From contig NZ_CP038865.1 in the NCBI RefSeq assembly GCF_004792515.1, forward strand, positions 50,001 through 114,000: a stretch of DNA of 64,000 nt. The letters run 5' to 3'. A program made the translations under genes and the position numbers. Positions 1-64,000 of this stretch are shown piece by piece. Below the pieces are notes generated by a model that did not search any database, was not told the origin of the DNA, and was given only the letters and a program-made list of their open reading frames with translations. The stretch comes from Vagococcus xieshaowenii. GTDB taxonomy: Bacteria > Bacillota > Bacilli > Lactobacillales > Vagococcaceae. Each line of letters starts with the position of its first letter. The first letter of the stretch is position 1.

Positions 1-735
1 TGATACGTAACTGATTAAAGCTACGGTTAATGTGTTGTACAATATGAAAACGATCCGTGACAATTTCAGCACAAGGAAAAACTTTCTTGATTAGTTGCGC
101 ATAGCTACCATTCATATCCATGACTAAGTATTTAACGGATTTGCGTACTTTAAGAGAAAACTTCATGAAATAACTAGCCAACTTCTCCAATCGTCTGTCC
201 TCTAAGAGGACAAACAGCTTATTCCTAACGCCGTCAACGCAAATAAAGCTCATAGAGCCTTCACATGATTTCATTGATTTAAATTCATCAATACATAGAA
301 TACTTGGTAGGTGATTGTAGTTAATTGTCCGTTGTTTAGCTAACTCTCTTTGTATACGTAACACAGTTACATCAGAAACAAAGTACCGTTCCGCAATATC
401 TTTACGAGATACAATACGCTTTAATTCCATCATGATTTGATAGTTTAATTCACGGGAAATATGATGATTGCGTTCAACGATAGGTGTTGAGGCGATAAAA
501 GTAGCACCACAGGTGTAACAACGAAATCTTGAACGATGCAGCTTTAGATACGTCAGTCTATTTCTAAAGGGCGGTAATTGTGTTTTGGTCGTTCTATATC
601 CGTTTTTAACGATTTTTGAGCTATCTAGTTCACCACATTTTTCGCAGCAAGTCGGGCGATAGGTTAATACACCTTCAATAATATAAGCCAGAACATCTTT
701 TTTCTTTCTACAGTCCTATTTTTGTATTTAATCAT
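1..735 (-). mobile_element. ISL3-family transposase fragment, N-terminus disrupted, C-terminus off-window
   Basis: Reading the minus strand from about 711 to 1 gives an open frame with the ISL3 layout. It has a paired-Cys zinc ribbon (TCCEKCGE about 660-625, then RCYTCGA), an HTH-like stretch ending SDVTVLRIQREL, the first DDE Asp in CIDEFKS, the second in VMDMNGSY, and the family signature DRFHIVQH near 50-25. The frame continues past position 1, so the C-terminal part is outside the window. Upstream of the zinc ribbon the frame closes with a stop. A plausible N-terminus starting at the ATG at 735 (MIKYKNRTVERKK) lies in another frame and rejoins only if one base is added to the A6 run at 698-703. 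No ribosome binding site precedes that ATG. I therefore read it as a frameshifted or N-terminally truncated copy. Terminal inverted repeats were not identified. Confidence 0.85.
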
Positions 736-904
736 TAAATAGACGTTATTTCGTAGCTATCTTTTAACAAGTATTGTATTTAGTTGATTAATAAATGAGT
801 GTTATATTAAATAATATTGATATATAAACAGGCTGAAATGCAAGAAAAATGAACTATTTCTTTATTCATAAAAGTCATGACCATGTGCAAATCTAGAACT
901 AGAA

Positions 905-933
905 TTGTCCTCTCTATACCGTTAGTATATAAA
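905..933 (+). promoter_or_regulatory. Candidate sigma-A promoter of the giant adhesin gene
   Basis: TTGTCC at 905-910 and TATAAA at 928-933 are separated by 17 bases, a good fit to a -35/-10 pair. The -10 lies within the left arm of the 46-bp palindrome at 927-972, so a protein bound to the dyad would block transcription. The 720-900 interval otherwise holds only AT-rich DNA between the transposase fragment and this promoter. Confidence 0.5.
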
Positions 934-972
934 ATGAACAATATAACAGTTGTTATATTGTTCATTTTATAT
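927..972. repeat. 46-bp near-perfect palindrome upstream of the adhesin
   Basis: Two 22-base arms (927-948 and 951-972) are exact reverse complements around a 2-base centre (GT). The dyad ends 13 bases before the Shine-Dalgarno sequence of the adhesin gene. No T-run follows, so it is not a standard terminator. It overlaps the predicted -10 and start point. It could be an operator, a cruciform, or a 5'-end RNA hairpin affecting stability. Confidence 0.9.
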
Positions 973-999
973 GTAGAAAAAAGTTAGGGGAGTTTAGAA

Positions 1000-3900
1000 A
1001 TGCATTTTGCACACAAAAAAGAAGTTTATAGTTTTTTGATGGTCATTCTCTTGATTGTTAACAACATTCTACCAGTAGGAACTGTTGTGGCTGAAGAGCT
1101 ATCTAAAGAGTTTTCAGTCGTAAACAATTTATCACTGATAGAACAAACGGATAATGAAGTAATTATTAAACTATCGGGGGAATCAGAAAATACTGAAGGA
1201 GAAGAAGTCACTCAAGAATTTAATCTCTCAGGTATTAAAGAAATAAAAGCAATCGATGAAGTTAATAAACCGATTGATAATGTCGAAATAATAGACAATA
1301 ACAAAATGAAGTTACACTATACAACAGATAGACAAGAAGCTTTCTCGTTTGTTGTTAAAGCTACATACGATTCAAAAGAAGTACAGACAATTAGTTTATT
1401 AGATTCAACGGCTAAAGTAATTGAACGTGTTAATATACCAAAGAAAACAGTATCAACTACGATGAGTTCGTCACTAGCTGACTCTTCAGAAGAGAGTACT
1501 CAAGAAGATCAACAGGTAGCGTCAACTATTATTGAGGAAGATAAAGAATTAACTAGTACAACAACGAATGAATCAGTTCAAGAAACTGAAGAACAAACAG
1601 CTGATTCAATGACTGAATCAACGAAAGTAACAGAAATGCAGATGGAAGATACAATAAGTGAAGCAACAGAAGAAAGTCAGACAGAAACATCCACAGAAAC
1701 GAAAAATGCTCATGTGAATGTTGAGAATAAAAAGAACATAAGAGCAACAGTGCTTAAGAAAAAATCGATTACAGAAAATTTAATTACTGACATCAAAATA
1801 ACAGATTTAAAAGGTAATGAATTTACAGCAGAAAATCCAGCAGATATTGATAAAGAAATGAAAATTAGCATGGATTGGAATATTCCAGATGGCTTAGAGG
1901 TTAGTAAAGGTGATACCTATGAATTTAACTTACCTAATATCTTAAGATTAGCGGCAACATTAGGACCACTTCCATTAGAAGGTGATAATGGAACTTATGG
2001 GACATTTACGGTACAACCTAATGGACATGTTACAATGTTTTTTGATGAATTAGTTGAAGCTGATCGAGTAAGTGGAACGATGGAAGTTCAAACATGGTTC
2101 AATCAAACAGTTACGACAGAAAATGTTAAAACCTTGTATAAAATACCAATTGGTGAAGATGTACATGAAGTAATGGTTTACTTTAAACCTCAAAAAGGTA
2201 ATGCTATCAATAAAGAGGGAGCAATTGATAGTCAATACAACGGTAAAGAAGCTACATGGACGGTAGACATCAACACAGAATTAACGCAATTAGTTAACCC
2301 TGTTATTAAAGACACCATCCCTAGTGGTATGAATTATGTGAAGGACTCTTTAGTCGTTTATGCATTAGATATAAAAGTTGATGGAAATAAAACACAGGGA
2401 CAAGCTCTTGATAAGAGTAAATATTCCGTAACATTAGATAGTAAGAATAATCCACAAATTGTTTTTAATAATTTGTCAGAAGCAGAACAGTATCAAGCTT
2501 ATCGATTGGTTTATCAAACAGCAATTGATTTAACTACTGATATTGAAGGATCTAAGTCGTTTAAAAATTCAGCACAATTAACTAACAACGGACAAACAAA
2601 ATCAGCTACTTCGACTGTATCTACAACATACGGTAAAGAGCTAGATAAAAATAAAACCGGCTATGATGCATCAAAACAAACACTTGATTGGGAAATCAAT
2701 TACAATTATGGTGGTAAAAAGATTGATAAAGAGAAAGCTGTGATTACCGATACTTGGACACCAGCTGGCAAGATGACATTAGAAAATTTTGCTATTTATC
2801 CTGTTACAATAAATGAAACAGGTAAAGCAACAGTCAGCCAAACACCTTTAAGTGAGAATTTATATACATTAAATAAAGCAACGGATGGCTTCACGGTAAC
2901 ATTCAAACAAGATGTTGTTGAAGCATACAAAATTAAATATAAAACTAAATTAACAGGAAATATAACGGCTAATGGGGCTGTTAATAATAATGTAACAACA
3001 GGAACTAAAAAGACAGATGGTAGTGAAGGTGTTTATAGTCAGCAAGGGGTAGTGAAACAAAAAACGGGTCATAATGTTACCAATAAAACTATTTCATGGG
3101 CAGCTACCTTGAATGGTAATGGCTATTTAATGGATAACTTAGTGATTACCGATACGTTTTCTGGAGACGGTCTTAGCCTTTTAGAAGGGACACTTGTATT
3201 GAAAGAAAAAGCTTCAGGAAAAACATTAGAGCGAAATAAAGATTATACATTATCAGTAACAGAACCAACACCGGGTCATCCAGGAGGATTTGTTCTTAGC
3301 TTTATTAATGATTATGCTTCAACGAATAAAATATTTTCTTTAAGCTATCAAACTCATTTTGAAAGAAATAGTCAAGCACCTTATGCGACATATAGTAATG
3401 CTATGAATATCAAATGGGCAGAAGGAAAAACGAACTATGAGAGTAACACGGGTAAAATTGATACAACACCTTCTAATTACTTGGCAACAAATGGTACAAA
3501 ACTTGGAGAATATAATGCCATTGATAAAACGATTAAGTGGTCAATTTTCACTAACTATGCACGAGTTGATTTGAAAAATGGTTACAGTATCATCGACAAA
3601 TTAGACGATTCTCAAGAATATGTCCCAGATTCATTAAGTGTTTTTCATTATAATATTGACGCAACAGGTCAAAAATTAACAAAAGGAACAGAAATTCCCA
3701 AAGAGGAGTATCACTTCGAATACACGAACAATACGCTAAACGTTGTATTTAATCGCGAGTATAAAAATCCTCAAGATACAACAATTGGGATTGAGTTCAA
3801 ATCTAAATTTGTTAATGATATTGTTAATAGTAAAGAAATCATTAACAATGCTAAAGTATTGAATGATGATAAAGAAACATCTTTGGATAAAACAGTTACG

Positions 3901-6900
3901 GTAAAAGAAGATGGTTTATTTTTTGCTAATAAATCAGGTAAACAAAATGGTAATAACATTAGTTGGAAAATAGAATTAAACCCTACAGGCTCAAAAATAA
4001 ATGATTATCAATTAGATGATGAGTTGGGTGAAGGAACGGTTCTATTAGCAGATAGTTTTAAACTATATAAAGCCTCTTTAGATGCAAAAGGAAAGATAAC
4101 TAAAGGTGCATTGGTAACGGCTGAAGAAGCAAAAGACTTATACACACTAACAACTAACACAGAACAAAGTACCGGTAAACAATCATTTACCTTATTATTT
4201 AATGCTGAAATTAATGTGCCATATATTTTAGAATATGATACATATATTGATGTGAGTGGTTCAGCTGATATAGGAAATAAATATGCTGTCAAAGGCAATA
4301 ATAACCAAGTGATTCAAGAACAAAGACAAACGGCTACTAGAGTTCAAATGTCAGGCGGAAGCGGGACAGGAACTGGCATACGTGGCGGTATTCAAATTAG
4401 AAAGCAAGATGATCATAAGAAAGTATTATCAGGTGCGCTATTTGAATTATGGAATAAAGATCAAAGCGTAAAATTACGTGAAGGATCTACAAGTGAAGAA
4501 GGTTTATTAGTATTTGGTGGCTTGCGCTCAGGGACTTATGTATTAAAAGAAGTGAAAGCACCTAATAATTTTGTGATTCCTTCAGAATATGCAAAAGGAA
4601 AGACCTTTGAATTAAACGTTGCAGAAAATGGTTTAGTTAAAGAATTTACGGTTAGTAATAGCTTAAGAAAAGTAGTTCTGCAAAAACAGGATGCTTCAGG
4701 TAAGTTAATTGATGGAGCTGTTTATGCAATATACGAACAAGGAACAGATAAAGTAGTAAAAGAAGCTGTGAAGGTAACGGATGGAAAAGTAACAGTAGAA
4801 GATTTACCAGAAGGCAACTATTATGTAAAAGAAATTGAAGCACCAACTGGTTATATTCGTAATGAGGCGAATAAAAATTTCCAAATCAAAGTGAATAATG
4901 ATGGCACGCAAACAATTCCAACGGTAACGTTTAAAAATTACCAAGGGGCAGCAGAATTAATCAAAATGGATGCTAATGAAACCCCATTATCTGATGCCGT
5001 ATTTTCTGTCTATCAAAAAGGAAATGAACAACCAGTAAAAACAGATTTAAAATCAAATGCAAACGGGAAAGTATCAGTAACCAATTTAGCGCCAGGCGAA
5101 TATTATTTTAAAGAAACAAAAGCGCCAATTGGTTATGTATTAAATACAGAAGAAGTATCATTTGTTATTCCAGAATCAGTTGAAAAAGAAGGTCCTGTAA
5201 CAATTTCTGCAGGTTCATTAACTAACTACCAAGCAGAGGTAACGTTTATTAAAGAATCTAAAGAAGGATCCGCATTATCAAAAGCAGAATTCGCTGTCTA
5301 TCGTGAAGGAAATGATCTTGAACCTCTTAAAGAAGGATTAGTGTCAGATGAAGCAGGTAAAGTGATTGTTTCAGGCTTAGCGCCAGGCGAATACTACTTC
5401 AAAGAAACAAAAGCGCCAGCCGGTTATTTATTAAATACGAATAAATTAAGCTTTAAGGTAGAAGACTCTGCCAAAGGTAAACCTGCAACGATTAAACTAG
5501 ATACATTTAAAAATTATCAAGCGACTATCGTTGTTAATAAAACAGATAAAGACGGGAAAAAATTAGCGAATGCGACATTCAACCTGTTTAAAGACAAAGA
5601 CACATTAGTAAAAGAAAACATCGTTTCTAATGAAGACGGCCAAATTATTATGGAACAATTAGCGCCAGGTCAGTATTCATTAGTTGAAACAAAAGCACCA
5701 GCCGGTTATGTATTACTAACAACACCCTTAATATTTGAAGTTAGTGACAAAGCCGCCGGTGAACCAGAAGTTGTAACGTTAAGTGATACGATTAAGAACT
5801 ATCAAGGAAGTGCCGAATTAGTCAAAACTAATGCCGCCGGTGAACCGTTAGCCGAAGCCGTATTTGATGTTTACACTAAAGAGGGCAAACCCACAACAAC
5901 GAACGTAGTCTCTGATAAAGACGGCAAAGTAAGGGTTCAACATCTTGCCCCAGGCGAGTATTACTTCCAAGAAGTCAAAGCGCCAGCCGGTTACATTCGT
6001 AACACAGATAAAGTAGCGTTCACAATTGTCTCAAGCGATGCCCAAGAACCGGCGGTTGTATCTGTTGGAGAAATGAAAAACTACAAAGGATCTGCGGAAT
6101 TAACGAAAGTTAATGAAAAAGGCGAAGCACTTGTAGGAGCAGAATTCGCTGTATACAATGAAAATGACAAAGAAACAGCCGTTCAAATGAACTTAGTTTC
6201 TGACCAAGAGGGGAACGTAGTCGTAAAAGATTTAGCCCCAGGTCATTATTATTTCCAAGAAACAAAAGCCCCAGAACACTATTTATTAAATACTGAAAAA
6301 GTACCTTTTGAAATTGAAGAAAGTACCGCCGGTCAACCAGCGGTCGTTAAAGTGGCTAACTTGATTAACTATCAAGGAAATGTCAGCTTTAAGAAAATCA
6401 ATGAACAAGGTCAAGGCTTAGAAAAAGCAGTCTTCAGTTTATTTGATTCAAACGAGCAATTAGTGGCAGAAAATGTTTCATCTAATGAAGAAGGTCTCGT
6501 GAGCGTATCCGATTTAGCGCCAGGCGAATACTACTTCCAAGAAACAAAAGCGCCAGCCGGTTATTTATTAAATACGAATAAATTAAGCTTTAAGGTAGAA
6601 GACTCTGCCAAAGGTAAACCCGCAACGATTAAACTAGATACATTTAAAAATTATCAAGCGACTATCGTTGTTAATAAAACAGATAAAGACGGGAAAAAAT
6701 TAGCGAATGCGACATTCAACCTGTTTAAAGACAAAGACACATTAGTAAAAGAAAACATCGTTTCTAATGAAGACGGCCAAATTATTATGGAACAATTAGC
6801 GCCAGGTCAGTATTCATTAGTTGAAACAAAAGCACCAGCCGGTTATGTATTACTAACAACACCCTTAACATTTGAAGTTAGTGACAAAGCCGCCGGTGAA

Positions 6901-9273
6901 CCAGAAGTTGTAACGTTAAGTGATGCGATTAAGAACTACCAAGGAAGTGCCGAATTAGTCAAAACTAATGCCGCCGGTGAACCGTTAGCCAAAGCCATAT
7001 TTGATGTTTACACTAAAGAGGGCAAACCCGCAACAACGAACGTAGTCTCTGATAAAGACGGCAAAGTAAGGGTTCAACATCTTGCCCCAGGCGAGTATTA
7101 CTTCCAAGAAGTCAAAGCGCCAGCCGGTTACATTCGTAACACAGATAAAGTAGCGTTCACAATTGTCTCAAGCGATGCCCAAGAACCGGCGGTTGTATCT
7201 GTTGGAGAAATGAAAAACTACAAAGGATCTGCGGAATTAACGAAAGTTAATGAAAAAGGCGAAGCACTTGTAGGAGCAGAATTCGCTGTATACAATGAAA
7301 ATGACAAAGAAACAGCCGTTCAAATGAACTTAGTTTCTGACCAAGAGGGGAACGTAGTCGTAAAAGATTTAGCCCCAGGTCATTATTATTTCCAAGAAAC
7401 AAAAGCCCCAGAACACTATTTATTAAATACTGAAAAAGTACCTTTTGAAATTGAAGAAAGTACCGCCGGTCAACCAGCGGTCGTTAAAGTGGCTAACTTG
7501 ATTAACTATCAAGGAAATGTCAGCTTTAAGAAAATCAATGAACAAGGTCAAGGCTTAGAAAAAGCAGTCTTCAGTTTATTTGATTCAAACGAGCAATTAG
7601 TGGCAGAAAATGTTTCATCTAATGAAGAAGGTCTCGTGAGCGTATCCGATTTAGCGCCAGGCGAATACTACTTCCAAGAAACAAAAGCGCCAGCCGGTTA
7701 TCTATTAAATAGTGAGGTTATATCATTTAATATTCCGTCAGAAGCTGAAGGGAAACCAGCAGTCATTGAATTGGAAGATTACAAAAACTATCAAGGTGAA
7801 GTAACTTTTACCAAAATAGACAAACAAGGTCAACCATTAACTGGTGCTAAATTTGCCCTTCTAGATGAAGAAGGAACGATTGTACAAGAAGAAGTAGTGA
7901 GCAATGAAGATGGCAAAGTTTCTGTTGAACATCTTGCGCCAGGTAAATATTTGTTCAAAGAAACAGAAGCCCCAGCAGGCTACTTATTAAACGAAGAAGA
8001 ATTATCTTTTGAAGTGACAAGTGTTTCTAAAGGTCAACCAGCAACCATAACGTTAGATTCATTTATTAACTATCAAGGAACTGCATCGTTAACGAAGGTT
8101 GATTCAGAAGGTCAAGCTTTAGCAGGAGCTGAATTCCAAGTAGTTAATGAGCAATCAGAAATAGTAATAGAAAAATTAGTTTCTGATGAAGAAGGAAACG
8201 TTGTTGCTGAGAATTTAATTCCTGGTAACTATCAATTTATCGAAGTTCAATCCCCAACAGGCTACATTACGAATAGCACACCAATGCCATTTGCTATCGT
8301 AGATAAGGCCCAAGGTGAACCAGCCGTTGTGTTAAGTGGCGAATTAGTAAATTATAGAGGAAGTGTTCAAATCAATAAAACAAATGCTGATGCTGAGGCA
8401 TTAAACAATGCGGTATTTGATCTTTATGAGATGACAGCACAAGGTGAGCTTGCTTCAACTGCTGTTGCAACAAATGTAACAACTGATGAACAAGGACAAG
8501 CACAAGTAGATAATTTAGCACCAGGTATGTATGCCTTTGTTGAAACACAAGCGCCAACTGGTTACATACGAAATACTGATATCGTGAAGGTTGAAGTGAA
8601 AGATGTGTCAGAAGGAGAGCCAACCCTTGTTTCAAGTAATGCGTTGATTAATTATCAAGGAAGAGCCAAATTAATGAAGACAGATGGAATGGGCAATCCA
8701 CTAGCTGGCGCACGTTTTAGTTTATATAGCGTGAGTGAGTTAGGATTGATTGAACCAACCCCATTAAGAACAGATCTAGTATCTAATAACGCTGGAGAAG
8801 TATTAGTAGCTAATTTAGCCCCTGGTAATTATCGATTAATAGAAACAGAAGCACCGAAAGGATTTATGTTAGATGACACACCGATGCCGTTTACGATTTC
8901 ATCAGTAGCATCAGGTGAACCTGAAGAAGTATTGATTGGAATGTTTAAAAATCAAGCGGTCATACCTGTTAATGAAGAAGTCAAAGGTAGACCGATGGCT
9001 TCTAAAAAATCTGTGATGGATGATCAAGTAGTTAATGGTGAAATGACAACAGAAGACGAAATGATTTCGTCTAAAGTGATAATAGAAGATAGTGTCACAC
9101 CATTAAATTCATTCACAAGTTTCCATAATCAATTAGTACCTGAATTAAAAGGCATTGATTATACAAAATCTTTACCTAAAACAAATGAACGTTCTATGAA
9201 CGCCTTAATTGTATTAGGTTTGGGAGTTATCGCTATTACAAGTGGCGTATCAATCTATCGTTATAAACGATAG
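1000..9273 (+). CDS. Giant sortase-anchored adhesin with Cna-type head and about 16 SpaA/Cna-B repeats
   Basis: This is a 2757-residue surface protein predicted to be exported and anchored to peptidoglycan. ATG 1000 has the AGGGGAG site at 986-992. Residues 1-31 look like a signal peptide. Residues 140-245 are rich in Ser/Thr/Glu. About 250-1125 holds a Cna/MSCRAMM-like head with at least four or five related beta-sandwich modules, each opening with a pattern like K(T/E)xxWxxxxN and containing (I/V)(T/K)DT(I/W/F). From about 1129 to 2650 come 16 SpaA/Cna-B modules of about 90-95 residues. Each has the KxD/KxN lysine strand, the ETKAPxGY glutamate loop and the NYQG asparagine strand expected for Lys-Asn isopeptide bonds. 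The C-terminus has LPKTN (2725-2729), a hydrophobic segment and YRYKR, an LPxTG-like signal with Asn in place of Gly. Collagen or fibrinogen binding is likely for the family but the ligand is unknown. No sortase gene lies in this window. Confidence 0.92.
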   Translation: MHFAHKKEVYSFLMVILLIVNNILPVGTVVAEELSKEFSVVNNLSLIEQTDNEVIIKLSGESENTEGEEVTQEFNLSGIKEIKAIDEVNKPIDNVEIIDNNKMKLHYTTDRQEAFSFVVKATYDSKEVQTISLLDSTAKVIERVNIPKKTVSTTMSSSLADSSEESTQEDQQVASTIIEEDKELTSTTTNESVQETEEQTADSMTESTKVTEMQMEDTISEATEESQTETSTETKNAHVNVENKKNIRATVLKKKSITENLITDIKITDLKGNEFTAENPADIDKEMKISMDWNIPDGLEVSKGDTYEFNLPNILRLAATLGPLPLEGDNGTYGTFTVQPNGHVTMFFDELVEADRVSGTMEVQTWFNQTVTTENVKTLYKIPIGEDVHEVMVYFKPQKGNAINKEGAIDSQYNGKEATWTVDINTELTQLVNPVIKDTIPSGMNYVKDSLVVYALDIKVDGNKTQGQALDKSKYSVTLDSKNNPQIVFNNLSEAEQYQAYRLVYQTAIDLTTDIEGSKSFKNSAQLTNNGQTKSATSTVSTTYGKELDKNKTGYDASKQTLDWEINYNYGGKKIDKEKAVITDTWTPAGKMTLENFAIYPVTINETGKATVSQTPLSENLYTLNKATDGFTVTFKQDVVEAYKIKYKTKLTGNITANGAVNNNVTTGTKKTDGSEGVYSQQGVVKQKTGHNVTNKTISWAATLNGNGYLMDNLVITDTFSGDGLSLLEGTLVLKEKASGKTLERNKDYTLSVTEPTPGHPGGFVLSFINDYASTNKIFSLSYQTHFERNSQAPYATYSNAMNIKWAEGKTNYESNTGKIDTTPSNYLATNGTKLGEYNAIDKTIKWSIFTNYARVDLKNGYSIIDKLDDSQEYVPDSLSVFHYNIDATGQKLTKGTEIPKEEYHFEYTNNTLNVVFNREYKNPQDTTIGIEFKSKFVNDIVNSKEIINNAKVLNDDKETSLDKTVTVKEDGLFFANKSGKQNGNNISWKIELNPTGSKINDYQLDDELGEGTVLLADSFKLYKASLDAKGKITKGALVTAEEAKDLYTLTTNTEQSTGKQSFTLLFNAEINVPYILEYDTYIDVSGSADIGNKYAVKGNNNQVIQEQRQTATRVQMSGGSGTGTGIRGGIQIRKQDDHKKVLSGALFELWNKDQSVKLREGSTSEEGLLVFGGLRSGTYVLKEVKAPNNFVIPSEYAKGKTFELNVAENGLVKEFTVSNSLRKVVLQKQDASGKLIDGAVYAIYEQGTDKVVKEAVKVTDGKVTVEDLPEGNYYVKEIEAPTGYIRNEANKNFQIKVNNDGTQTIPTVTFKNYQGAAELIKMDANETPLSDAVFSVYQKGNEQPVKTDLKSNANGKVSVTNLAPGEYYFKETKAPIGYVLNTEEVSFVIPESVEKEGPVTISAGSLTNYQAEVTFIKESKEGSALSKAEFAVYREGNDLEPLKEGLVSDEAGKVIVSGLAPGEYYFKETKAPAGYLLNTNKLSFKVEDSAKGKPATIKLDTFKNYQATIVVNKTDKDGKKLANATFNLFKDKDTLVKENIVSNEDGQIIMEQLAPGQYSLVETKAPAGYVLLTTPLIFEVSDKAAGEPEVVTLSDTIKNYQGSAELVKTNAAGEPLAEAVFDVYTKEGKPTTTNVVSDKDGKVRVQHLAPGEYYFQEVKAPAGYIRNTDKVAFTIVSSDAQEPAVVSVGEMKNYKGSAELTKVNEKGEALVGAEFAVYNENDKETAVQMNLVSDQEGNVVVKDLAPGHYYFQETKAPEHYLLNTEKVPFEIEESTAGQPAVVKVANLINYQGNVSFKKINEQGQGLEKAVFSLFDSNEQLVAENVSSNEEGLVSVSDLAPGEYYFQETKAPAGYLLNTNKLSFKVEDSAKGKPATIKLDTFKNYQATIVVNKTDKDGKKLANATFNLFKDKDTLVKENIVSNEDGQIIMEQLAPGQYSLVETKAPAGYVLLTTPLTFEVSDKAAGEPEVVTLSDAIKNYQGSAELVKTNAAGEPLAKAIFDVYTKEGKPATTNVVSDKDGKVRVQHLAPGEYYFQEVKAPAGYIRNTDKVAFTIVSSDAQEPAVVSVGEMKNYKGSAELTKVNEKGEALVGAEFAVYNENDKETAVQMNLVSDQEGNVVVKDLAPGHYYFQETKAPEHYLLNTEKVPFEIEESTAGQPAVVKVANLINYQGNVSFKKINEQGQGLEKAVFSLFDSNEQLVAENVSSNEEGLVSVSDLAPGEYYFQETKAPAGYLLNSEVISFNIPSEAEGKPAVIELEDYKNYQGEVTFTKIDKQGQPLTGAKFALLDEEGTIVQEEVVSNEDGKVSVEHLAPGKYLFKETEAPAGYLLNEEELSFEVTSVSKGQPATITLDSFINYQGTASLTKVDSEGQALAGAEFQVVNEQSEIVIEKLVSDEEGNVVAENLIPGNYQFIEVQSPTGYITNSTPMPFAIVDKAQGEPAVVLSGELVNYRGSVQINKTNADAEALNNAVFDLYEMTAQGELASTAVATNVTTDEQGQAQVDNLAPGMYAFVETQAPTGYIRNTDIVKVEVKDVSEGEPTLVSSNALINYQGRAKLMKTDGMGNPLAGARFSLYSVSELGLIEPTPLRTDLVSNNAGEVLVANLAPGNYRLIETEAPKGFMLDDTPMPFTISSVASGEPEEVLIGMFKNQAVIPVNEEVKGRPMASKKSVMDDQVVNGEMTTEDEMISSKVIIEDSVTPLNSFTSFHNQLVPELKGIDYTKSLPKTNERSMNALIVLGLGVIAITSGVSIYRYKR
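5377..7650 (+). repeat. 1137-bp tandem duplication inside the adhesin (four Cna-B modules, two copies)
   Basis: Bases 5377-6513 and 6514-7650 are aligned head to tail with a constant offset of 1137 (379 codons). By eye I count about eight substitutions (for example TTAATA/TTAACA and GATACG/GATGCG), so identity is above 99 percent. A further partial match continues to about 7707. Each unit encodes four SpaA/Cna-B modules. Flanking modules are much more diverged, so the duplication is recent and copy number may vary by recombination. Confidence 0.95.
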
Positions 9274-9297
9274 ATTGATTCACCACTCAGTGGTGAA
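9249..9297 (+). other. Two tandem hairpins at the adhesin 3' end, one spanning the stop codon
   Basis: Bases 9249-9262 and 9266-9279 form a perfect 14-bp stem with a 3-base loop and enclose the last codons and the TAG stop. Bases 9279-9287 and 9289-9297 form a second 9-bp dyad. Neither has a following T-run; both precede the true terminator at 9311. They may protect the mRNA 3' end or affect termination. Confidence 0.75.
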
Positions 9298-9310
9298 CAA
9301 GATACAAATA

Positions 9311-9362
9311 AAAAACCATAAGGGATTTTCTTAAATGAAAAGAATTCCCTTATGGTTTTTTT
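9311..9362. terminator. Bidirectional terminator between the adhesin and the mgtC-like gene
   Basis: Stem arms 9311-9325 and 9346-9360 are complementary over 15 bp (AAAAACCATAAGGGA / TCCCTTATGGTTTTT), with T-runs on both strands. It serves the plus-strand adhesin and the convergent minus-strand gene whose stop is at 9361. Confidence 0.9.
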
Positions 9363-10065
9363 ATGAATCTTCAAGCATAACTTTGGTAACGTGTGGATGA
9401 TCCGCAAGGTGGTCGATAATATCAATGGCTTTAATATTTGGCGCACATTCGAGCTCTAATAGTAATTTGTAGACCTTTTGATGATCTTCTTGGCAAATAT
9501 GATAGTTAACATTTCTAATTTCAATATTTTCTTTTTTTAGAAACGCAACGAGTTCATGTTTAACGGTGTCATCACCGGTATAATCAATTTCCAATATTTT
9601 TAATACGGGCACTCTGATGATACGTTCTAATACGGTTAAAACCAAAATAACAGCCATAAAGCCAATTAATGTGATAGCATAAAAACCTTCACCGGCAGCA
9701 ATGCCTAAGCAAGCCACAGCCCATATTGAAGCAGCAGTGGTCAGTCCTTTGACGGATGTTTTATTTACCATAATTGTACCAGCACCTAGAAAACCAATAC
9801 CACTAATTACCTGAGCAGTTAGTCGACCTTGGTTAAGGCTAAGAGAACCACTTAGACTGGGATTATTTTTGATATAGTCCACAGTTTCAAGGGCAATTTG
9901 TTCTTGGATAAGTGCAACGACACAAGCCCCAACTGCCACAAGGATATGTGTTCGCACGCCAGCCGGTCGATTTTTATATTCACGATCAAACCCGATGATT
10001 CCTGATAAAATAATAGCTAATAATAATCGTTTAGTAATTTCCAAATAATCCATAGTGACAAGCAT
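9361..10065 (-). CDS. MgtC/SapB-family membrane protein
   Basis: This 234-residue protein opens with the MgtC/SapB signature: hydrophobic helices and the conserved IGFDREYKNRPAGVRTH loop at about residues 22-38. Further helices follow at about 40-60, 85-105, 110-130 and 135-150, including LSGIGFLGAGTI. The C-terminal 80 residues form a soluble ACT-like alpha/beta domain. Family members are linked to magnesium homeostasis and acid or phosphate stress, and MgtC itself is not a transporter; the role here is inferred. The ATG at 10065 is preceded by AGAGGA with 8-base spacing, and a TATAAT-like hexamer lies about 45 bases upstream on the minus strand. It is monocistronic, bounded by terminators at 9311 and 10142. 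Confidence 0.85.
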   Translation of the reverse strand: MLVTMDYLEITKRLLLAIILSGIIGFDREYKNRPAGVRTHILVAVGACVVALIQEQIALETVDYIKNNPSLSGSLSLNQGRLTAQVISGIGFLGAGTIMVNKTSVKGLTTAASIWAVACLGIAAGEGFYAITLIGFMAVILVLTVLERIIRVPVLKILEIDYTGDDTVKHELVAFLKKENIEIRNVNYHICQEDHQKVYKLLLELECAPNIKAIDIIDHLADHPHVTKVMLEDS

Positions 10066-10141
10066 TTTTTTGATCCTCTCTTAATTAATAGATGTAGTTA
10101 TTATAACATCATAAAAAATAAAAAAACCAATTTAAGGTTCT

Positions 10142-10176
10142 AAAAAGAGCGCAACTATAATAGTTGCGCTCTTTTT
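10142..10176 (-). terminator. Terminator of the deoxyribosyltransferase gene
   Basis: Perfect 15-bp stem: 10142-10156 (AAAAAGAGCGCAACT) pairs with 10162-10176, with a 5-base loop. In the minus direction it follows the stop at 10193 and ends in a T-run. Confidence 0.85.
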
Positions 10177-10192
10177 AAAGGGTATTAAATAA

Positions 10193-10672
10193 TCAAATGT
10201 AATGTTTAAGCGCACCAATAAATGCCTCTTCTGTTGAGACAACTAATCCGTTTAATTTAATCAATCCGATAGTGTAAAGATTCGCATAAGGGAATTGTGA
10301 TTCTGCTACTTCTTGTAAGGCGGTGATTTTTTCTTGATTATCCGCCCCTTGTTGTCGGCTATCTGAAAATAAACCAATAATAGGAATGCCTGCTTGATAA
10401 GCAACGCCAATTTCTGAGGCAACGCCGACGTCAATGGTGGCACCGTCAAGTACGGCAATCATCACGTTACTTTTTAGTAACGCATCAGTGTCGTATTGGG
10501 CAATTTTCTTAGAATCAGCATATTGGCTTTTATCATTAATATCTCCTTGTTCTTGAGGCACATAGAAAGCTACGTCAGGATAATGTTGGCGTAATTGTTT
10601 AACTAAATAGTCATTGTATTGTCGCTCCATATTTGAAAAAAGGGGTGCTGCGTAATAAACAGATGTCGTCAT
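10193..10672 (-). CDS. Nucleoside 2-deoxyribosyltransferase family protein
   Basis: This 159-residue cytosolic enzyme would exchange the base of 2'-deoxyribonucleosides or hydrolyse the glycosidic bond (nucleotide salvage). The family pattern is visible: an N-terminal YYAAPLFS strand-loop, ALLKSNVMIAVLDGATIDVGVASEIG at the centre with the putative catalytic Glu in ASEIGVAY, and a C-terminal ANLYTIGLIKLNG strand. Length matches the family (about 150-165). ATG 10672 has AGGAG seven or so bases upstream. It is divergent from the wall hydrolase at 10826 and shares a 150-bp intergenic region with it. Substrate preference cannot be read from the sequence. Confidence 0.85.
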   Translation of the reverse strand: MTTSVYYAAPLFSNMERQYNDYLVKQLRQHYPDVAFYVPQEQGDINDKSQYADSKKIAQYDTDALLKSNVMIAVLDGATIDVGVASEIGVAYQAGIPIIGLFSDSRQQGADNQEKITALQEVAESQFPYANLYTIGLIKLNGLVVSTEEAFIGALKHYI

Positions 10673-10736
10673 AATATTTCACTCCTATTAAATTTTAGTA
10701 TCATTTACTATTAAGCTACACCATTTCGTAATATAT

Positions 10737-10780
10737 TGTAAAGTGTTTGTTACATTAAAACATCTAAATACTAGTATAAT
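10737..10780 (+). promoter_or_regulatory. WalR box and promoter of the 3D-domain hydrolase
   Basis: TGTAAA (10737-10742), five bases, TGTTAC (10748-10753) is an exact match to the WalR/YycF consensus TGTWAH-N5-TGTWAH. A TATAAT -10 lies at 10775-10780 with no good -35, which fits activator dependence: the WalR box sits where the -35 would be. walR and walK are encoded at 16868-19403 in this window. Confidence 0.75.
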
Positions 10781-10825
10781 AGAGAGTACGAATAACACGT
10801 ATGATAATGAAAGGTGTTGTATTAT

Positions 10826-12094
10826 TTGAAGATTAAGAAAGTTACACTTGCGATTACGCTGATGTCATTATTGACAAGTAGTTTTTCTTTTACAGTGAAT
10901 GCTGATACTATTTCAGACATTAAACAACAAGAAGAAGCAGCGCAAAGTAAAGCAGAACAGATTGATAACGATATTAATCAAACGCTAGCAGAAGTGAACG
11001 AGAAATATACGCTTTTAGCTAATTTAGATAAAAAAATTAAAAAGTCAGAAGCAACCATTAAAGAAACAGAAGTAAGCATTGAAAAAACAAAGGTTACGAT
11101 TGAAAAACGTAAAGATACTGCAGCTAAACGTTTTCAAACGATGCAATTAAATGGTAGCCAATTAGATTCTTTTGGTGCTATTTTATCGGCTTCAAACGTT
11201 TCAGACTTTTTATCACGATTATATGCAATATCGGTGATTCAAGGGGCTGAAAATTCTAAAGTATCGGCTTTAATTTCTGAGCAAGAAAAATTAGAAAGTT
11301 TAGAAAAAACCTTAGCAGATACGCAGACAGAATTACAAGAGCAACAAGCTTCTGTGAAAACAGAAAAACAAGAATTGGATCAAAAGGTTTCAAGCTTACA
11401 AGCAACCTATGAAGAAAATAAAGAGTTGTTGACACAATTAGCAACAAAACGCGCAGCAGCTGAAGCTGTCAAAAAAGCGGAAGAAGAAGCCGCTAAAAAA
11501 GCAGCTGCCGAAGCAAAAGCTAAAGAAGAAGCAAAAAAAGCAGCAGCTAAGCAAGCCGAAGCAGAGGTCGCTAAAAAATCAACTGAAAGTAGTCGTGTCA
11601 CTGAATCACAAAGCACGTCATCACAAGCGTCTAGTTCAGAGTCATCAAATGTTACAACGCAAGCGCCAAAAGAGCCAAGCAGTGACAAAGAGACATCAAA
11701 TACGACAGACACCGCACCACAACAAGAATCATCAAAAGAACCAGAAGTATCAAAACCAGAACCTCAACCTGATCCAGAACCTCAACCAGAACCAGAAAAA
11801 CCATCTGTTTCTCAAGGGATTGCTGGACAAGCAACCGCGTATTTGGCAACGGGTAATTTAACAGCAACAGGAACAGTACCAACTCCTGGTAGAACCATTG
11901 CAGTTGATCCAAGTACGATTCCATTAGGCTCACTGGTTCAAATCACTGTGCCAAGTATGCCGCAATATAATGGAGTTTACCGAGCTGAAGATACAGGTGG
12001 CGCTGTTCACGGGAATATTATTGATATCTTCTTCTCAAATGAGGCGGATGCCATTCATTTTGGACGTCGCGCTATTTATTTCACGGTTATGTAA
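10826..12094 (+). CDS. Secreted coiled-coil protein with C-terminal 3D domain (peptidoglycan hydrolase)
   Basis: About 422 residues. I start it at TTG 10826 because AAAGGTG (10810-10816) is correctly spaced there and because it yields a clean signal peptide (MKIKKVTLAITLMSLLTSSF, cleavage near VNA-DT). Residues 25-245 form a long PcsB-like coiled coil, then an Ala/Lys/Glu stretch, a Ser/Thr-rich linker, and a Pro/Glu spacer (PEPQPDPEPQPEP). The last 90 residues are a 3D (Asp-Asp-Asp) double-psi-beta-barrel: GQATAYL, AVDPSTIPLGS, RAEDTGGAVHGNIIDIFF. Related YocH/Rpf-like proteins act as lytic transglycosylases in the wall. The WalR box upstream makes it a probable WalRK-regulon member. It is monocistronic, with a terminator at 12134. 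Confidence 0.88.
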   Translation: MKIKKVTLAITLMSLLTSSFSFTVNADTISDIKQQEEAAQSKAEQIDNDINQTLAEVNEKYTLLANLDKKIKKSEATIKETEVSIEKTKVTIEKRKDTAAKRFQTMQLNGSQLDSFGAILSASNVSDFLSRLYAISVIQGAENSKVSALISEQEKLESLEKTLADTQTELQEQQASVKTEKQELDQKVSSLQATYEENKELLTQLATKRAAAEAVKKAEEEAAKKAAAEAKAKEEAKKAAAKQAEAEVAKKSTESSRVTESQSTSSQASSSESSNVTTQAPKEPSSDKETSNTTDTAPQQESSKEPEVSKPEPQPDPEPQPEPEKPSVSQGIAGQATAYLATGNLTATGTVPTPGRTIAVDPSTIPLGSLVQITVPSMPQYNGVYRAEDTGGAVHGNIIDIFFSNEADAIHFGRRAIYFTVM

Positions 12095-12133
12095 GACATG
12101 ATGGTGTGATAAAATCGTTTATTTTCAAGAATT

Positions 12134-12171
12134 AAGGAGCCATGACAAACTTTTGTCATGGCTCCTTTTTA
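12134..12171 (+). terminator. Terminator after the 3D-domain hydrolase
   Basis: A 16-bp stem (12134-12149, AAGGAGCCATGACAAA, pairing with 12152-12167) is followed by Ts. Its sequence resembles the terminator at 61882-61917. Confidence 0.9.
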
Positions 12172-12231
12172 ATTTGACAGGTTGCTAAGTAATCGATAGA
12201 CTGAAGATAATATGTATAAAAAGGAGATTAA

Positions 12232-12804
12232 ATGATGATTAGACGAGCAACGTTATCGGATAGGGACCAAATCATTCCCTTGATTATGGTAATATTAAAA
12301 GATATGGAACTTCCTTTTTTAGATAAATATGGGGAACAAACGACGATCGAATTGTTGAAAAAAGGATTTGAAACGCAAGATTATCGTTATAGTTATCATC
12401 GCGCGATAGTCGCTGAAGAAGACAAAGAAGTCGTTGGGGTTGCTTTTGGTTACCGTGATATAGAAGAAAACTGTATTGATCGTCCGTTAGAAGCCTTTTT
12501 TGAAGCCTTTGGAATTGAATCTGAGGATAAATTATTTGTTGACTCTGAAGTAGGAAAGAATGAGTGGTATTTAGATACTATTTCTGTCAGAGATGATCAA
12601 CGTGGTAAAGGGATTGGTTCCCAGCTGCTAGCCGCGTTACCTGATTTTTGTGATTATCCGGTGATTGGCTTGAATGTTGATTTACAAAATCCAAAAGCTG
12701 AAAAATTATATGAAAAAATGGGATTTAAAACTGTGGGTGAGATGACATTAAGTGGTCATTTATACCATCATATGCAAAAAAAGATTGGAACTAAGACAAA
12801 TTAA
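12232..12804 (+). CDS. GNAT-family N-acetyltransferase
   Basis: A 190-residue Gcn5-related acetyltransferase; the acceptor is unknown. It opens with the typical MIRRATLSDRDQI strand-helix. The acetyl-CoA pyrophosphate loop is RDDQRGKGIGSQLL at about 122-135, followed by NPKAEKLYEKMGFK, the usual C-terminal motif. An insert at about 75-105 (DIEENCIDRPLEAFFEAFG) makes it longer than the minimal fold. There are two adjacent ATGs (12232 and 12235) after AAGGAG at 12221-12226; either may be used. The stop codon lies in the loop of the terminator. Confidence 0.85.
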   Translation: MMIRRATLSDRDQIIPLIMVILKDMELPFLDKYGEQTTIELLKKGFETQDYRYSYHRAIVAEEDKEVVGVAFGYRDIEENCIDRPLEAFFEAFGIESEDKLFVDSEVGKNEWYLDTISVRDDQRGKGIGSQLLAALPDFCDYPVIGLNVDLQNPKAEKLYEKMGFKTVGEMTLSGHLYHHMQKKIGTKTN

Positions 12805-12826
12805 TGTCTTAGTTCCAATCTTTTTT
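12781..12826. terminator. Bidirectional terminator embedded in the 3' end of the GNAT gene
   Basis: 12781-12798 (AAGATTGGAACTAAGACA) pairs perfectly with 12805-12822 around a 6-base loop that contains the TAA stop, followed by TTTTTT. The left arm is coding sequence. It also serves the convergent gene at 12846. Confidence 0.9.
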
Positions 12827-12845
12827 GATAAAGGCATCCGCAGTA

Positions 12846-13271
12846 TTAGTAGCTAATAATCATTTCATCTTCTTCGTTGATGACGCCTTTGATTTCAATC
12901 ATCAATTTATGGGGTAAACAAATACTAACTTGTCCGGGCTTTTCAATCCAGCCAGTTTTAACGGCTATTTGATCTGGGCTATTGTCTTCACGTACACGAA
13001 TACGTGTACCGTCTACTTCTATAATATTATATTGTTTATCAGTTGGATGATAAGTCTTCTCCTGATGAGGTGTATCTTTTGATAAGGTAAAGCGATCGAC
13101 TTCCTTGCCGTTAATAGTAATAATGGCTTCAGTTTGTCCGTCTGTATAATCTTTGTCGTTCGTTGTATAAGCAAAGACCACCATTGGGACAAAAGACAGA
13201 ATAATTAATAGTCCGATTATAATTCCATCCATGTAACGATATTGTTTTTTTAATTCATTCCATAGTGACAT
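12846..13271 (-). CDS. Membrane-anchored NusG domain II-like (DUF1312) protein
   Basis: A 141-residue protein with one N-terminal membrane segment (about residues 14-35, MDGIIIGLLIILSFVPMVVF) and an extracytoplasmic beta domain. The pattern AIITINGKEVDRFTL, then YNIIEVDGTRIRVRED, then GWIEKPGQVSICLPHKLMIEIKG is typical of the NusG-domain-II-like family of Firmicutes. There it is often near flavin or isoprenoid genes; function is unknown, and it is not the transcription factor NusG. The start at 13271 has AAAGGAGGAAAC upstream. The gene stands alone. Confidence 0.8.
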   Translation of the reverse strand: MSLWNELKKQYRYMDGIIIGLLIILSFVPMVVFAYTTNDKDYTDGQTEAIITINGKEVDRFTLSKDTPHQEKTYHPTDKQYNIIEVDGTRIRVREDNSPDQIAVKTGWIEKPGQVSICLPHKLMIEIKGVINEEDEMIISY

Positions 13272-13454
13272 GTTGTTTCCTCCTTTGTCCCAATACTTAT
13301 TTATTTATTATACCTCAAAATCCACAAAAAAATAATGAAAGATGGAAAATGTTAATTAAAGTTTGTGAAAAAACAGTCAAGCATATTCATTTACATTCCT
13401 TTTTTTCTATTTTATCATGGCAAATGATATGGTTAAAAAGGAAGGAAGCGTTGT

Positions 13455-14420
13455 ATGAATTATCAAGTATTGTTGTACTACCAATATGTTACAATTGAAA
13501 ACCCAGAAGAATTTGCAAAGCAACATTTAGAGTTATGTAAATCATTAAATTTAAAAGGTCGTATTTTGGTCGCAGGTGAAGGAATTAACGGAACAGTCTC
13601 TGGTTTAGTGGCTGATACTGAGAAGTATATGGAATTAATGCATGCAGATCCTCGCTTTAAAGAAACGTTATTTAAAGTTGATCCAGCCGAACAACATGCA
13701 TTCAAAAAAATGCACGTTCGTCCTCGTGAAGAAATCGTTTCATTAAAACTTGAAGACGATGTGAACCCCCATGAATTAACAGGGGCATATTTATCTCCTC
13801 AAGAATTCCGTGAGGCTATTTTAGATGAGAATACGGTTGTTATTGATGCACGAAATGATTATGAATATGATTTAGGTCATTTCCGTGGTGCTGTTCGTCC
13901 GGATATTCGTAACTTTAGAGACTTACCTCAATGGATTCGTGATAACAAAGAACAATTCATGGATAAACGTGTGGTAACGTATTGTACAGGTGGTATTCGT
14001 TGTGAGAAATTCTCAGGTTGGTTAGTTCGCGAAGGATTCAAAGATGTTGGTCAATTAAAAGATGGTATTGTGACATATGGTCGTGATCCAGAAGTTCAAG
14101 GTGATTTATGGGATGGCGCGATGTACGTGTTTGATGAGCGTATTTCGGTACCAGTTAACCGTGTAAGTCCAACCATTATCGCAAAAGATTGGTTCGACGG
14201 AGAGCCATGTGAGCGCTACGTGAACTGCGCAAATCCAGCATGTAACCGCCAAATCATTACATCAGAAGAAAATGAAGATAAATACGTACGTGGTTGTTGT
14301 GAAGAGTGTCGTAACCACCCACGTAACCGTTACGTAAAAGAAAATAACTTAACAACTGAAGAATGGGCAGCTCGCTTAGCAGCAATCGGCGAAAGCTTAC
14401 GTCCTGAAACAGTCGCTTAA
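13455..14420 (+). CDS. trhO: tRNA uridine(34) hydroxylase TrhO (rhodanese family)
   Basis: 321 residues, the usual length for TrhO/YceA. The family makes 5-hydroxyuridine at the tRNA wobble position using oxygen. The N-terminal ferredoxin-like domain (1-105) is followed by a rhodanese domain with [17 protein letters not shown] and the catalytic loop [17 protein letters not shown] (Cys near 180). A C-terminal Cys-rich zinc-binding region has [10 protein letters not shown] and [17 protein letters not shown] 13455 follows GGAAGG with normal spacing. It is monocistronic with a strong terminator. Confidence 0.95.
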
Positions 14421-14433
14421 TTTTAAAACAATC

Positions 14434-14479
14434 AAAAAAGCATTCGATCGTGTCGATTAGGACGATTGAATGCTTTTTT
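14434..14479 (+). terminator. Terminator after trhO
   Basis: Arms 14434-14451 (AAAAAAGCATTCGATCGT) and 14462-14479 are complementary over 18 bp with one mismatch, then end in TTTTTT. Confidence 0.9.
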
Positions 14480-14584
14480 GCGAGAGAAAATAACAATAAA
14501 CAGTTTTTGTTTCTTATGAAGCGATCAGAAGGCGAAATAAAAAGAGGCAATCTTTCATCAAATAAGTCTAAACAGAACAAATGT

Positions 14585-14613
14585 TTGACATTTACTCAGA
14601 TTACACGTAAAAT
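14585..14613 (+). promoter_or_regulatory. Sigma-A promoter of helD
   Basis: TTGACA (14585-14590), 17 bases, TAAAAT (14608-14613). It lies 35 bases upstream of the helD start codon and its AGGAGGAG site at 14633-14640. Confidence 0.75.
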
Positions 14614-14647
14614 TATTTGTCACGAATGAACTAGGAGGAGTTTTAAT

Positions 14648-16795
14648 TTGAAAAATAACGAATGGCAACTAGAACAAGATTACTTAGATTTTGTTTATGG
14701 AAAACTGTTGGAAACTCAAAAACAAGTTATATCAGAATCAGATGAAACAAACGAAAATTCAAAAGATTTCATTAAACGTTTATCAGATGACTTACGTTTT
14801 AATAACGACTCTGTTGCAGATAATTTTGAATCATTAATTGAAGTTGAACAAAAAAATCAAGAATTGGCTCAACTTAACTATAAACGTGGTTGGTTAGAAC
14901 GACAAAAAAATAATATTGCGCAATTATTAGAAGTACCTTACTTTGCGAAGTTAGACGTCCAGTATCCAGAAGAAACGGAAGTAGAACAGTTTTATATTGG
15001 AGTGGCGGGCTTCACAGATGAGGAGCACGAACAATATATTTATGATTGGCGTTCACCGATTGCAAATTTATATTATGCTAATAATATAGGAACTACTAGT
15101 TATGAAGCACCCATGGGAGAAGTAGCAGTAGATTTAAAAAATCGTCGTCAGATGAAAGTAGAACGTAATAAATTAATTGATTTCTTCGATACGACTACCG
15201 CGATTGAAGACCCGATGTTATTACAAGTGTTAAATGAAGAATCAAGTGCAAAGCTACAAGATATTACCAGTACGATTCAAAAGGAACAAAATGAAATCAT
15301 TCGTGATACAAAGAGTGATGTCTTATTAGTCGAAGGAATTGCCGGAAGTGGGAAAACTTCGACCATCTTACAACGTATCGCCTTTTTACTTTATCGTTTC
15401 CGTGATGATTTATTACCGGAGCAAGTGTTATTATTATCACCAAACCCAATGTTTAGTAAGTATATTGAAGAAGTTTTACCAAGTTTAGGTGAGAAAAACC
15501 CACGCCAGATGACGTATCGTGATTTAATCAAAAATCAAGGACGTACATTAAATATTGAAAATATGGAAGAACAACTACAAAGCCATAAACGTACCAATAG
15601 TCTAGAAAACATGAAAAAGATCGAAGCACATGTGGCGGCTTTATCAGTTGAAGATTTGGTGTTCAAAGATTTAATGCGTGAAAATGATGTAGTTTTATCT
15701 AAACGTTGGATGAAAGAAATGTTGATGGCATTGCCAGAAGAAACTGCTATGTATCGTAAACTGGAATACTTACGTGAACAACTAAGTGAGTACGTACAAA
15801 CATATATCGCAGAAGAAAGTCGTAAACCTTACTGGCGTGATGAAGTCCAAAATATGTCTAATGAAGAATACAAAATGTTATTCCCTAAAGGTATGAAAGG
15901 GAATGAAGATGATAATATAGAAAAAATTGCGTTTAAAGTGTTAACCAAACGTTTCCAAAAAGTCCGTGGTCGTATTAATCGTTATGAATGGTTAGATGTT
16001 GAATCGCATTATGAACGTGCAACGGGTGAGTTTTTAGAAGCGCCGTTATCACTTGATCAAGCCACAGAGTATGCGTATTTAAGCCACTTATTGTTACGTA
16101 AACGAGATGAGCGTCGTGTGAAATATATGATCATTGATGAAGTCCAAGATTATAGTGAAGCCCAACTGTATTATTTATCACAATTGTTCCATCAAGCGAA
16201 CTTTACTTTGGTAGGGGATGGGTTACAGTCAATTTTCCGTCAAGGAACACAATTCAATCGGATTCAAGAAATTTTTGAAGCAACGGGTCATAATGTGACA
16301 TTACGTGAGCTAAAAAAATCTTACCGTTCAAGTGGTCCAATTAGTCACTTTATGAAGCATTTAGCAGGTGGAGAGGCAAGTGGGATTGAAGTAATCGATC
16401 GTCCAGGGAAAGAGCCTGTTCAACAAGGATTTGAAAATGAAGCAGCTTACATAGCGTATTTAGATGAGATGGTGGCTAGCCGTCAAGCAAATTATCGTCA
16501 AGTTATCTTGACCAAAGACAGTGAAGAAGCTATTAAATTATCGCGAGCGTTAGCTGATAAAAATGAAAGTCGTTTAGTGGCTGATGGTGAAAGCATGAGT
16601 TTTTCTACTAAAACATTAATTATGCCCGTTCATTTGGCTAAAGGCTTAGAGTTTGACCGTGTCATTGTTCATGATGTGTCAGCGACACATTATCAGACAC
16701 AACGTGACTTAAATATTTTATACACAGCAAGCTCTCGTGCAATGCATGAATTGTACTTACCATATATTAAAGAGCCCTCAACATTCCTTGTGTAG
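14648..16795 (+). CDS. helD: HelD-like RNA polymerase-recycling helicase (UvrD/Rep superfamily 1)
   Basis: A 715-residue ATP-dependent SF1 protein of the HelD type, which removes stalled or post-termination RNA polymerase. The first 190 residues form the coiled-coil/secondary-channel arm. Walker A is EGIAGSGKTS (about 229-238), Walker B MIIDEVQDYS (about 494-503), followed by TLVGDGLQSIFRQG, motif IV KKSYRSSGPI, motif V HLAKGLEFDRVIVHD and motif VI LYTASSRAMHELYL. Start is TTG 14648, fixed by the 8-base AGGAGGAG. It lies directly upstream of walR, with a TATAAT at 16825 between them. Confidence 0.93.
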   Translation: MKNNEWQLEQDYLDFVYGKLLETQKQVISESDETNENSKDFIKRLSDDLRFNNDSVADNFESLIEVEQKNQELAQLNYKRGWLERQKNNIAQLLEVPYFAKLDVQYPEETEVEQFYIGVAGFTDEEHEQYIYDWRSPIANLYYANNIGTTSYEAPMGEVAVDLKNRRQMKVERNKLIDFFDTTTAIEDPMLLQVLNEESSAKLQDITSTIQKEQNEIIRDTKSDVLLVEGIAGSGKTSTILQRIAFLLYRFRDDLLPEQVLLLSPNPMFSKYIEEVLPSLGEKNPRQMTYRDLIKNQGRTLNIENMEEQLQSHKRTNSLENMKKIEAHVAALSVEDLVFKDLMRENDVVLSKRWMKEMLMALPEETAMYRKLEYLREQLSEYVQTYIAEESRKPYWRDEVQNMSNEEYKMLFPKGMKGNEDDNIEKIAFKVLTKRFQKVRGRINRYEWLDVESHYERATGEFLEAPLSLDQATEYAYLSHLLLRKRDERRVKYMIIDEVQDYSEAQLYYLSQLFHQANFTLVGDGLQSIFRQGTQFNRIQEIFEATGHNVTLRELKKSYRSSGPISHFMKHLAGGEASGIEVIDRPGKEPVQQGFENEAAYIAYLDEMVASRQANYRQVILTKDSEEAIKLSRALADKNESRLVADGESMSFSTKTLIMPVHLAKGLEFDRVIVHDVSATHYQTQRDLNILYTASSRAMHELYLPYIKEPSTFLV

Positions 16796-16867
16796 AATTA
16801 TTTTTAAGTTGAAGCGAAATAGGGTATAATGGTTAGGAAAGCCTTGTTAAAGAAGGAGGTTCTATTA

Positions 16868-17572
16868 ATGAAAAAGATTCTAGTAGTCGATGATGAAAAA
16901 CCGATTTCGGATATTGTGAAGTTTAATTTAACAAAAGAAGGATATGAGGTTTACACCGCTTACGATGGAGAAGAAGCTCTTGAGCGTGTAGAAGAAGTTG
17001 AGCCAGATTTAATCTTGCTTGATTTAATGCTACCCAAAAAAGATGGGCTAGAAGTATGCCGTGAAGTACGTAAAAATCATGACATGCCAATCATTATGGT
17101 AACAGCAAAAGATTCAGAAATTGATAAGGTCTTGGGGTTAGAACTAGGAGCGGATGATTATGTGACAAAGCCGTTTTCTAATCGTGAATTAGCTGCGCGT
17201 GTGAAGGCCAATCTACGTCGTCAAGGTACAACAAGTGCTAAGGAAGAAGAAGACGAATCCAATGAATTAGAAATTGGTGATTTAACCATCCATCCAGAAG
17301 CATACATGGTGTCTAAACGTGGTGAAAAAATTGAATTAACACATCGTGAATTCGAATTACTACATTATTTGGCTAAACATATTGGTCAAGTGATGACCCG
17401 TGAGCACTTGTTACAAACAGTATGGGGTTATGATTACTTTGGTGACGTTCGTACAGTTGATGTAACGGTTCGTCGTTTACGTGAAAAAATTGAAGATAGT
17501 CCCAGTCATCCAACGTGGTTAATTACACGTCGAGGCGTCGGCTATTATTTAAGAAATCCAGAACAAGACTAG
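16868..17572 (+). CDS. walR: Response regulator WalR (YycF), OmpR family
   Basis: 234 residues. It controls cell-wall hydrolase genes together with WalK and is usually essential in Firmicutes. The receiver domain has DDE (8-10), phosphoacceptor Asp52 in [11 protein letters not shown], Thr in VTAKDS and Lys in [10 protein letters not shown]. The winged-helix DNA-binding domain (about 130-232) ends [13 protein letters not shown] and RGVGYYL. I choose ATG 16868 over earlier in-frame starts because AAGGAGG (16854-16860) is correctly placed and [10 protein letters not shown] is the conserved N-terminus. A TATAAT at 16825-16830 is a likely -10. It is the first gene of a walR-walK-yycH-yycI-walJ operon; 10 bases separate it from walK. 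Confidence 0.97.
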
Positions 17573-17582
17573 GAGTTAAGAA

Positions 17583-19403
17583 ATGGAAAAAAAGATTAAT
17601 TTTTTCCAGTCTGTTCATTTTAAGATAGCTTTGGTGTTTGTCTTGCTGTTACTTGTATCAGTAGAAATCATCGGAGCTATTTTTATTCGTGAATTAGAAC
17701 AAACCACCATTACGAACTTCAAAACAAATGTGGATGTTCAAGTGGAGCAATTAGCTGCTAATTTGAGCAGTGAATTATCCTCTGAAGAAGATGACGATGT
17801 TAATTTGAAACGTTTGGTGAATGATTTTGTTCAGAACGATATCTTAGAAGTTCGTGTCATAGATGAAAAAGGGATTGTTCGCGCAACTAGCGAAATTACG
17901 GATCAAAATGACGTTGGAAAAAAGAATGATTATGGTAGTTTAACGAATGTAAATGAGCAAGGAATTGAACAAAAAGATGCGGTCACAGGCAAACGTGTCT
18001 ATCGTAAAAATCAGCAAATTTACTCACCTTCAGGAACGACCGTTATGGGAGCTGTCTATGTAAAAAGTGATTTAGAAGCAAAGTACAAAGAAATCAGCAA
18101 CATTACCTTGATTTTCTTTACTGCGTCAATGATTGCAATGGGCATTTCAGTGACGATTGCCATATTAGTCGCAAGAGGCATTACTAAACCAATTGGCGAG
18201 ATGCAACAACAAGCCAAACGTATCGCTAATGGTGATTACTCGGTGAAAGTAGATGTTTACGGGCGAGACGAATTAGGCTTATTAGGAGAAACCTTTAATG
18301 AATTGTCTGATCACGTCAAAGAAGCCCATGAAACATTAGAGTCTGAACGTCACCGATTGGATGGGGTGCTATCCCATATGACCGATGGGGTGGTCGCTAC
18401 TGACCGACGTGGTAAAGTAATTATTATTAACGAAATGGCACAGTTATTATTAGACACCACGCCTGAGGAAGCATTAACTAAAAATATCGTTGATTTACTT
18501 GGCATTGATCCAAGTTATACATTCCGTCAATTGGTTGAAGAAGAAAATGAACGTTTGATTGATATCATAGACGATAAAGACGAACATACGATATTGAATG
18601 CCGATTTTGCGATGATTCGCCGTGAATCAGGCTTTATAAGTGGATTAGTATGTGTGTTACATGACGTCACCGATCAAGAAAAGAGTGAGCGTGAACGTCG
18701 TGAATTTGTATCGAACGTGTCTCATGAATTACGCACCCCTTTAACGAGTATGAGAAGTTACTTAGAAGCGCTATCTGATGGCGCTTGGCAAAGTAAAGAG
18801 TTAGCACCTAAGTTTATTAATGTTAGTTTAGAAGAAACCGACCGTATGATTCGAATGATCACTGATTTACTAGAATTATCACGGATGGATAATAAAAAAC
18901 TTGTTTTACAAAAAGAATTAATTAATTTAAATGAAATGTTTAGGTTTGTCATTGAACGTTTTGAGATGATGATGATGAGTCAGAACCTTAATTATACGAT
19001 CAAGCGTGAATTTACAGGGCGTACGATTTGGGTCGAAGCTGATTCAGATAAGCTAATTCAAGTGTTTGATAATATTATGAATAATGCCATCAAATATTCA
19101 CCAGATGGCGGACAAATTACGTGTAGTCTATTAGAAACACATAATAATGTGATCATCAGCATTTCAGATCAAGGAATGGGAATTCCACGCCGTGATTTAC
19201 GCCGTGTATTTGACCGCTTCTTCCGAGTAGATAAAGCCCGTTCACGCGCAATGGGCGGATCAGGTCTAGGATTAGCGATTTCAAAAGAAGTTATTCAAAG
19301 CCATGGTGGAACCATCTGGGTAGAAAGTGAAGAAGGTAAAGGTTCCACATTCTTCATTTCATTACCATATGTACCGATGGAGGAGGAAGATTTATGGGAT
19401 TAA
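17583..19403 (+). CDS. walK: Sensor histidine kinase WalK (YycG)
   Basis: 606 residues. Transmembrane segments at about 13-34 and 181-203 flank an extracellular PAS-like domain. A HAMP domain follows (ITKPIGEMQQQAKRIANGDY), then a cytoplasmic PAS domain (about 258-365). The dimerisation domain has phospho-His381 in NVSHELRTPLTSMRS. HATPase motifs are DNIMNNAIKYSPDGG, SDQGMGIPRRD, FDRFFRVDKARS and GGSGLGLAISKEV. Length matches WalK of enterococci and bacilli. It overlaps yycH by 10 bases. Its activity is normally adjusted by the membrane proteins YycH and YycI encoded next. Confidence 0.97.
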   Translation: MEKKINFFQSVHFKIALVFVLLLLVSVEIIGAIFIRELEQTTITNFKTNVDVQVEQLAANLSSELSSEEDDDVNLKRLVNDFVQNDILEVRVIDEKGIVRATSEITDQNDVGKKNDYGSLTNVNEQGIEQKDAVTGKRVYRKNQQIYSPSGTTVMGAVYVKSDLEAKYKEISNITLIFFTASMIAMGISVTIAILVARGITKPIGEMQQQAKRIANGDYSVKVDVYGRDELGLLGETFNELSDHVKEAHETLESERHRLDGVLSHMTDGVVATDRRGKVIIINEMAQLLLDTTPEEALTKNIVDLLGIDPSYTFRQLVEEENERLIDIIDDKDEHTILNADFAMIRRESGFISGLVCVLHDVTDQEKSERERREFVSNVSHELRTPLTSMRSYLEALSDGAWQSKELAPKFINVSLEETDRMIRMITDLLELSRMDNKKLVLQKELINLNEMFRFVIERFEMMMMSQNLNYTIKREFTGRTIWVEADSDKLIQVFDNIMNNAIKYSPDGGQITCSLLETHNNVIISISDQGMGIPRRDLRRVFDRFFRVDKARSRAMGGSGLGLAISKEVIQSHGGTIWVESEEGKGSTFFISLPYVPMEEEDLWD

Positions 19404-20717
19404 ACTGGTCATATAAACTTGTTCGTATTTTGTTAGTGGCAATGATAGGTCTTAGTATTTTTCTGTCGAGTTTAATCTGGGCACAATCAAGTCGCACGTC
19501 GGTAGGAAATTATACTGACAATGTCACGGCAACCATCAAAGCTTTTGATCCTAGAGAGGTCTTTGTTCCAGTGAGGTTAGTTCGTCACTTACCAGATGAT
19601 GAATTACTTTATACAAATCGTGAGAGCATCATGCAAAAAGCAACAGAAGAATTAAGTAAGCTAGACTATGATCTTCTTAAACAAGAACCCATCAACGGAA
19701 TAGAAGACTATCAAGCGTTTCTTTCTAGAAAAGGAACCATTGAGCTGATGTTTTCAGATAAATTATTGTTACATTATTTTCTTTCTGTTTTTGATTTTAA
19801 ATTAGCAGCAGATAACACAATCATGTTTAATCGTTTGATATTAGACTATCAACATCAGCGTGTCTCTTTTTTGAATGATGAAGATAGTAGTATTTGGACG
19901 ACATCGTATAAAGGGAGTCTGGCTGGCTTTCGCGATTTGATTTTAGATGAACATACGGATTATTTTGAAGTAGAAAGTAAAAATAATTACAATGATCGTG
20001 TGTTTTATAACATTACATCAGATATTAAGTTAAAAAAATATAGTTACATCTTAGAAACTCAAGCTTACTCCGTTTTTTTCAAATTTATTGTTTGATCCAG
20101 GACAAGATGTTATTCCTTCTGATGATGCGAGTAAGAATTTATATTTTTCAACGTCAAATGGTCAGTCATTAGCGATTGAAAATCAGACGGGTGTTATCAA
20201 ATTTGAAGATCCTAAGGAGACAGTAGCGGATGACAAGATAGATAAACCTACTGAAGGGGTTTATGATCGAACGTTTCATTACTTGAATAAACTAGGAAAA
20301 GTAATTGGAACGGTGCATTATTTTGAAACAAATGATACTCAAGTTGTTTACCGACAATATGTAGAAGGTTATCCTATTTTTAGTGATTTTGATCGTGGAC
20401 GCGTCATTATAACTGAAAACACCCAACATACGGTCATGCAGATGAATCAAAATGCGATTCAAGTGCCGATTCCTCTAGATGAAGAGGTGGACGTACCGAA
20501 ACCGTCTGAAGTAATCGAACAATTGCAATTAGCAGGTGTTAACTTTGAATGGATTTCAGGTATGCAAATTGGTTACACATGGTTGAACGAACAAGCACAA
20601 GATAAACAAATTGTTAATCTAACGCCTGAATGGTATATCAAGTATAAAGGCGCTTGGGAGACGGTAGAAACCGTCATTCAATTAGGTGAAAAGGAGGAGA
20701 TTATTAATGGATTTTAA
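19394..20717 (+). pseudogene. yycH: WalK-regulating protein YycH (WalH), split by a frameshift in a T7 run
   Basis: The first frame (ATG 19394, AGGAGGA at 19381-19387) encodes a YycH-like N-terminus with one membrane segment (LVRILLVAMIGLSIFLSSLI) and 233 residues, ending YSVFFKFIV-stop at 20095. The rest of YycH continues at once in another frame (SNLLFDPGQDVIPSDD onward) to the stop at 20717. The only junction that joins them is the run of seven Ts at 20073-20079. With six Ts the frame reads QAYSVFSNLLFDPGQD straight through, giving a product near 440 residues, normal for YycH. So the gene carries a one-base insertion in a homopolymer, either a real mutation, a slippage (phase-variable) site, or a sequencing error. 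YycH with YycI modulates WalK in Bacillus (negatively) and in Staphylococcus. Confidence 0.88.
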
Positions 20718-21546
20718 ACGTGTATCCATTATTTTTCTAATTACCTTTTTCGTGTTAAATATTTTCTTAGGGACAACCTATATTCAAGGGAAACGTAGTC
20801 AAAAGTTAAGTGATCTAGGAGATTTAGCGCAAATAGAAGAACGCTTAGCCGAGGAAAATATTAAATATAGTGGCACACTGTCAACCAAATCAAAAGAAGC
20901 TTATTATTTAAGCGGTATCTCTTCTGATTTGGCTGCTTTAGCCGTAAAAGAAATCTCATCTGTTATAGAAAATGATCCAGAAGGTAAGAGTATTACGAGA
21001 GATTTAAGCACAGTCGAACACTTATCTTTTTCAGATGAGGATTTAATTGAGAGAACCAGCCGATTTTTGAAATCAGACAATGGTATTGCATTTGGAGAAG
21101 ATTATACGTATCGTAAGAAATTAACAGGTAAGACGCCAGCGCTCTACTTTACGCAAGAGTATCAAGGGATTCCTTTTTACGATGATGGTGGTGCAGTAAC
21201 CGTTAATTACGAAAAAATCAAAAGTCCTACTCCAACGTATCAGCTAAGTAGTTTAACACAAACACATATTGCTAACATTGAACAATTACGTGAAAAACAA
21301 ACGGTTATTAGTGAGCAAGAAGCTATCGCAACCCTTTACGTTAACAGCAAACTACCTGAGCGTAGTAAAATTGGCGAACGAGTGCTAGCATATACACATA
21401 TTTTTTCTGTTGATGAGAAAAATATTTATTTGCCTGTTTGGTTTGTGTGGGTCAATACAGGAACAGACAAAGTACAAATAGAAAAGGTTAATGCTTTTTC
21501 TAACACAATTATTACAACAAATGTCTCCGATGTGACGGCAAATTAA
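20707..21546 (+). CDS. yycI: WalK-regulating protein YycI (WalI)
   Basis: 279 residues from ATG 20707, chosen for AAGGAGGAG at 20690-20698 and because it gives the usual N-terminus. It has a single membrane segment (VSIIFLITFFVLNIFLGTTY, about 5-24) and an extracellular domain of the YycH/YycI fold. It overlaps the 3' end of yycH by 11 bases. YycI and YycH form a membrane complex with WalK in related bacteria. Unlike yycH, this gene is intact. Confidence 0.9.
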   Translation: MDFKRVSIIFLITFFVLNIFLGTTYIQGKRSQKLSDLGDLAQIEERLAEENIKYSGTLSTKSKEAYYLSGISSDLAALAVKEISSVIENDPEGKSITRDLSTVEHLSFSDEDLIERTSRFLKSDNGIAFGEDYTYRKKLTGKTPALYFTQEYQGIPFYDDGGAVTVNYEKIKSPTPTYQLSSLTQTHIANIEQLREKQTVISEQEAIATLYVNSKLPERSKIGERVLAYTHIFSVDEKNIYLPVWFVWVNTGTDKVQIEKVNAFSNTIITTNVSDVTAN

Positions 21547-21571
21547 GAATGTAGGAAGCAGGTTTTAACAA

Positions 21572-22378
21572 TTGAGTGAAGAAACAGGGATGTACGTCAG
21601 TGTCTTAGCCAGTGGTAGTACCGGTAATTGTGTGTATGTAGAAACACCGGAAAAGAAAATGATTGTCGATGCTGGTTTAAGTGGAAAAAAAATTACCAGT
21701 TTGCTGGCGGAAATTGATCGTACACCAGACGAATTAGATGCTATTTTTGTGACGCATGAACATACGGATCATATTAAGGGTGTGGGAATTCTTTCACGTA
21801 AGTATGGGATTGATATTTATGCTAACGAACTAACGTGGCAAGCGATGGCAAAAAATATTGGAAACATCGCACTAGATCATCGTCATTTATTTGAAATGGG
21901 AAAAACATTAACGTTTGGAGATATTGATGTTGAAAGTTTTGGTGTGTCGCATGATGCGGCTGCCCCGCAATTTTATCAATTCCATCGCAATAATAAAGCA
22001 TTTGCTGTCTTAACGGATACTGGCTATTGTAGCGATCGTATCAAAGGAACAATAAAAAATGCGGATGCTTATGTGATTGAAAGCAATCATGATGTAGAGA
22101 TGTTACGGATGGGAAACTATCCGTGGCATTTGAAACAGCGTATTCTAGGTGATAAAGGTCATTTGTCAAATGAAGATGGGGCATTAGTTATGACAGAGTT
22201 AATCGGTGATAAAACCAAGAAATTATTTTTAGGGCATTTAAGCCGTGAAAACAATATCAAAGAATTAGCTCATATGACGATGAATCATACCCTTCAAGTT
22301 CATGACATTGATACCATTAAAAAAGTCCAATTATATGATACTGATCCAGATTACGCGACAGCTTTATTCGCCATTTAA
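21572..22378 (+). CDS. walJ: MBL-fold metallohydrolase WalJ (YycJ)
   Basis: 268 residues of the metallo-beta-lactamase fold. Metal ligands are visible in VTHEHTDHIKGV (HxHxDH), in SFGVSHDAAAP, in VLTDTGYC and in GHLSRENN. It is the last gene of the wal operon; homologs are 5'-3' exonuclease-like and are implicated in coordinating replication and wall synthesis. The TTG at 21572 follows AGGAAGCAGG with about 9-base spacing; ATG 21590 is an alternative. In many relatives htrA follows walJ; here a terminator ends the operon and no htrA is present in the window. Confidence 0.93.
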   Translation: MSEETGMYVSVLASGSTGNCVYVETPEKKMIVDAGLSGKKITSLLAEIDRTPDELDAIFVTHEHTDHIKGVGILSRKYGIDIYANELTWQAMAKNIGNIALDHRHLFEMGKTLTFGDIDVESFGVSHDAAAPQFYQFHRNNKAFAVLTDTGYCSDRIKGTIKNADAYVIESNHDVEMLRMGNYPWHLKQRILGDKGHLSNEDGALVMTELIGDKTKKLFLGHLSRENNIKELAHMTMNHTLQVHDIDTIKKVQLYDTDPDYATALFAI

Positions 22379-22387
22379 TCATATGCC

Positions 22388-22417
22388 AAAAAGCACTAGC
22401 AATTGCTAGTGCTTTTT
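22388..22417 (+). terminator. Terminator of the wal operon
   Basis: Perfect 30-base palindrome (AAAAAGCACTAGCAA / TTGCTAGTGCTTTTT), just after walJ. Confidence 0.9.
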
Positions 22418-22468
22418 GTGTGTTTGTGTCATAATAGCGCTAAACCATTTTTATTAGGAGGGGATAGT

Positions 22469-23044
22469 ATGTCAATACCACCAGTGAAGAGCATGGCGTT
22501 ACATTTAGCAGAACATCGCTTTATGGAGACAGAGCGTCTATTGTTACGTCCAGTAGATTTAATAGATGCGGCGTCTATGTATGACTATGCAAGTGACGAA
22601 GAGGTTAGTCAGTTTGTATTTCCAACTCATCAATCAATTCAAGAAACCCAACAGGCAATTGCCGAATTTTTTATCAATAACAGCTTAGGTAAATATGCGA
22701 TTGTCTTGAAGGAAACCCAACAAATGATTGGGACGATTGATTTGCAAAATATTGACGAAAAAAATCGTAAAGCAGAAATTGGTTATACGTTGTCAAAAAA
22801 CTATTGGGGACAAGGACTAGTGCCTGAAGCTGCCAAACAACTACTGTGGTTAGCCTTTTGTCAGCTAAAGTTGAATGTTGTTAGTGCTATTCATGATATA
22901 GATAATCCAAACTCCGGTCGTGTGATGGAAAAAATTGGCATGCAGCCAGTTGGCATTTTTCCAAATTACATGATTCATAAAGGAAAAAATGTGACAGTAG
23001 CTATTTATTGCTTAACGATAGATGATTATCACGCGTTAAAATAA
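22469..23044 (+). CDS. RimJ/RimL-type GNAT acetyltransferase
   Basis: 191 residues from ATG 22469 (AGGAGGGG at 22456-22463). It has the RimL-like pattern: ETERLLLRPVDLIDAASMYDY, MIGTIDLQNIDEKNRKAEIGYTLSKNYWGQGLVPEA (acetyl-CoA loop), and NPNSGRVMEKIGMQPVG near the C-terminus. Such enzymes acetylate protein N-termini or small amines; the substrate is unknown. It lies between strong terminators, so it is probably monocistronic. Confidence 0.85.
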   Translation: MSIPPVKSMALHLAEHRFMETERLLLRPVDLIDAASMYDYASDEEVSQFVFPTHQSIQETQQAIAEFFINNSLGKYAIVLKETQQMIGTIDLQNIDEKNRKAEIGYTLSKNYWGQGLVPEAAKQLLWLAFCQLKLNVVSAIHDIDNPNSGRVMEKIGMQPVGIFPNYMIHKGKNVTVAIYCLTIDDYHALK

Positions 23045-23097
23045 ACATAACCCCCAGTAAGGCTTAAGCTAAGCTTTGCTGGGGGTTATGTTTATTT
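23039..23097. terminator. Long bidirectional terminator
   Basis: 23039-23062 pairs with 23074-23097 (core AAATAAACATAACCCCCAG / CTGGGGGTTATGTTTATTT) between convergent genes; it overlaps both stop codons. Confidence 0.9.
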
Positions 23098-23268
23098 CAT
23101 TAATGTTAGGATAACTAGTGGAATACTTAACGCAATAAAGCCTATCACGCTCATTCCAATAAGTTTAGCGCTAAAAGATTGCCATTTAAATGTTTTGACT
23201 GCCAAAAGTGTCATTAAAACAGAAAACATATAGCAAAAGAATAACGTGATAAAACGTTCAATGGTCAT
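23092..23268 (-). CDS. Small two-helix membrane protein
   Basis: 58 residues starting at 23268, where AAGGAGG is well placed (an upstream in-frame start lacks a site). Two hydrophobic helices are visible, at about 5-25 (FITLFFCYMFSVLMTLLAV) and 36-56 (IGMSVIGFIALSIPLVILTL). I do not recognise it. It lies 23 bases after the hydrolase gene on the same strand, so the two are probably cotranscribed. Confidence 0.6.
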   Translation of the reverse strand: MTIERFITLFFCYMFSVLMTLLAVKTFKWQSFSAKLIGMSVIGFIALSIPLVILTLMK

Positions 23269-23291
23269 AATAAGTCCTCCTTGAGCGATTA

Positions 23292-24029
23292 TTAGAGCGT
23301 TTGTAGCCAATCAATCATTAGTTGAGACGTAAGTTCTAATTGTTTATCCGCAGAAAGAGAGGCGTCATTATCACCATCTTGTTCACCATAACGACCGAAT
23401 TGACCATGGTTGCCGCCTTCAAGAACTTCATAGTGGGTATTGGAAGGTAGAAAGTCACGGGCGTTTTCGTAATTAGTTAAGTTTAGTACGCCGTCTTGGC
23501 TACCTTTGATAGATAGGACGGGTAAGTCTTTTGTTTTTAATTCGCCTTTTTCATCGGGATAACTAGCGAGGAAGAAGACGCCTTTTAATTGCTTATTAGG
23601 TGTCGCATTGGCGTAGCGACTTGCCATCGTACCACCTAAAGAATGCCCACCAATGACAACGTCTGTTAATGTGTAAGCATTAATAATGTCATCGGCTTTA
23701 TTAGCGTTTGTAACGGCTAAATTTAACGGCATTTTGGCAATATAGACAGGATACCCTTGTTTGGCAAGCGCAATAGCAAATGGCACATAACTATCAGGCT
23801 TCACTAAACCGCCGGGATAGTAAATGACAGCAGGAGTTGTTACTTGTTTTTTAGTGGGTGTTACTACCCAAGCAAGTTTATCTTCTTGCACGTTCACTGA
23901 GTCCTGATTGTCCTTAATCATGGTGGCAACAGATGGATCAGCGGAATAAGTGGACATATTTAAGTAAAGTGCCGATCCGGCAACAATTAGTACGAGTAAG
24001 CTAATAATAATAGTGATAACTTTTTTCAT
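23292..24029 (-). CDS. Membrane-anchored alpha/beta hydrolase
   Basis: 245 residues with an N-terminal membrane anchor (MKKVITIIISLLVLIVAGSALYL begins it; an uncleaved signal is likely). The catalytic triad of an alpha/beta hydrolase is readable: nucleophile Ser in VIGGHSLGGTMASRYA (about 133-148), Asp in IKGSQDGVL, His in EGGNHGQFG. The sequence fits the alpha/beta-hydrolase family 5 group. The substrate is unknown. It ends 23 bases before the small membrane protein and begins 5 bases after the stop of the peptidase at 24035, suggesting a three-gene minus-strand operon. Confidence 0.85.
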   Translation of the reverse strand: MKKVITIIISLLVLIVAGSALYLNMSTYSADPSVATMIKDNQDSVNVQEDKLAWVVTPTKKQVTTPAVIYYPGGLVKPDSYVPFAIALAKQGYPVYIAKMPLNLAVTNANKADDIINAYTLTDVVIGGHSLGGTMASRYANATPNKQLKGVFFLASYPDEKGELKTKDLPVLSIKGSQDGVLNLTNYENARDFLPSNTHYEVLEGGNHGQFGRYGEQDGDNDASLSADKQLELTSQLMIDWLQTL

Positions 24030-24034
24030 CTAAA

Positions 24035-25075
24035 TTAGGCCTCACTTAGAGGACTAAACAGGTAGGCAGTGACTAATTGCTCTGTTGCGTCAATAGATTC
24101 TTGGTGCGTACGTTCAAAAGCGTGACTTGCTTCAATTCCGGCACCTAGTAAGCCGTGACGGACATCAGCTCCCGCACGCATAGCCGCCGAAGCATCACTA
24201 CCATAGAATGGATAAATATCTAATTGATAGCCAATGTCATCTTGTTTGCACAAGTTAACGAGATGGTTTCGTAAGCCTAAGTGATAAGGGCCACTGCCAT
24301 CTTTAACACAAATAGAGACGGTGTATTCATCGGTTTGTTGATCATCACCCATTGCCCCCATATCAACGGCTAAGTATTCAACGACTTTGTCAGAAATATT
24401 TGAGTTTCCACCATAACCGATTTCTTCATTGTTTGAGATGAAGAAGGTAGTAGTATAAGGTAAGTCCTCATCAGCATCAACTAATTTTTCAAGGAATTTA
24501 ATTAAAATAGCAACACTGACTTTATCATCTAAGTGACGAGATTTAATAAAACCACTTGGTGTGATTTCAGTACGTGGATCAAAACTAATGAAATCACCAA
24601 CTTCAATGCCTAGAGCGCGTGTTTCATCGGCAGTCGTCACTTTTGCGTCAATACGCACTTCCATATTGGCTTGATTACGTTCAGCAGTTCCAGCGTCTGC
24701 GTATACATGGACGCTTGTTTGGTGCATCAAAATAGTTCCGGTATAGGTTTGGCCATTTTGTGTATGAATCGTACAATATTCTCCTTCGATAGAGTTATAA
24801 CGGAAGCCACCGATTAAGTCTAATTTTAAGCGTCCGTTTGGTTTGATGGCACGAACCATTGCGCCTAATGTATCAACATGAGCTGTAATAAATCGTTCTT
24901 GTTCAGTATTTTTTCCAGGAACGGTCACGATTAAGCTTCCTTTACGATTGAGTGTCGGTTTGTAACCTAAATGGATTAAACGTTCGTTTAGATAGTGAAT
25001 GATTTCTTTGGTATTCCCAGTAGGTGAGGGGATATTGGTTAATTTTTCTACTAATTGAATGGTATTTTCAGTCAT
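24035..25075 (-). CDS. M42-family metalloaminopeptidase
   Basis: 346 residues, the normal length for the M42 (PepA/FrvX-like) family of dinuclear-metal aminopeptidases that form large cytosolic shells. Metal and catalytic motifs: TAHVDTLGAMV (His and Asp near 65), LDDKVSVAILI, SNNEEIGYGG (general-base Glu and metal Glu), VDMGAMGDD, and a C-terminal ASHAFERTH. The insert after HVDTLG contains the PDZ-like dimerisation domain. The start at 25075 follows GAAGATGAT, a weak site. It heads the minus-strand group with the hydrolase and the small membrane protein. Confidence 0.9.
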   Translation of the reverse strand: MTENTIQLVEKLTNIPSPTGNTKEIIHYLNERLIHLGYKPTLNRKGSLIVTVPGKNTEQERFITAHVDTLGAMVRAIKPNGRLKLDLIGGFRYNSIEGEYCTIHTQNGQTYTGTILMHQTSVHVYADAGTAERNQANMEVRIDAKVTTADETRALGIEVGDFISFDPRTEITPSGFIKSRHLDDKVSVAILIKFLEKLVDADEDLPYTTTFFISNNEEIGYGGNSNISDKVVEYLAVDMGAMGDDQQTDEYTVSICVKDGSGPYHLGLRNHLVNLCKQDDIGYQLDIYPFYGSDASAAMRAGADVRHGLLGAGIEASHAFERTHQESIDATEQLVTAYLFSPLSEA

Positions 25076-25215
25076 AATATCATCTTCTTTCTAAAGTTAG
25101 TACCTTTATGATAACAAAGAAATCGCCAATTGATGAATGAAATGATAAAAAATTTGTTTTATTTTTATAATTTTTTTCGAAACATTTAAGCTGGAGTTAA
25201 ATCATAAACAAAAGA

Positions 25216-25244
25216 TTGCATTCATTTATAAATACGATTACAAT
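25216..25244 (+). promoter_or_regulatory. Sigma-A promoter of murJ
   Basis: TTGCAT (25216-25221), 17 bases, TACAAT (25239-25244), 36 bases upstream of the murJ start. The rest of 25076-25279 is AT-rich with no other clear signal. Confidence 0.6.
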
Positions 25245-25279
25245 TTAGTAAGTATAGACATTTAGAAAGTTGGGTGTAG

Positions 25280-26929
25280 ATGGACGTTCAAAAACAGAAC
25301 TATGACCAGTTAAACGAAGAGTCACAGAAGAAGATGCTTCGCGGCTCTGCTTGGATGACAGTAGGAAGTTTTGCGTCTCGATTACTAGGAGCGATTTATA
25401 TCATTCCGTGGTATTTATGGATGGGACAACAAGCAGAATTAGCCAATAATTTATTTACAAAAGGATACAATATTTACGCATTATTCTTAATGGTTTCAAC
25501 AGCAGGGATACCAGGCGCGATTGCTAAACAAATCTCGAAATACAACTCATTGAATGAATACAATGTGAGTAAAGAATTGTTTAAGCGGACGTTAATGGTT
25601 ATGGGGATGTTAGGTGTGGTTTCCTCAGCCTTTATGTTCTTTGGATCACCTCTTTTAGCAAGTCTTTCGGGTGGTAATAAGGATTTAATTCCTGTCATGA
25701 AGTCATTGAGCGTGGCGGTGTTGATTTTCCCAATCATGAGTGCGTTCCGTGGCTTTTTCCAAGGGAATCAAGACATGATGCCGTCTGCAATATCGCAAGT
25801 TGTTGAACAAATTGCACGTGTGGCATACATTCTGGTGACAGCCTATGTCATTATGAAAATAGGCTCAGGTGATTATGTTAGTGCCGTAACACATGCAACG
25901 CTAGCAGCCTTTGTTGGGTCACTATTTGCGTTGTTGTTACTATTGTGGTTTTACAAGAAATATATGCCACGTTTGGCAGAATTAGAAGCCAATAGTCGTA
26001 ATGAAATTGAAATTAAACCTAATCAATTAATCAAAGAAATCGTGATGGAAGCTATTCCGTTTATCTTTATCGGATCAGCGATTACTATTTTTAAATTAAT
26101 TGACCAGATGACGTTTGAACGTTTCTTGGGAAGTTATACGAATTATACAACAGAGCAAGTAGAAAAATTATTTACGTTATTTAGTGGTAACCCGGACAAG
26201 CTAACGATGATTACAATTTCGATTGCTACGTCACTTGCAGTAGCAGGTTTACCTTTAATTACCGAACTGTATACGAAGAAGAAATTTAAAGAATTAGCTA
26301 AACAATTAAGTGATAATATTCAACTATTTTTCTTTGTCATGATTCCCTCAACATTTGGTATGATCTTATTATCAGATGAGTTGAACACGGTGTTCTATCG
26401 CACAGATGATTTAGGCGCGTCGTTATTAAGACAAGCAACGTATGTCGGGGTGATTTTAGGGTTTTATATTTTATCATCTTCCATTCTTCAAGGAATTTAT
26501 GGTAATAATAAAGCGATTCGCTTCTTAGTAGTGGGTCTACTGGTCAAATTAATTTGTCAATTCCCATTCATTTATTACTTAGAATCATATGGTCCTAACT
26601 TAGCGACAGCGGTAGGTTTTTTAGTAGCGAGTGGACTGACGATTTACGAGATTTATAAAATGACGCATTTTGCCGTTGGTTTGACGTTTAGAAGGACCTT
26701 GTTGATTTCGATTTTATCATTGGTGATGTTACTAGGTGCTTATCTAGTTCAACAATTACTTTATCTTTTCATATCACCAACAACTAAAGGACAAGCGTTT
26801 ATTATTGTCGCTGTTGTAGGGGCTGTAGGTGGCGCGATTTATACCTACTTAGTATTAAAACTACGCTTAGCCGACAAGTTATTAGGCAGTCGTATGAGTG
26901 GATTGAGAAGAAAATTAAATATTAGATAA
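25280..26929 (+). CDS. murJ: MurJ/YtgP-type lipid II flippase (MOP superfamily)
   Basis: 549 residues with about 14 membrane helices, as expected of Gram-positive MurJ (YtgP). It opens LRGSAWMTVGSFASRLLGAIYIIPW and contains STAGIPGAIAKQISKYN and AFRGFFQGNQDMMPSAISQVVEQIARV. These are the conserved substrate-cavity arginine-rich helix 1 and the QGxxxxxP(T/S)AxSQxxEQxxRV signature. It moves lipid-linked peptidoglycan precursor across the membrane. The Shine-Dalgarno (TTGGGTG) before ATG 25280 is weak. As in B. subtilis, a RsuA-type pseudouridine synthase gene follows. The terminator between them suggests separate or attenuated expression. Confidence 0.9.
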   Translation: MDVQKQNYDQLNEESQKKMLRGSAWMTVGSFASRLLGAIYIIPWYLWMGQQAELANNLFTKGYNIYALFLMVSTAGIPGAIAKQISKYNSLNEYNVSKELFKRTLMVMGMLGVVSSAFMFFGSPLLASLSGGNKDLIPVMKSLSVAVLIFPIMSAFRGFFQGNQDMMPSAISQVVEQIARVAYILVTAYVIMKIGSGDYVSAVTHATLAAFVGSLFALLLLLWFYKKYMPRLAELEANSRNEIEIKPNQLIKEIVMEAIPFIFIGSAITIFKLIDQMTFERFLGSYTNYTTEQVEKLFTLFSGNPDKLTMITISIATSLAVAGLPLITELYTKKKFKELAKQLSDNIQLFFFVMIPSTFGMILLSDELNTVFYRTDDLGASLLRQATYVGVILGFYILSSSILQGIYGNNKAIRFLVVGLLVKLICQFPFIYYLESYGPNLATAVGFLVASGLTIYEIYKMTHFAVGLTFRRTLLISILSLVMLLGAYLVQQLLYLFISPTTKGQAFIIVAVVGAVGGAIYTYLVLKLRLADKLLGSRMSGLRRKLNIR

Positions 26930-26933
26930 CCTT

Positions 26934-26970
26934 AAAGGGAGCGTGCACTAGTGGCAAGGCTCCTTTTTTT
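26934..26970 (+). terminator. Terminator after murJ
   Basis: AAAGGGAGC (26934-26942) pairs with GCTCCTTTT (26959 onward, one G-U), then a T-run to 26970. Confidence 0.7.
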
Positions 26971-27029
26971 TAGTCATAAATTCATGCTATTATACTAATA
27001 AGAAGAGATAGAGAGAATAGAGGGACAAC

Positions 27030-27761
27030 ATGAAAATAAGACTCGATAAAATGCTTAGCCATCTAGGTTATGGCAGTCGTAAAGAAGTAAAAAACTTATT
27101 GAAAAAACAAGAATTATTAGTCAATGGACAACGCGTGAAAGATGGGAAAGCGAGCATTGAAACAACCTCTGATCAGGTGACGCTAGCTGGAGAGGTGTTG
27201 GTATATGAAGCATTCGTCTATTATATGCTTCACAAACCTAAAGGCGTTATTTCAGCAACAGAAGACGCTCGTGAACGAACAGTCATCGATTTGTTGCGAC
27301 CAGAAGATTTAAGAGCAGGTATTTTTCCAGTGGGGCGATTAGATAAGGATACTACGGGGTTCTTGCTGTTAACCAATGATGGTAGCTTGGCGCATGATTT
27401 GTTATCACCAAAGAAAAAAGTACCGAAACGTTATTTAGCAACAGTTGACGGTCTTGTCACATCAAAAGATCAAGCATTGTTTGCAGAAGGTTTCGAAATT
27501 GATGGCCAAGAATGGGTGAAGCCAAGTCAGCTAGAGATTTTATCAGTAGACACGTCTCGTCAGCAGTCCCATATTGCATTAACGATTGTGGAAGGGAAAT
27601 TCCATCAAGTCAAACGTATGATGAAAACAGTCGGCAAAACAGTTATCGAATTGCATCGTGAATCAATGGGAGGCTTGACATTAGATCAAAATCTTAAACG
27701 CGGAGATTATCGTCAGCTAACCGAAAAAGAACTCGCCTTTCTAAAAGAAAAAGCAAATTAA
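27030..27761 (+). CDS. RsuA/RluB-family rRNA pseudouridine synthase
   Basis: 243 residues. An N-terminal S4 RNA-binding domain (MKIRLDKMLSHLGYGSRKEV to about 60) is followed by the catalytic domain with the essential Asp in GRLDKDTTGFLLLTNDG (about 100-116), YYMLHKPKGVIS, and HQVKRMMKTVGKTV near the C-terminus. It isomerises a specific uridine in 16S or 23S rRNA; small-subunit (RsuA) type is more likely but the target is not certain. Start ATG 27030 follows AGAGGGA. Confidence 0.9.
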   Translation: MKIRLDKMLSHLGYGSRKEVKNLLKKQELLVNGQRVKDGKASIETTSDQVTLAGEVLVYEAFVYYMLHKPKGVISATEDARERTVIDLLRPEDLRAGIFPVGRLDKDTTGFLLLTNDGSLAHDLLSPKKKVPKRYLATVDGLVTSKDQALFAEGFEIDGQEWVKPSQLEILSVDTSRQQSHIALTIVEGKFHQVKRMMKTVGKTVIELHRESMGGLTLDQNLKRGDYRQLTEKELAFLKEKAN

Positions 27762-27790
27762 TTGCAATATACCTTACCGGGGTATATGAT
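27762..27790 (+). promoter_or_regulatory. Promoter with embedded CsoR/CstR-type operator
   Basis: TTGCAA (27762-27767), 17 bases, TATGAT (27785-27790). Within the spacer lies the inverted repeat ATATACC (27767-27773) with GGTATAT (27781-27787) around a C/G-rich centre, the shape of CsoR-family operators. Binding by the CstR-like protein encoded at 29802 would occlude RNA polymerase and couple operon expression to persulfide levels. Confidence 0.75.
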
Positions 27791-27824
27791 TGATCCATAA
27801 AATAAAATATTAAGGAGAATGACG

Positions 27825-28136
27825 ATGTTTTTTTTCGATAAAACCCCAAGTGTTTCAGGAGAAACATTATTAAATAAATTAAAAGGAAAGCCTGTTATCA
27901 TTGATATTAGACAAGCAGATGCTTTCAATCAAGGTCATATTCCAGGTGCAAAAAATTTAAGTGCCGATCAAGCCGTTCAACAAACATTTAAAGAAGGTCA
28001 GGAAGTCTTTGTGGTTTGTTATGCAGGAATGAGTAGTCAATCAGTGGTAAAAAAATTAAACAAACAAGGTGTCGATGCGTATAGTGTTACTGGCGGAATG
28101 GGTGCTTGGAAAGGGCCGATGAAGGGTGGTAAATAA
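27825..28136 (+). CDS. Single-domain rhodanese sulfurtransferase
   Basis: 103 residues from ATG 27825; the ATG six bases earlier is only one base from the AAGGAG site and is unlikely. The rhodanese fold shows IIDIRQADAFNQGHIPGAKNL, the active-site loop VVCYAGMSSQSVV (catalytic Cys near 65) and SVTGGMGAWKG. It would carry sulfane sulfur as a Cys persulfide. It is the first gene of a three-gene sulfur operon; only three bases separate it from the CoA-disulfide reductase. Confidence 0.9.
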   Translation: MFFFDKTPSVSGETLLNKLKGKPVIIDIRQADAFNQGHIPGAKNLSADQAVQQTFKEGQEVFVVCYAGMSSQSVVKKLNKQGVDAYSVTGGMGAWKGPMKGGK

Positions 28137-28139
28137 GAA

Positions 28140-29786
28140 ATGAAAGTAGTTATTGTTGGTGGTGTTGCAGGTGGTATGTCCGCTGCGACGCGTCTAAGAC
28201 GTTTAGATGAAACAGCTGAGATTATCGTGCTAGATAAAGGCGATTATGTCTCATTTGCTAATTGTGGCTTACCTTACTATGTCTCTGGAGAAATTTCAGA
28301 ACGTTCAGATTTATTACTTAATACCCCGGAAGGTTTAAAAGCGCGCTTCAATTTGGATGTTCGCGTGAATAACGAAGTGATAGCGATTAACCGTGATGCA
28401 CGTACGGTAACAGTGAAGACACCGACAGGCGAGTATGAAGAAAGCTATGACAAACTATTATTGTCACCAGGTTCATCACCTGTCGTGCCCACGATTGCAG
28501 GTTATCAAGAGGCACGTAATGTCTTTACATTAAGAAATGTTGAAAATCTCGATGCCTTGATGAACTATCTCGATCATCATCAGCCTAAAAACGCGGTGGT
28601 AGTTGGAGCTGGTTTTATCGGATTAGAGATGGTTGAAAACTTGAAACTAAAAGGCCTTGACGTGACATTAATTGAAAAATCACCACACGTTTTACCGCCA
28701 CTTGATGAAGAGATGGCTGCCTATGTGTCACAAGAATTAGTGAAGCAAGGTGTTGATGTCCGTGTGAATACATCAGTTGTCGAAATATTAAATGACGGTC
28801 AGGCGGTTCGATTGGAAGATGGGACAGTCTTAGCGTCTGATGTGATTATTATGTCAGTGGGTGTTAAACCAGCGACGGATATTGCGAAAAAAGCTGGTTT
28901 AGCTTTGGGTATGCGTGAAGGCATATTAGTAAATGATACGTACCAAACGAGTGATGAGCATATCTATGCAGTAGGTGATGCGATTATTGTGAATAACCAG
29001 TTAACAAATGAAGAAGCGCTGATTTCCTTAGCGTCACCAGCAAATCGTCAAGGGCGTCAAGTAGCAGATGTTTTAGCGGGGAAAGCACGTCAAAATAAAG
29101 GTAGCATTGGGACGGCGATTGTACGTGTCTTTGACCTTAGTGCTGCGTCAACTGGCTTAACAGAACGCCAAGTTAAAGCTAGTGGCAAACCCTATCATGT
29201 GGTGCACACAAGAGGAAATGATCACGCCGGTTATTACCCTGGTGCGACGGCTATCACATTGAAGTTAATCTTCAACCCTGAAACAGGTGAACTGTACGGT
29301 GCCCAAGGTGTGGGTGCTAAAGGTGTAGATAAGCGCTTGGATGTCTTAGCCACAGCGATTAAAGCCGGATTGACAGTAGAAGATTTACCAGAATTAGAAC
29401 TGACTTACGCACCGCCATTTGGTGTTGCCAAAGACCCAGTCAACATGCTAGGGTATGTCGCGTTAAATGTAATGGAAGGTTTAACCGAAACGGTTCAATG
29501 GCATGAAGTCCCTGAAAAGCTAGCAACAGGTATGGTATTATTAGATGTAAGAAATGAAGGCGAATTGAGTAAAGGTAGATTTCCAAACAGTCTTAACATT
29601 CCACTAAACCAATTGCGTGAGCGCTTGGATGAGTTAGACAAGCAGACAACGTATATCGTGAGCTGTGCTAGTGGACAACGTAGTTACTTAGCAGAACGTC
29701 TACTAAAACAACATGGCGTGAAGGTTAAGAACTTAGATGGTTCATTTTTCCTTTATTCAACAGTTCGTCCAGAAGAATTAATTTAA
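28140..29786 (+). CDS. CoA-disulfide/CoA-persulfide reductase with C-terminal rhodanese domain
   Basis: 548 residues, the CoADR-Rhd architecture. FAD-binding GGVAGGMSAATRLRR (7-21), redox-active Cys42 in SFANCGLPYY, NAD(P)H-binding VVGAGFIGLEMVE (about 154-166), and YAVGDAI for the flavin. The dimerisation domain ends YAPPFGVAKDPVNMLGY. Residues about 455-548 are a rhodanese domain with catalytic Cys near 509 (IVSCASGQRSYLAERL). Such enzymes reduce CoA persulfide or polysulfide with NAD(P)H; in Enterococcus faecalis the homolog is under CstR control. The rhodanese at 27825 upstream and the CstR-like gene downstream support a role in reactive-sulfur clearance. Confidence 0.93.
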   Translation: MKVVIVGGVAGGMSAATRLRRLDETAEIIVLDKGDYVSFANCGLPYYVSGEISERSDLLLNTPEGLKARFNLDVRVNNEVIAINRDARTVTVKTPTGEYEESYDKLLLSPGSSPVVPTIAGYQEARNVFTLRNVENLDALMNYLDHHQPKNAVVVGAGFIGLEMVENLKLKGLDVTLIEKSPHVLPPLDEEMAAYVSQELVKQGVDVRVNTSVVEILNDGQAVRLEDGTVLASDVIIMSVGVKPATDIAKKAGLALGMREGILVNDTYQTSDEHIYAVGDAIIVNNQLTNEEALISLASPANRQGRQVADVLAGKARQNKGSIGTAIVRVFDLSAASTGLTERQVKASGKPYHVVHTRGNDHAGYYPGATAITLKLIFNPETGELYGAQGVGAKGVDKRLDVLATAIKAGLTVEDLPELELTYAPPFGVAKDPVNMLGYVALNVMEGLTETVQWHEVPEKLATGMVLLDVRNEGELSKGRFPNSLNIPLNQLRERLDELDKQTTYIVSCASGQRSYLAERLLKQHGVKVKNLDGSFFLYSTVRPEELI

Positions 29787-29801
29787 GAAAGAAGGTTAGC
29801 C

Positions 29802-30059
29802 ATGAAGTGCGATGAAAAAATCATGAACCGAATGAAACGTGCCGAAGGTCAAATGCGTGGGATTCAAAAGATGATGGAAGAAGGCAAAGAATGTTACGAC
29901 ATTATGATTCAATTGTCAGCGGTTCGTTCGAGTATTGAAAGTGTCATGGGCATTATGGTTGCCGAAAACATGAAAGATTGTTTTGAACACCCGCTTGACG
30001 ACAAAGAGTTACAAAGCGAAAAAATTGAGCAAGCGATGAAGATGATTAAAAAATTATAA
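29802..30059 (+). CDS. cstR: CstR-like persulfide-sensing repressor (CsoR/FrmR family)
   Basis: 85 residues, all-helical CsoR family. Cys31 (GKECYDIMIQLSAVRSS) and Cys60 (ENMKDC) are exactly where CstR has its reactive pair. The position four before Cys60, His in copper-sensing CsoR, is Asn here, so a Cu(I) site is incomplete. This points to persulfide or polysulfide sensing by disulfide or polysulfide bridging between subunits. Cys3 is an additional cysteine. It lies 15 bases downstream of the CoA-persulfide reductase and shares its operon; the operator at 27767-27787 is the likely target. Confidence 0.85.
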   Translation: MKCDEKIMNRMKRAEGQMRGIQKMMEEGKECYDIMIQLSAVRSSIESVMGIMVAENMKDCFEHPLDDKELQSEKIEQAMKMIKKL

Positions 30060-30074
30060 GCAACAGCCGATATA

Positions 30075-30119
30075 CCTCTCAAAAATGGGATGCACTCACT
30101 ATTTTTGAGGGGATTTTTT
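30075..30119 (+). terminator. Terminator of the sulfur operon
   Basis: CCTCTCAAAAAT (30075-30086) pairs with ATTTTTGAGGGG (30101-30112, one G-U), followed by TTTTTT. Confidence 0.85.
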
Positions 30120-30182
30120 GTGTAGAATAGCATTTATTCTTCCTGATTTATAGTATAATCAAGCCAACTAGGAGGTGAACGA

Positions 30183-31223
30183 ATGGCCAAAAAGAAACTA
30201 ATCGGTTGTCTAGTGTTGGTGATGTTATTAGTAGGTGGCGATTTCTTTTTTGCTCATAATGCGAGTAGATACGAAGAGCCGGTATTTAAAATCGAAAAAG
30301 TAAGGGAACTATCGAAGACGCCTACAATGTTTGAACAGACATTGACCGGACATTTATTAAATAAACAGAAGCAACCTTTGCAACTTACACATACGTATTA
30401 CTATTCTGAAGCAGATAGTGTGAAGTTAAACGTAGGTGATGTGGTATTTTTAGAAGATAATTTGCAAGCGGTGAGTCAAGTGAAGCGTGATCGTCAAACC
30501 TTTCGTTTGATTGGTTGTTTTTTATTAGTCTTGTATCTTTTTTCTAGTGCACAATTTGCGCGTAATATTGCAATTATTGTACTAAATACAGTGGCGTTTG
30601 TATTGATTGCAAAGTATATGAGCCAAAAGGGTGGTTCGTTGATTGGTGCCATGGTGTTGTATAGTTTCGTCTCCGTTGCGTTGACGAGTCTCTTTATTAA
30701 TCGACAGTTTAAGAAGAGAATGGCGATTTTTTTAAGTACGATAGGTGGAACGTTTTTAGCTTGGGGAATAGCATTAGGCGTTTTATATGTTACCCATCAC
30801 GGTGGCTTACGTTATGAAGAGATGGGGATCGTCACACGTCCTTATCGCTCTGTTTATTATGCCTCTTTGTTGATTGGAACATTAGGAGCCACGACAGATA
30901 TTGCTGTGACCATCTTGTCAACAATCGGTGAAGTGCTGGAGCAACAACCAAAAGCCGATGTTAAAACCCTTTATAAAGTAAGTCGCAATGTCGGACAAAA
31001 TATCCTTGGACCAATGACGAATGTGCTGTTTTTTGTTTGCCTAAGTGAGATTATTCCTATGAGTCTCTTATATTTAGAAAACGGTTGGACGTACCAAACA
31101 ACGTTTAGCAGTTTGATATCATTAGAACTCTTTCGCGCGCTAACGGGTGGATTAGGCATTGCATTAACGATTCCATTAAGTGTCTTAGTCGGTTCGCAAC
31201 TATTGCGAGGTGATAATCAATGA
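30183..31223 (+). CDS. YibE/F-family membrane protein, larger subunit
   Basis: 346 residues. There is one N-terminal hydrophobic segment (LIGCLVLVMLLVGGDFFF), an extracytoplasmic beta domain (about 25-110, containing LNVGDVVFLEDN), then about seven membrane helices. The conserved YibE/F sequence TLGATTDIAVTILSTIGEVLEQ is at about 237-258. The family is a predicted multi-helix transporter of unknown substrate, nearly always encoded as a pair. ATG 30183 follows AGGAGGTG. Its stop overlaps the next gene by four bases (ATGA). Confidence 0.85.
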   Translation: MAKKKLIGCLVLVMLLVGGDFFFAHNASRYEEPVFKIEKVRELSKTPTMFEQTLTGHLLNKQKQPLQLTHTYYYSEADSVKLNVGDVVFLEDNLQAVSQVKRDRQTFRLIGCFLLVLYLFSSAQFARNIAIIVLNTVAFVLIAKYMSQKGGSLIGAMVLYSFVSVALTSLFINRQFKKRMAIFLSTIGGTFLAWGIALGVLYVTHHGGLRYEEMGIVTRPYRSVYYASLLIGTLGATTDIAVTILSTIGEVLEQQPKADVKTLYKVSRNVGQNILGPMTNVLFFVCLSEIIPMSLLYLENGWTYQTTFSSLISLELFRALTGGLGIALTIPLSVLVGSQLLRGDNQ

Positions 31224-31978
31224 GTGCTATCGGTGTATTAGCCCTTATTCTAATGATGGTGGTATTAGTAGTTGGCGGCAAAAAAGGGGTCTTTGCTCTA
31301 ATGAATTTAAGTTTTAATTTATTGAGTATTTTACTTGTTATTTGGCTGATGACAAAAGGTTTCCCACTTGCGATGGTGATTGGTTTATTTGCGTTAGTTA
31401 CCTTATTTAATAACTTTTTTATGTTTAATCAAGAAATTGATGCGTATTATACAAAAGTCAGCGCTTCGGCTTCGGGCATCATTATTGTATTAATGACATG
31501 TTTGTTGCCGGTAATATTGACGTCGTTTAATAGTTATGGGTTTGCTGCAGAAGAGTTAGAAGAACTAGGGGCTTTTTCTCTAGATGTACTGGTGAATTAC
31601 CGTGAAATATTTACGGTCTTAGTCATTGTCGCCATGATTGGGGCAGTGATTGACGCTTCGATTGCGGTAGCCAGTGCTATGGCAGAGATGGAAGCAGAAC
31701 ATCCTGAGATGACCAGTAGGGAGTTGTTTCACTCAGGTATCAGAATTGGTCGTGATATTGTATCAACTACGATGACAACGTTGCTGTTGGCTTTTTTTGG
31801 TAATTATTTAGGTGTGTTGTTTTTTGTACTTGATTTTCACTATGGTCTGCAGTATTTGCTAAACGCGCAATTAGTCGTCAGTCAGCTCGTGGTCATGTTT
31901 TTATCAGCGATAGGCACATTACTGACCTTACCCCTTACCGCTTATTTGTATATAAAAATGAAAAAGACTACTAAATGA
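31220..31978 (+). CDS. YibE/F-family membrane protein, smaller subunit
   Basis: 252 residues, about six to seven membrane helices, lacking the N-terminal extracytoplasmic domain of its partner. The shared family segment is MIGAVIDASIAVASAMAEM (about 139-157). This is homologous to TLGATTDIAVTILSTIGEV in the upstream protein, so the two genes look like an ancient duplication. The four-base overlap suggests translational coupling and a heteromeric complex. Substrate unknown. Confidence 0.85.
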   Translation: MSAIGVLALILMMVVLVVGGKKGVFALMNLSFNLLSILLVIWLMTKGFPLAMVIGLFALVTLFNNFFMFNQEIDAYYTKVSASASGIIIVLMTCLLPVILTSFNSYGFAAEELEELGAFSLDVLVNYREIFTVLVIVAMIGAVIDASIAVASAMAEMEAEHPEMTSRELFHSGIRIGRDIVSTTMTTLLLAFFGNYLGVLFFVLDFHYGLQYLLNAQLVVSQLVVMFLSAIGTLLTLPLTAYLYIKMKKTTK

Positions 31979-31999
31979 TAGAGAGGAATGAACGATATA

Positions 32000-32887
32000 A
32001 TGGAAGTAGCTTATTATCGCTTTGATGTGTTTAGCCAGGAGCCTAATAAAGGTAATCCAGCTGGGGTTGTTTATTGTGATGAGGGGGTGTCTACCGAAAA
32101 AATGCAACAAGTAGCTAAAGTAATTGGTTTTAGTGAAACAATTTTTATATTGCCGTCAGAAATTGCCACGTTCCGTTTGCGTTTTTTTAGTCCAGGAAGT
32201 GAGATGCCCTTGTGTGGCCATGGAACTATCGCGGCAGTTACTCTTTGGTGCCAATCGCAGTCTGATAAAGTGTTGGAGGAACTAACGGTTGAAACGATAG
32301 CAGGTTGTTTGACGATTGGTGTACAGATTCAATCGGGTACTGTTCAAGTAACGATGAAGCAGGCGGCTCCACAATTCCAACCCTTTGAAGGGGATGTCAA
32401 TGCTTTAGTGAACAATTTAGGGATATCAGTTAATGATTTGGATGAACGTTATCCTATTATGTACGGAAGTACGGGTTCATGGACGTTAATTGTCCCAGTT
32501 AAAGGGCTAGCCGTGATGAAAAAGATGCAACCGAACAATCAACAATTCCCAGAGGTGTTACAAAATTTCCCACAAGCGTCAGTGCATCCTATATGTTTTG
32601 AAAGCTATCATGATGATAGTCTGATGCATGGTCGACATTTTTCAGGTGCGGGGACAGGGACGATTGAAGACCCGGTGACAGGTACTGCCAGTGGTGTCAT
32701 GGGAGCTTATTATTATCAATTTGTTACGCACAATAAGAGCTTACCTTTGAAGATGAACGTGGAACAAGGACAAGAAATGGGGAAAGATGGCCAACTATCT
32801 GTGCTACTAGAAAGACTAGCGGATACGCTAACTATCAGCATTCAAGGACAAGCCTTACTTGTTTCCAAAGAATTGTTAAAACTTTAA
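32000..32887 (+). CDS. PhzF-family isomerase/epimerase-like protein
   Basis: About 295 residues with the two-lobed diaminopimelate-epimerase-like fold. Family landmarks are FDVFSQEPNKGNPAGVVY, the putative catalytic Glu in IGFSETIFI, SPGSEMPLCGHGTIAA, and EDPVTGTASGVMGAYY. I start at ATG 32000, which gives the normal PhzF N-terminus. The in-frame ATG at 31988 is one base from GAGAGG, too close for good initiation, although 32000 is somewhat far (12 bases). Physiological substrate unknown; phenazine synthesis itself is not implied. It may be cotranscribed with the YibE/F pair. Confidence 0.8.
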   Translation: MEVAYYRFDVFSQEPNKGNPAGVVYCDEGVSTEKMQQVAKVIGFSETIFILPSEIATFRLRFFSPGSEMPLCGHGTIAAVTLWCQSQSDKVLEELTVETIAGCLTIGVQIQSGTVQVTMKQAAPQFQPFEGDVNALVNNLGISVNDLDERYPIMYGSTGSWTLIVPVKGLAVMKKMQPNNQQFPEVLQNFPQASVHPICFESYHDDSLMHGRHFSGAGTGTIEDPVTGTASGVMGAYYYQFVTHNKSLPLKMNVEQGQEMGKDGQLSVLLERLADTLTISIQGQALLVSKELLKL

Positions 32888-32959
32888 ATAAAACCAACGA
32901 ATAACGCTAATCTAGCGTATAATAAAAATATAATAATATGTATAAAGGATGTAAAAAAA

Positions 32960-33493
32960 ATGGAAAAAATTAGAGGATTTGAAGTAGTAAGTCACTATCA
33001 AGGACAAGTGAATTTACCTGTTCGCGCAACAAAAGGCGCAGCGGGTTATGATTTTGAGGCCGCAACTGATATCGTGATTCCAAGCATTTGGAAATTAGGT
33101 GTCGCAACCGCTTTAAAAGCAATGCTGAACAAAGAACAATTTGTAGCCGATGAAGCGACACAAAAACAACTAAAACCAACGCTTATTCCGACAGGGATTA
33201 AAGCGTACATGGGCGAAAATGAATATTTACAACTAACCAATCGCTCAAGTAATCCTTTAAAAAACTATTTATGGTTAGCCAACGGTGTAGGGGTGATTGA
33301 CAGTGATTATTACGGCAATCCCGATAATGAAGGACACATCATGTTTCAACTGTTGAATTTCGGTTTAATGGACAAAAAAATCGCTAAAGGAGACCGTATT
33401 GGTCAAGGGATTTTCTTACCATTTTTAAAAGCAGATCAAGACGTTACTTTAGGCGAGCGAACAGGTGGTTTTGGTTCTTCTGGCCAACGCTAA
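32960..33493 (+). CDS. dut: dUTP diphosphatase
   Basis: 177 residues of the trimeric dUTPase family, which hydrolyses dUTP to dUMP and keeps uracil out of DNA. The five motifs are present: GAAGYDFEAATD, TNRSSNPLKN (a variant of motif 2), GVIDSDYYGNPDNEG, KGDRIGQGIF, and the C-terminal ERTGGFGSSGQR. It is longer than the usual 140-150 because of an insert between motifs 1 and 2 (about residues 43-75), a form seen in lactobacilli-enterococci. A 5-bp dyad (CGCTAATCTAGCG, 32905-32917) abuts a TATAAT at 32918-32923 just upstream. radA follows, a common arrangement. Confidence 0.9.
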   Translation: MEKIRGFEVVSHYQGQVNLPVRATKGAAGYDFEAATDIVIPSIWKLGVATALKAMLNKEQFVADEATQKQLKPTLIPTGIKAYMGENEYLQLTNRSSNPLKNYLWLANGVGVIDSDYYGNPDNEGHIMFQLLNFGLMDKKIAKGDRIGQGIFLPFLKADQDVTLGERTGGFGSSGQR

Positions 33494-33612
33494 CATTTAA
33501 GTCTGATTTAAGCCAGATTATTTAAGATAATCATAAAAGACCAACCAAAGACCGAGGAAACAACGTGGTTTTATGGTAAAATATAGACAGTGATCACAAG
33601 GAGGAGAAGTTA

Positions 33613-34983
33613 GTGGCTAAAAAAGCAAAAACGCATTTTGAATGTCAGGCGTGTGGCTATATTTCGCCTCAATATTTAGGCCGTTGCCCAAATTGTGGTA
33701 CGTGGAACGAAATGATGGAAGTGAAAGTTCAAGAAGAATCTGCTCGTAACAGTCGTGTCGATATGACCGGAAAGCAAGCAAAACCGCAAACATTGGGTGA
33801 AGTGGCCACCAATAAAACACCACGCGTTAAAACGCAAATGGATGAGTTGAATCGTGTCCTAGGTGGTGGTGTAGTGCCGGGTTCTTTAGTATTAATTGGA
33901 GGAGATCCAGGAATAGGGAAATCCACATTATTGCTACAAGTATCACAACAATTGCATTTATCTGGAGGTAAAGTGCTCTATGTCTCAGGAGAAGAAAGCG
34001 CGGAACAAATTAAAATGCGTGCCGAGCGTTTGAATGTAGAGGGCAATGACTTCTATGTCTATCCTGAAACCGACATGTCCTTAATTAGCCAAACCATTGA
34101 AACATTGAAACCTGATTACGTCATTATTGATTCAATTCAAACGATGATGCAACCAGAGATTAGCAGTGCTTCAGGTAGCGTGAGTCAAGTGCGTGAAACC
34201 ACAGCAGAATTAATGAAGATTGCCAAAAGTAATCGAATTGCTATTTTTATCGTAGGACACGTGACGAAAGAAGGTGCGTTAGCGGGACCTAGAATGCTAG
34301 AGCATATGGTCGATACTGTTCTTTACTTTGAAGGGGATCGTCATCATACGTTTAGAATTTTAAGAGCAGTTAAAAATCGTTTTGGATCAACAAATGAAAT
34401 TGGCATTTTTGAGATGCAAGAACGTGGATTAGTAGAAGTGACCAATCCTTCAGAAGTCTTTTTGGAAGAACGTCTAGATGGGGCAACAGGTTCAGCGATT
34501 GTTGTGTCAATGGAAGGGAGTCGTCCGATACTAGCCGAAGTTCAAGCGTTAGTCAGTCCAACTTTGTTTGGTAACGCAAGACGAACCGCAACAGGCTTAG
34601 ATTATAACCGCGTCACTTTGATTATGGCTGTTCTAGAAAAACGAGCAGGCTTATTATTACAAAATCAAGACGCCTACTTAAAAGCCGCAGGTGGTGTGAA
34701 GTTGGATGAACCAGCGATTGATTTGGCGATTGCGATGAGTATTGCTTCAAGCTACAAAGACAAGGGAACTGATGCGACGGAATGTTTTATTGGAGAAATT
34801 GGATTGACCGGTGAAATTCGTCGGGTTAATCGTATTGACCACCGTGTCAAAGAAGCACAAAAGTTAGGGTTTAAAAAAGTATACGTGCCAGTGAATAACT
34901 TACATGGTTGGGAGCCACCAACAACGATTGAAGTAATTGGTATTTCAACGATTAGTGAAGCATTGAAACGTGTCTTTGGATAG
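33613..34983 (+). CDS. radA: DNA repair/recombination ATPase RadA (Sms)
   Basis: 456 residues, typical length. An N-terminal C4 zinc finger (FECQACGY and [11 protein letters not shown]) is followed by a RecA-like ATPase with Walker [11 protein letters not shown] (about 97-106), Walker [11 protein letters not shown], the Rad[12 protein letters not shown] motif (about 256-266), and a C-terminal Lon-protease-like domain. It promotes branch migration in recombination. GTG start at 33613 with GAGGAGAAG upstream. It is the head of a radA-yacL-gltX run as in many Firmicutes; 21 bases separate it from yacL. Confidence 0.96.
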
Positions 34984-35004
34984 AAAGGAGGAGAGGTTAC
35001 ACGT

Positions 35005-36108
35005 ATGAAGAAAGTTTATCACACGATTTTAACTATTCTTGGTGGAGGGATTGGTGTTAGTCTTTTACCAGAAATTTGGGAAGGACTAGGCTTGGATGGT
35101 AATAGATATGTTGATAATTTTATCGTCAATAGTTTAATTGGTGCAGGATTATTTTATTTATTATCACTTTTAACAGGGAATAGGTTTATTTCGCAGTACA
35201 AAAAACTAGAAGAAACGATTAGCAAAAAAAGTTCTCAGTATTTATTATTTGGTTCAATTGGTGCCATTATTGGGTTATTATTAGGGGTACTGATGTCTGT
35301 TCCGTTTTACAATATGGAAATCAAATTAATTCGTGATATTATTCCAGCACTTATTTTATTAACATTAGGTTTCTTAGGTTTTCGTATTGGGACAACTAAA
35401 ATGGACGATTGGCGTAAATTATTTATGCCAAAGAATAAAAAGAATGCCGATGATGTTTTGGAACGTAAGGTAGATGAAACATTTAGGAAGTACAAAATTT
35501 TAGATACAAGTGTTATTATAGATGGGCGTATTTATGATATTGCCAAAACAGGTTTTGTCGAAGGGACGCTATTGATTCCTAACTTTGTATTATATGAATT
35601 ACAATACATTGCCGATTCAGGAGATAGCTTGAAACGAGTTCGTGGACGCCGAGGCTTAGACATTTTGAATGCTCTACAAAAAGAAGAAAGCGTCGATGTG
35701 GAGATGTATGACGGTGATTTTGAAGATATTACCGAAGTGGATAGTAAATTAATTCGTTTAGCGAAACTTTTAGATGGTGTTTTGGTCACAAACGATTATA
35801 ATTTAAATAAGGTCTCTGAATTCCAAAACGTGCCGGTGTTGAATATCAATGCCTTGGCTAATGCGGTGAAACCTGTTGTCATTCCTGGTGAGAACATGCG
35901 CGTCAAAGTAGTAAAAGCCGGGACAGAACGTCAACAAGGGGTAGCCTATTTAGATGATGGGACAATGATTGTTGTCGAAGATGGACAACATTACATGAAC
36001 AAAGAAATCGAAGTAGTCGTGACAAGTGCGTTACAAACTGCCGCTGGTCGTATGATTTTTGCCAAACCAGTTCACGCTCAACGAAGTATTATGGAAGAAA
36101 ATAAATAA
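35005..36108 (+). CDS. yacL: Membrane PIN/TRAM-domain protein YacL
   Basis: 367 residues. Four membrane helices span about 5-130, followed by a PIN-like nuclease domain beginning KILDTSVIIDGRIYDIAKTGF (about 168-188), with acidic residues at LDTSV, ELQY and VTNDYNLNKVSEF. The C-terminal TRAM domain (about 290-350) shows VKVVKAGTERQQGVAYLDDGTMIVVEDG. The family is a conserved Firmicutes predicted membrane-bound ribonuclease of uncertain role. It lies between radA and gltX, the standard neighbourhood. Confidence 0.92.
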   Translation: MKKVYHTILTILGGGIGVSLLPEIWEGLGLDGNRYVDNFIVNSLIGAGLFYLLSLLTGNRFISQYKKLEETISKKSSQYLLFGSIGAIIGLLLGVLMSVPFYNMEIKLIRDIIPALILLTLGFLGFRIGTTKMDDWRKLFMPKNKKNADDVLERKVDETFRKYKILDTSVIIDGRIYDIAKTGFVEGTLLIPNFVLYELQYIADSGDSLKRVRGRRGLDILNALQKEESVDVEMYDGDFEDITEVDSKLIRLAKLLDGVLVTNDYNLNKVSEFQNVPVLNINALANAVKPVVIPGENMRVKVVKAGTERQQGVAYLDDGTMIVVEDGQHYMNKEIEVVVTSALQTAAGRMIFAKPVHAQRSIMEENK

Positions 36109-36156
36109 TTAATACATTTATTTAAAAAAATGTTTTTTGAAGAAAGGATAATTAAC

Positions 36157-37620
36157 ATGACAAAAAAAGTTCGCGTACGTTACGCACCAAGCCCAACAGG
36201 ACATTTACATATTGGGAATGCACGTACAGCATTATTTAACTACTTATTCGCTAGAAATTTAGGAGGAGACTTCATTATTCGTATTGAAGATACCGACTTA
36301 AAACGTAACATTGAAGGCGGAGAGAAAAGTCAGTTAGAGAACTTAGCATGGTTAAACATTGATTGGGACGAGTCGCCTGATAATCCTGGTAACTATGGTC
36401 CTTACCGTCAATCAGAACGTAAAGACATCTACTTACCATTAATTGATCAATTGTTAGCTAGCAATTTAGCTTACAAATGCTACTGTACGGAAGAAGAATT
36501 AGATGAAGCGCGTGAAAAACAACAAGCGCGTGGAGAAATGCCTCGTTACTCTGGCCATTGTGCTCATTTAACACCGGAACAACAAGCAGCGTTTGAAGCT
36601 GAAGGTCGTGACCATGTGGTTCGTTTCCGTGTCCCACGTGGAGAAGAATTATCATTTGATGATTTAGTTAAAGGCCCTATTACCTTTGAATCTGACAGCG
36701 TTGGTGGCGACTTTGTTATCTTAAAACGTGACGGCATGCCAACTTACAACTTTGCCGTAGCAGTTGATGACCATATGATGGAAATCTCACACGTTTTACG
36801 TGGTGATGATCATATTGCCAATACGCCAAAACAATTAATGATTTATAACGCCTTTGGTTGGGAAGCACCAATTTTTGGTCACATGACATTAATCATTAAC
36901 ACTGAAACAGGTAAAAAATTAAGTAAACGTGACGAAACCATTTTACAATTTATTGAACAATACCGTGAATTAGGTTATTTACCAGAAGCGATGTTTAACT
37001 TTATCGCGTTACTAGGTTGGTCACCAGTTGGGGAAGATGAAATCTTCTCTAAAGATGAGTTAATCAAATTATTTGATGCCAACCGTTTAAGTAAATCCCC
37101 AGCCTCATTTGATCCGAAAAAATTAGAATGGGTGAACAATCAATACATTAAATCATTAGATATTGCAACATTTACTGACATGTGTGTCCCATTCTTCGTT
37201 GAAAAAGGCTTATTATCAGCTGAAATGACGGAAGAAAAACGCGCTTGGACAGAAACGTTAGTTGGATTGTATCAACCTCAAATGAGTTATGCTGCTGAAA
37301 TCATTGAATTAACAGACATGTTCTTCAATGAACACCCAACATTAGATGATGCAGCTAAAGAAGTGCTAGCAGGCGAAACAGTCCCAACTGTATTAGAAGC
37401 CTTCAAAGCACAAATTGAAAGCCTAGAAACATTTGATGTTCCAAGCATTAAAGCAGTGATTAAAGCCGTTCAAAAAGAAACTGGCGTTAAAGGTAAGAAC
37501 TTGTTCATGCCAATTCGTGTAGCCGTTTCAGGTCAAATGCACGGTCCAGAATTAGGCGACACTATTTTATTATTAGGAAAAGAAAAAACCATTGCGCATT
37601 TAAATGAAGCATTGGCATAA
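36157..37620 (+). CDS. gltX: Glutamyl-tRNA synthetase
   Basis: 487 residues, class I. HIGH region [18 protein letters not shown] and KMSKS-type [14 protein letters not shown] (about 250-263). I choose ATG 36157 with GAAAGGAT upstream over a 27-base longer in-frame start lacking a site. In relatives that lack GlnRS this enzyme also charges tRNA-Gln for later amidation; that is not testable here. It is followed by a T-box leader that separately controls cysE-cysS. Confidence 0.97.
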
Positions 37621-37624
37621 AACA

Positions 37625-37862
37625 CGTTGAACAGGACGAGTAATTAACACGCATGTCAAGAGAGTCTATGGTTGGTGGAAATAGATCATGCTAGTTAATG
37701 AATTGCCCCTTGTGAGTGGATTAGACGAACACAAAGTAGTCTAATACGAGTCATTCATGTTACGAATGTTGAGATAGAATATTTTCTATGAATAAAAGTG
37801 GAACCACGCAAAAAGCGTCTTTTTGGGTAAGCATGATGTTACTCAAAAGGGCGTTTTTTTGT
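37625..37862 (+). promoter_or_regulatory. T-box leader (cysteine tRNA-sensing) for cysE-cysS
   Basis: The leader has a Stem I region with ACAGGACGAGTAA, AGAGAGTC and GGTTGGTGGAAA (37630-37683). The T-box antiterminator core AAAAGTGGAACCACGC lies at 37794-37809. A terminator follows: 37811-37832 pairs with 37843-37855 and beyond, ending in TTTTTTT at 37855-37861. A TGC (Cys) codon at 37704-37706 in GAATTGCC is my candidate specifier; TGC at 37689-37691 is the alternative. Uncharged tRNA-Cys would favour antitermination. The position between gltX and cysE matches the known Bacillus arrangement. Confidence 0.9.
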
Positions 37863-37901
37863 CATAATAAAGGTAAGAATAAAAAGAAGTGAGGTGTCAA
37901 C

Positions 37902-38459
37902 ATGGCAAGTCGTTTGCGTGAAGATATTGCAGCGGTTAAAAAGCATGATCCAGCTGCTAGGACCACATTAGAAATTGTCCTAACCTATCCAGGGTTACAT
38001 GCTATCTGGTTTCATCGCTTGGCTCATGTTTTACATCGTAACAACCTACGCTTATTAGCCAAGATCATCGCCACTATTAGTCGATTACTTACAGGGATTG
38101 AAATTCATCCAGGGGCTAAATTGGGTAGACGCTTATTTATTGATCACGGCATGGGCATCGTCATCGGGGAAACGGCTGAAGTAGGAGAAGACGTGGTTCT
38201 TTTCCATGGTGTGACACTTGGCGGAACAGGAAAAGACAAAGGCAAACGCCATCCCACTATCGGTAACGGTGCGTATATTTCGGCCTATGCTCAAATACTT
38301 GGCCCTATTACAATAGGTGATCACTCAAAAATCGGTGCCTCTTCTGTCGTTTTGGCATCCGTTCCCGCACACGCTACAGCCGTTGGTATTCCTGCAAAAG
38401 TGGTTAAATTAAATGGAGAAAAGATTAAAAAGGAGCATACAAATGATTCAAATTTATAA
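37902..38459 (+). CDS. cysE: Serine O-acetyltransferase
   Basis: 185 residues. CysE makes O-acetylserine from serine and acetyl-CoA, the first step of cysteine synthesis. The N-terminal helical part has [13 protein letters not shown]. The left-handed beta-helix carries [42 protein letters not shown] (catalytic His and the acetyl-CoA/substrate loop) and AVGIPAKVV. Length is near that of short Gram-positive CysE. It is controlled by the T-box upstream and overlaps cysS by 17 bases. Confidence 0.95.
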
Positions 38460-39852
38460 TACGTTAACACGCGAAAAAGAAACGTTTGTCCCGTTAGAAG
38501 AAGGCAAAGTCAAAATGTACGTCTGCGGACCAACTGTTTACAATTACATTCATATTGGTAACGCCCGAAGTACCGTAGCCTTTGACACAGTTCGTAAATA
38601 CTTAGAATATCGTGGCTTTGAAGTGAATTATGTCTCTAACTTTACGGATGTCGATGATAAAATCATTCGCTCAGCACAAGAAGAAGGTATCTCACCACAA
38701 GAGTTAGCCGAAAAATATATTCAAGCATTTAAAGAGGATACCGGTGCTTTAAACGTCAAACCTGCAACCGTTCATCCGCAAGTAGTCGATCATATGACGT
38801 ACATTATCACGTTTATTGAAGAATTAATTGCAAAAGAATTTGCTTATGTATCAGCAGGTGATGTTTATTACCGTACCCGTAAATTCAAGCATTACGGTCA
38901 ATTAAGCCATCAAGCAATTGATGAATTAGAAGTAGGTGCTAGTCAACGTACAGGTAGCGAGCAAGATAAGAAAGAAGATCCGCTAGATTTTGCTTTATGG
39001 AAGAGTGCTAAAGACGGCGAAATCTCTTGGGAATCACCTTGGGGGGCAGGTCGTCCGGGTTGGCATATCGAATGTTCAGTGATGGCCTCTAAACACTTAG
39101 GCGATACGATTGATATCCACGCGGGGGGAGAAGATTTACAATTCCCACATCATGAGAACGAAATTGCTCAATCAGAAGCCAAAACAGGTAAGAAGTTCGC
39201 TAATTACTGGATGCATAACGGCTTTGTCACAGTCGGCGATGGTGAAAAAATGAGTAAATCACTTGGTAACTTTGTAACAGCTCATGAATTAATGCAACAA
39301 GTGGACCCTATGATTATCCGATTTGCCTTGGCAACCACACAATATCGTCGTCCTATTCCGTTTAATGATGCCACTATTAAAGATGCAGAAAATAATTTAG
39401 CACGTTTGCAAACCGCGTTTGATAATGCGTCATTCAGACAGGCACAAGCATCGACGGAATTAGAAGAGGATGCAGAAGATTTAAACACCTTAGCGGCACT
39501 AGAAGACGAATTTGTGCGTGCCATGGATGATGATTTTAATACAGCTAACGGTATTACGGTGGTCTATGATTTAGTTAAGTGGTTAAATCAATACTCAGAA
39601 CGTACCGATGTATCAGAAGTCGTATTAACAACGGCACTAGAAAAATTAACTAATTGGTTGCTAATTTTTGGCGTAACATTGCAAGTAACTGCCGAATTAT
39701 TAGATGAAGAGATTGACCGTTTAATCACAGAACGCAATGAAGCTCGTGTAGCCAAAAACTTTGCTCGTAGTGATGAAATTCGTGATTTGTTGAAGGATGA
39801 AGGCATTATTTTAGAAGATACACCTCAAGGGGTTAGATGGAGAAGAAGCTAA
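38443..39852 (+). CDS. cysS: Cysteinyl-tRNA synthetase
   Basis: 469 residues, class I. Zinc-binding Cys and HIGH motif in [18 protein letters not shown] (about 27-44), the zinc ligands [15 protein letters not shown] and [11 protein letters not shown], and the KMSKS motif [16 protein letters not shown] 38443 is set by AAGGAGCAT and by [13 protein letters not shown], the usual N-terminus; the start lies inside cysE. Coexpression with cysE under a Cys T-box lets one signal raise both cysteine supply and tRNA charging. Confidence 0.96.
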
Positions 39853-40286
39853 TGAGTGAACATCAAGATTTTACTTTACTAAATGGGTTAGCCTTGGCAT
39901 ATGTCGGAGATGCCATTTATGAAATATTTATCCGAGATTATTTAATTAGAAAAGGTAACACACGTCCTAACATGTTGCATCAAAAAGCCACACGCTTTGT
40001 TTCGGCAAAGGCGCAAGCAAGCTTGATTGCGGTGATGTTAGAAGAAGGGTTACTAACCGAAGAAGAAGAAGCAATTTTTAAACGTGGCCGTAATGCCAAA
40101 AGCCACACCACAGCCAAAAATGCAGATGTTAAAACATATCGCGCCTCAACTGGTTTTGAAGCGTTGATGGGGTATTTACATTTACAAGGTCAAACCGAGC
40201 GTTTGAATGAGCTAATGACATGGTGTGTCAATCAGAAGGAGAAAATGAATGAAAAAACAAACGAATCAACGTCGTTCAACCAATAG
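39852..40286 (+). CDS. mrnC: Mini-ribonuclease 3
   Basis: 144 residues. A lone RNase III catalytic domain without a dsRNA-binding domain, which matures 23S rRNA termini in Firmicutes. Signature [21 protein letters not shown] with the acidic residues, [19 protein letters not shown], and [17 protein letters not shown]. The ATG shares one base with the cysS TAA stop (TAATG), so translation is probably coupled. It overlaps rlmB at its 3' end by 38 bases. Confidence 0.94.
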
Positions 40287-41163
40287 AACGAATGATAAGG
40301 AATTTAAAGATAGTAAACGTCGTAATTTTGACAAAAAATCAGGTCCTAAAAAAGACTTCAAAGAAACCAATCGTAGAGGCCGTGACGAGAGCCGTCATGA
40401 AGCACCAAGAAAAGAACAACCAGAGGAAACACCAACAACAAATGCCGAAGACTTTGCAATTGGCTTTTATGGTGTAAGTGAAGCGTTAGAAGCCAAACGT
40501 GGGAATAAATTATTTATTCAAGATGATTTATCTGGCCGTCGTATTGATGACGTGAAGAAGTTAGCGACTAAACATTCTGTCCCTATGCAATTTGCACCAA
40601 AAAGCAAGTTAGATTTATTATCAGACCACGGGAATCACCAAGGGGTTGTATTAGGGGTAACACCTTATGAGTATTTAACGATTGAAGGCTTATTGGCACA
40701 AACAACATCAGAAACACCGTTTTATTTGATTTTGGATAGCATTGAAGACCCACATAATTTTGGTTCAATTTTACGAACCGCTGATGCAACGGGTGTCGAT
40801 GGTGTAATTATTCCTAAACATCGTGCCGTTGGGATTACATCGGTGGTCTCAAAAACATCAACAGGTGCCGTTGAGCATGTGCCAGTTGCTCGTGTGACAA
40901 ACTTAGCACAAGCAATCCGTACGCTTAAGAGTAAACAATTCTGGGTATATGGCACAGATATGAACGGAACAGACTACCGCCAGTGGAATGCTAAGGGCTC
41001 AACTGCCTTAATTATTGGGAATGAAGGCAAAGGAATCTCACCAGGTCTTAAAAAAGAAGTCGACGAAATGCTGACAATTCCAATGACAGGTCACGTACAA
41101 AGTTTAAATGCCAGTGTGGCAGCTGGGGTCATGATGTACGAAGCCTTCCGTCAACGTCATTAA
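40249..41163 (+). CDS. rlmB: SpoU-family rRNA 2'-O-methyltransferase (RlmB type)
   Basis: 304 residues. The first 65 residues are a very polar Lys/Arg/Glu extension. Next comes the L30e-like substrate-binding domain ([18 protein letters not shown]) and the SPOUT knot domain with [38 protein letters not shown] and [17 protein letters not shown]. It methylates a 23S rRNA guanosine (position 2251 in E. coli). ATG 40249 is six bases from AAGGAG, inside the mrnC reading frame. Basic N-terminal tails are common in Gram-positive members. Confidence 0.92.
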
Positions 41164-41181
41164 TAGGAAGCAGGTCTGTGG

Positions 41182-41706
41182 ATGCTAAAACGACAACTAT
41201 TAATGGTTGACGGCTATAATATGATTGGTGCTTGGCCAGAATTGGTTAACTTGAAGAATCAAGATAAGTTAGCCGACGCACGAGATGCGTTATTATTTGA
41301 ACTATCTAATTATGCCAAGTTTAAAAATATCAAAATTATCGTCGTCTTTGACGCACAATTAGTTCCAGGGATTCAACAAGAATATGAAGAATACAATGTA
41401 ACAGTTGTCTTCACCAAAACAGATGAAACAGCCGACACCTATATCGAACGCGAAGCATCTAAGTTAATTAACGTCAAAACACTCGTTACTGTTGCAACGA
41501 GCGACTTAGCTGAACAATGGCTGATTTTTTCAAGAGGCGCGTTACGAAAATCGGCGTATGAATTATTCCGTGATGTCGAAGAGTCGCAACAAGAAATCAA
41601 AAAAGAAATCATTGCGACGCGCTATAAACAATATTCACGCAATGTTCCATGGTCGCTTGAAGAGATTGAGCGCTTAGAACGATTACGTGACCAACTATCA
41701 AACTAA
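41182..41706 (+). CDS. rae1: NYN-domain ribosome-associated endoribonuclease (YacP/Rae1)
   Basis: 174 residues with the PIN-like NYN fold: LLMVDGYNMIGAW (acidic catalytic Asp near 9), IIVVFDAQLVPG, and TKTDETADTYIEREASKL followed by VATSDLAEQWLIFSRGA. In B. subtilis Rae1 enters the ribosomal A site and cleaves certain mRNAs. It follows rlmB by 18 bases, as in the conserved cysS-mrnC-rlmB-yacP order. In many relatives sigH or secE-nusG genes follow; here an unrecognised gene does. Confidence 0.9.
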   Translation: MLKRQLLMVDGYNMIGAWPELVNLKNQDKLADARDALLFELSNYAKFKNIKIIVVFDAQLVPGIQQEYEEYNVTVVFTKTDETADTYIEREASKLINVKTLVTVATSDLAEQWLIFSRGALRKSAYELFRDVEESQQEIKKEIIATRYKQYSRNVPWSLEEIERLERLRDQLSN

Positions 41707-41717
41707 GAGGTGTTGTG

Positions 41718-42518
41718 ATGAATGTAAGTTATCAATTGCTATTAACAGATCAAACCACCGAACTAATACCAGATACTACCACTTTTATTGAAAAAGTGAC
41801 GCTTTTTCACCAAAAAATGCCCATCGGATCGGCGCAGGCTGTCTACTTGTACACTAAAGAGCGTCAATTGATGGGAGTAGGTCTTGCTAGTGAATTGTCA
41901 CAGTGGACGCTGGACAAGGAGCAAGAGGATGCGGTGATAGAAGTCCGTTTGGTGTGGGATATTGAGCCAATCATGGTAGTGTCATACTTGAATACGCAAG
42001 CCCAATCGGCTAAATTAAAAAAGTTCAAGCCAACAAGTGAACGAGTCAATGTACCCGCTAATCAAGAAGCAACCATGTCTACATTAGTTGATACTTTTTT
42101 AACGCTATTGGCACGTATGGGTTACCCACTTTTCACGGTCAAAAAAGCGAAACCTGCCAAAGCGCAACATCGTTTTCGTAAAGATATGGCGACGACTGCT
42201 TTTTATGTCGATTCATTTGACAGCCAAGCCACTGTTTATTGGCAAAAGCGTCAAGAGATGTTAATCAAGTCAGGCGCTGTGCTACGACAAGAGATTCCCT
42301 TAAATAAAGATGGAAGTGTCGGTCTAAGTGCCAAAATGGGACAACAATTTCGTAAAGAACACGAGGATAAAATTCGTGATGGCAAGACAACGGAAGATAT
42401 CGTATTAAAAAGTGTCAATGAAGTCGGTCTTTTCCTTTATTATGGTGGCACAAATGGCTGGTTAGAGTTAAAAGATGCCGCCGGAAAAACAATTCATGAA
42501 TGGACGATGGTCAAATAA
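41718..42518 (+). CDS. Uncharacterised cytosolic protein
   Basis: 266 residues from ATG 41718 (AGAGG at 41706-41710). I do not recognise it. It has no signal peptide or membrane helix. The N-terminal half is predicted alpha/beta (IEVRLVWDIEPIMVVSYL). The middle is basic (RVNVPANQEATMS, KKAKPAKAQHRFRKDM). The C-terminal 80 residues are better ordered: KSGAVLRQEIPLNKDGSVGL, KTTEDIVLKSVNEVGLFLYY, NGWLELKDAAGKTIHEW. It lies 11 bases after rae1, so it likely ends that operon. Codon use matches its neighbours. Confidence 0.6.
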   Translation: MNVSYQLLLTDQTTELIPDTTTFIEKVTLFHQKMPIGSAQAVYLYTKERQLMGVGLASELSQWTLDKEQEDAVIEVRLVWDIEPIMVVSYLNTQAQSAKLKKFKPTSERVNVPANQEATMSTLVDTFLTLLARMGYPLFTVKKAKPAKAQHRFRKDMATTAFYVDSFDSQATVYWQKRQEMLIKSGAVLRQEIPLNKDGSVGLSAKMGQQFRKEHEDKIRDGKTTEDIVLKSVNEVGLFLYYGGTNGWLELKDAAGKTIHEWTMVK

Positions 42519-42542
42519 GGGTTCATCGTTTGGTAGTAATAT

Positions 42543-42571
42543 TTGAAAGTTTTATCACTTAACGGTATAAT
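42543..42571 (+). promoter_or_regulatory. Sigma-A promoter of the riboswitch-ATPase transcript
   Basis: TTGAAA (42543-42548), 17 bases, TATAAT (42566-42571), a near-consensus promoter. The start point would fall near 42578, just ahead of the riboswitch. Confidence 0.8.
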
Positions 42572-42583
42572 GAGTAGGAAATC

Positions 42584-42720
42584 TATCCATAGGGGAGTAA
42601 CTGGCGATTGTTTGAATCGTGACAACATCAACAACAAGAAGAAGTCACTTCTGGTGTTGTCTTAAATAGTGAGACTTATGTATGAACAGCTTACTTGCTC
42701 ATACATGAGTCTCTTTTTAT
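42584..42720 (+). promoter_or_regulatory. yybP-ykoY (manganese) riboswitch candidate with terminator
   Basis: CATAGGGGAGTAACTGGC (42588-42605) matches the conserved GGGGAGUA start of yybP-ykoY RNAs, followed by ATCGTGACAACATCAACAAC and a 3' half ending near GTGAGAC. An intrinsic terminator follows: GAGACTTATGTATGA (42671-42685) pairs with TCATACATGAGTCTC (42699-42713, one G-U), then TTTTT. This class senses Mn(II) and commonly controls P-type cation ATPases in lactic acid bacteria and streptococci, as here. Confidence 0.8.
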
Positions 42721-42757
42721 ATAACTGGATAGGAAAAAGATAAGGAGGAAGTAAAGT

Positions 42758-45490
42758 ATGTCAGATGAGAAAAAGAAACAGCTCGTTGAACCTTTTTATA
42801 CGGAAACCGAAGAATCGGTATTAAGTAAATTAGGCGCAACGCGTGAAGGGTTATCAGACGCAGAAGCAGCGAAGCGTTTAGCAGATTATGGTGAGAACCA
42901 ACTAGATGAAGGGAAGAAGAAAACCCTCTTTTCTAAATTTCTAGATCAATTTAAAGATTTAATGATTATTATTTTATTAGTGGCAGCCATCGTATCAGGT
43001 GTGATGGGTGACCATGTGGAAGCAATTATGATTGTGGTCGTAGTCTTCTTAATGGCAATTTTCGGTGTCGTACAAGAAGCCAAAGCCGAACAAGCGATTG
43101 ATGCGTTGAAAGACATGTCAACACCAAACGCGAATGTCTTACGTAGCGGAAGTCCAAAAGTCATCAAGAGTACCGAAATCGTGCCAGGAGACATTGTCTT
43201 ATTAGAAGCAGGAGATGTGTTGCCAGCAGATATTCGTTTACTAGAAGCTAATTCATTAAAAATTGAAGAAGCAGCATTGACCGGTGAATCTGTTCCGGTT
43301 GAAAAAAATATCGCAGTCTTATCAGATACAGAAACAGGTATCGGTGACCGTCTAAACATGGGATACATGAACAGTAACGTAACATATGGTCGTGGTATTG
43401 GGGTCGTAACCGGTACAGGTATGAATACCGAAGTTGGTAAGATTGCTAGCATGTTAGCACAAGCTGACGAAACAAACACACCGTTAAAAGAAAACTTGAA
43501 CCAATTAGGTAAATGGTTAACTTATGCGATTTTAGCCATCTGTGTCATCATGTTCGTTGTTGGGATGATGGGTGGTAACAAAAACTGGGTAGATATGTTA
43601 TTAACATCTGTTTCACTTGCAGTAGCTGCGATTCCAGAAGGTTTACCAGCGATTGTTACCATTGTTTTAGCCCTAGGGACACAAATTATGGCTAAACGTA
43701 ACGCATTAGTACGTAAATTACCAGCCGTTGAAACACTAGGTAGTACAGATATTATTTGTTCAGACAAAACAGGGACGTTAACTGTTAACCAAATGACGGT
43801 TGAACAATTATTTACAAACAATCAAGTCATACCAGCTGATCAAGCATTAGCAGCTGATAACATGACGTTAAAAGTAATGAACTTCTGTAACGATACAAAA
43901 TTCTCAGCAGAAGGAACATTAATCGGTGATCCAACAGAAACAGCTTTAGTAAAATATGGTTTGAACCAACACTTTGACGTTCGTGAATTAGTAGCACAAG
44001 AGCCACGTGTGGCAGAAGTACCATTTGATTCAGATCGTAAATTAATGTCAACGATTCATCAATTAGCAGACGGTCGCTACTTAGTCGCAACTAAAGGAGC
44101 ACCAGATGAATTATTAAAACGTACAGTTTCTTATGAAGTAAATGGTGACATTAAACCAATGGATGACGCTGAGCGCTCATTGATTTTAACAACCAACACG
44201 AACTTAGCTAAACAAGCGCTACGTGTCTTAGCGATGGCGTATAAATTTGTTGACGAGGTTCCAACTGAATTAGAATCAGAAGTAGTAGAAAACGATTTAA
44301 TCTTTGCTGGTTTAGTCGGAATGATTGACCCAGAACGTAAAGAAGCGGCCGAAGCAGTTCGTGTGGCAAAAGAAGCAGGTATTCGTCCAATCATGATTAC
44401 CGGTGACCACCGTGACACAGCCGAAGCCATTGCTGTTCGTCTAGGAATCATTACAGAAGGACAACATGAAGCAGTCATTACAGGGGCAGAATTAAACGAT
44501 TTATCAGATGAAGCTTTTGCTAAAGTTGTGCCTAATTACTCAGTTTATGCACGTGTATCACCTGAGCATAAAGTACGTATCGTTAAAGCATGGCAAGCAG
44601 AAGGTAAAGTAGTAGCGATGACTGGTGACGGTGTTAACGATGCACCCGCTCTTAAAACAGCAGATATTGGTATCGGAATGGGTATCACAGGTACGGAAGT
44701 ATCTAAAGGCGCGAGTGACATGGTCCTTGCCGATGATAACTTCTCAACGATTGTTGTAGCAGTTGAAGAAGGACGTAAAGTCTTCTCAAATATTCAAAAA
44801 ACTATTCAATACTTACTTGCCGCTAACTTAGGGGAAGTGTTAACCTTATTTATCGCGACATTATTAAAATGGGATACCTTATTACCGGTTCATTTATTAT
44901 GGATCAACGTGGTAACTGATACATTCCCAGCGATTGCTTTAGGTTTAGAACCAGCTGAAAAAGATGTCATGAAACAAAAACCACGTGGCCGTAACTCTAA
45001 CTTCTTCTCTGGTGGTGTCTTAAGCAGTATTGTCTACCAAGGTATTTTAGAAGCTGGTATCACATTAGGCGTTTATTGGTCAGCACTTAAATGGCCAGCG
45101 CATGCTGCTCTAGATGCTACGCAAAAAGCAGCAGCAGCGGCGGATGGATTATCAATGGAACAAGCTATTTACAACTTGCAACATGGTGATGCCTTAACAA
45201 TGGCGTATGCAACCCTAGCGTTGATCCAATTATTCCATGCCTTTAACGTGAAGTCAGTTCATGGTTCATTATTCAAAGTAGGCGCGTTTAGAAATAAAAC
45301 ATTCAACTATGCCGTGTTATTATCATTTGTCTTATTAGCGGCAACGATTGTGATTCCTGGATTTAATGATCTATTCCAAGTAACACATCTTGATACGTAT
45401 CAATGGGTAATTGTATTATGTGCGTCAATCTCAATTATTCCAATTGTTGAAATTGTTAAATTCTTCCAACGCAAAGCATTAAATCACTAA
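42758..45490 (+). CDS. P2-type cation-exporting ATPase (Ca/Mn)
   Basis: 910 residues with ten predicted membrane helices. An N-terminal cation-ATPase domain, the actuator motif EEAALTGESVPVEK, membrane helix 4 AAIPEGLPAIVTIVLALGT, phosphorylation site SDKTGTLTVNQM (Asp near 336), KGAPDELLKR in the nucleotide domain, and MTGDGVNDAPALKTADIGI. PEGL in helix 4 is typical of calcium-type pumps, a group that exports Ca or Mn. The Mn riboswitch argues for manganese-responsive expression. ATG 42758 follows AAGGAGGAAG. Ends at a terminator; monocistronic. Confidence 0.93.
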   Translation: MSDEKKKQLVEPFYTETEESVLSKLGATREGLSDAEAAKRLADYGENQLDEGKKKTLFSKFLDQFKDLMIIILLVAAIVSGVMGDHVEAIMIVVVVFLMAIFGVVQEAKAEQAIDALKDMSTPNANVLRSGSPKVIKSTEIVPGDIVLLEAGDVLPADIRLLEANSLKIEEAALTGESVPVEKNIAVLSDTETGIGDRLNMGYMNSNVTYGRGIGVVTGTGMNTEVGKIASMLAQADETNTPLKENLNQLGKWLTYAILAICVIMFVVGMMGGNKNWVDMLLTSVSLAVAAIPEGLPAIVTIVLALGTQIMAKRNALVRKLPAVETLGSTDIICSDKTGTLTVNQMTVEQLFTNNQVIPADQALAADNMTLKVMNFCNDTKFSAEGTLIGDPTETALVKYGLNQHFDVRELVAQEPRVAEVPFDSDRKLMSTIHQLADGRYLVATKGAPDELLKRTVSYEVNGDIKPMDDAERSLILTTNTNLAKQALRVLAMAYKFVDEVPTELESEVVENDLIFAGLVGMIDPERKEAAEAVRVAKEAGIRPIMITGDHRDTAEAIAVRLGIITEGQHEAVITGAELNDLSDEAFAKVVPNYSVYARVSPEHKVRIVKAWQAEGKVVAMTGDGVNDAPALKTADIGIGMGITGTEVSKGASDMVLADDNFSTIVVAVEEGRKVFSNIQKTIQYLLAANLGEVLTLFIATLLKWDTLLPVHLLWINVVTDTFPAIALGLEPAEKDVMKQKPRGRNSNFFSGGVLSSIVYQGILEAGITLGVYWSALKWPAHAALDATQKAAAAADGLSMEQAIYNLQHGDALTMAYATLALIQLFHAFNVKSVHGSLFKVGAFRNKTFNYAVLLSFVLLAATIVIPGFNDLFQVTHLDTYQWVIVLCASISIIPIVEIVKFFQRKALNH

Positions 45491-45496
45491 TAAATG

Positions 45497-45534
45497 AAAA
45501 AAGAAGTAGGAAATATGACCTGCTTCTTTTTTTA
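45497..45534 (+). terminator. Terminator of the cation ATPase gene
   Basis: AAAAAAGAAGTAGG (45497-45510) pairs with CCTGCTTCTTTTTT, followed by further Ts. Confidence 0.85.
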
Positions 45535-45588
45535 TTCCCAATAACAAGGTAAAATAAGAATATCAATAAAATGACAAGGAGAATCATA

Positions 45589-46026
45589 ATGAAGCAAACA
45601 AATGTTGGTTTTTATGCACAAACTATTAATAAAGTAGTAGAAATAACAGAACAAACTGGAGAAGCAATGAATCCGTTCTTTGAAACAGTTCGTCAAGCTA
45701 TCGACAACGGAACGGTTAGTGAGCTAACAGAGACGCAATACAAAGAAATTAAAGAAGCCTTTGGAACAGGCTTAGACAACTATAAAAAATTATCGACTAT
45801 GTTAACAGGGCAAAAAGCACCGATTAAAGTAGTCGGTATCCATAAAAAGTTTGAAAAAACATACGCAGACTACATTACATCATGCCAAGCAATGATTGAT
45901 TCGCTAGGTGACACACCTGCCGACTTAGACGTTGAAAAATTCAATCACTCAGAAGAGCAACAAGATGACGTAACAGAAACGCTAGCTTTTTGTGTGCAAC
46001 GTTTGAGTAATTTGTTGTTAAAATAA
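45589..46026 (+). CDS. Uncharacterised small soluble protein
   Basis: 145 residues from ATG 45589, with AAGGAG at 45576-45581. It is predicted all-helical and acidic (MKQTNVGFYAQTINKVVEIT, FNHSEEQQDDVTETLAFCVQ). No export signal and no motif that I recognise. It stands alone between a terminator and a terminator-rich region. A conserved family of unknown function in enterococci-type bacteria is plausible but not shown. Confidence 0.65.
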   Translation: MKQTNVGFYAQTINKVVEITEQTGEAMNPFFETVRQAIDNGTVSELTETQYKEIKEAFGTGLDNYKKLSTMLTGQKAPIKVVGIHKKFEKTYADYITSCQAMIDSLGDTPADLDVEKFNHSEEQQDDVTETLAFCVQRLSNLLLK

Positions 46027-46079
46027 ACGGTATATTAATAAAAAAAGGGGCATTTTGAGCGTAACATTAGACAGAAATT

Positions 46080-46128
46080 AGGTTGTTTAGTATTATGAAT
46101 ACATAACCAACAACAACCTTTTTATTTT
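46080..46128 (+). terminator. Terminator after the 45589 gene
   Basis: AGGTTGTT (46080-46087) pairs with AACAACCT (46112-46119), with an inner TATT/AATA pairing, followed by TTTTTATTTTT. A further dyad ATTTTACTC/GAGTAAAAT (46131-46139 and 46145-46153) follows at once. Confidence 0.65.
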
Positions 46129-46165
46129 TCATTTTACTCCTCCAGAGTAAAATAACTCCTTTTTT

Positions 46166-46197
46166 CCACTACGAAAATATATCGTAGTGGTTTTTTT
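46166..46197 (+). terminator. Second terminator upstream of ogt
   Basis: CCACTACGA (46166-46174) pairs with TCGTAGTGG (46182-46190), then TTTTTTT. It sits 39 bases before the ogt start and only 40 bases after the first terminator, so either a short RNA ends here or ogt expression is attenuated. Confidence 0.8.
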
Positions 46198-46235
46198 GTC
46201 TATTATTTTTGAAGCGTGAAAAGGAGGTGATTTCG

Positions 46236-46736
46236 GTGAAATTATTATACTATGATGAGCTAATACTAACAGATAAAAGACGTGTGTATTTATTGGTAAG
46301 TGACAAAGGTTGGGTAGCTATTAGTTCATTTGATGCGTCTAAAGAAGCGTTCTTGTCTGAGTATGTGGCTTACCATTGTCAATTAGCTAGCGAACAAGTT
46401 ATGCCATATAAAGAAGCCTTACGTCGTTACGTTGAAGGTGATAGACAAGCGTTTGATCAACCCATTGATTTTTTAGGAAGAGGGAGCGAGTTCCAACGTG
46501 CTGTTTGGCAAGCGCTGCAAATGATTCCCTATGGTACTACGACAACTTATGGTGAGATAGCGCAACAAATTAATCGTCCTAAAGCGGTTCGGGCAGTCGG
46601 TACCGCCATTGCGTGTAATCCACTCCGAATAGTGATTCCTTGCCATCGCGTGATCCGAGCAGATGGTAGCATAGGTGGTTATAACGGTGGCATAGAGATG
46701 AAGCATTACTTGCTAGCGTTAGAAAAGACGTTGTGA
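46236..46736 (+). CDS. ogt: Methylated-DNA--protein-cysteine methyltransferase
   Basis: 166 residues. Suicide repair of O6-alkylguanine in DNA. The catalytic IPCHRVIRADGS (Cys near 130) is intact, with FQRAVWQALQMIPYGTTTTYGEIA in the DNA-binding helix-turn-helix and AVRAVGTAIACNPL before the Cys. GTG 46236 is fixed by AAGGAGGTGA at 46221-46230; an in-frame TTG at 46209 has no site. It is probably cotranscribed with the small membrane protein that follows. Confidence 0.93.
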   Translation: MKLLYYDELILTDKRRVYLLVSDKGWVAISSFDASKEAFLSEYVAYHCQLASEQVMPYKEALRRYVEGDRQAFDQPIDFLGRGSEFQRAVWQALQMIPYGTTTTYGEIAQQINRPKAVRAVGTAIACNPLRIVIPCHRVIRADGSIGGYNGGIEMKHYLLALEKTL

Positions 46737-46808
46737 TAGGATAAAGATAGAAAGTTCAAAAAAGGTTATCAATGATACGACAACGTAAAGAAAAGAGGCA
46801 GATAGATC

Positions 46809-47012
46809 ATGCAATGGCTAATAGATATTCTAGCAATTATTATTGTGGCAATAGTCGTTATCATCGCGTTTACTGTTGTGATCAGTTTTGTGATGGCACT
46901 TTATGCCAATATTCGTTATCAACAACCTTTTTTTGTAACATGGTATGCCAAGTTTAAAGACTTGCTGGTGAATACCTTATTTGAAGCGTTATGGCCATTT
47001 AATTGGTTCTAA
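46809..47012 (+). CDS. Small one- or two-helix membrane protein
   Basis: 67 residues. Residues 5-33 are strongly hydrophobic (IDILAIIIVAIVVIIAFTVV), then a short loop (YANIRYQQPFF) and a second amphipathic stretch ending LFEALWPFNWF. Unrecognised. The RBS (GAGG near 46795) is weak and about 11 bases off. A weak hairpin with a T-run follows at about 47027-47072. Confidence 0.55.
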   Translation: MQWLIDILAIIIVAIVVIIAFTVVISFVMALYANIRYQQPFFVTWYAKFKDLLVNTLFEALWPFNWF

Positions 47013-47103
47013 GTTTGTTCATCCAACATCAGAAAAACTGCTCATATGGGTAGGGTTTCCGGTGTTTTTTTTGTATAATAAGAATGATTAGGAGGGGAAA
47101 GTC

Positions 47104-48252
47104 ATGAATCACGCATTGAAAGAGCGTATTATTGCCCAAAGTAAGCAATTAGGCATCGACAAAATTGGGTTTACAGACGCCTCATCATTTGAACACTTAA
47201 AAGATAGCTTGGAAGAACAAAAAGCAGCCGGACATACGACAGGGTTTGAACATCCTGTAATTGAGGAAAGATTGTACCCTGAAAAAATTTTTGATCAGCC
47301 ACAGTCGATTATTTCGATTGCCTTAGCGTATCCAACAAAAATTAAAGAGAAGCCAGACATTGTTCGGGGTGAACGCCGAGGGAGTTTTGCGCGCGCATCA
47401 TGGGGTGTTGACTATCACAATGTTTTACGCGACCGAATGAACAAGTTGATGGCGTTTATTAAAGAAATTGCAGAAGATGAAGCGGCGCTGACGTTTAAGC
47501 CAATGGTCGATACTGGAGAATTAATCGATGTTGCAGTAGCACAACGTGCGGGGCTAGGCTTCATAGGCAAGAATGGCCTGCTGATTACGGAAGAGTTTGG
47601 TTCGTATGTCTATCTGGGCGAAATTATAACAAATATTCCCTTTGAACCAGACACTCCGATTGAGAATCAATGTGGGACGTGTACGAAATGTATCGATGCC
47701 TGTCCAACAGGTGCTTTACTAGGCGATGGGCGGATGAATGCCCAACTATGTCTGTCTTATCAAACACAGACACGAGGGATGATGCCAGAAGCATTTCGTC
47801 CAAAAATCCGTACGGTTATTTACGGGTGCGACATTTGCCAACAAGTCTGTCCGTTTAATAAAGGCAAAGACGCACATTTTCATGCCGAGATGGAACCAGA
47901 TCCTGAAGTGGTAACCCCACTATTGAAGCCCCTGCTAACTATTTCAAATAAAGAATTCAAACATAAATTTGGTTATCTTGCCGGTTCATGGCGTGGGAAA
48001 AAACCCATCCAGCGTAACGCGATTATTGCGTTAGGTAACGCTAGACAAAAATCGGCCTTACCAGATTTGTTGAAAGTTATTGAGGAAGACCCACGTCCAG
48101 ATATTCGAGCTACAGCGGTTTGGTCAGTCGGTGAAATCGTTGGTAGTAAAGGGAATCCTGAGTTAGAAGCTTTTTTTAACACGCTTTTGACCACGACAGA
48201 AGCCCCTGAAATAATCGACGAGATCAATAAAGTTATCAAAAAATTGCACTAA
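47104..48252 (+). CDS. queG: Epoxyqueuosine reductase
   Basis: 382 residues, the usual length. QueG reduces epoxyqueuosine in tRNA to queuosine with cobalamin and two [4Fe-4S] clusters. Cluster ligands are [16 protein letters not shown] (about 190-205) and [14 protein letters not shown] (about 238-251). The C-terminus (about 300-380) forms HEAT-like repeats ([20 protein letters not shown]). ATG 47104 follows AGGAGGGG; a TATAAT lies at 47074-47079. The gene implies import or salvage of queuine/preQ precursors and of B12, not shown here. Confidence 0.95.
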
Positions 48253-48265
48253 ATTGATAAAAAGA

Positions 48266-48294
48266 TTGATTCTTGCTATGAGATAGTCTAATAT
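48266..48294 (+). promoter_or_regulatory. Candidate promoter of udk
   Basis: TTGATT (48266-48271), 17 bases, TAATAT (48289-48294), about 39 bases upstream of the udk start. Confidence 0.5.
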
Positions 48295-48332
48295 TAATAA
48301 GAATATATTGAGATGAAAGAGGTAAAATCTTG

Positions 48333-48971
48333 ATGGGAGACAATAAAAAAAGACCCGTATTAATAGGTGTAACTGGTGGATCAGGTAGTGGTAAAACAAG
48401 CGTTAGTCGTAAGCTATTAGAAGCATTTACAGAAGATCATTCGATTGTTTTATTTGAACAAGATTCTTACTACAAAGATCAACGCCATTTAACGTTTGAA
48501 GAACGTTTAGAAACAAACTATGATCATCCGTTAGCGTTTGACACTGATCTATTGATTGAACATTTGAATCAATTACTTAATTATGAAGCAATTGATAAAC
48601 CGATTTACGACTATGATCGTCATACTCGTAGTGATAAGGTTGAGCATCAAGAACCTAAAGAAGTGATTATTGTTGAAGGGATTTTAATCCTGGAAGATGA
48701 ACGCTTACGTGACTTAATGGACATCAAAGTCTATGTCGATACTGAGGACGATATTCGTATTATCCGTCGTATTAAGCGTGATATGGAAGAACGTGGCCGT
48801 ACATTAGATTCAGTTATTAATCAGTATTTATCTGTGGTGAAGCCAATGCATCACCAATTTATCGAGCCAACGAAGAAATATGCAGATATTATCATCCCAC
48901 AAGGTGGCGAAAATCAAGTCGCAGTTGATTTATTAACAACCAAAATCGCTACGATTATTGATAAGAAATAA
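48333..48971 (+). CDS. udk: Uridine/cytidine kinase
   Basis: 212 residues, family length. Walker [18 protein letters not shown] (about 12-28), followed by [22 protein letters not shown], and YDYDRHTRS in the nucleoside-binding loop; [22 protein letters not shown] in the core. Phosphorylates uridine and cytidine in pyrimidine salvage. ATG 48333 is preferred over TTG 48330, with AGAGGT upstream. A terminator follows. Confidence 0.95.
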
Positions 48972-48976
48972 AATAA

Positions 48977-49017
48977 AAACTCTAACTCGTCATCTTAAAC
49001 GTGTTAGAGTTTTTTTG
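48977..49017 (+). terminator. Terminator after udk
   Basis: AAAACTCTAACTCG pairs with CGTGTTAGAGTTTTTTT (one mismatch), directly after the udk stop. Confidence 0.85.
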
Positions 49018-49031
49018 TATCTAAGACATAG

Positions 49032-50579
49032 CTAACTAATACGTGCCTCACGTATTGAGGGGACAGTAGTATTTATTAGCGAAGATAGTTGTCCTATACA
49101 GGCATTTAGTTGTTCCTCGTGGTTCACATTATGTAAATAGAGCACTTTGGTACGATGTGTGTCCGCTTCGATTAATTGATTATTAGTCACAATAATGGTC
49201 GCCTCGTCGATATTATGCGTCAAAGTGATTCTGCCTGAATAAAGTTGTTCAATTTTCTTCTCGAATAGCCTTTTTTTGAAATAATTACTACTAAAGTCAA
49301 CAAGTAAACAGTGTTTATGAGCGACAGGTTCATGGACTAACTGGAGCAAATCTAACATGATTTGAGAAAGATAGTTAGTGATAGAAACAGTGTTTATATT
49401 ACGATAAGTATCAGAATCAAAGTAACCTTCGAATACGTTATTGACACACTCTTGGGTAGTACGAAGTGTGGGATCAACGCCCTGGTGCTCATCTAAGTAC
49501 CAACTCGTTAAGAGCTTCGAAAAAAGCTCGGACTGGTTGAGTTTAGTCACTTCCATTATTAGAGAAATATTGAAATGAACATAAAGATGAAACAGCATGA
49601 AATAAAACTGTTCATCTGTTAACCTGATAGCAAGTGTGCGTGTGACATCATGCAAGGCTTGTTTTAATAACACAACTTCTTGCTTGGTACAGTGGGTCAT
49701 TGAGTCCCCAGCTTTAAGAACAAACTTCTCCGGGATTAACTCAGGGAATAGATAAAAAACATACAACTGATAGGTCAATTGTTCAATATATTTCGTTTGA
49801 TTCTTCCTAAAGTAACGATCAAGAAACTTGAAATTAAAAAAGACATACGTATCATCTTCTAGTCGAAAATAGGGCACACTTTCCAGAGTAGTCTTAATAA
49901 AGTGCCCCTGACTAATCCTTAAATAAATCACTGTATTAAATAATAAAAAATCACGCTTCAGTTGCTTGGATGGTGTCGGAATAAAGCTTTTAGAAGGAAT
50001 ATAATGTTTTATTTTTTCTTTCTTGAAAGAAAACGGCCAACTATCAATCGGTAAACACGACCTAAAGAAGTTAAATTGAAAAATCCGAATAGAGCGTTCA
50101 TTCCCTGAAAAAATATAATAATCATGTTCATTTTTTTCTAAGACCAGACCGAATTCGGCAAGTAACTCATTGAACTGCGAGAGTGTCTTGTAGACCGTAC
50201 TGCGACTCATCCCTAATTCGTCTATTAACCGATTCAACGTGATTTTTTTGTTACAACAAATAAATAAGCAGAGCTGGTAGGTATTAGATTGTTCAATATA
50301 ATCTTTCTTAATCGCCTGATAAAGCTTATGACAGTTTTTATTTTCCGTTACGAGTTCATAATACTCTGGTCCGTGTTTCTTAATAAGCGTATGCGATCCG
50401 TCGTTAATCGCTGACATTTGCATGTTCAACTCGTTGATATATCGTTGGAGAGTCTGATCATCCTCATCAATCAAGTCACTCAAGGTAGAGAGTGGACCAC
50501 TACTATTGATATGTTGGTAGAGATAATCGAACAGTTTGAATTTTTTTTGGTGATTTCTTTGTAAAAAATACAAAAACAT
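49032..50579 (-). CDS. Mga/AtxA-type PRD transcriptional regulator
   Basis: 515 residues from 50579, where AGGGGG is about 10 bases upstream; an ATG 33 bases earlier abuts AAGGA and is unlikely. Two N-terminal helix-turn-helix regions are visible: GPLSTLSDLIDEDDQTLQRY (about 26-45) and KITLNRLIDELGMSRSTVYK (about 108-127). A PRD-like helical middle follows, then a C-terminal EIIB-like domain (CLLVDFSSNYFKKRLFEKK and TIIVTNNQLI). This is the Mga/AtxA architecture, which in streptococci and enterococci controls surface proteins, often through PTS phosphorylation of PRD histidines. It is transcribed away from the surface operon at 50923, across a 340-bp gap, and is its likely regulator. Confidence 0.85.
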   Translation of the reverse strand: MFLYFLQRNHQKKFKLFDYLYQHINSSGPLSTLSDLIDEDDQTLQRYINELNMQMSAINDGSHTLIKKHGPEYYELVTENKNCHKLYQAIKKDYIEQSNTYQLCLFICCNKKITLNRLIDELGMSRSTVYKTLSQFNELLAEFGLVLEKNEHDYYIFSGNERSIRIFQFNFFRSCLPIDSWPFSFKKEKIKHYIPSKSFIPTPSKQLKRDFLLFNTVIYLRISQGHFIKTTLESVPYFRLEDDTYVFFNFKFLDRYFRKNQTKYIEQLTYQLYVFYLFPELIPEKFVLKAGDSMTHCTKQEVVLLKQALHDVTRTLAIRLTDEQFYFMLFHLYVHFNISLIMEVTKLNQSELFSKLLTSWYLDEHQGVDPTLRTTQECVNNVFEGYFDSDTYRNINTVSITNYLSQIMLDLLQLVHEPVAHKHCLLVDFSSNYFKKRLFEKKIEQLYSGRITLTHNIDEATIIVTNNQLIEADTHRTKVLYLHNVNHEEQLNACIGQLSSLINTTVPSIREARIS

Positions 50580-50922
50580 AGATAAAATTCCCCCTGACTT
50601 AACAAAAAACATTCCTTTTGTATAAGTTGTTACCGCTATTATATGGTTTAATTGTGAAAAAAATGTGAAGAAAGTATGAAGTTAAATCATAAAAGTGAAA
50701 AAAATTTGCCCAACAAAAGATGGCTTATGCCTTTAAACTCAACGTTTCTCTAGCTATATGTATCAGTGTGACAATAAAAAAGGTCAAATAAGACAGATTC
50801 CGAAAAAAAATTTAAAAAAATAAAAAGATAAAACGCCTCCTAAGCACGCACCCTTTATCATTAATAGTGTGATAAACAAACAAATAAACAACAAACACAA
50901 AAAGGGTAAGGGGAAATATTAA
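50580..50922. promoter_or_regulatory. Divergent control region between the Mga-like gene and the surface operon
   Basis: 343 very AT-rich bases. It contains the inverted repeat TTTATCA (50854-50860), nine bases, TGATAAA (50870-50876), about 47 bases before the first surface gene, a candidate regulator or operator site. No clear -35/-10 pair precedes the surface operon, which fits dependence on an activator. Direct repeats of GTGAA occur at about 50656-50696. Confidence 0.5.
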
Positions 50923-51462
50923 ATGAAAAAAATGAATGTATTATTAACGACTATGGCAGTTACGACACTTTTAGGAGGCAGCGTGACAGCATTTGCTGAA
51001 GAAGGACCTGCATATGTAAAGTATGACAATACGAATGCAATTGTTGACCCAACAAATCCTGCTGATCCGGATTATTTAATTAGAATTCCTGGAGCCATAA
51101 ACTTTACAGATGAGAATCGTAGCATCAAGACTCCTATTTCGATGGTTACTCCGGATGGAGATGTCTATGAGGGTGATAAACAAGCATTAGTTAAAGTGGA
51201 GTCTAGTAATACAACTAGTTATTCTTTGAAATCTGAAAGTGGAAATGATCAAATTGACTATAAATTGTTGTATGAAAAAGAGGACGGAGAACTAAAAACA
51301 ATGGCTGATGGTAATGAATTCGGGACAATCGGAGTACTAAGTTCGTCAAGAACTTCAATTGATGGTAAAGCAGTCCTAGGCCAAGACAAAGCAAAATTAC
51401 AAGAAGTATATTCTGATATTTTATACTTTGTTGTAAACGAATATACTCCTGTTGAAGAATAA
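50923..51462 (+). CDS. Secreted small beta-rich surface subunit (first gene of Mga-linked operon)
   Basis: 179 residues with a clear signal peptide (MKKMNVLLTTMAVTTLLGGS, cleavage after AFA-EE). The mature part has the pattern DPDYLIRIPGAINFTDENRS, VKVESSNTTSYSLKSESG, and a last strand YSDILYFVVNEY. It recalls single-domain secreted beta-sandwich proteins (WxL-like or spore-coat-U/camelysin-like) but has no WxL motif and no sortase signal. RBS AAGGGGAAA at 50907-50915. An intrinsic terminator 34 bases after the stop would let this gene be expressed in excess of those downstream. Function unknown. Confidence 0.7.
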   Translation: MKKMNVLLTTMAVTTLLGGSVTAFAEEGPAYVKYDNTNAIVDPTNPADPDYLIRIPGAINFTDENRSIKTPISMVTPDGDVYEGDKQALVKVESSNTTSYSLKSESGNDQIDYKLLYEKEDGELKTMADGNEFGTIGVLSSSRTSIDGKAVLGQDKAKLQEVYSDILYFVVNEYTPVEE

Positions 51463-51495
51463 ACTTTTAAATAAACCAAATTCACATACCTAAGT

Positions 51496-51525
51496 AAAGG
51501 AAGCTGCGGCTTCCTTTATTTTTTC
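51496..51525 (+). terminator. Internal terminator/attenuator in the surface operon
   Basis: AAAGGAAGC (51496-51504) pairs perfectly with GCTTCCTTT (51509-51517), followed by ATTTTTTC. It sits between the first and second genes, 17 bases before ATG 51543. Confidence 0.8.
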
Positions 51526-51542
51526 AGGAGAGGGAGAGGACA

Positions 51543-52031
51543 ATGAATAGTAAAAATAAGAAGTGGTTAGTGTTAGTCTTACTGTTGCTTGTTGTAGGTT
51601 GCGGTTTTTTTTTCTATACAAAGCAATCAGAAGACAGCAATGGCTTAAAGAAAGACCAAAACGCACAGGCATATAAAAGCAAAATCAAAAAACCAGAAGA
51701 CTGGGCTAAGGAGGAAATCGCCTTTCCTTCATACAATCAAATCAACGTAGAAGAAGGGGCTAAGCAAGCGTATGTGGCATTACTGAATCCTGAATTCAAC
51801 GATGCCAACATGCAGTTTATCGTGACCATGGATGATCAGAAAGAGCCGTTACTAGAGAGCGGATTGGTAGAGCCAGGTCAAGCGATTACCACGATTGATT
51901 TACCACAGGACTTAGCAGTGGGAGAACACACCGTTCATTTACATATGAAAGGTTACACCACAGATGAAGAACCAACCGAGTTGAATGGTACTAGAACGAA
52001 TTTTACGTTGATGGTTTTAAAGAAGAAGTAA
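51543..52031 (+). CDS. Membrane-tethered beta-sandwich protein of the surface operon
   Basis: 162 residues. Residues 7-26 form a membrane anchor (WLVLVLLLLVVGCGFFFYT). The Cys in VVGCGF is a weak lipobox at most. The extracytoplasmic part reads as one beta-sandwich: AFPSYNQINVEEGAKQAYVA, LLNPEFNDANMQFIVTMDD, LLESGLVEPGQAITTIDLPQ, LAVGEHTVHLHMKG, and a final strand FTLMVLKK. The NPxxN...ESGLVEPGQ...LAVGEHT layout occurs in small accessory proteins beside exported beta-rich proteins in Firmicutes, by my recollection. A chaperone- or assembly-like role is speculation. RBS GGAGAGGGAGAGG. Confidence 0.7.
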   Translation: MNSKNKKWLVLVLLLLVVGCGFFFYTKQSEDSNGLKKDQNAQAYKSKIKKPEDWAKEEIAFPSYNQINVEEGAKQAYVALLNPEFNDANMQFIVTMDDQKEPLLESGLVEPGQAITTIDLPQDLAVGEHTVHLHMKGYTTDEEPTELNGTRTNFTLMVLKKK

Positions 52032-52052
52032 TGACGAAAGAGAGGGTTAGTT

Positions 52053-52367
52053 ATGATAAGTAATAAGCTGGCGTTAACAATTAAACGTAGCCTCATGATG
52101 TTGTTGGTAGGAATGACCATCATATTCATCAACCCCTCCGACGCATCGGAAATCAGTCAAACTAGCGTGACATACTACTGCCGTGTCAACGGTAAAGAAG
52201 ACATCGAACAACCAACCGATTGGGACCACGTGATAGCGCTGGACCAAGATAGCCAAGAGAAACTCATTCAAGCAAATGAACGCACCAATAATTTCTCAAT
52301 AATCGGAATCGTCTTAATCGGTTTGGTGATTCTATACAAGAGCTACAGGAGGAAACAATCCCTATGA
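52053..52367 (+). CDS. Small exported protein with C-terminal membrane helix
   Basis: 104 residues: an N-terminal hydrophobic segment (LMMLLVGMTIIFINPSDA, probable signal), about 45 polar residues (TSVTYYCRVNGKEDIEQPTD), and a C-terminal membrane helix (FSIIGIVLIGLVILY) with a basic tail KSYRRKQSL. The end looks like a sortase tail but no LPxTG precedes the helix. Not recognised. It overlaps the next start by ATGA, so translation is coupled. Confidence 0.65.
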   Translation: MISNKLALTIKRSLMMLLVGMTIIFINPSDASEISQTSVTYYCRVNGKEDIEQPTDWDHVIALDQDSQEKLIQANERTNNFSIIGIVLIGLVILYKSYRRKQSL

Positions 52368-55300
52368 GAGCAAAAACAATCGTGACCGCTAGCCTACTGG
52401 CGTGTACGTTATGCCATTCTTACGAACAGACAACCGCTACTGAGACAACCAATCTACAAGCAGATATTCACAAACTAGCGAAAGATACAGATGATACAAA
52501 CATAGCGGGCTTTATTGTTGTGCCTAAAGAAATCACATTAGAAAAAAACGGAAATATGGTCGAAAATCAAGAGATACCTTTGCATTACTACCCTATGTCA
52601 GAAAATGATTCTGATGTGACGATAAGTTCCACTAGTCATGTTGTTGAGCTTAAGAACCAAGCTAACCAAGATGAAATCGTCTCTCTTCCTATCTTTAATA
52701 GTGATAATGATAGATTAACAGAAGGAAGTACTGACTTAGTAACGCTAAGTTCTAGTGATCCAACTAAGATGTTTGCCTTACGAACAACCGTAGATGCCTT
52801 TCCATCAGAAGAAATCTATACTGGCACCATGACCTTTGAAAGTACGGTACAAGTGGTGACGGACATAACATGGGAAATAGATGGAGCAAGTGAGCTGCAA
52901 CCAGCATCAACTGCGACCTATCAGCTAATCCCCCACCCCGCCACTAGCCGCTCAACACCAGAGACGGTTACATGGAGTGTCGAAAATAAGAATTCAGAAG
53001 AAACGAAGATTGACGAAAAAACAGGTGAACTAACCATTGGCTTGGATGAAAACGAGGGTACGCTGACCATCACCGCGACTCCTGAAGATGGAGAGTCATA
53101 CACTAAGGAAGTGACCGTTAAACCTTTATTAAAAGGGGACGAGTTTACTTACGATGGTATTGAATGGACAGTCATGAAACGAGAAGCCACACAAGCTTTA
53201 ATTGTGACGAAGGATGTTGTGGGGGATGGCTTTGGTTATAATGAAGAGAAAGATAGTAATAACTCTTACGAAGACTCTACTTTAAAAGAGAAAGCAACAG
53301 CCTTTTATAATCAAAGATCTGATTATATGAAAACTAATTACGTGCTACCTGTTACAATCTCGAGTGGTGACTCGGTAGAGGTAACAACAGTAAATGGTAA
53401 TGAGGAGGATAAACAGGCATTTGCTCTTAGTTTGGGGGATATTTATGCTAATTGGACAACTCAAAAGGAAAGAACAGTTGGTAAGGATTGGTGGTTGAGG
53501 ACTAAAGTGTCAAGTCTACCAAATACAGTATATTATATTCAAAGTGACGGTAGCCTAAATGATACGAATCTTACTACTGGGAAAAATGAAAAATTCCTCC
53601 GTCCCGCTTTGTATATTAAGCAAGGGGAAATAAAGGAAAAGCTTAAACTCAAGCACTTGCATGTAAGAGGCGCTAAACCTACTCATACTGTAAACTATCA
53701 ATTATCAAAAGATGAAAATAATGAGGGTCAGTTTGTAGGACAGAATGAGAACGTAGAATTCACCATCCACGAAGAATTTACTACATCTGATAAGACCGCT
53801 ATTTCTGATAATGGGGAGTTAACGTTAGGGTTGAACGAACAACAATCAACAATTACGGTACAAGCAACTCATAATGGTCAAACAGTGGAGAAACATGTAG
53901 ACGTTTTACCGCTAGAAGAAGGAGAAGTCATTAACATTGATGGACTAGACTGGCGTGTCTTAAAGATAGACGAAACCACGCAGCAAGCCTTATTAATCAC
54001 AGAATATGTGCAAGGTAATGAAGGGATTGTGTTTAATGAAGAAGAGAAAGGCAATATCTATCAAGGCTCCAACTTAGAAGCCCAAATGCACGCATTCTAT
54101 GAAAATCAAGTATCAGATACAATCAAACACCACGCCCTCCCCGTTAACTTGCCAATAGATTCAGAAAGGGCACATGGTGATGAAGTGTCTAACCAAACGA
54201 GTGTAGCAAGTGAAGGAGAACCAACCGCATTTGCGCTAAGTGGTGCGGATAAAATGTCAATTTTTGGTGAAAACCATACTGAAGCTATAGCATATGTTGA
54301 TGATGAAGCAAAAGAAAAAGAAGATGCGAAACACTGGTGGCTAAGAACAAAAGCTGAAAGTGGGTCTGCTAGTCCAGCTGCTTACCGAGTAAATCATATA
54401 GGAAGGAATGTTTCACTTGCAGTACAGGGAGAAATTAGTGTAACGCCTTATCTCCGCCCCGCTGTCTATGTTCATCTCGGTTCGGAAACCTATGAACCTT
54501 GGACGATTACAGGGCAAGATGCGGTGATAAAAGGGGACAAAAAAGTGGCGTATCACATGGTATCCAATGAGCTTAATCCCACTGATATGAATTTAACCTG
54601 GGGCGTTTATTATGCGACATCAAAAGGAACAATGGTAAATGAAAACGGTGAATTGACCGTTGCTTCAAATGAAACAGCGACAACCATCACCGTCGTCGCA
54701 ACCAACGGCAAACAAACCGCACGAAAAGACATTCGAGTAGAACCACAAGTAGCGATAACAAAAGCTACAGTAACAAATGGAGAAGATGAAGGTTTAGATA
54801 TTATAACTGAGTATCAAGAAGCCATCCAAGGCGAAACAATCCAATTCGAATCTAATTTCCCTGATGAACTGAAAGAGAATATTGTTTGGAAAGTGCCTAG
54901 TGAAAGTAATCCTAATCTTAATCCTAATACTAAATTTAACGGTAATGTATTAACTATAGGAACGAAAGAACTTTCAACGACTATTAAAGTCATAGCGGTT
55001 AGTCGATATAATCCAGCTAATTACGCTAAATTTGATTTGACAGTGACGCCAAAGTTGGAAATTAAAGCTGATATTGGGTATACTATTTCAGTTTTATCTA
55101 CTAGATCCTTTAGTACAAACTTAGACGCAGAGTTTAGCCTAGATACAGAGATTGAAAACGAAGTAGAACATTTAGATATAAAAGCTGATCCTGGTCTCAG
55201 CAAAAAAATCACTATTAACGTTCTGATTACAGCGCTACAAGAAAAAGATGATTTTACTGTTCAATTGAACGCAAGTCATACAAGTAAAAACGGACGTCAA

Positions 55301-55828
55301 CAAGTCGCTACTAAATCCATCACAATCAACCTGTTTAAAGTCGGAAGAAGTGTAACTTTAGGGAACTTTAACTGGAAGATACTTGATATTGATAATGAAG
55401 GTAATTATTTTATGATTATGAGTGAATTAAATCAAATGCGACAAACAAGTTTCTCACTAAATGGATATACATCATATGAAGACTCAGAATTGTATAAATT
55501 CTTGGAAACAATAGAAAATGAAATATCAGGTGATATAAAAAAATATATTCAACCCATTAATCTTTTTTCTCAAGGAGAGGAAGATATAACAAAGGTAGAT
55601 GTTATTAATGGAGAAAAAAGATTATTTCCATTGACCAAACAGGATTATCTTAAATATGAGAGGTACTTACCTGCTATTCCAGGAGATAGCATGCATATAA
55701 CTGGTTGGTCGTTGAGAACGTCTAAGGGTTCGCAAGTTTATTTTGTAGAGTTTGATAGACCCGAATTAATAAGCCCAAACTCAATTAAATACGTCCGTCC
55801 TGGCGTGATCTTTAATTTTGGCTATTAG
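52364..55828 (+). CDS. Large secreted multi-domain protein with three DUF6273-like WWLR modules
   Basis: 1154 residues. The N-terminus (MRAKTIVTASLLACTLCHSY) is a signal peptide with a possible lipobox-like LLACT/TLCHS, so lipoprotein status is uncertain. Residues about 40-165 follow the layout of the small subunit at 50923, ending YTGTMTFES like YSDILYFVV. Ig-like strands alternate with three similar modules at about 250-420, 520-705 and 985-1154. Each reads G(D/E)xxxxxG(I/L/N)xWxVxxxx...LI(V/I)T, then a short FY helix, FAL, (W)WLRT or WSLRT, and LRPA or VRPG. This is the DUF6273-like pattern. No LPxTG or anchor helix is present, so it is likely held by partners or released. Ligand unknown. 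Confidence 0.75.
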   Translation: MRAKTIVTASLLACTLCHSYEQTTATETTNLQADIHKLAKDTDDTNIAGFIVVPKEITLEKNGNMVENQEIPLHYYPMSENDSDVTISSTSHVVELKNQANQDEIVSLPIFNSDNDRLTEGSTDLVTLSSSDPTKMFALRTTVDAFPSEEIYTGTMTFESTVQVVTDITWEIDGASELQPASTATYQLIPHPATSRSTPETVTWSVENKNSEETKIDEKTGELTIGLDENEGTLTITATPEDGESYTKEVTVKPLLKGDEFTYDGIEWTVMKREATQALIVTKDVVGDGFGYNEEKDSNNSYEDSTLKEKATAFYNQRSDYMKTNYVLPVTISSGDSVEVTTVNGNEEDKQAFALSLGDIYANWTTQKERTVGKDWWLRTKVSSLPNTVYYIQSDGSLNDTNLTTGKNEKFLRPALYIKQGEIKEKLKLKHLHVRGAKPTHTVNYQLSKDENNEGQFVGQNENVEFTIHEEFTTSDKTAISDNGELTLGLNEQQSTITVQATHNGQTVEKHVDVLPLEEGEVINIDGLDWRVLKIDETTQQALLITEYVQGNEGIVFNEEEKGNIYQGSNLEAQMHAFYENQVSDTIKHHALPVNLPIDSERAHGDEVSNQTSVASEGEPTAFALSGADKMSIFGENHTEAIAYVDDEAKEKEDAKHWWLRTKAESGSASPAAYRVNHIGRNVSLAVQGEISVTPYLRPAVYVHLGSETYEPWTITGQDAVIKGDKKVAYHMVSNELNPTDMNLTWGVYYATSKGTMVNENGELTVASNETATTITVVATNGKQTARKDIRVEPQVAITKATVTNGEDEGLDIITEYQEAIQGETIQFESNFPDELKENIVWKVPSESNPNLNPNTKFNGNVLTIGTKELSTTIKVIAVSRYNPANYAKFDLTVTPKLEIKADIGYTISVLSTRSFSTNLDAEFSLDTEIENEVEHLDIKADPGLSKKITINVLITALQEKDDFTVQLNASHTSKNGRQQVATKSITINLFKVGRSVTLGNFNWKILDIDNEGNYFMIMSELNQMRQTSFSLNGYTSYEDSELYKFLETIENEISGDIKKYIQPINLFSQGEEDITKVDVINGEKRLFPLTKQDYLKYERYLPAIPGDSMHITGWSLRTSKGSQVYFVEFDRPELISPNSIKYVRPGVIFNFGY

Positions 55829-55845
55829 CAAGCCCCTACAACTAT

Positions 55846-55893
55846 ACAATCAAGAATGACAGCCTTTTTGGCAGTTGTTCTTGGTTGTTTTTG
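55846..55893 (+). terminator. Terminator of the Mga-linked surface operon
   Basis: 55846-55864 pairs with 55870-55888 (ACAATCAAGAA... / ...TTCTTGGTTGT, several G-U pairs) and is followed by TTTTTG. Confidence 0.8.
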
Positions 55894-56402
55894 TCTATTA
55901 TATAGAAGAAACACGCTAGAGGTTACAGTAAGTCGCTTGAATATTACGGCGATGTAACGGAAGCGGGATTCTTGATATAGAGTAATTTTGTCATAAAGAA
56001 AGAAATGTTTTTGTAATATTGAGAGGATTTTTGGCTTTTTTTAGGGATTTTGGGGGAATGCAAGAAAAAATGTGAAAAAAAATGAGTTTTTTTCAAAAAA
56101 GAACGCTTGTTTTAAATGTAACGAAAATGAACATAAACAGTTTGTTTGAGAGTAGTTGGTATGATAGGGATTTGTCGTGTTTATTTTGCCTACTATTTTT
56201 TCAAAAAACCTGGCAGATGACCGCTAATATTACAAGTTGTCATATTTCTTCGATTATTGTTATCAATCTATTGATGTTTTGTAACATAAAAATGGTTTAA
56301 TAGGTCTCGTGGCAAACGTCGAGCAACATTTATGAGACGTAAATCAAACGCCCAATAGAGACAATCAATATGAATTGTCAAAATCGAAGGAGAACTATTA
56401 TT
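55894..56402 (+). promoter_or_regulatory. Gene-free region and structured leader of the LysM gene
   Basis: About 500 bases without a convincing gene. A weak promoter (TTGATG 56271-56276, TTTAAT 56296-56301, 19-base spacing) would give a leader of about 95 nt. That leader holds GTCTCGT (56304-56310) pairing with ATGAGAC (56332-56338, one G-U) and GACAAT (56360-56365) pairing with ATTGTC (56374-56379), the second hairpin just before the AAGGAG site. The 55900-56270 part is AT-rich with poly-A/T tracts and no clear signal. Confidence 0.45.
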
Positions 56403-56987
56403 ATGAAGATTTCTAAATTAGTATTTGGTATGGCAGGATTAGTAACATTTGGCTTAGGGATGAACAGTGTAGATGCAGCGGAGGTTTCACATACTATTCA
56501 ATCAGGTGAAACATTATCAACTATCGCTCAAGATTATTTCGGTGATGCTTCTTACTATAGTACAATTGCTCAAGCTAACAACATTTCAGACGCTAACATG
56601 ATTTATGTAGGTGAAACATTAGTCTTTGATACAGAAGGTACTGCCGTTCAAGCAGCCCCTGTTGCACAAGTACAAACACAAGAAACACAAGCGCCTGCAG
56701 CACCAGTGGTTGAAGAACAACCAGCTCAAACGCAAGAAGCTAGCTACACATCAAACGCTTCAGGTTCTGAAGCAGATGCAAAATCTTGGATCGCGTTTAA
56801 AGAATCAACAAACAACTACAACGCACGTAACGGTCAATACGTTGGTAAATATCAATTAACAGATAGCTACTTAAACGGTGACTACTCACCAGCCAATCAA
56901 GAACGTGTAGCAGACAACTATGTATCATCTCGTTATGGTTCATGGCAAGCAGCTAAAAACTTCTGGTTAGCTAACGGATGGTATTAA
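56403..56987 (+). CDS. Secreted LysM protein with Apf/lysozyme-like C-terminus
   Basis: 194 residues from ATG 56403 (GAAGGAGAA upstream). A signal peptide (cleavage near VDAAEV) is followed by one LysM domain (HTIQSGETLSTIAQDYFG to about 80). A Gln/Ala/Pro linker (VQTQETQAPAAPVVEEQPAQ) leads to a C-terminal domain beginning AKSWIAFKESTNNYNARNGQ and ending NFWLANGWY. That end resembles aggregation-promoting-factor/transglycosylase-like wall proteins, with Glu in FKESTNN as a candidate catalytic residue. It probably binds and may cleave peptidoglycan. Monocistronic. Confidence 0.88.
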   Translation: MKISKLVFGMAGLVTFGLGMNSVDAAEVSHTIQSGETLSTIAQDYFGDASYYSTIAQANNISDANMIYVGETLVFDTEGTAVQAAPVAQVQTQETQAPAAPVVEEQPAQTQEASYTSNASGSEADAKSWIAFKESTNNYNARNGQYVGKYQLTDSYLNGDYSPANQERVADNYVSSRYGSWQAAKNFWLANGWY

Positions 56988-57004
56988 GATAGTTTAGATA
57001 ACGT

Positions 57005-57041
57005 AAAATGGCACGCCCTTATGAGGGTGTGCCATTTTTTT
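57005..57041. terminator. Bidirectional terminator
   Basis: AAAATGGCACGCCCT (57005-57019) pairs with AGGGTGTGCCATTTT (57024-57038, one G-U), T-runs on both sides; between convergent genes. Confidence 0.88.
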
Positions 57042-58545
57042 ATTTATCTGAACCTAAAATTTGATTGATTTCTTGGCTATATAAATCAGCTTTACCACCG
57101 AAGACTGCTTGGATGCCACCTTTAACATCCAGTACAGCGGTAGCGCCTAATTTTTTGATGGCTGTTTTGTTAACCACGTCGCTATCTTTAACGGCGACAC
57201 GTAAGCGTGTCGCACAAGCTTCAACAGATTCAATATTTGCTGATGAACCTAAGTAGTCGATGATGGCTAGTGACTCTTCGTGTAAGCTAGCGTTCGCTTT
57301 TAGAGGCGCAACATCGTCAGTTAAATCTTCTTCGTTTTCCATACCAGGAACCGCTACTTTGAATTTTTTAATGCAGAATAGGAATACAAAGTAGTAAATA
57401 GCAGCCCAAACTAGACCTAGTGGAATCACGTATAACCAATGTGTTTTATCTTGACCTTGTAAGGCACCAAACAATAGGAAGTCAATTAGACCACCAGAGA
57501 ATGAGTTGCCGATACGGATGCTTAACATGTCAGCAAACATAAATGATAAACCGTCTAAGAAAGCATGAATCACGTATAACCAAGGAGCAGCGAATAAGAA
57601 CATGTACTCGATTGGCTCAGTAATCCCTGTTAAGAAAGAAGTTAACGCACTACTGAAGTATAAACCGCCATTTTCTTTACGATTTTGTTTAGGAATCGCA
57701 TGATACATAGCTAGACAGGCAGCCGGTAAACCAAACATCATCGTCGCAAAACGTCCTGCAAAGAAACGTGTACCGTGAGTGAATAGTCCAGTGTGGTTAG
57801 GATCAGCTAATTGAGCAAAGAAAATATTTTGCGCACCTGATACCATTTCGCCAGCGACCATTTCACTACCACCTAATGAAGTGTACCAGAACATTGGATA
57901 AATGGTGTGGTGTAAACCAACAGCACCTGTTAAACGTAATAAGAAGCCATACAAGAAGCTTCCAAACACGCCCATTTTAGCAATGGCTTCACCTGCTGAT
58001 ACTAGGCCGTTTTGGAATGGTGGCCAAATAATATAAAAGATTGCACCTAAAATAATAGCAGCTAGAGATGAAACAATTGGGATGAAGCGTGATCCACCAA
58101 AGAATCCTAGAAACTGTGGTAATTCAATTTTACGGTAACGATTGTGTAAATAAGCAACCGTTCCCCCGACGATAATTGAACCTAGAACCCCAGTGTCAAT
58201 GGTTGCTCCTTCTGCTGAGAACATTTCCAACAAGCCGCTAATCGTTGCGGTGAACACTAGGAAGGATACCCCACCGGCTAAACCAGCAGTTCCTTTGTCA
58301 CCCTTAGCTAAACCAACGGCAACCCCAATCGCAAAAATCAATGCTAAGTTAGCAAAAACAGCATTTCCGGCATAGCTCATCACTTTTAAAATCGTTTGTA
58401 ACCATGCTTGGTCAAGAATTGGGAAACTTGCAACGGCGCTAGGATTGGTTAACGCGCCTCCTAAACCTAATAGCAACCCTGCCGCTGGTAAAATAGCGAT
58501 AGGAAGCATAAAGGCTCTACCTATTTGTGAAAACTTTTTAAACAT
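57040..58545 (-). CDS. PTS EIICB permease, glucose/N-acetyl-amino-sugar type
   Basis: 501 residues. The EIIC domain (about 1-385, about ten helices) has MLPIAILPAAGLLLGLGGAL, GLHHTIYPMFW and ALTSFLTGITEPIEYMFLF. The C-terminal EIIB domain (about 425-497) has the phospho-Cys in VEACATRLRVAVKD. No EIIA domain is fused, so a shared EIIA must phosphorylate it. The glucose/GlcNAc family is clear; the neighbour nanE suggests uptake of N-acetylmannosamine (delivered as ManNAc-6-P) or another amino sugar. It lies 13 bases downstream of nanE, and AAGGAGG precedes its start. Confidence 0.88.
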   Translation of the reverse strand: MFKKFSQIGRAFMLPIAILPAAGLLLGLGGALTNPSAVASFPILDQAWLQTILKVMSYAGNAVFANLALIFAIGVAVGLAKGDKGTAGLAGGVSFLVFTATISGLLEMFSAEGATIDTGVLGSIIVGGTVAYLHNRYRKIELPQFLGFFGGSRFIPIVSSLAAIILGAIFYIIWPPFQNGLVSAGEAIAKMGVFGSFLYGFLLRLTGAVGLHHTIYPMFWYTSLGGSEMVAGEMVSGAQNIFFAQLADPNHTGLFTHGTRFFAGRFATMMFGLPAACLAMYHAIPKQNRKENGGLYFSSALTSFLTGITEPIEYMFLFAAPWLYVIHAFLDGLSFMFADMLSIRIGNSFSGGLIDFLLFGALQGQDKTHWLYVIPLGLVWAAIYYFVFLFCIKKFKVAVPGMENEEDLTDDVAPLKANASLHEESLAIIDYLGSSANIESVEACATRLRVAVKDSDVVNKTAIKKLGATAVLDVKGGIQAVFGGKADLYSQEINQILGSDK

Positions 58546-58558
58546 AGTTTTTTCCTCC

Positions 58559-59251
58559 TTAATCTAATGCTTTTATAAATCTTGATGCAATCTCTTTTGG
58601 TCGAGTAATTGCGCCACCAACGACAATCCCACAAGCCCCCATATCATAAATAACACGCGCTTGTTCTGGTGTGTGAATTTTACCTTCTGCAATTAATGGC
58701 ATATCTGCATCAATAATTTTCTTCATTAATTCGATATCTGGTCCGTCAGTTGCCACACTTTCTTCTGTATAACCAGATAATGTTGTCCCAACGAAATCCA
58801 CTCCTGCTTCATAAGCATTTTTGGCTGCTTCGAAAGTGTCAATATCCGCCATCAGTAATTGTTCTGGATATTTTTCTTTGACTTGCTTGATGAACTCGTT
58901 GATGGTTAAACCATCAAAACGCTCACGTAATGTGCAATCTAACGCAATCACTTCCACGCCTGTTGCTGCTAATTCATCGACTTCTTTCATCGTTGCCGTG
59001 ATGAATGGTTGTTGTGGTGGGTAGTCACGTTTGATAATCCCGATGATTGGTAAATCAACTTTTTCTTTGATTTGTAAAATATCTCTGACTGAGTTAGCAC
59101 GAATACCGACAGCTCCAGCTTCTTTAGCTGCTAAGGCTAATAACGGCATAATGCCACCTTCTTCTGTATATAGAGGCTCTCCGGGTAATGCTTGGCATGA
59201 AACGATAATGCCGTTTTGGACTTTTTCGATAAATTGTTCTTTGTTCAACAT
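58559..59251 (-). CDS. nanE: N-acetylmannosamine-6-phosphate 2-epimerase
   Basis: 230 residues, family length. A TIM-barrel enzyme converting ManNAc-6-P to GlcNAc-6-P. Landmarks: [41 protein letters not shown] (catalytic-region Lys), [20 protein letters not shown], and [16 protein letters not shown] start at 59251 because GGAGGGAAT is right upstream and [11 protein letters not shown] is the usual N-terminus; the longer frame is not credible. First gene of nanE-EIICB, under the promoter at 59307-59335. Confidence 0.94.
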
Positions 59252-59286
59252 ATTCCCTCCGTTTTTAATCCTAAAAATAATAATAA

Positions 59287-59335
59287 TGGAGTTTATCTCC
59301 AAAAACAATATAGCATGCGCTTTCAATTTTGTAAA
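59287..59335 (-). promoter_or_regulatory. nanE promoter with cre-like site and palindromic operator
   Basis: On the minus strand TTTACA (59335-59330), 17 bases, TATATT (59312-59307). A cre-like box TGAAAGCGCATGCT (59325-59312) matches 13 of 14 positions of TGWAARCGYTWNCW and fills the spacer. Downstream of the -10 is the perfect inverted repeat TGGAG-N5-CTCCA (59287-59301), a candidate site for the RpiR regulator at 59405. Confidence 0.75.
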
Positions 59336-59404
59336 TGATTAAGATAGCATTTAATTAAAAATACTCGTATAATTTAGAGGAGATGTTTTTTAAGGAGCGA
59401 ACGA

Positions 59405-60223
59405 ATGGAATATGTAAATAAAATAAAAGAGTATTATGAAATATTAACGAAGTCAGAAAAGAAAGTGGCAGATTATATTTTGTCACAAGGTGAAAAGTTG
59501 ATTTATACGACGATGGGGGAGGTCAAAGCTCAGACAGGTGTAGGAGATGCTACGATTGTCCGTTTTTGTCAAAAAATTGGTTATTCGGGATTTTCAGAAT
59601 TAAAGATTGATATTGCCAAAGAAGATTTTAGTCAAATGAAAGAGCAAGAACAGGTGGCAGATTTATTTGAGCATGCGGCGCGTCAATTAGTTACAGCTAT
59701 TGACGAAACTAAGCATTCTTTTGAGATGGATAAGATTGATGAGGTTAGCCAGTTAATTGTGAGTGCCCGTCATGTATATATTTATGGGGTAGGAGCGAGT
59801 GGTCAGAGTGGCTTGGATTTGGAACGTATGCTCATTAAGGTAGGCATTCCCTCTACAGCCATCATTGATTCGCATTATCAAGCGCAATCAGCAACTATTG
59901 TGACGCCACAAGATGTCGTTATTGTGTTCTCGTTATCAGGTAAGACAAAAGATACCTTTGATACAGTCAAGATTGCTAAAGATAAAGGGGCAAATATTGT
60001 CGTCATTACGAGTTATGGTTTATCACCAATTGCTCAATTAGCCGATGTCGTTTTGAAGACAGCCATTGAGGAACATTTATTAAATGGGGGTTCCTTAGCA
60101 GGTCGTATCTCACAATTATTTTTAAGTGACGTGTTGGTTAGAAATATTGAAGACAAGTTTGCCACAGGTAAAGAAGATTTAAGAGCAGAAGTCTTGCGTT
60201 CGGTGATGAATAAGATGATATAA
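59405..60223 (+). CDS. MurR/RpiR-family transcriptional regulator
   Basis: 272 residues. The N-terminal helix-turn-helix (about 1-77) has SEKKVADYILSQGEKLIYTT and GVGDATIVRFCQKIGYSGFSE. The C-terminal SIS sugar-phosphate-binding domain (about 110-245) has VYIYGVGASGQSGLDLE and VIVFSLSGKTKDT. Divergent from nanE, with the palindrome at 59287 between them; the effector is probably ManNAc-6-P or GlcNAc-6-P. A TATAAT lies at 59368-59373. ATG 59405 follows AAGGAGCGA. Confidence 0.9.
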   Translation: MEYVNKIKEYYEILTKSEKKVADYILSQGEKLIYTTMGEVKAQTGVGDATIVRFCQKIGYSGFSELKIDIAKEDFSQMKEQEQVADLFEHAARQLVTAIDETKHSFEMDKIDEVSQLIVSARHVYIYGVGASGQSGLDLERMLIKVGIPSTAIIDSHYQAQSATIVTPQDVVIVFSLSGKTKDTFDTVKIAKDKGANIVVITSYGLSPIAQLADVVLKTAIEEHLLNGGSLAGRISQLFLSDVLVRNIEDKFATGKEDLRAEVLRSVMNKMI

Positions 60224-60270
60224 AAAAATGTTGGTAACGAGTTTTTTTAGCGCGTTATCAACATTTTTTA
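60223..60270 (+). terminator. Terminator after the RpiR regulator
   Basis: AAAAAATGTTGGTAACG pairs with CGTTATCAACATTTTTT (one mismatch), overlapping the stop codon. Confidence 0.85.
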
Positions 60271-60305
60271 TTATATTTTAATTTGGCGTTTTTATACGTT
60301 CAATA

Positions 60306-61853
60306 TTATAGAACAACTCTAAAATTGTGATCAACTTCTGCTTTGATTACGGGATGTTTTTTTAAGTAGTCGGCAATTAATTCTGTCATATCGACTTGGA
60401 TTTCTTTAATAATTTTATCCACATGAAACATGTGATAATTTCCCCCACCAATTGCACGATAATGATTGGTTACAACTTCTAATTCCTGATCATCTGTGAT
60501 AGGTTGATTTTCAAATAATAGCTCTGTTATTCGTTGGCCGGAAGGTTGCTTCATATCAATTGTGTAGTCAATTCCTTCATACATATCATAATTATAATAT
60601 TGTGGCTTTGGATGAATATAATCAGGATTAAAAATAATTTCTCCATCTTGTACTGCTAAGTAGTTGGCTGTTTGTTCTAAAGCAGCTCTTAATTCTTTTC
60701 CGGTTATTTTTATGACGGCCAGCGTATTGGGATAGATATAATTAGTTATAATATCACGCATGGTAATCGATTGATCAAACCCTTTTCCTTCATTGTTAAA
60801 AAGAGCGGTTCCAGAGATTTTAACCCCACTAGCAAACTGTTGAACATGATGGATAAATTCAATGTAAGGATGTTCCTTTAAGCGGGCTTGCATGGGGTCG
60901 ATAATTCGCATATCTCCCTCGACAGTTCCTAGTTGTTGATCTAACCAATCTTCTAGGGCGGATTCAGCTGGTTCAATGGCTGATATGATTTGTGAGTCAG
61001 CTTCAACCTTGTCTAGAGAGTGTATCCTAGCGCTACTCTCTGTAATTGTGACTGTATTATTTGTTTTTTCTACAGTTAATTGGATTTCTCCAATGTGACT
61101 GCCACGATAGCCTGGTTGTACCACGGGAATACCATTGACTTTTGTTGCGATTATCCGGTGCTGATGGCCGGTAAAAAGGGCATCAATGCCATCAACTTCT
61201 TGTAATAATTGATAGCCCTCGTTTTCCCCAGTCAACGCTTCTGTCGCATTGCCGGTGGCTAAGTCCTTTTCGAACCCTCCGTGGTAACTAACCACAATAA
61301 TATCTGCTTGTTGTTTTAATATAGGTATATATTTTTTTGCTGTTTCAACAACACTTTCAAAGGTTAGGCCTTTGAGTGTTTCTGGGTTTTCCCAATGAGG
61401 AACGTATTGTGTAGTTAAACCTAAAATAGCGATTTCTATTCCTTGTTTTTCAATGATTTCATAAGCTTTCCCAAAATAAGGCTGTCCTTTTTCATTTAAT
61501 ATATTTGCAGCTAAAATAGGTGCATGACAGTGATTAATAAATTCGTTTAAATAATCCATACCGTAGTTAAATTCATGATTACCTATAATTTGAACATCAT
61601 AGTCCATTAGGTTGATAAGGTTGGATAGCTCTTGTGACGTATTATGTTCTTTTGCTAAATAGTAACTTAAGGGAGATCCTTGAATGAAATCGCCATTTTC
61701 AATCATGATAACGGGTCCATCTGCTTGTTCACGTTGTTCTTTTAATTTAGCAAATGCTTTAGCAGCACCAAGAGGTAAGTCTTTTTTATTAGAATAATCT
61801 GTTGGATAAATATAGCCATGCAAATCACTCGTTTCTAGAAAAGTAATTTTCAT
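60306..61853 (-). CDS. Bifunctional metallophosphatase/5'-nucleotidase (UshA/YunD-like)
   Basis: 515 residues starting at 61853, with AAGGAG eight bases upstream. The calcineurin-like domain (1-300) has ETSDLHGYIYP, IENGDFIQGSPLS, IIGNHEFNYGMDYL, VVSYHGGFEKD and LFTGHQHRI. The C-terminal 5'-nucleotidase domain (about 320-515) has MRDIITNYIYPNTLAVIKITG and NHYRAIGGGNYHMF. Unlike secreted 5'-nucleotidases it has no signal peptide, so it should act in the cytosol on nucleotides, cyclic nucleotides or related phosphoesters that enter. It is 21 codons or so downstream of the metallophosphoesterase with a terminator between. Confidence 0.9.
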   Translation of the reverse strand: MKITFLETSDLHGYIYPTDYSNKKDLPLGAAKAFAKLKEQREQADGPVIMIENGDFIQGSPLSYYLAKEHNTSQELSNLINLMDYDVQIIGNHEFNYGMDYLNEFINHCHAPILAANILNEKGQPYFGKAYEIIEKQGIEIAILGLTTQYVPHWENPETLKGLTFESVVETAKKYIPILKQQADIIVVSYHGGFEKDLATGNATEALTGENEGYQLLQEVDGIDALFTGHQHRIIATKVNGIPVVQPGYRGSHIGEIQLTVEKTNNTVTITESSARIHSLDKVEADSQIISAIEPAESALEDWLDQQLGTVEGDMRIIDPMQARLKEHPYIEFIHHVQQFASGVKISGTALFNNEGKGFDQSITMRDIITNYIYPNTLAVIKITGKELRAALEQTANYLAVQDGEIIFNPDYIHPKPQYYNYDMYEGIDYTIDMKQPSGQRITELLFENQPITDDQELEVVTNHYRAIGGGNYHMFHVDKIIKEIQVDMTELIADYLKKHPVIKAEVDHNFRVVL

Positions 61854-61881
61854 TTGTCGTTCTCCTTCATTCAAATTAAAA

Positions 61882-61917
61882 AAAGGAGTTGTGACAGATT
61901 TTTGTCACAGCTCCTTT
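61882..61917 (-). terminator. Terminator between the two metallophosphatase genes
   Basis: On the minus strand an AAAGGAGCTGTGACA-type stem (61917-61903 pairing with 61896-61882, one G-U) is followed by TTTTTTT. Resembles the terminator at 12134. Confidence 0.85.
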
Positions 61918-61939
61918 AACAGGATAGATTGAAACTCGT

Positions 61940-62752
61940 TTATTTTTTCATATCAATGGTCTCTAAGACATGTCCTGGAATCAATGTTTCGGAAGTTGAT
62001 TGGATGATGTGTCCTTGTTCAACACGGTATAGATTATAGCCGTAGCGTTCTTCAAATCTAACGATTCCTTCTCCTTCATCTTCTCCTACAAAAGACATGC
62101 CTGAAACTGTAAAATAGGGAATCCTATTTATTTCTGCATTAAAGTGGTGATGGGTATGGCCGTTTAAAATACAACTAATATTATAAGGTGCAATTAAATC
62201 TAAGAATCGTTTAGTTCCTGGCCATATAGGCATACTACTTTGTTGTGGTAATAGATGGTGGTGAGTGACTAAAATAATTGGACGATCATGTTCTTGCTCC
62301 AAAGTTTCAGCTAACCATTGGAATTGCTGTTCATCTGCAATGCCATCTGCATATCCATGACAAGAGTTATCAAAAGAAATAATTGTAAAATCCGGATAGG
62401 TTGCAACATGATTATAGGGATTAGAAGAAGCTGTTTGACTATCTTCTTGACACCAACCTATTCTAAAATGTTCCTTAATATCATGATTTCCCAAAGTAAC
62501 GATGATGGGGATGTCATTTAGCTTATCATAGAACCATTTTTTTAAATAGTGATAGTCAGTTATCGCACCATCTTCCGTCAAATCCCCACTAATGATAACT
62601 AAATCTAGTTTGGTTTGTTGGAGAATTGCTGTTAAACATGTTTCAAGTGGGATAAGTGGGTTTTGCATTTTTGCTAACATCGCTTTATAGCCGATTTCAC
62701 TTGCTTCGTATTCTCTACGATAATGTATATCTGATAGATGTAATATATTCAT
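61940..62752 (-). CDS. Calcineurin-like metallophosphoesterase (CpdA-like)
   Basis: 270 residues of the binuclear metal phosphoesterase fold: MNILHLSDIHYRREYE, VIISGDLTEDGAITDY, IIVTLGNHDIKEHF, ILVTHHHLLPQQ and ILNGHTHHHFNAE, all metal-ligand motifs intact. Cytosolic, no signal. Resembles cyclic-nucleotide phosphodiesterases of the CpdA group but the substrate is not determined. It is one base downstream of the PhnE-like permease gene, so it belongs to the transporter operon. Confidence 0.88.
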   Translation of the reverse strand: MNILHLSDIHYRREYEASEIGYKAMLAKMQNPLIPLETCLTAILQQTKLDLVIISGDLTEDGAITDYHYLKKWFYDKLNDIPIIVTLGNHDIKEHFRIGWCQEDSQTASSNPYNHVATYPDFTIISFDNSCHGYADGIADEQQFQWLAETLEQEHDRPIILVTHHHLLPQQSSMPIWPGTKRFLDLIAPYNISCILNGHTHHHFNAEINRIPYFTVSGMSFVGEDEGEGIVRFEERYGYNLYRVEQGHIIQSTSETLIPGHVLETIDMKK

Positions 62753-62753
62753 A

Positions 62754-63536
62754 TTATCTCAATTTCTTTCTTATGATTCCTGTTATTTGATCTAGTATAA
62801 AGACGGTAATAACAACGCCAATTAAAATAATACTAACTTTATCCCAAGATCGTGTCTGGATAGCAAAAATTAACGGTGCACCAATTCCTCCAGCACCAAC
62901 TAAACCAAGTGTAGCAGCACTTCGAACGGCTATTTCAAAATGATTTAAGGCTAAAGAAGAATAAATTGGCATTAAGTAGGGAATACGTACGTAAAAAATG
63001 ATTTGCCAGAAATTTGCGCCTACCGCCTGCATTTCTTCTATTAATTTTTCATCCATTGACTCCATTTCTTCGGTAAATAACTTGCCTAGCATTCCAATTT
63101 GATGAACACCAATTGCCATAACACCAGCAAATGGACCAGGACCAACAAGTTTTACAAAAATTAAGGCAAAAATTAATTCTGGAAAAGCTCGTAACACATT
63201 ACAGATGAATTTTCCTACCTTAGTGACCCAAGGATATGATTGCCAAAGATTAGTAGAGCTGATAAGTGTTATCGGAATTGCTAAAATAGTTGCTAACATG
63301 GTTCCTAAACAGGCAATGCCAATCGTTAGTAAAAGTAAACTTAATAAGTCTTCACCACTACCGTCATAGAAAAAATCCCATTTTGGTTTTGCTAGGCCTC
63401 GTAGGACATCCATTCCCATCGAAGGAGAGAGGGTCTTTAATCCAGAATAATCAAGATTTATTGCGGATAGGAAAACAAGTATAATCAAGAGTACTAGAGA
63501 AATAATCGTTTTTTTACTCATAGCTCGTATCATCAT
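62754..63536 (-). CDS. phnE: PhnE-type ABC transporter permease (second)
   Basis: 260 residues with about six membrane helices. The EAA loop reads EEMQAVGANFWQIIFYVRIPYL, followed by AATLGLVGAGGIGAPLIFAI, the typical PhnE end. An extracytoplasmic loop (PKWDFFYDGSGED) follows helix 1. It would import phosphonates, phosphite or phosphate esters with PhnC and PhnD-like partners, not in the window. Its ATG overlaps the upstream permease stop (ATGA). ATG 63536 has GGAGG eight bases upstream. Confidence 0.9.
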   Translation of the reverse strand: MMIRAMSKKTIISLVLLIILVFLSAINLDYSGLKTLSPSMGMDVLRGLAKPKWDFFYDGSGEDLLSLLLLTIGIACLGTMLATILAIPITLISSTNLWQSYPWVTKVGKFICNVLRAFPELIFALIFVKLVGPGPFAGVMAIGVHQIGMLGKLFTEEMESMDEKLIEEMQAVGANFWQIIFYVRIPYLMPIYSSLALNHFEIAVRSAATLGLVGAGGIGAPLIFAIQTRSWDKVSIILIGVVITVFILDQITGIIRKKLR

Positions 63537-64000
63537 GCTAGAGACCTCCTAACTTGCTCGCTCAATTTATCGACAATTGCAACGGTAATTAATATAGTTA
63601 AAATAATAATCGAGACACGTTCGTAATTCATTAATGCCATAGAAGAGTTAAGTATAACACCAATTCCACCAGCTCCAACATATCCTAGAACCGTTGATGA
63701 ACGAACATTTACTTCAAACGCATAGAAAGCATAGCTCGTAAATTGACTCAAAATTTGTGGAGCGATTGACCAAATAGCAATTTGTATTTTATTCGCCCCA
63801 ACCGCTGATGCGGCTTCAATAGGACCATAGTCAATTGTTTCAATGGCTTGGAACATTAGTTGAGAGACCATTCCAAATGTGAAAACCGCGATTGTTAGTA
63901 CCCCCGTTGCTTCTCCAATTCCGAAGATTGCGACTAAAAGTGCTGCCAAAAGTAAGGTCGGAATTGTTCGGATTAGTCCTAGTAAAAATCTGGAGATAGT
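63533..64000 (-). CDS. phnE: PhnE-type ABC transporter permease (first), 5' end off-window
   Basis: At least 155 C-terminal residues; the frame runs open to position 64000, so the start lies outside. Visible are RFLLGLIRTIPTLLLAALLV, IFGIGEATGVLTIAVFTFGM, the EAA loop IEAASAVGANKIQIAIWSI, and STVLGYVGAGGIGVILNS. It is paralogous to the following permease; a PhnE pair is normal in Gram-positive phn transporters. The two metallophosphatases downstream may process the imported phosphoester. Confidence 0.88.
   Translation of the reverse strand, partial: TISRFLLGLIRTIPTLLLAALLVAIFGIGEATGVLTIAVFTFGMVSQLMFQAIETIDYGPIEAASAVGANKIQIAIWSIAPQILSQFTSYAFYAFEVNVRSSTVLGYVGAGGIGVILNSSMALMNYERVSIIILTILITVAIVDKLSEQVRRSLA

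Follow-up and report, generated by a model that had tools for sequence, protein, structure and literature searches.

Genes and features of the locus

We analysed a window of 64,000 nucleotides from Vagococcus xieshaowenii (GCF_004792515.1, NZ_CP038865.1, forward-strand positions 50,001-114,000), and all feature coordinates are counted within this window (Table 1). The five open reading frames of the original prediction, a regulator and genes 1 to 4 (labelled S, A, D and L in order), were all found at the positions it gave with their frames intact, and its description of the regulator as a divergent Mga-type protein was borne out by the match to Pfam Mga; the score against the AcpB/EbpR/MafR model lay under that model's cut-off of 130 bits. 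There is a 4-base overlap between genes 3 and 4. The internal terminator that had been proposed after gene 1 corresponds to a strong hairpin with a T run behind it (z -5.3, 0 of 200 shuffles), a feature absent from the list produced by a consensus terminator scan. Given the strength of this hairpin and its T run, it is reasonable to predict that the small subunit is made in excess over the large protein.

When compared by blastn with a close relative from the same genus (L205), window positions 41270-49016 and 56217-56992 were matched and the 7.2 kb between them were not; at this site L205 carries 1.2 kb of other DNA. Genes 1 and 4 had no match in 28 other genomes of the family. The sortase family gave one match in the whole genome, at C1:1313078; in that numbering the window spans C1:50001-114000.

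Table 1. Features of the locus, in window coordinates
Feature	Position	Strand	Evidence
Accessory segment (regulator plus operon)	49017..56216		blastn against L205
Regulator, Mga/AcpB/EbpR/MafR-type, divergent from operon	49032..50612	-	PF05043, E 6.4e-14; NF053736, 87.4 bits
Gene 1 (S), small secreted subunit, 179 aa	50923..51462	+	Homologues in other loci
Proposed donor strand of gene 1, residues 30-40, AYVKYDNTNAI	51010..51042	+	Position and conservation in alignment A5; strand role putative
Likely partial terminator in the gene 1-gene 2 gap (hairpin, then T run)	51496..51525	+	-19.3 kcal/mol
Gene 2 (A), 162 aa, membrane helix at the N-terminus and an Ig-like domain	51543..52031	+	AlphaFold2, Foldseek, relatives
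Gene 3 (D), relative of sortase-anchored CscD-type peptides; small, exported, membrane helix at the C-terminus	52053..52367	+	NF053819, LPXTG_anchor, alignment
Proposed donor strand of gene 3, residues 37-45, TSVTYYCRV	52161..52187	+	Aligns with TTVKY / TVVEV / TSVTY of D homologues; strand role putative
LIQANE in place of sortase motif	52263..52280	+	Aligned to LPVTGE of E. faecalis D
Gene 4 (L), secreted protein, 1154 aa	52364..55828	+	ORF, Pfam and profile matches
Possible S-like domain, gene 4 N-terminus	52505..52858	+	Weak: 5.8 bits, positions 21-136 of 140-position S profile
DUF6273 domain 1 of gene 4	53111..53632	+	Profile match residues 250-423; domain itself part of profile
DUF6273 domain 2 of gene 4	53897..54487	+	PF19789 best stretch residues 541-703; profile match 512-708
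DUF6273 domain 3 of gene 4, divergent	55319..55825	+	Residues 986-1130, iE 1.7e-10; profile built without domain 3
Likely terminator 3' of operon	55846..55895	+	-23.5 kcal/mol, z -6.1, 0/200 shuffles

Properties of the encoded proteins

The gene 1 sequence contains no tryptophan and matched no Pfam family at E<=1. Its two-sequence AlphaFold2 model was all-beta at low confidence (pLDDT 48.7, pTM 0.44), with residues 1-47 below pLDDT 50 and no groove resolvable at this confidence, and the best Foldseek hit obtained with the model (E 0.42) was taken as uninformative. Searched against the PDB at E<=10, the gene-1-family profile matched three sequences only, all of CsuA/B (E 0.3-0.4), which we take to be a donor-strand pilin; the stretch shared with D (see below), searched alone, retrieved no pilin and only Lon protease (E 2.7-2.9), and profile A2 gave zero matches. 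Among the S groups behind these profiles, which were picked by hand, groups B and C were linked at 86.7% probability in profile comparison while group A had no profile link to either, so the three groups are not established as one family.

Gene 2, the most readily traced member of the cassette across genomes, was modelled as a helix (residues 3-31) followed by a beta-sandwich (pLDDT 65.9), for which the best Foldseek matches were CopC (2.7e-4) and Ig domains (from 4.5e-4). Pfam found no DUF916 or DUF3324 in it; a WxLIP encoded elsewhere in the same genome has these domains at 1.6e-36 and 4.2e-48. Eleven PDB matches of the gene-2 family profile A1 (E 0.46-1.2) were read as noise, and weak Pfam side matches of genes 2-4, all under cut-off, were dismissed.

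The original prediction held that none of the four proteins has a sortase signal or a WxL motif, and indeed LPxT[GANS] was absent from the final 60 residues of each, and Pfam gave no WxL domain. It had overlooked, though, that gene 3 is related to sortase substrates: this protein matched NF053819 (E 0.0011, 19.4 bits) below the cut-off of 47 and LPXTG_anchor (17.0 bits) above the cut-off of 15.9, the latter match covering model positions 10-33 of 34, which fall on the helix and tail and leave out the motif, and in an alignment with the sortase-type D proteins of loci L147, L092 and L091 it was 25-28% identical. An anchor, as originally proposed, fits the relatives, with gene 3 in that role. 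Judged from this alignment, the sorting motif of gene 3 is altered. Gene 3 is the sole D candidate among 49 without the motif proline, and its protein is likely attached to the membrane and not to the wall; it retains the N-terminal hydrophobic leader, the shared stretch and the C-terminal helix. Other D relatives also have altered motifs (FPNMG, LPKAG).

In gene 4, Pfam PF19789 matched two stretches and the third DUF6273 domain was found by profile only; DUF6273 models are described as similar to the C-type lectin fold. W-x-L letters do occur in this protein (WWLR, WSLR), all within the DUF6273 domains. The resemblance originally claimed between gene 1 and the N-terminus of gene 4 dwindled to a weak likeness: the gene-1-family profile scored 1.5 bits there, and two further S profiles 3.4 and 5.8 bits. 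The S-like domain that typical L proteins have at their C-terminus is missing from gene 4. A diversity-generating retroelement (DGR) elsewhere in the genome diversifies DUF6273 domains of WxL-type proteins. Gene 4 was rejected as a DGR target: three of its stretches differed from the genome's template repeat at 50 of 120, 60 of 122 and 46 of 105 positions, with 9, 16 and 14 of these mismatches at A, where a variable repeat would agree with the template at non-A positions.

Occurrence in other genomes

That the genes co-occur elsewhere was confirmed, as 48 of 67 gene-2 homologues adjoin candidate S, D and L genes by an automated assignment in which some D were miscalled. For the comparisons below, 53 of these 67 had S and D candidates, and four were discarded by filters written by hand to exclude wrong ORFs and WxL proteins, which left 49 loci; the filters miss some wrong D, such as that of L141, which resembles csc D, and A is present throughout because loci were chosen by gene 2. 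A gene-2-family protein adjoining S and L is also what the window locus presents. Some loci have several S genes, as assigned by eye.

On E. faecalis plasmid LR962603 (L147), the order S, A, D, L recurs behind an Mga-type regulator and A is 46% identical to gene 2, whereas the regulator is not divergent, D has LPVTG where gene 3 has LIQANE, and L, unlike gene 4, carries MucBP repeats plus an S-like domain at its C-terminus. In Enterococcus sp. DIV0212c (L126), S, A (47% identical to gene 2) and a 1016-aa L are consecutive, with no D between A and L and no DUF6273 seen by eye in L. All four cassette genes are annotated 'hypothetical' on a Melissococcus plutonius plasmid, as are three on an E. 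gilvus plasmid, where D is named only from its LPXTG; the E. faecalis plasmid cassette record is without annotation. A gene-2 relative is present in a Listeria monocytogenes record, and scans of viral_contigs found none. Intact genes in a recurring cassette are consistent with a conserved surface assembly of a kind widespread in Lactobacillales and apparently unnamed.

The group-A S profile matched 27 of 63 L candidates at domE<1e-3, these candidates being large ORFs with a leader and not all true L. The matches start at position 42 or later (median 49), whereas the S motif lies at 17-27, and 24 of the 27 end at most 15 residues from the C-terminus. L proteins kept outside profile building were matched at 3.1e-24 (E. 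faecalis), 2.4e-16 (E. gilvus, start 36) and only 0.0034 (M. plutonius). By these profile matches, many L proteins of relatives carry an S-like domain without the shared stretch, mostly C-terminal and better supported than the N-terminal one of gene 4.

A stretch common to S and D

After removal of signal peptides by a simple rule of our own, the best 9-mer match of the first 45 residues of D to the S of its own locus fell within the first 45 mature S residues in 39 of 49 loci, compared with 16.8 expected from shuffles. Matched S-D pairs scored 24.2 and mismatched pairs 20.7, the top of 5000 permutations being 22.8. Where a locus has multiple D, the best-scoring one was used; a rerun with the first D again gave 39 of 49 (0 of 5000 permutations). 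With the first D and sets thinned by S similarity, the counts were 26 of 33 (11.3 expected) and 15 of 22 (7.9 expected), with permutation p of 0/20000 and 0.0004. Control comparisons with S stayed near expectation for the L N-terminus (18 of 45; 15.4 expected) and for A residues 46-90 (13 of 49; 15.8 expected), and a D-linker control gave 4 of 7 against 1.7 expected, in a sample too small to dispel doubt. Taken individually, 19 of 49 loci reached p<=0.05 with the best D and 17 in the rerun. The window's own S-D pair scored 22 (p 0.21), with its match in the linker, outside the strand; the case for a shared strand rests on the relatives and not on this pair. In the relatives, these comparisons show an N-terminal stretch common to S and D that is locus-specific.

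The same test was applied to csc/WxL clusters, where 40 loci with WxL proteins recognised by letter pattern gave 28 clusters, one of which was left out for want of a signal peptide. The signal was weaker there: the count was 13 of 27 against 6.1 expected; the matched score was 24.0 and the top permutation 24.8, so at least one permutation scored higher.

Proposed assembly and alternatives

We give about even chances to the reading that the locus encodes an adhesion assembly on the cell surface, joined through donor-strand complementation and governed by its own Mga-type regulator, which would activate the operon. The shared stretch would be the donor strand, and S an Ig-like protein with a free N-terminal strand, followed in gene 1 by a DPTNPADP linker, and a groove, such that the strand of one S fills the groove of the next and a polymer forms in place of a small complex. 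D, consisting of one strand, a linker and an anchor, would plug the last subunit and tie the chain to the cell; A, membrane-held and Ig-like, would probably hold or prime emerging subunits; and L would display its lectin-like DUF6273 domains at the tip (L-tip <- S <- S <- D-base). A major subunit, an anchor and a large ligand-binding tip had been suggested originally, and this arrangement fits the relatives; the filament itself was not seen. More tentatively, the cassette could represent a widespread, apparently unnamed surface fibre of Lactobacillales, in which Ig-like subunits are linked by N-terminal donor strands onto a base formed by an anchored peptide of one strand and a linker; the same principle would explain CscD, and the window would contain a form of it that has lost the sortase motif, is likely anchored in the membrane and has lectin-like DUF6273 domains as heads.

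It is rather unlikely, in our estimate, that the cassette is instead a csc/WxL-like platform without a polymer, where the S and D stretches each dock into A or a wall component of a small complex. A common partner could explain the locus-specific likeness of S and D, A being in all loci by selection, and published AlphaFold2 models are described in which the sandwich of WxL is completed by a strand from a WxLIP hairpin; still, an S domain without the stretch in the 27 L candidates suits a strand receiver better than a second A-binder, and the several S genes of some loci also speak against a small complex. We consider it improbable that the locus is decaying or re-purposed and forms no assembly as in relatives. 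Although the lost sortase motif, the atypical gene 4 and the absence of genes 1 and 4 from 28 other family genomes would suit decay, the five intact frames, the hairpins, the parts retained by gene 3 and the altered motifs of other D proteins would not. The shared segment is very improbably a trafficking or secretion motif instead of a structural strand, since its place at or near the mature N-terminus of both S and D is offset by its locus-specific sequence and by the lack of any comparable match in the accompanying L and A.

Should the donor-strand reading be true, it would provide a mechanism by which tiny anchor peptides retain large non-covalent surface complexes in enterococci and their relatives, and a question about CscD anchoring raised in 2006 would become testable.

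Comparison with known systems

In TasA/TapA of Bacillus, chaperone-usher pili and archaeal threads, each subunit lends a strand that completes its neighbour. Strand exchange between subunits is the mechanism we propose here, yet there was no sequence homology to such filaments beyond CsuA/B at E 0.3, and none to TasA/camelysin fibres, gene 1 having no Pfam match at E<=1. A sortase-assembled pilus was rejected on the lack of LPxTG in genes 1-4 and the location of the lone sortase match outside the window. Tentaclins, described as phage receptor-binding proteins with DUF6273 beside Ig domains, would resemble gene 4 in that pairing but are hypermutated by DGR, whereas gene 4 has no copy of the genome's template repeat.

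The cassette has a parallel in the four-part surface set of csc (CscA-D)/WxL clusters (Siezen 2006; Hassan & Williamson 2022; Hassan et al. 2023), made up of a small subunit, a large protein of several domains, one of them a variant of the small one, a membrane Ig protein and a very short LPxTG peptide. According to Siezen et al. (2006), CscD anchors the other Csc proteins 'through as yet unknown interactions', and in published WxL models an N-terminal strand is described as carried above the WxL platform by a long, loose connector. This strand and the WxLIP strand mentioned above are precedents for the donor-strand reading. We rejected a plain csc/WxL cluster, as genes 1 and 4 lack Pfam WxL at E<=1 (a separation made by Pfam alone), gene 2 lacks the DUF916/DUF3324 of CscA/WxLIP and has its helix N-terminal in the AlphaFold2 model, where that of CscA is described as C-terminal, and gene 3 lacks the LPxTG of CscD. 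By analogy, the cassette may well resemble csc/WxL clusters in how it works while standing outside them in each of these defining components.

Regulator and operon as an accessory segment

The original prediction of a regulator divergent from four genes held up as five intact frames (table). The regulator resembles the AcpB/EbpR/MafR subfamily at 87.4 bits, under the cut-off of 130, and a stable hairpin lies downstream of gene 1 and another downstream of gene 4. Together, regulator and operon are an accessory segment: in a blastn-type comparison, the flanks at 41270-49016 (81% identity) and 56217-56992 (84% identity) match the same-genus genome G019, where the 7.2 kb carrying regulator and operon are absent from the matching site (L205) and 1.2 kb of other DNA is found instead. 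Genes 1 and 4 were not found in 28 other genomes of the family, seven of which gave gene 2 matches at E 0.006 or better.

Features of the segment, of related cassettes and of the source genome's retroelement locus (L016)
Feature	Location	Strand	Description
Regulator	49032-50612	minus	Mga helix-turn-helix domain (Pfam)
Genes 1-4	50923-55828	plus	intact frames
Enterococcus sp. DIV0212c			S, A, L
E. faecalis	plasmid		regulator, S, A, D, L in this order
Melissococcus plutonius	pMEPL_178 (L148) 3665-7385		four "hypothetical" genes, by our own reading L, A, S, D
E. gilvus	pCR1A		cassette example
Reverse transcriptase	L016 14596-15465	minus	
Template repeat	L016 16325-16458	minus	42 adenines among 132-133 aligned bases
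Variable repeats	ends of L016 ORFs 17502-19874, 10395-12044, 6317-7972	minus	in DUF6273-bearing proteins, WxL-type by eye

Gene 1 (S, the small subunit) had no Pfam match, and those of gene 2 (A, a membrane Ig-like protein) were weak and all below cut-off. Modeled by AF2 from two sequences (pLDDT 65.9), gene 2 begins with a helix and continues as a beta-sandwich; the best PDB match of the model was CopC (2.7e-4), followed by many Ig-like folds, with the pilus chaperone DraB (1.6e-3) also among the matches; judged from this model, the list is mixed and favors no single function.

The cassette in other genomes

Across 295 genomes of the order, a gene 2 family profile (A1) had matches at E<=1e-3 in 96, many of the weakest matches spanning just a short N-terminal stretch, and the window-like profile A3 had matches at E<=1e-6 in 64 of 395 genomes. 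Around 67 gene 2 genes, an automated neighbor call, in which some D assignments were wrong, placed an S candidate at 65, D (the tiny anchor peptide of gene 3) at 54, L (the large protein of gene 4) at 57 and all three at 48. Among the carriers is M. plutonius, the European foulbrood bacterium. Two or three different S genes are apparently present, by eye, at four loci (L132, L133, L135 and L137), as would seem expected for major and minor subunits. By eye, S and A genes also share one gene run with WxL-type proteins at L136, L138 and L141, where cassette and WxL system may be expressed together.

Gene 3 matched the sortase-dependent EF2685/EF0750 family weakly (E 0.0011), and its helix and tail scored above the cut-off of the LPXTG_anchor model. 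At the sorting-motif position, its LIQANE aligns opposite LPVTGE of E. faecalis. LPxT[GNSA] is present in 21 of 49 D candidates and other proline-containing variants, such as FPNMG, YPQTN and LPKAG, in 27, leaving the window's D alone in having no proline at the motif. Although the source genome encodes a sortase-family protein, this missing proline makes it most likely that gene 3 is held in the membrane. Many D peptides (L017, L018, L056, L058, L064-L066, L069, L146 and others) have no signal peptide by a simple rule; they start almost at once with the stretch that D shares with S (e.g. MDNQIEVNGWLG) and end in a membrane helix.

A stretch shared by S and D

In relatives this stretch lies at or near the mature N-terminus of both S and D (DVEIKGTVG vs DLEIIGQVG at L020), and the alignment of gene 3 with D of three other loci covers it (TSVTY, TTVKY, TVVEV and TSVTY). 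The best 9-mer match of D fell within the first 45 residues of S at 39 of 49 loci, compared with 16.8 for shuffled D, and matched pairs scored above all 5000 permutations. The signal held when the set was thinned for similar S (26/33 and 15/22). Neither the L N-terminus (18/45 vs 15.4 expected) nor part of A (13/49 vs 15.8) gave a signal as controls, and the D linker gave 4 vs 1.7 in just 7 loci, a set too small to settle the matter. Single-locus support was modest, with p<=0.05 at 19 of 49; the window's own pair was not significant (p 0.21), its best match falling inside the linker.

Large proteins and gene 4

A profile of group A, one of the hand-chosen S groups, was matched by 27 of 63 L candidates (domE<1e-3), all from profile position >=42 onward, the S motif being at positions 17-27; 24 of the 27 matches reach the C-terminal end. 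For a second group, 11 L candidates matched at E 2e-5 or better from positions 9-18 of 140, and loss of the stretch is not evident there. Outside the profile-building set, the E. faecalis L has ten MucBP matches and then a terminal S-like domain (3.1e-24), and the L proteins of E. gilvus and M. plutonius (pMEPL_178) matched at 2.4e-16 and at only 0.0034.

By sequence, gene 4 departs from this pattern, its possible S-like domain being N-terminal (5.8 bits). Pfam finds two DUF6273 (C-type-lectin-like) stretches, and a profile built without it recovers a third domain (iE 1.7e-10). The signal peptide (52364-52430) holds LLAC, which we take to be lipobox-like; the protein may be a lipoprotein whose N-terminus lies at the membrane.

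The domains of gene 4 do match elsewhere within the source genome: three matches, all between 1.89 and 1.90 Mb on the 1.98-Mb contig, fall within a WxL locus that also encodes a reverse transcriptase (L016, G000:C1:1886000-1905900). The variable repeats there differ from the template by 29, 26 and 23 mismatches, with template adenines accounting for 19, 21 and 19 of these. Repeats and adenine bias form the signature of a diversity-generating retroelement, which apparently diversifies DUF6273 domains in three surface proteins that are WxL-type by eye; gene 4 was rejected as a target, lying outside those of this element. Of 29 family genomes, the source genome alone had the reverse transcriptase at E<=1e-20, and "diversity-generating" and "WxL" occurred jointly in no text of the literature searched. 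DUF916 (WxLIP) matches number ten in the 2.07-Mb source genome and twelve in G019.

Proposed assembly and comparison with WxL systems

We propose the shared stretch as a donor strand: that of one S would fill the groove of the next, L, as a groove without a strand, would start the chain, and D, as a strand without a groove, would end it at the cell. This order, taken as the most likely one, is the simplest reading of which piece each protein carries in relatives. A platform formed without any polymer is a serious rival to such a chain. In the available parts of the two WxL modeling papers, the word polymer has no occurrences in the 2022 text, and donor, polymer, filament, LPXTG and sortase are absent from the 2023 text. 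Among the matches listed for open-access literature on WxL/DUF916/DUF3324, donor strand and CscD, no such cassette or mechanism appears in titles or the opening parts of abstracts.

The cassette has the layout of the csc/WxL (CscA-D) surface clusters, as given in the available part of their description (Siezen 2006), yet lacks those of their defining features that were tested here. The same S-D test in 27 csc/WxL clusters gave 13 vs 6.1 expected, with matched pairs not above permutations, so that extending the strand idea to csc is put forward as a hypothesis. The chain reading fits published WxL models, as far as the available parts of these papers describe them: in the 2022 paper the N-terminal strand of the WxL domain hangs above a hydrophobic platform by a long, loose connector and is proposed to rearrange, and the 2023 paper predicts that a WxLIP strand completes the WxL sandwich.
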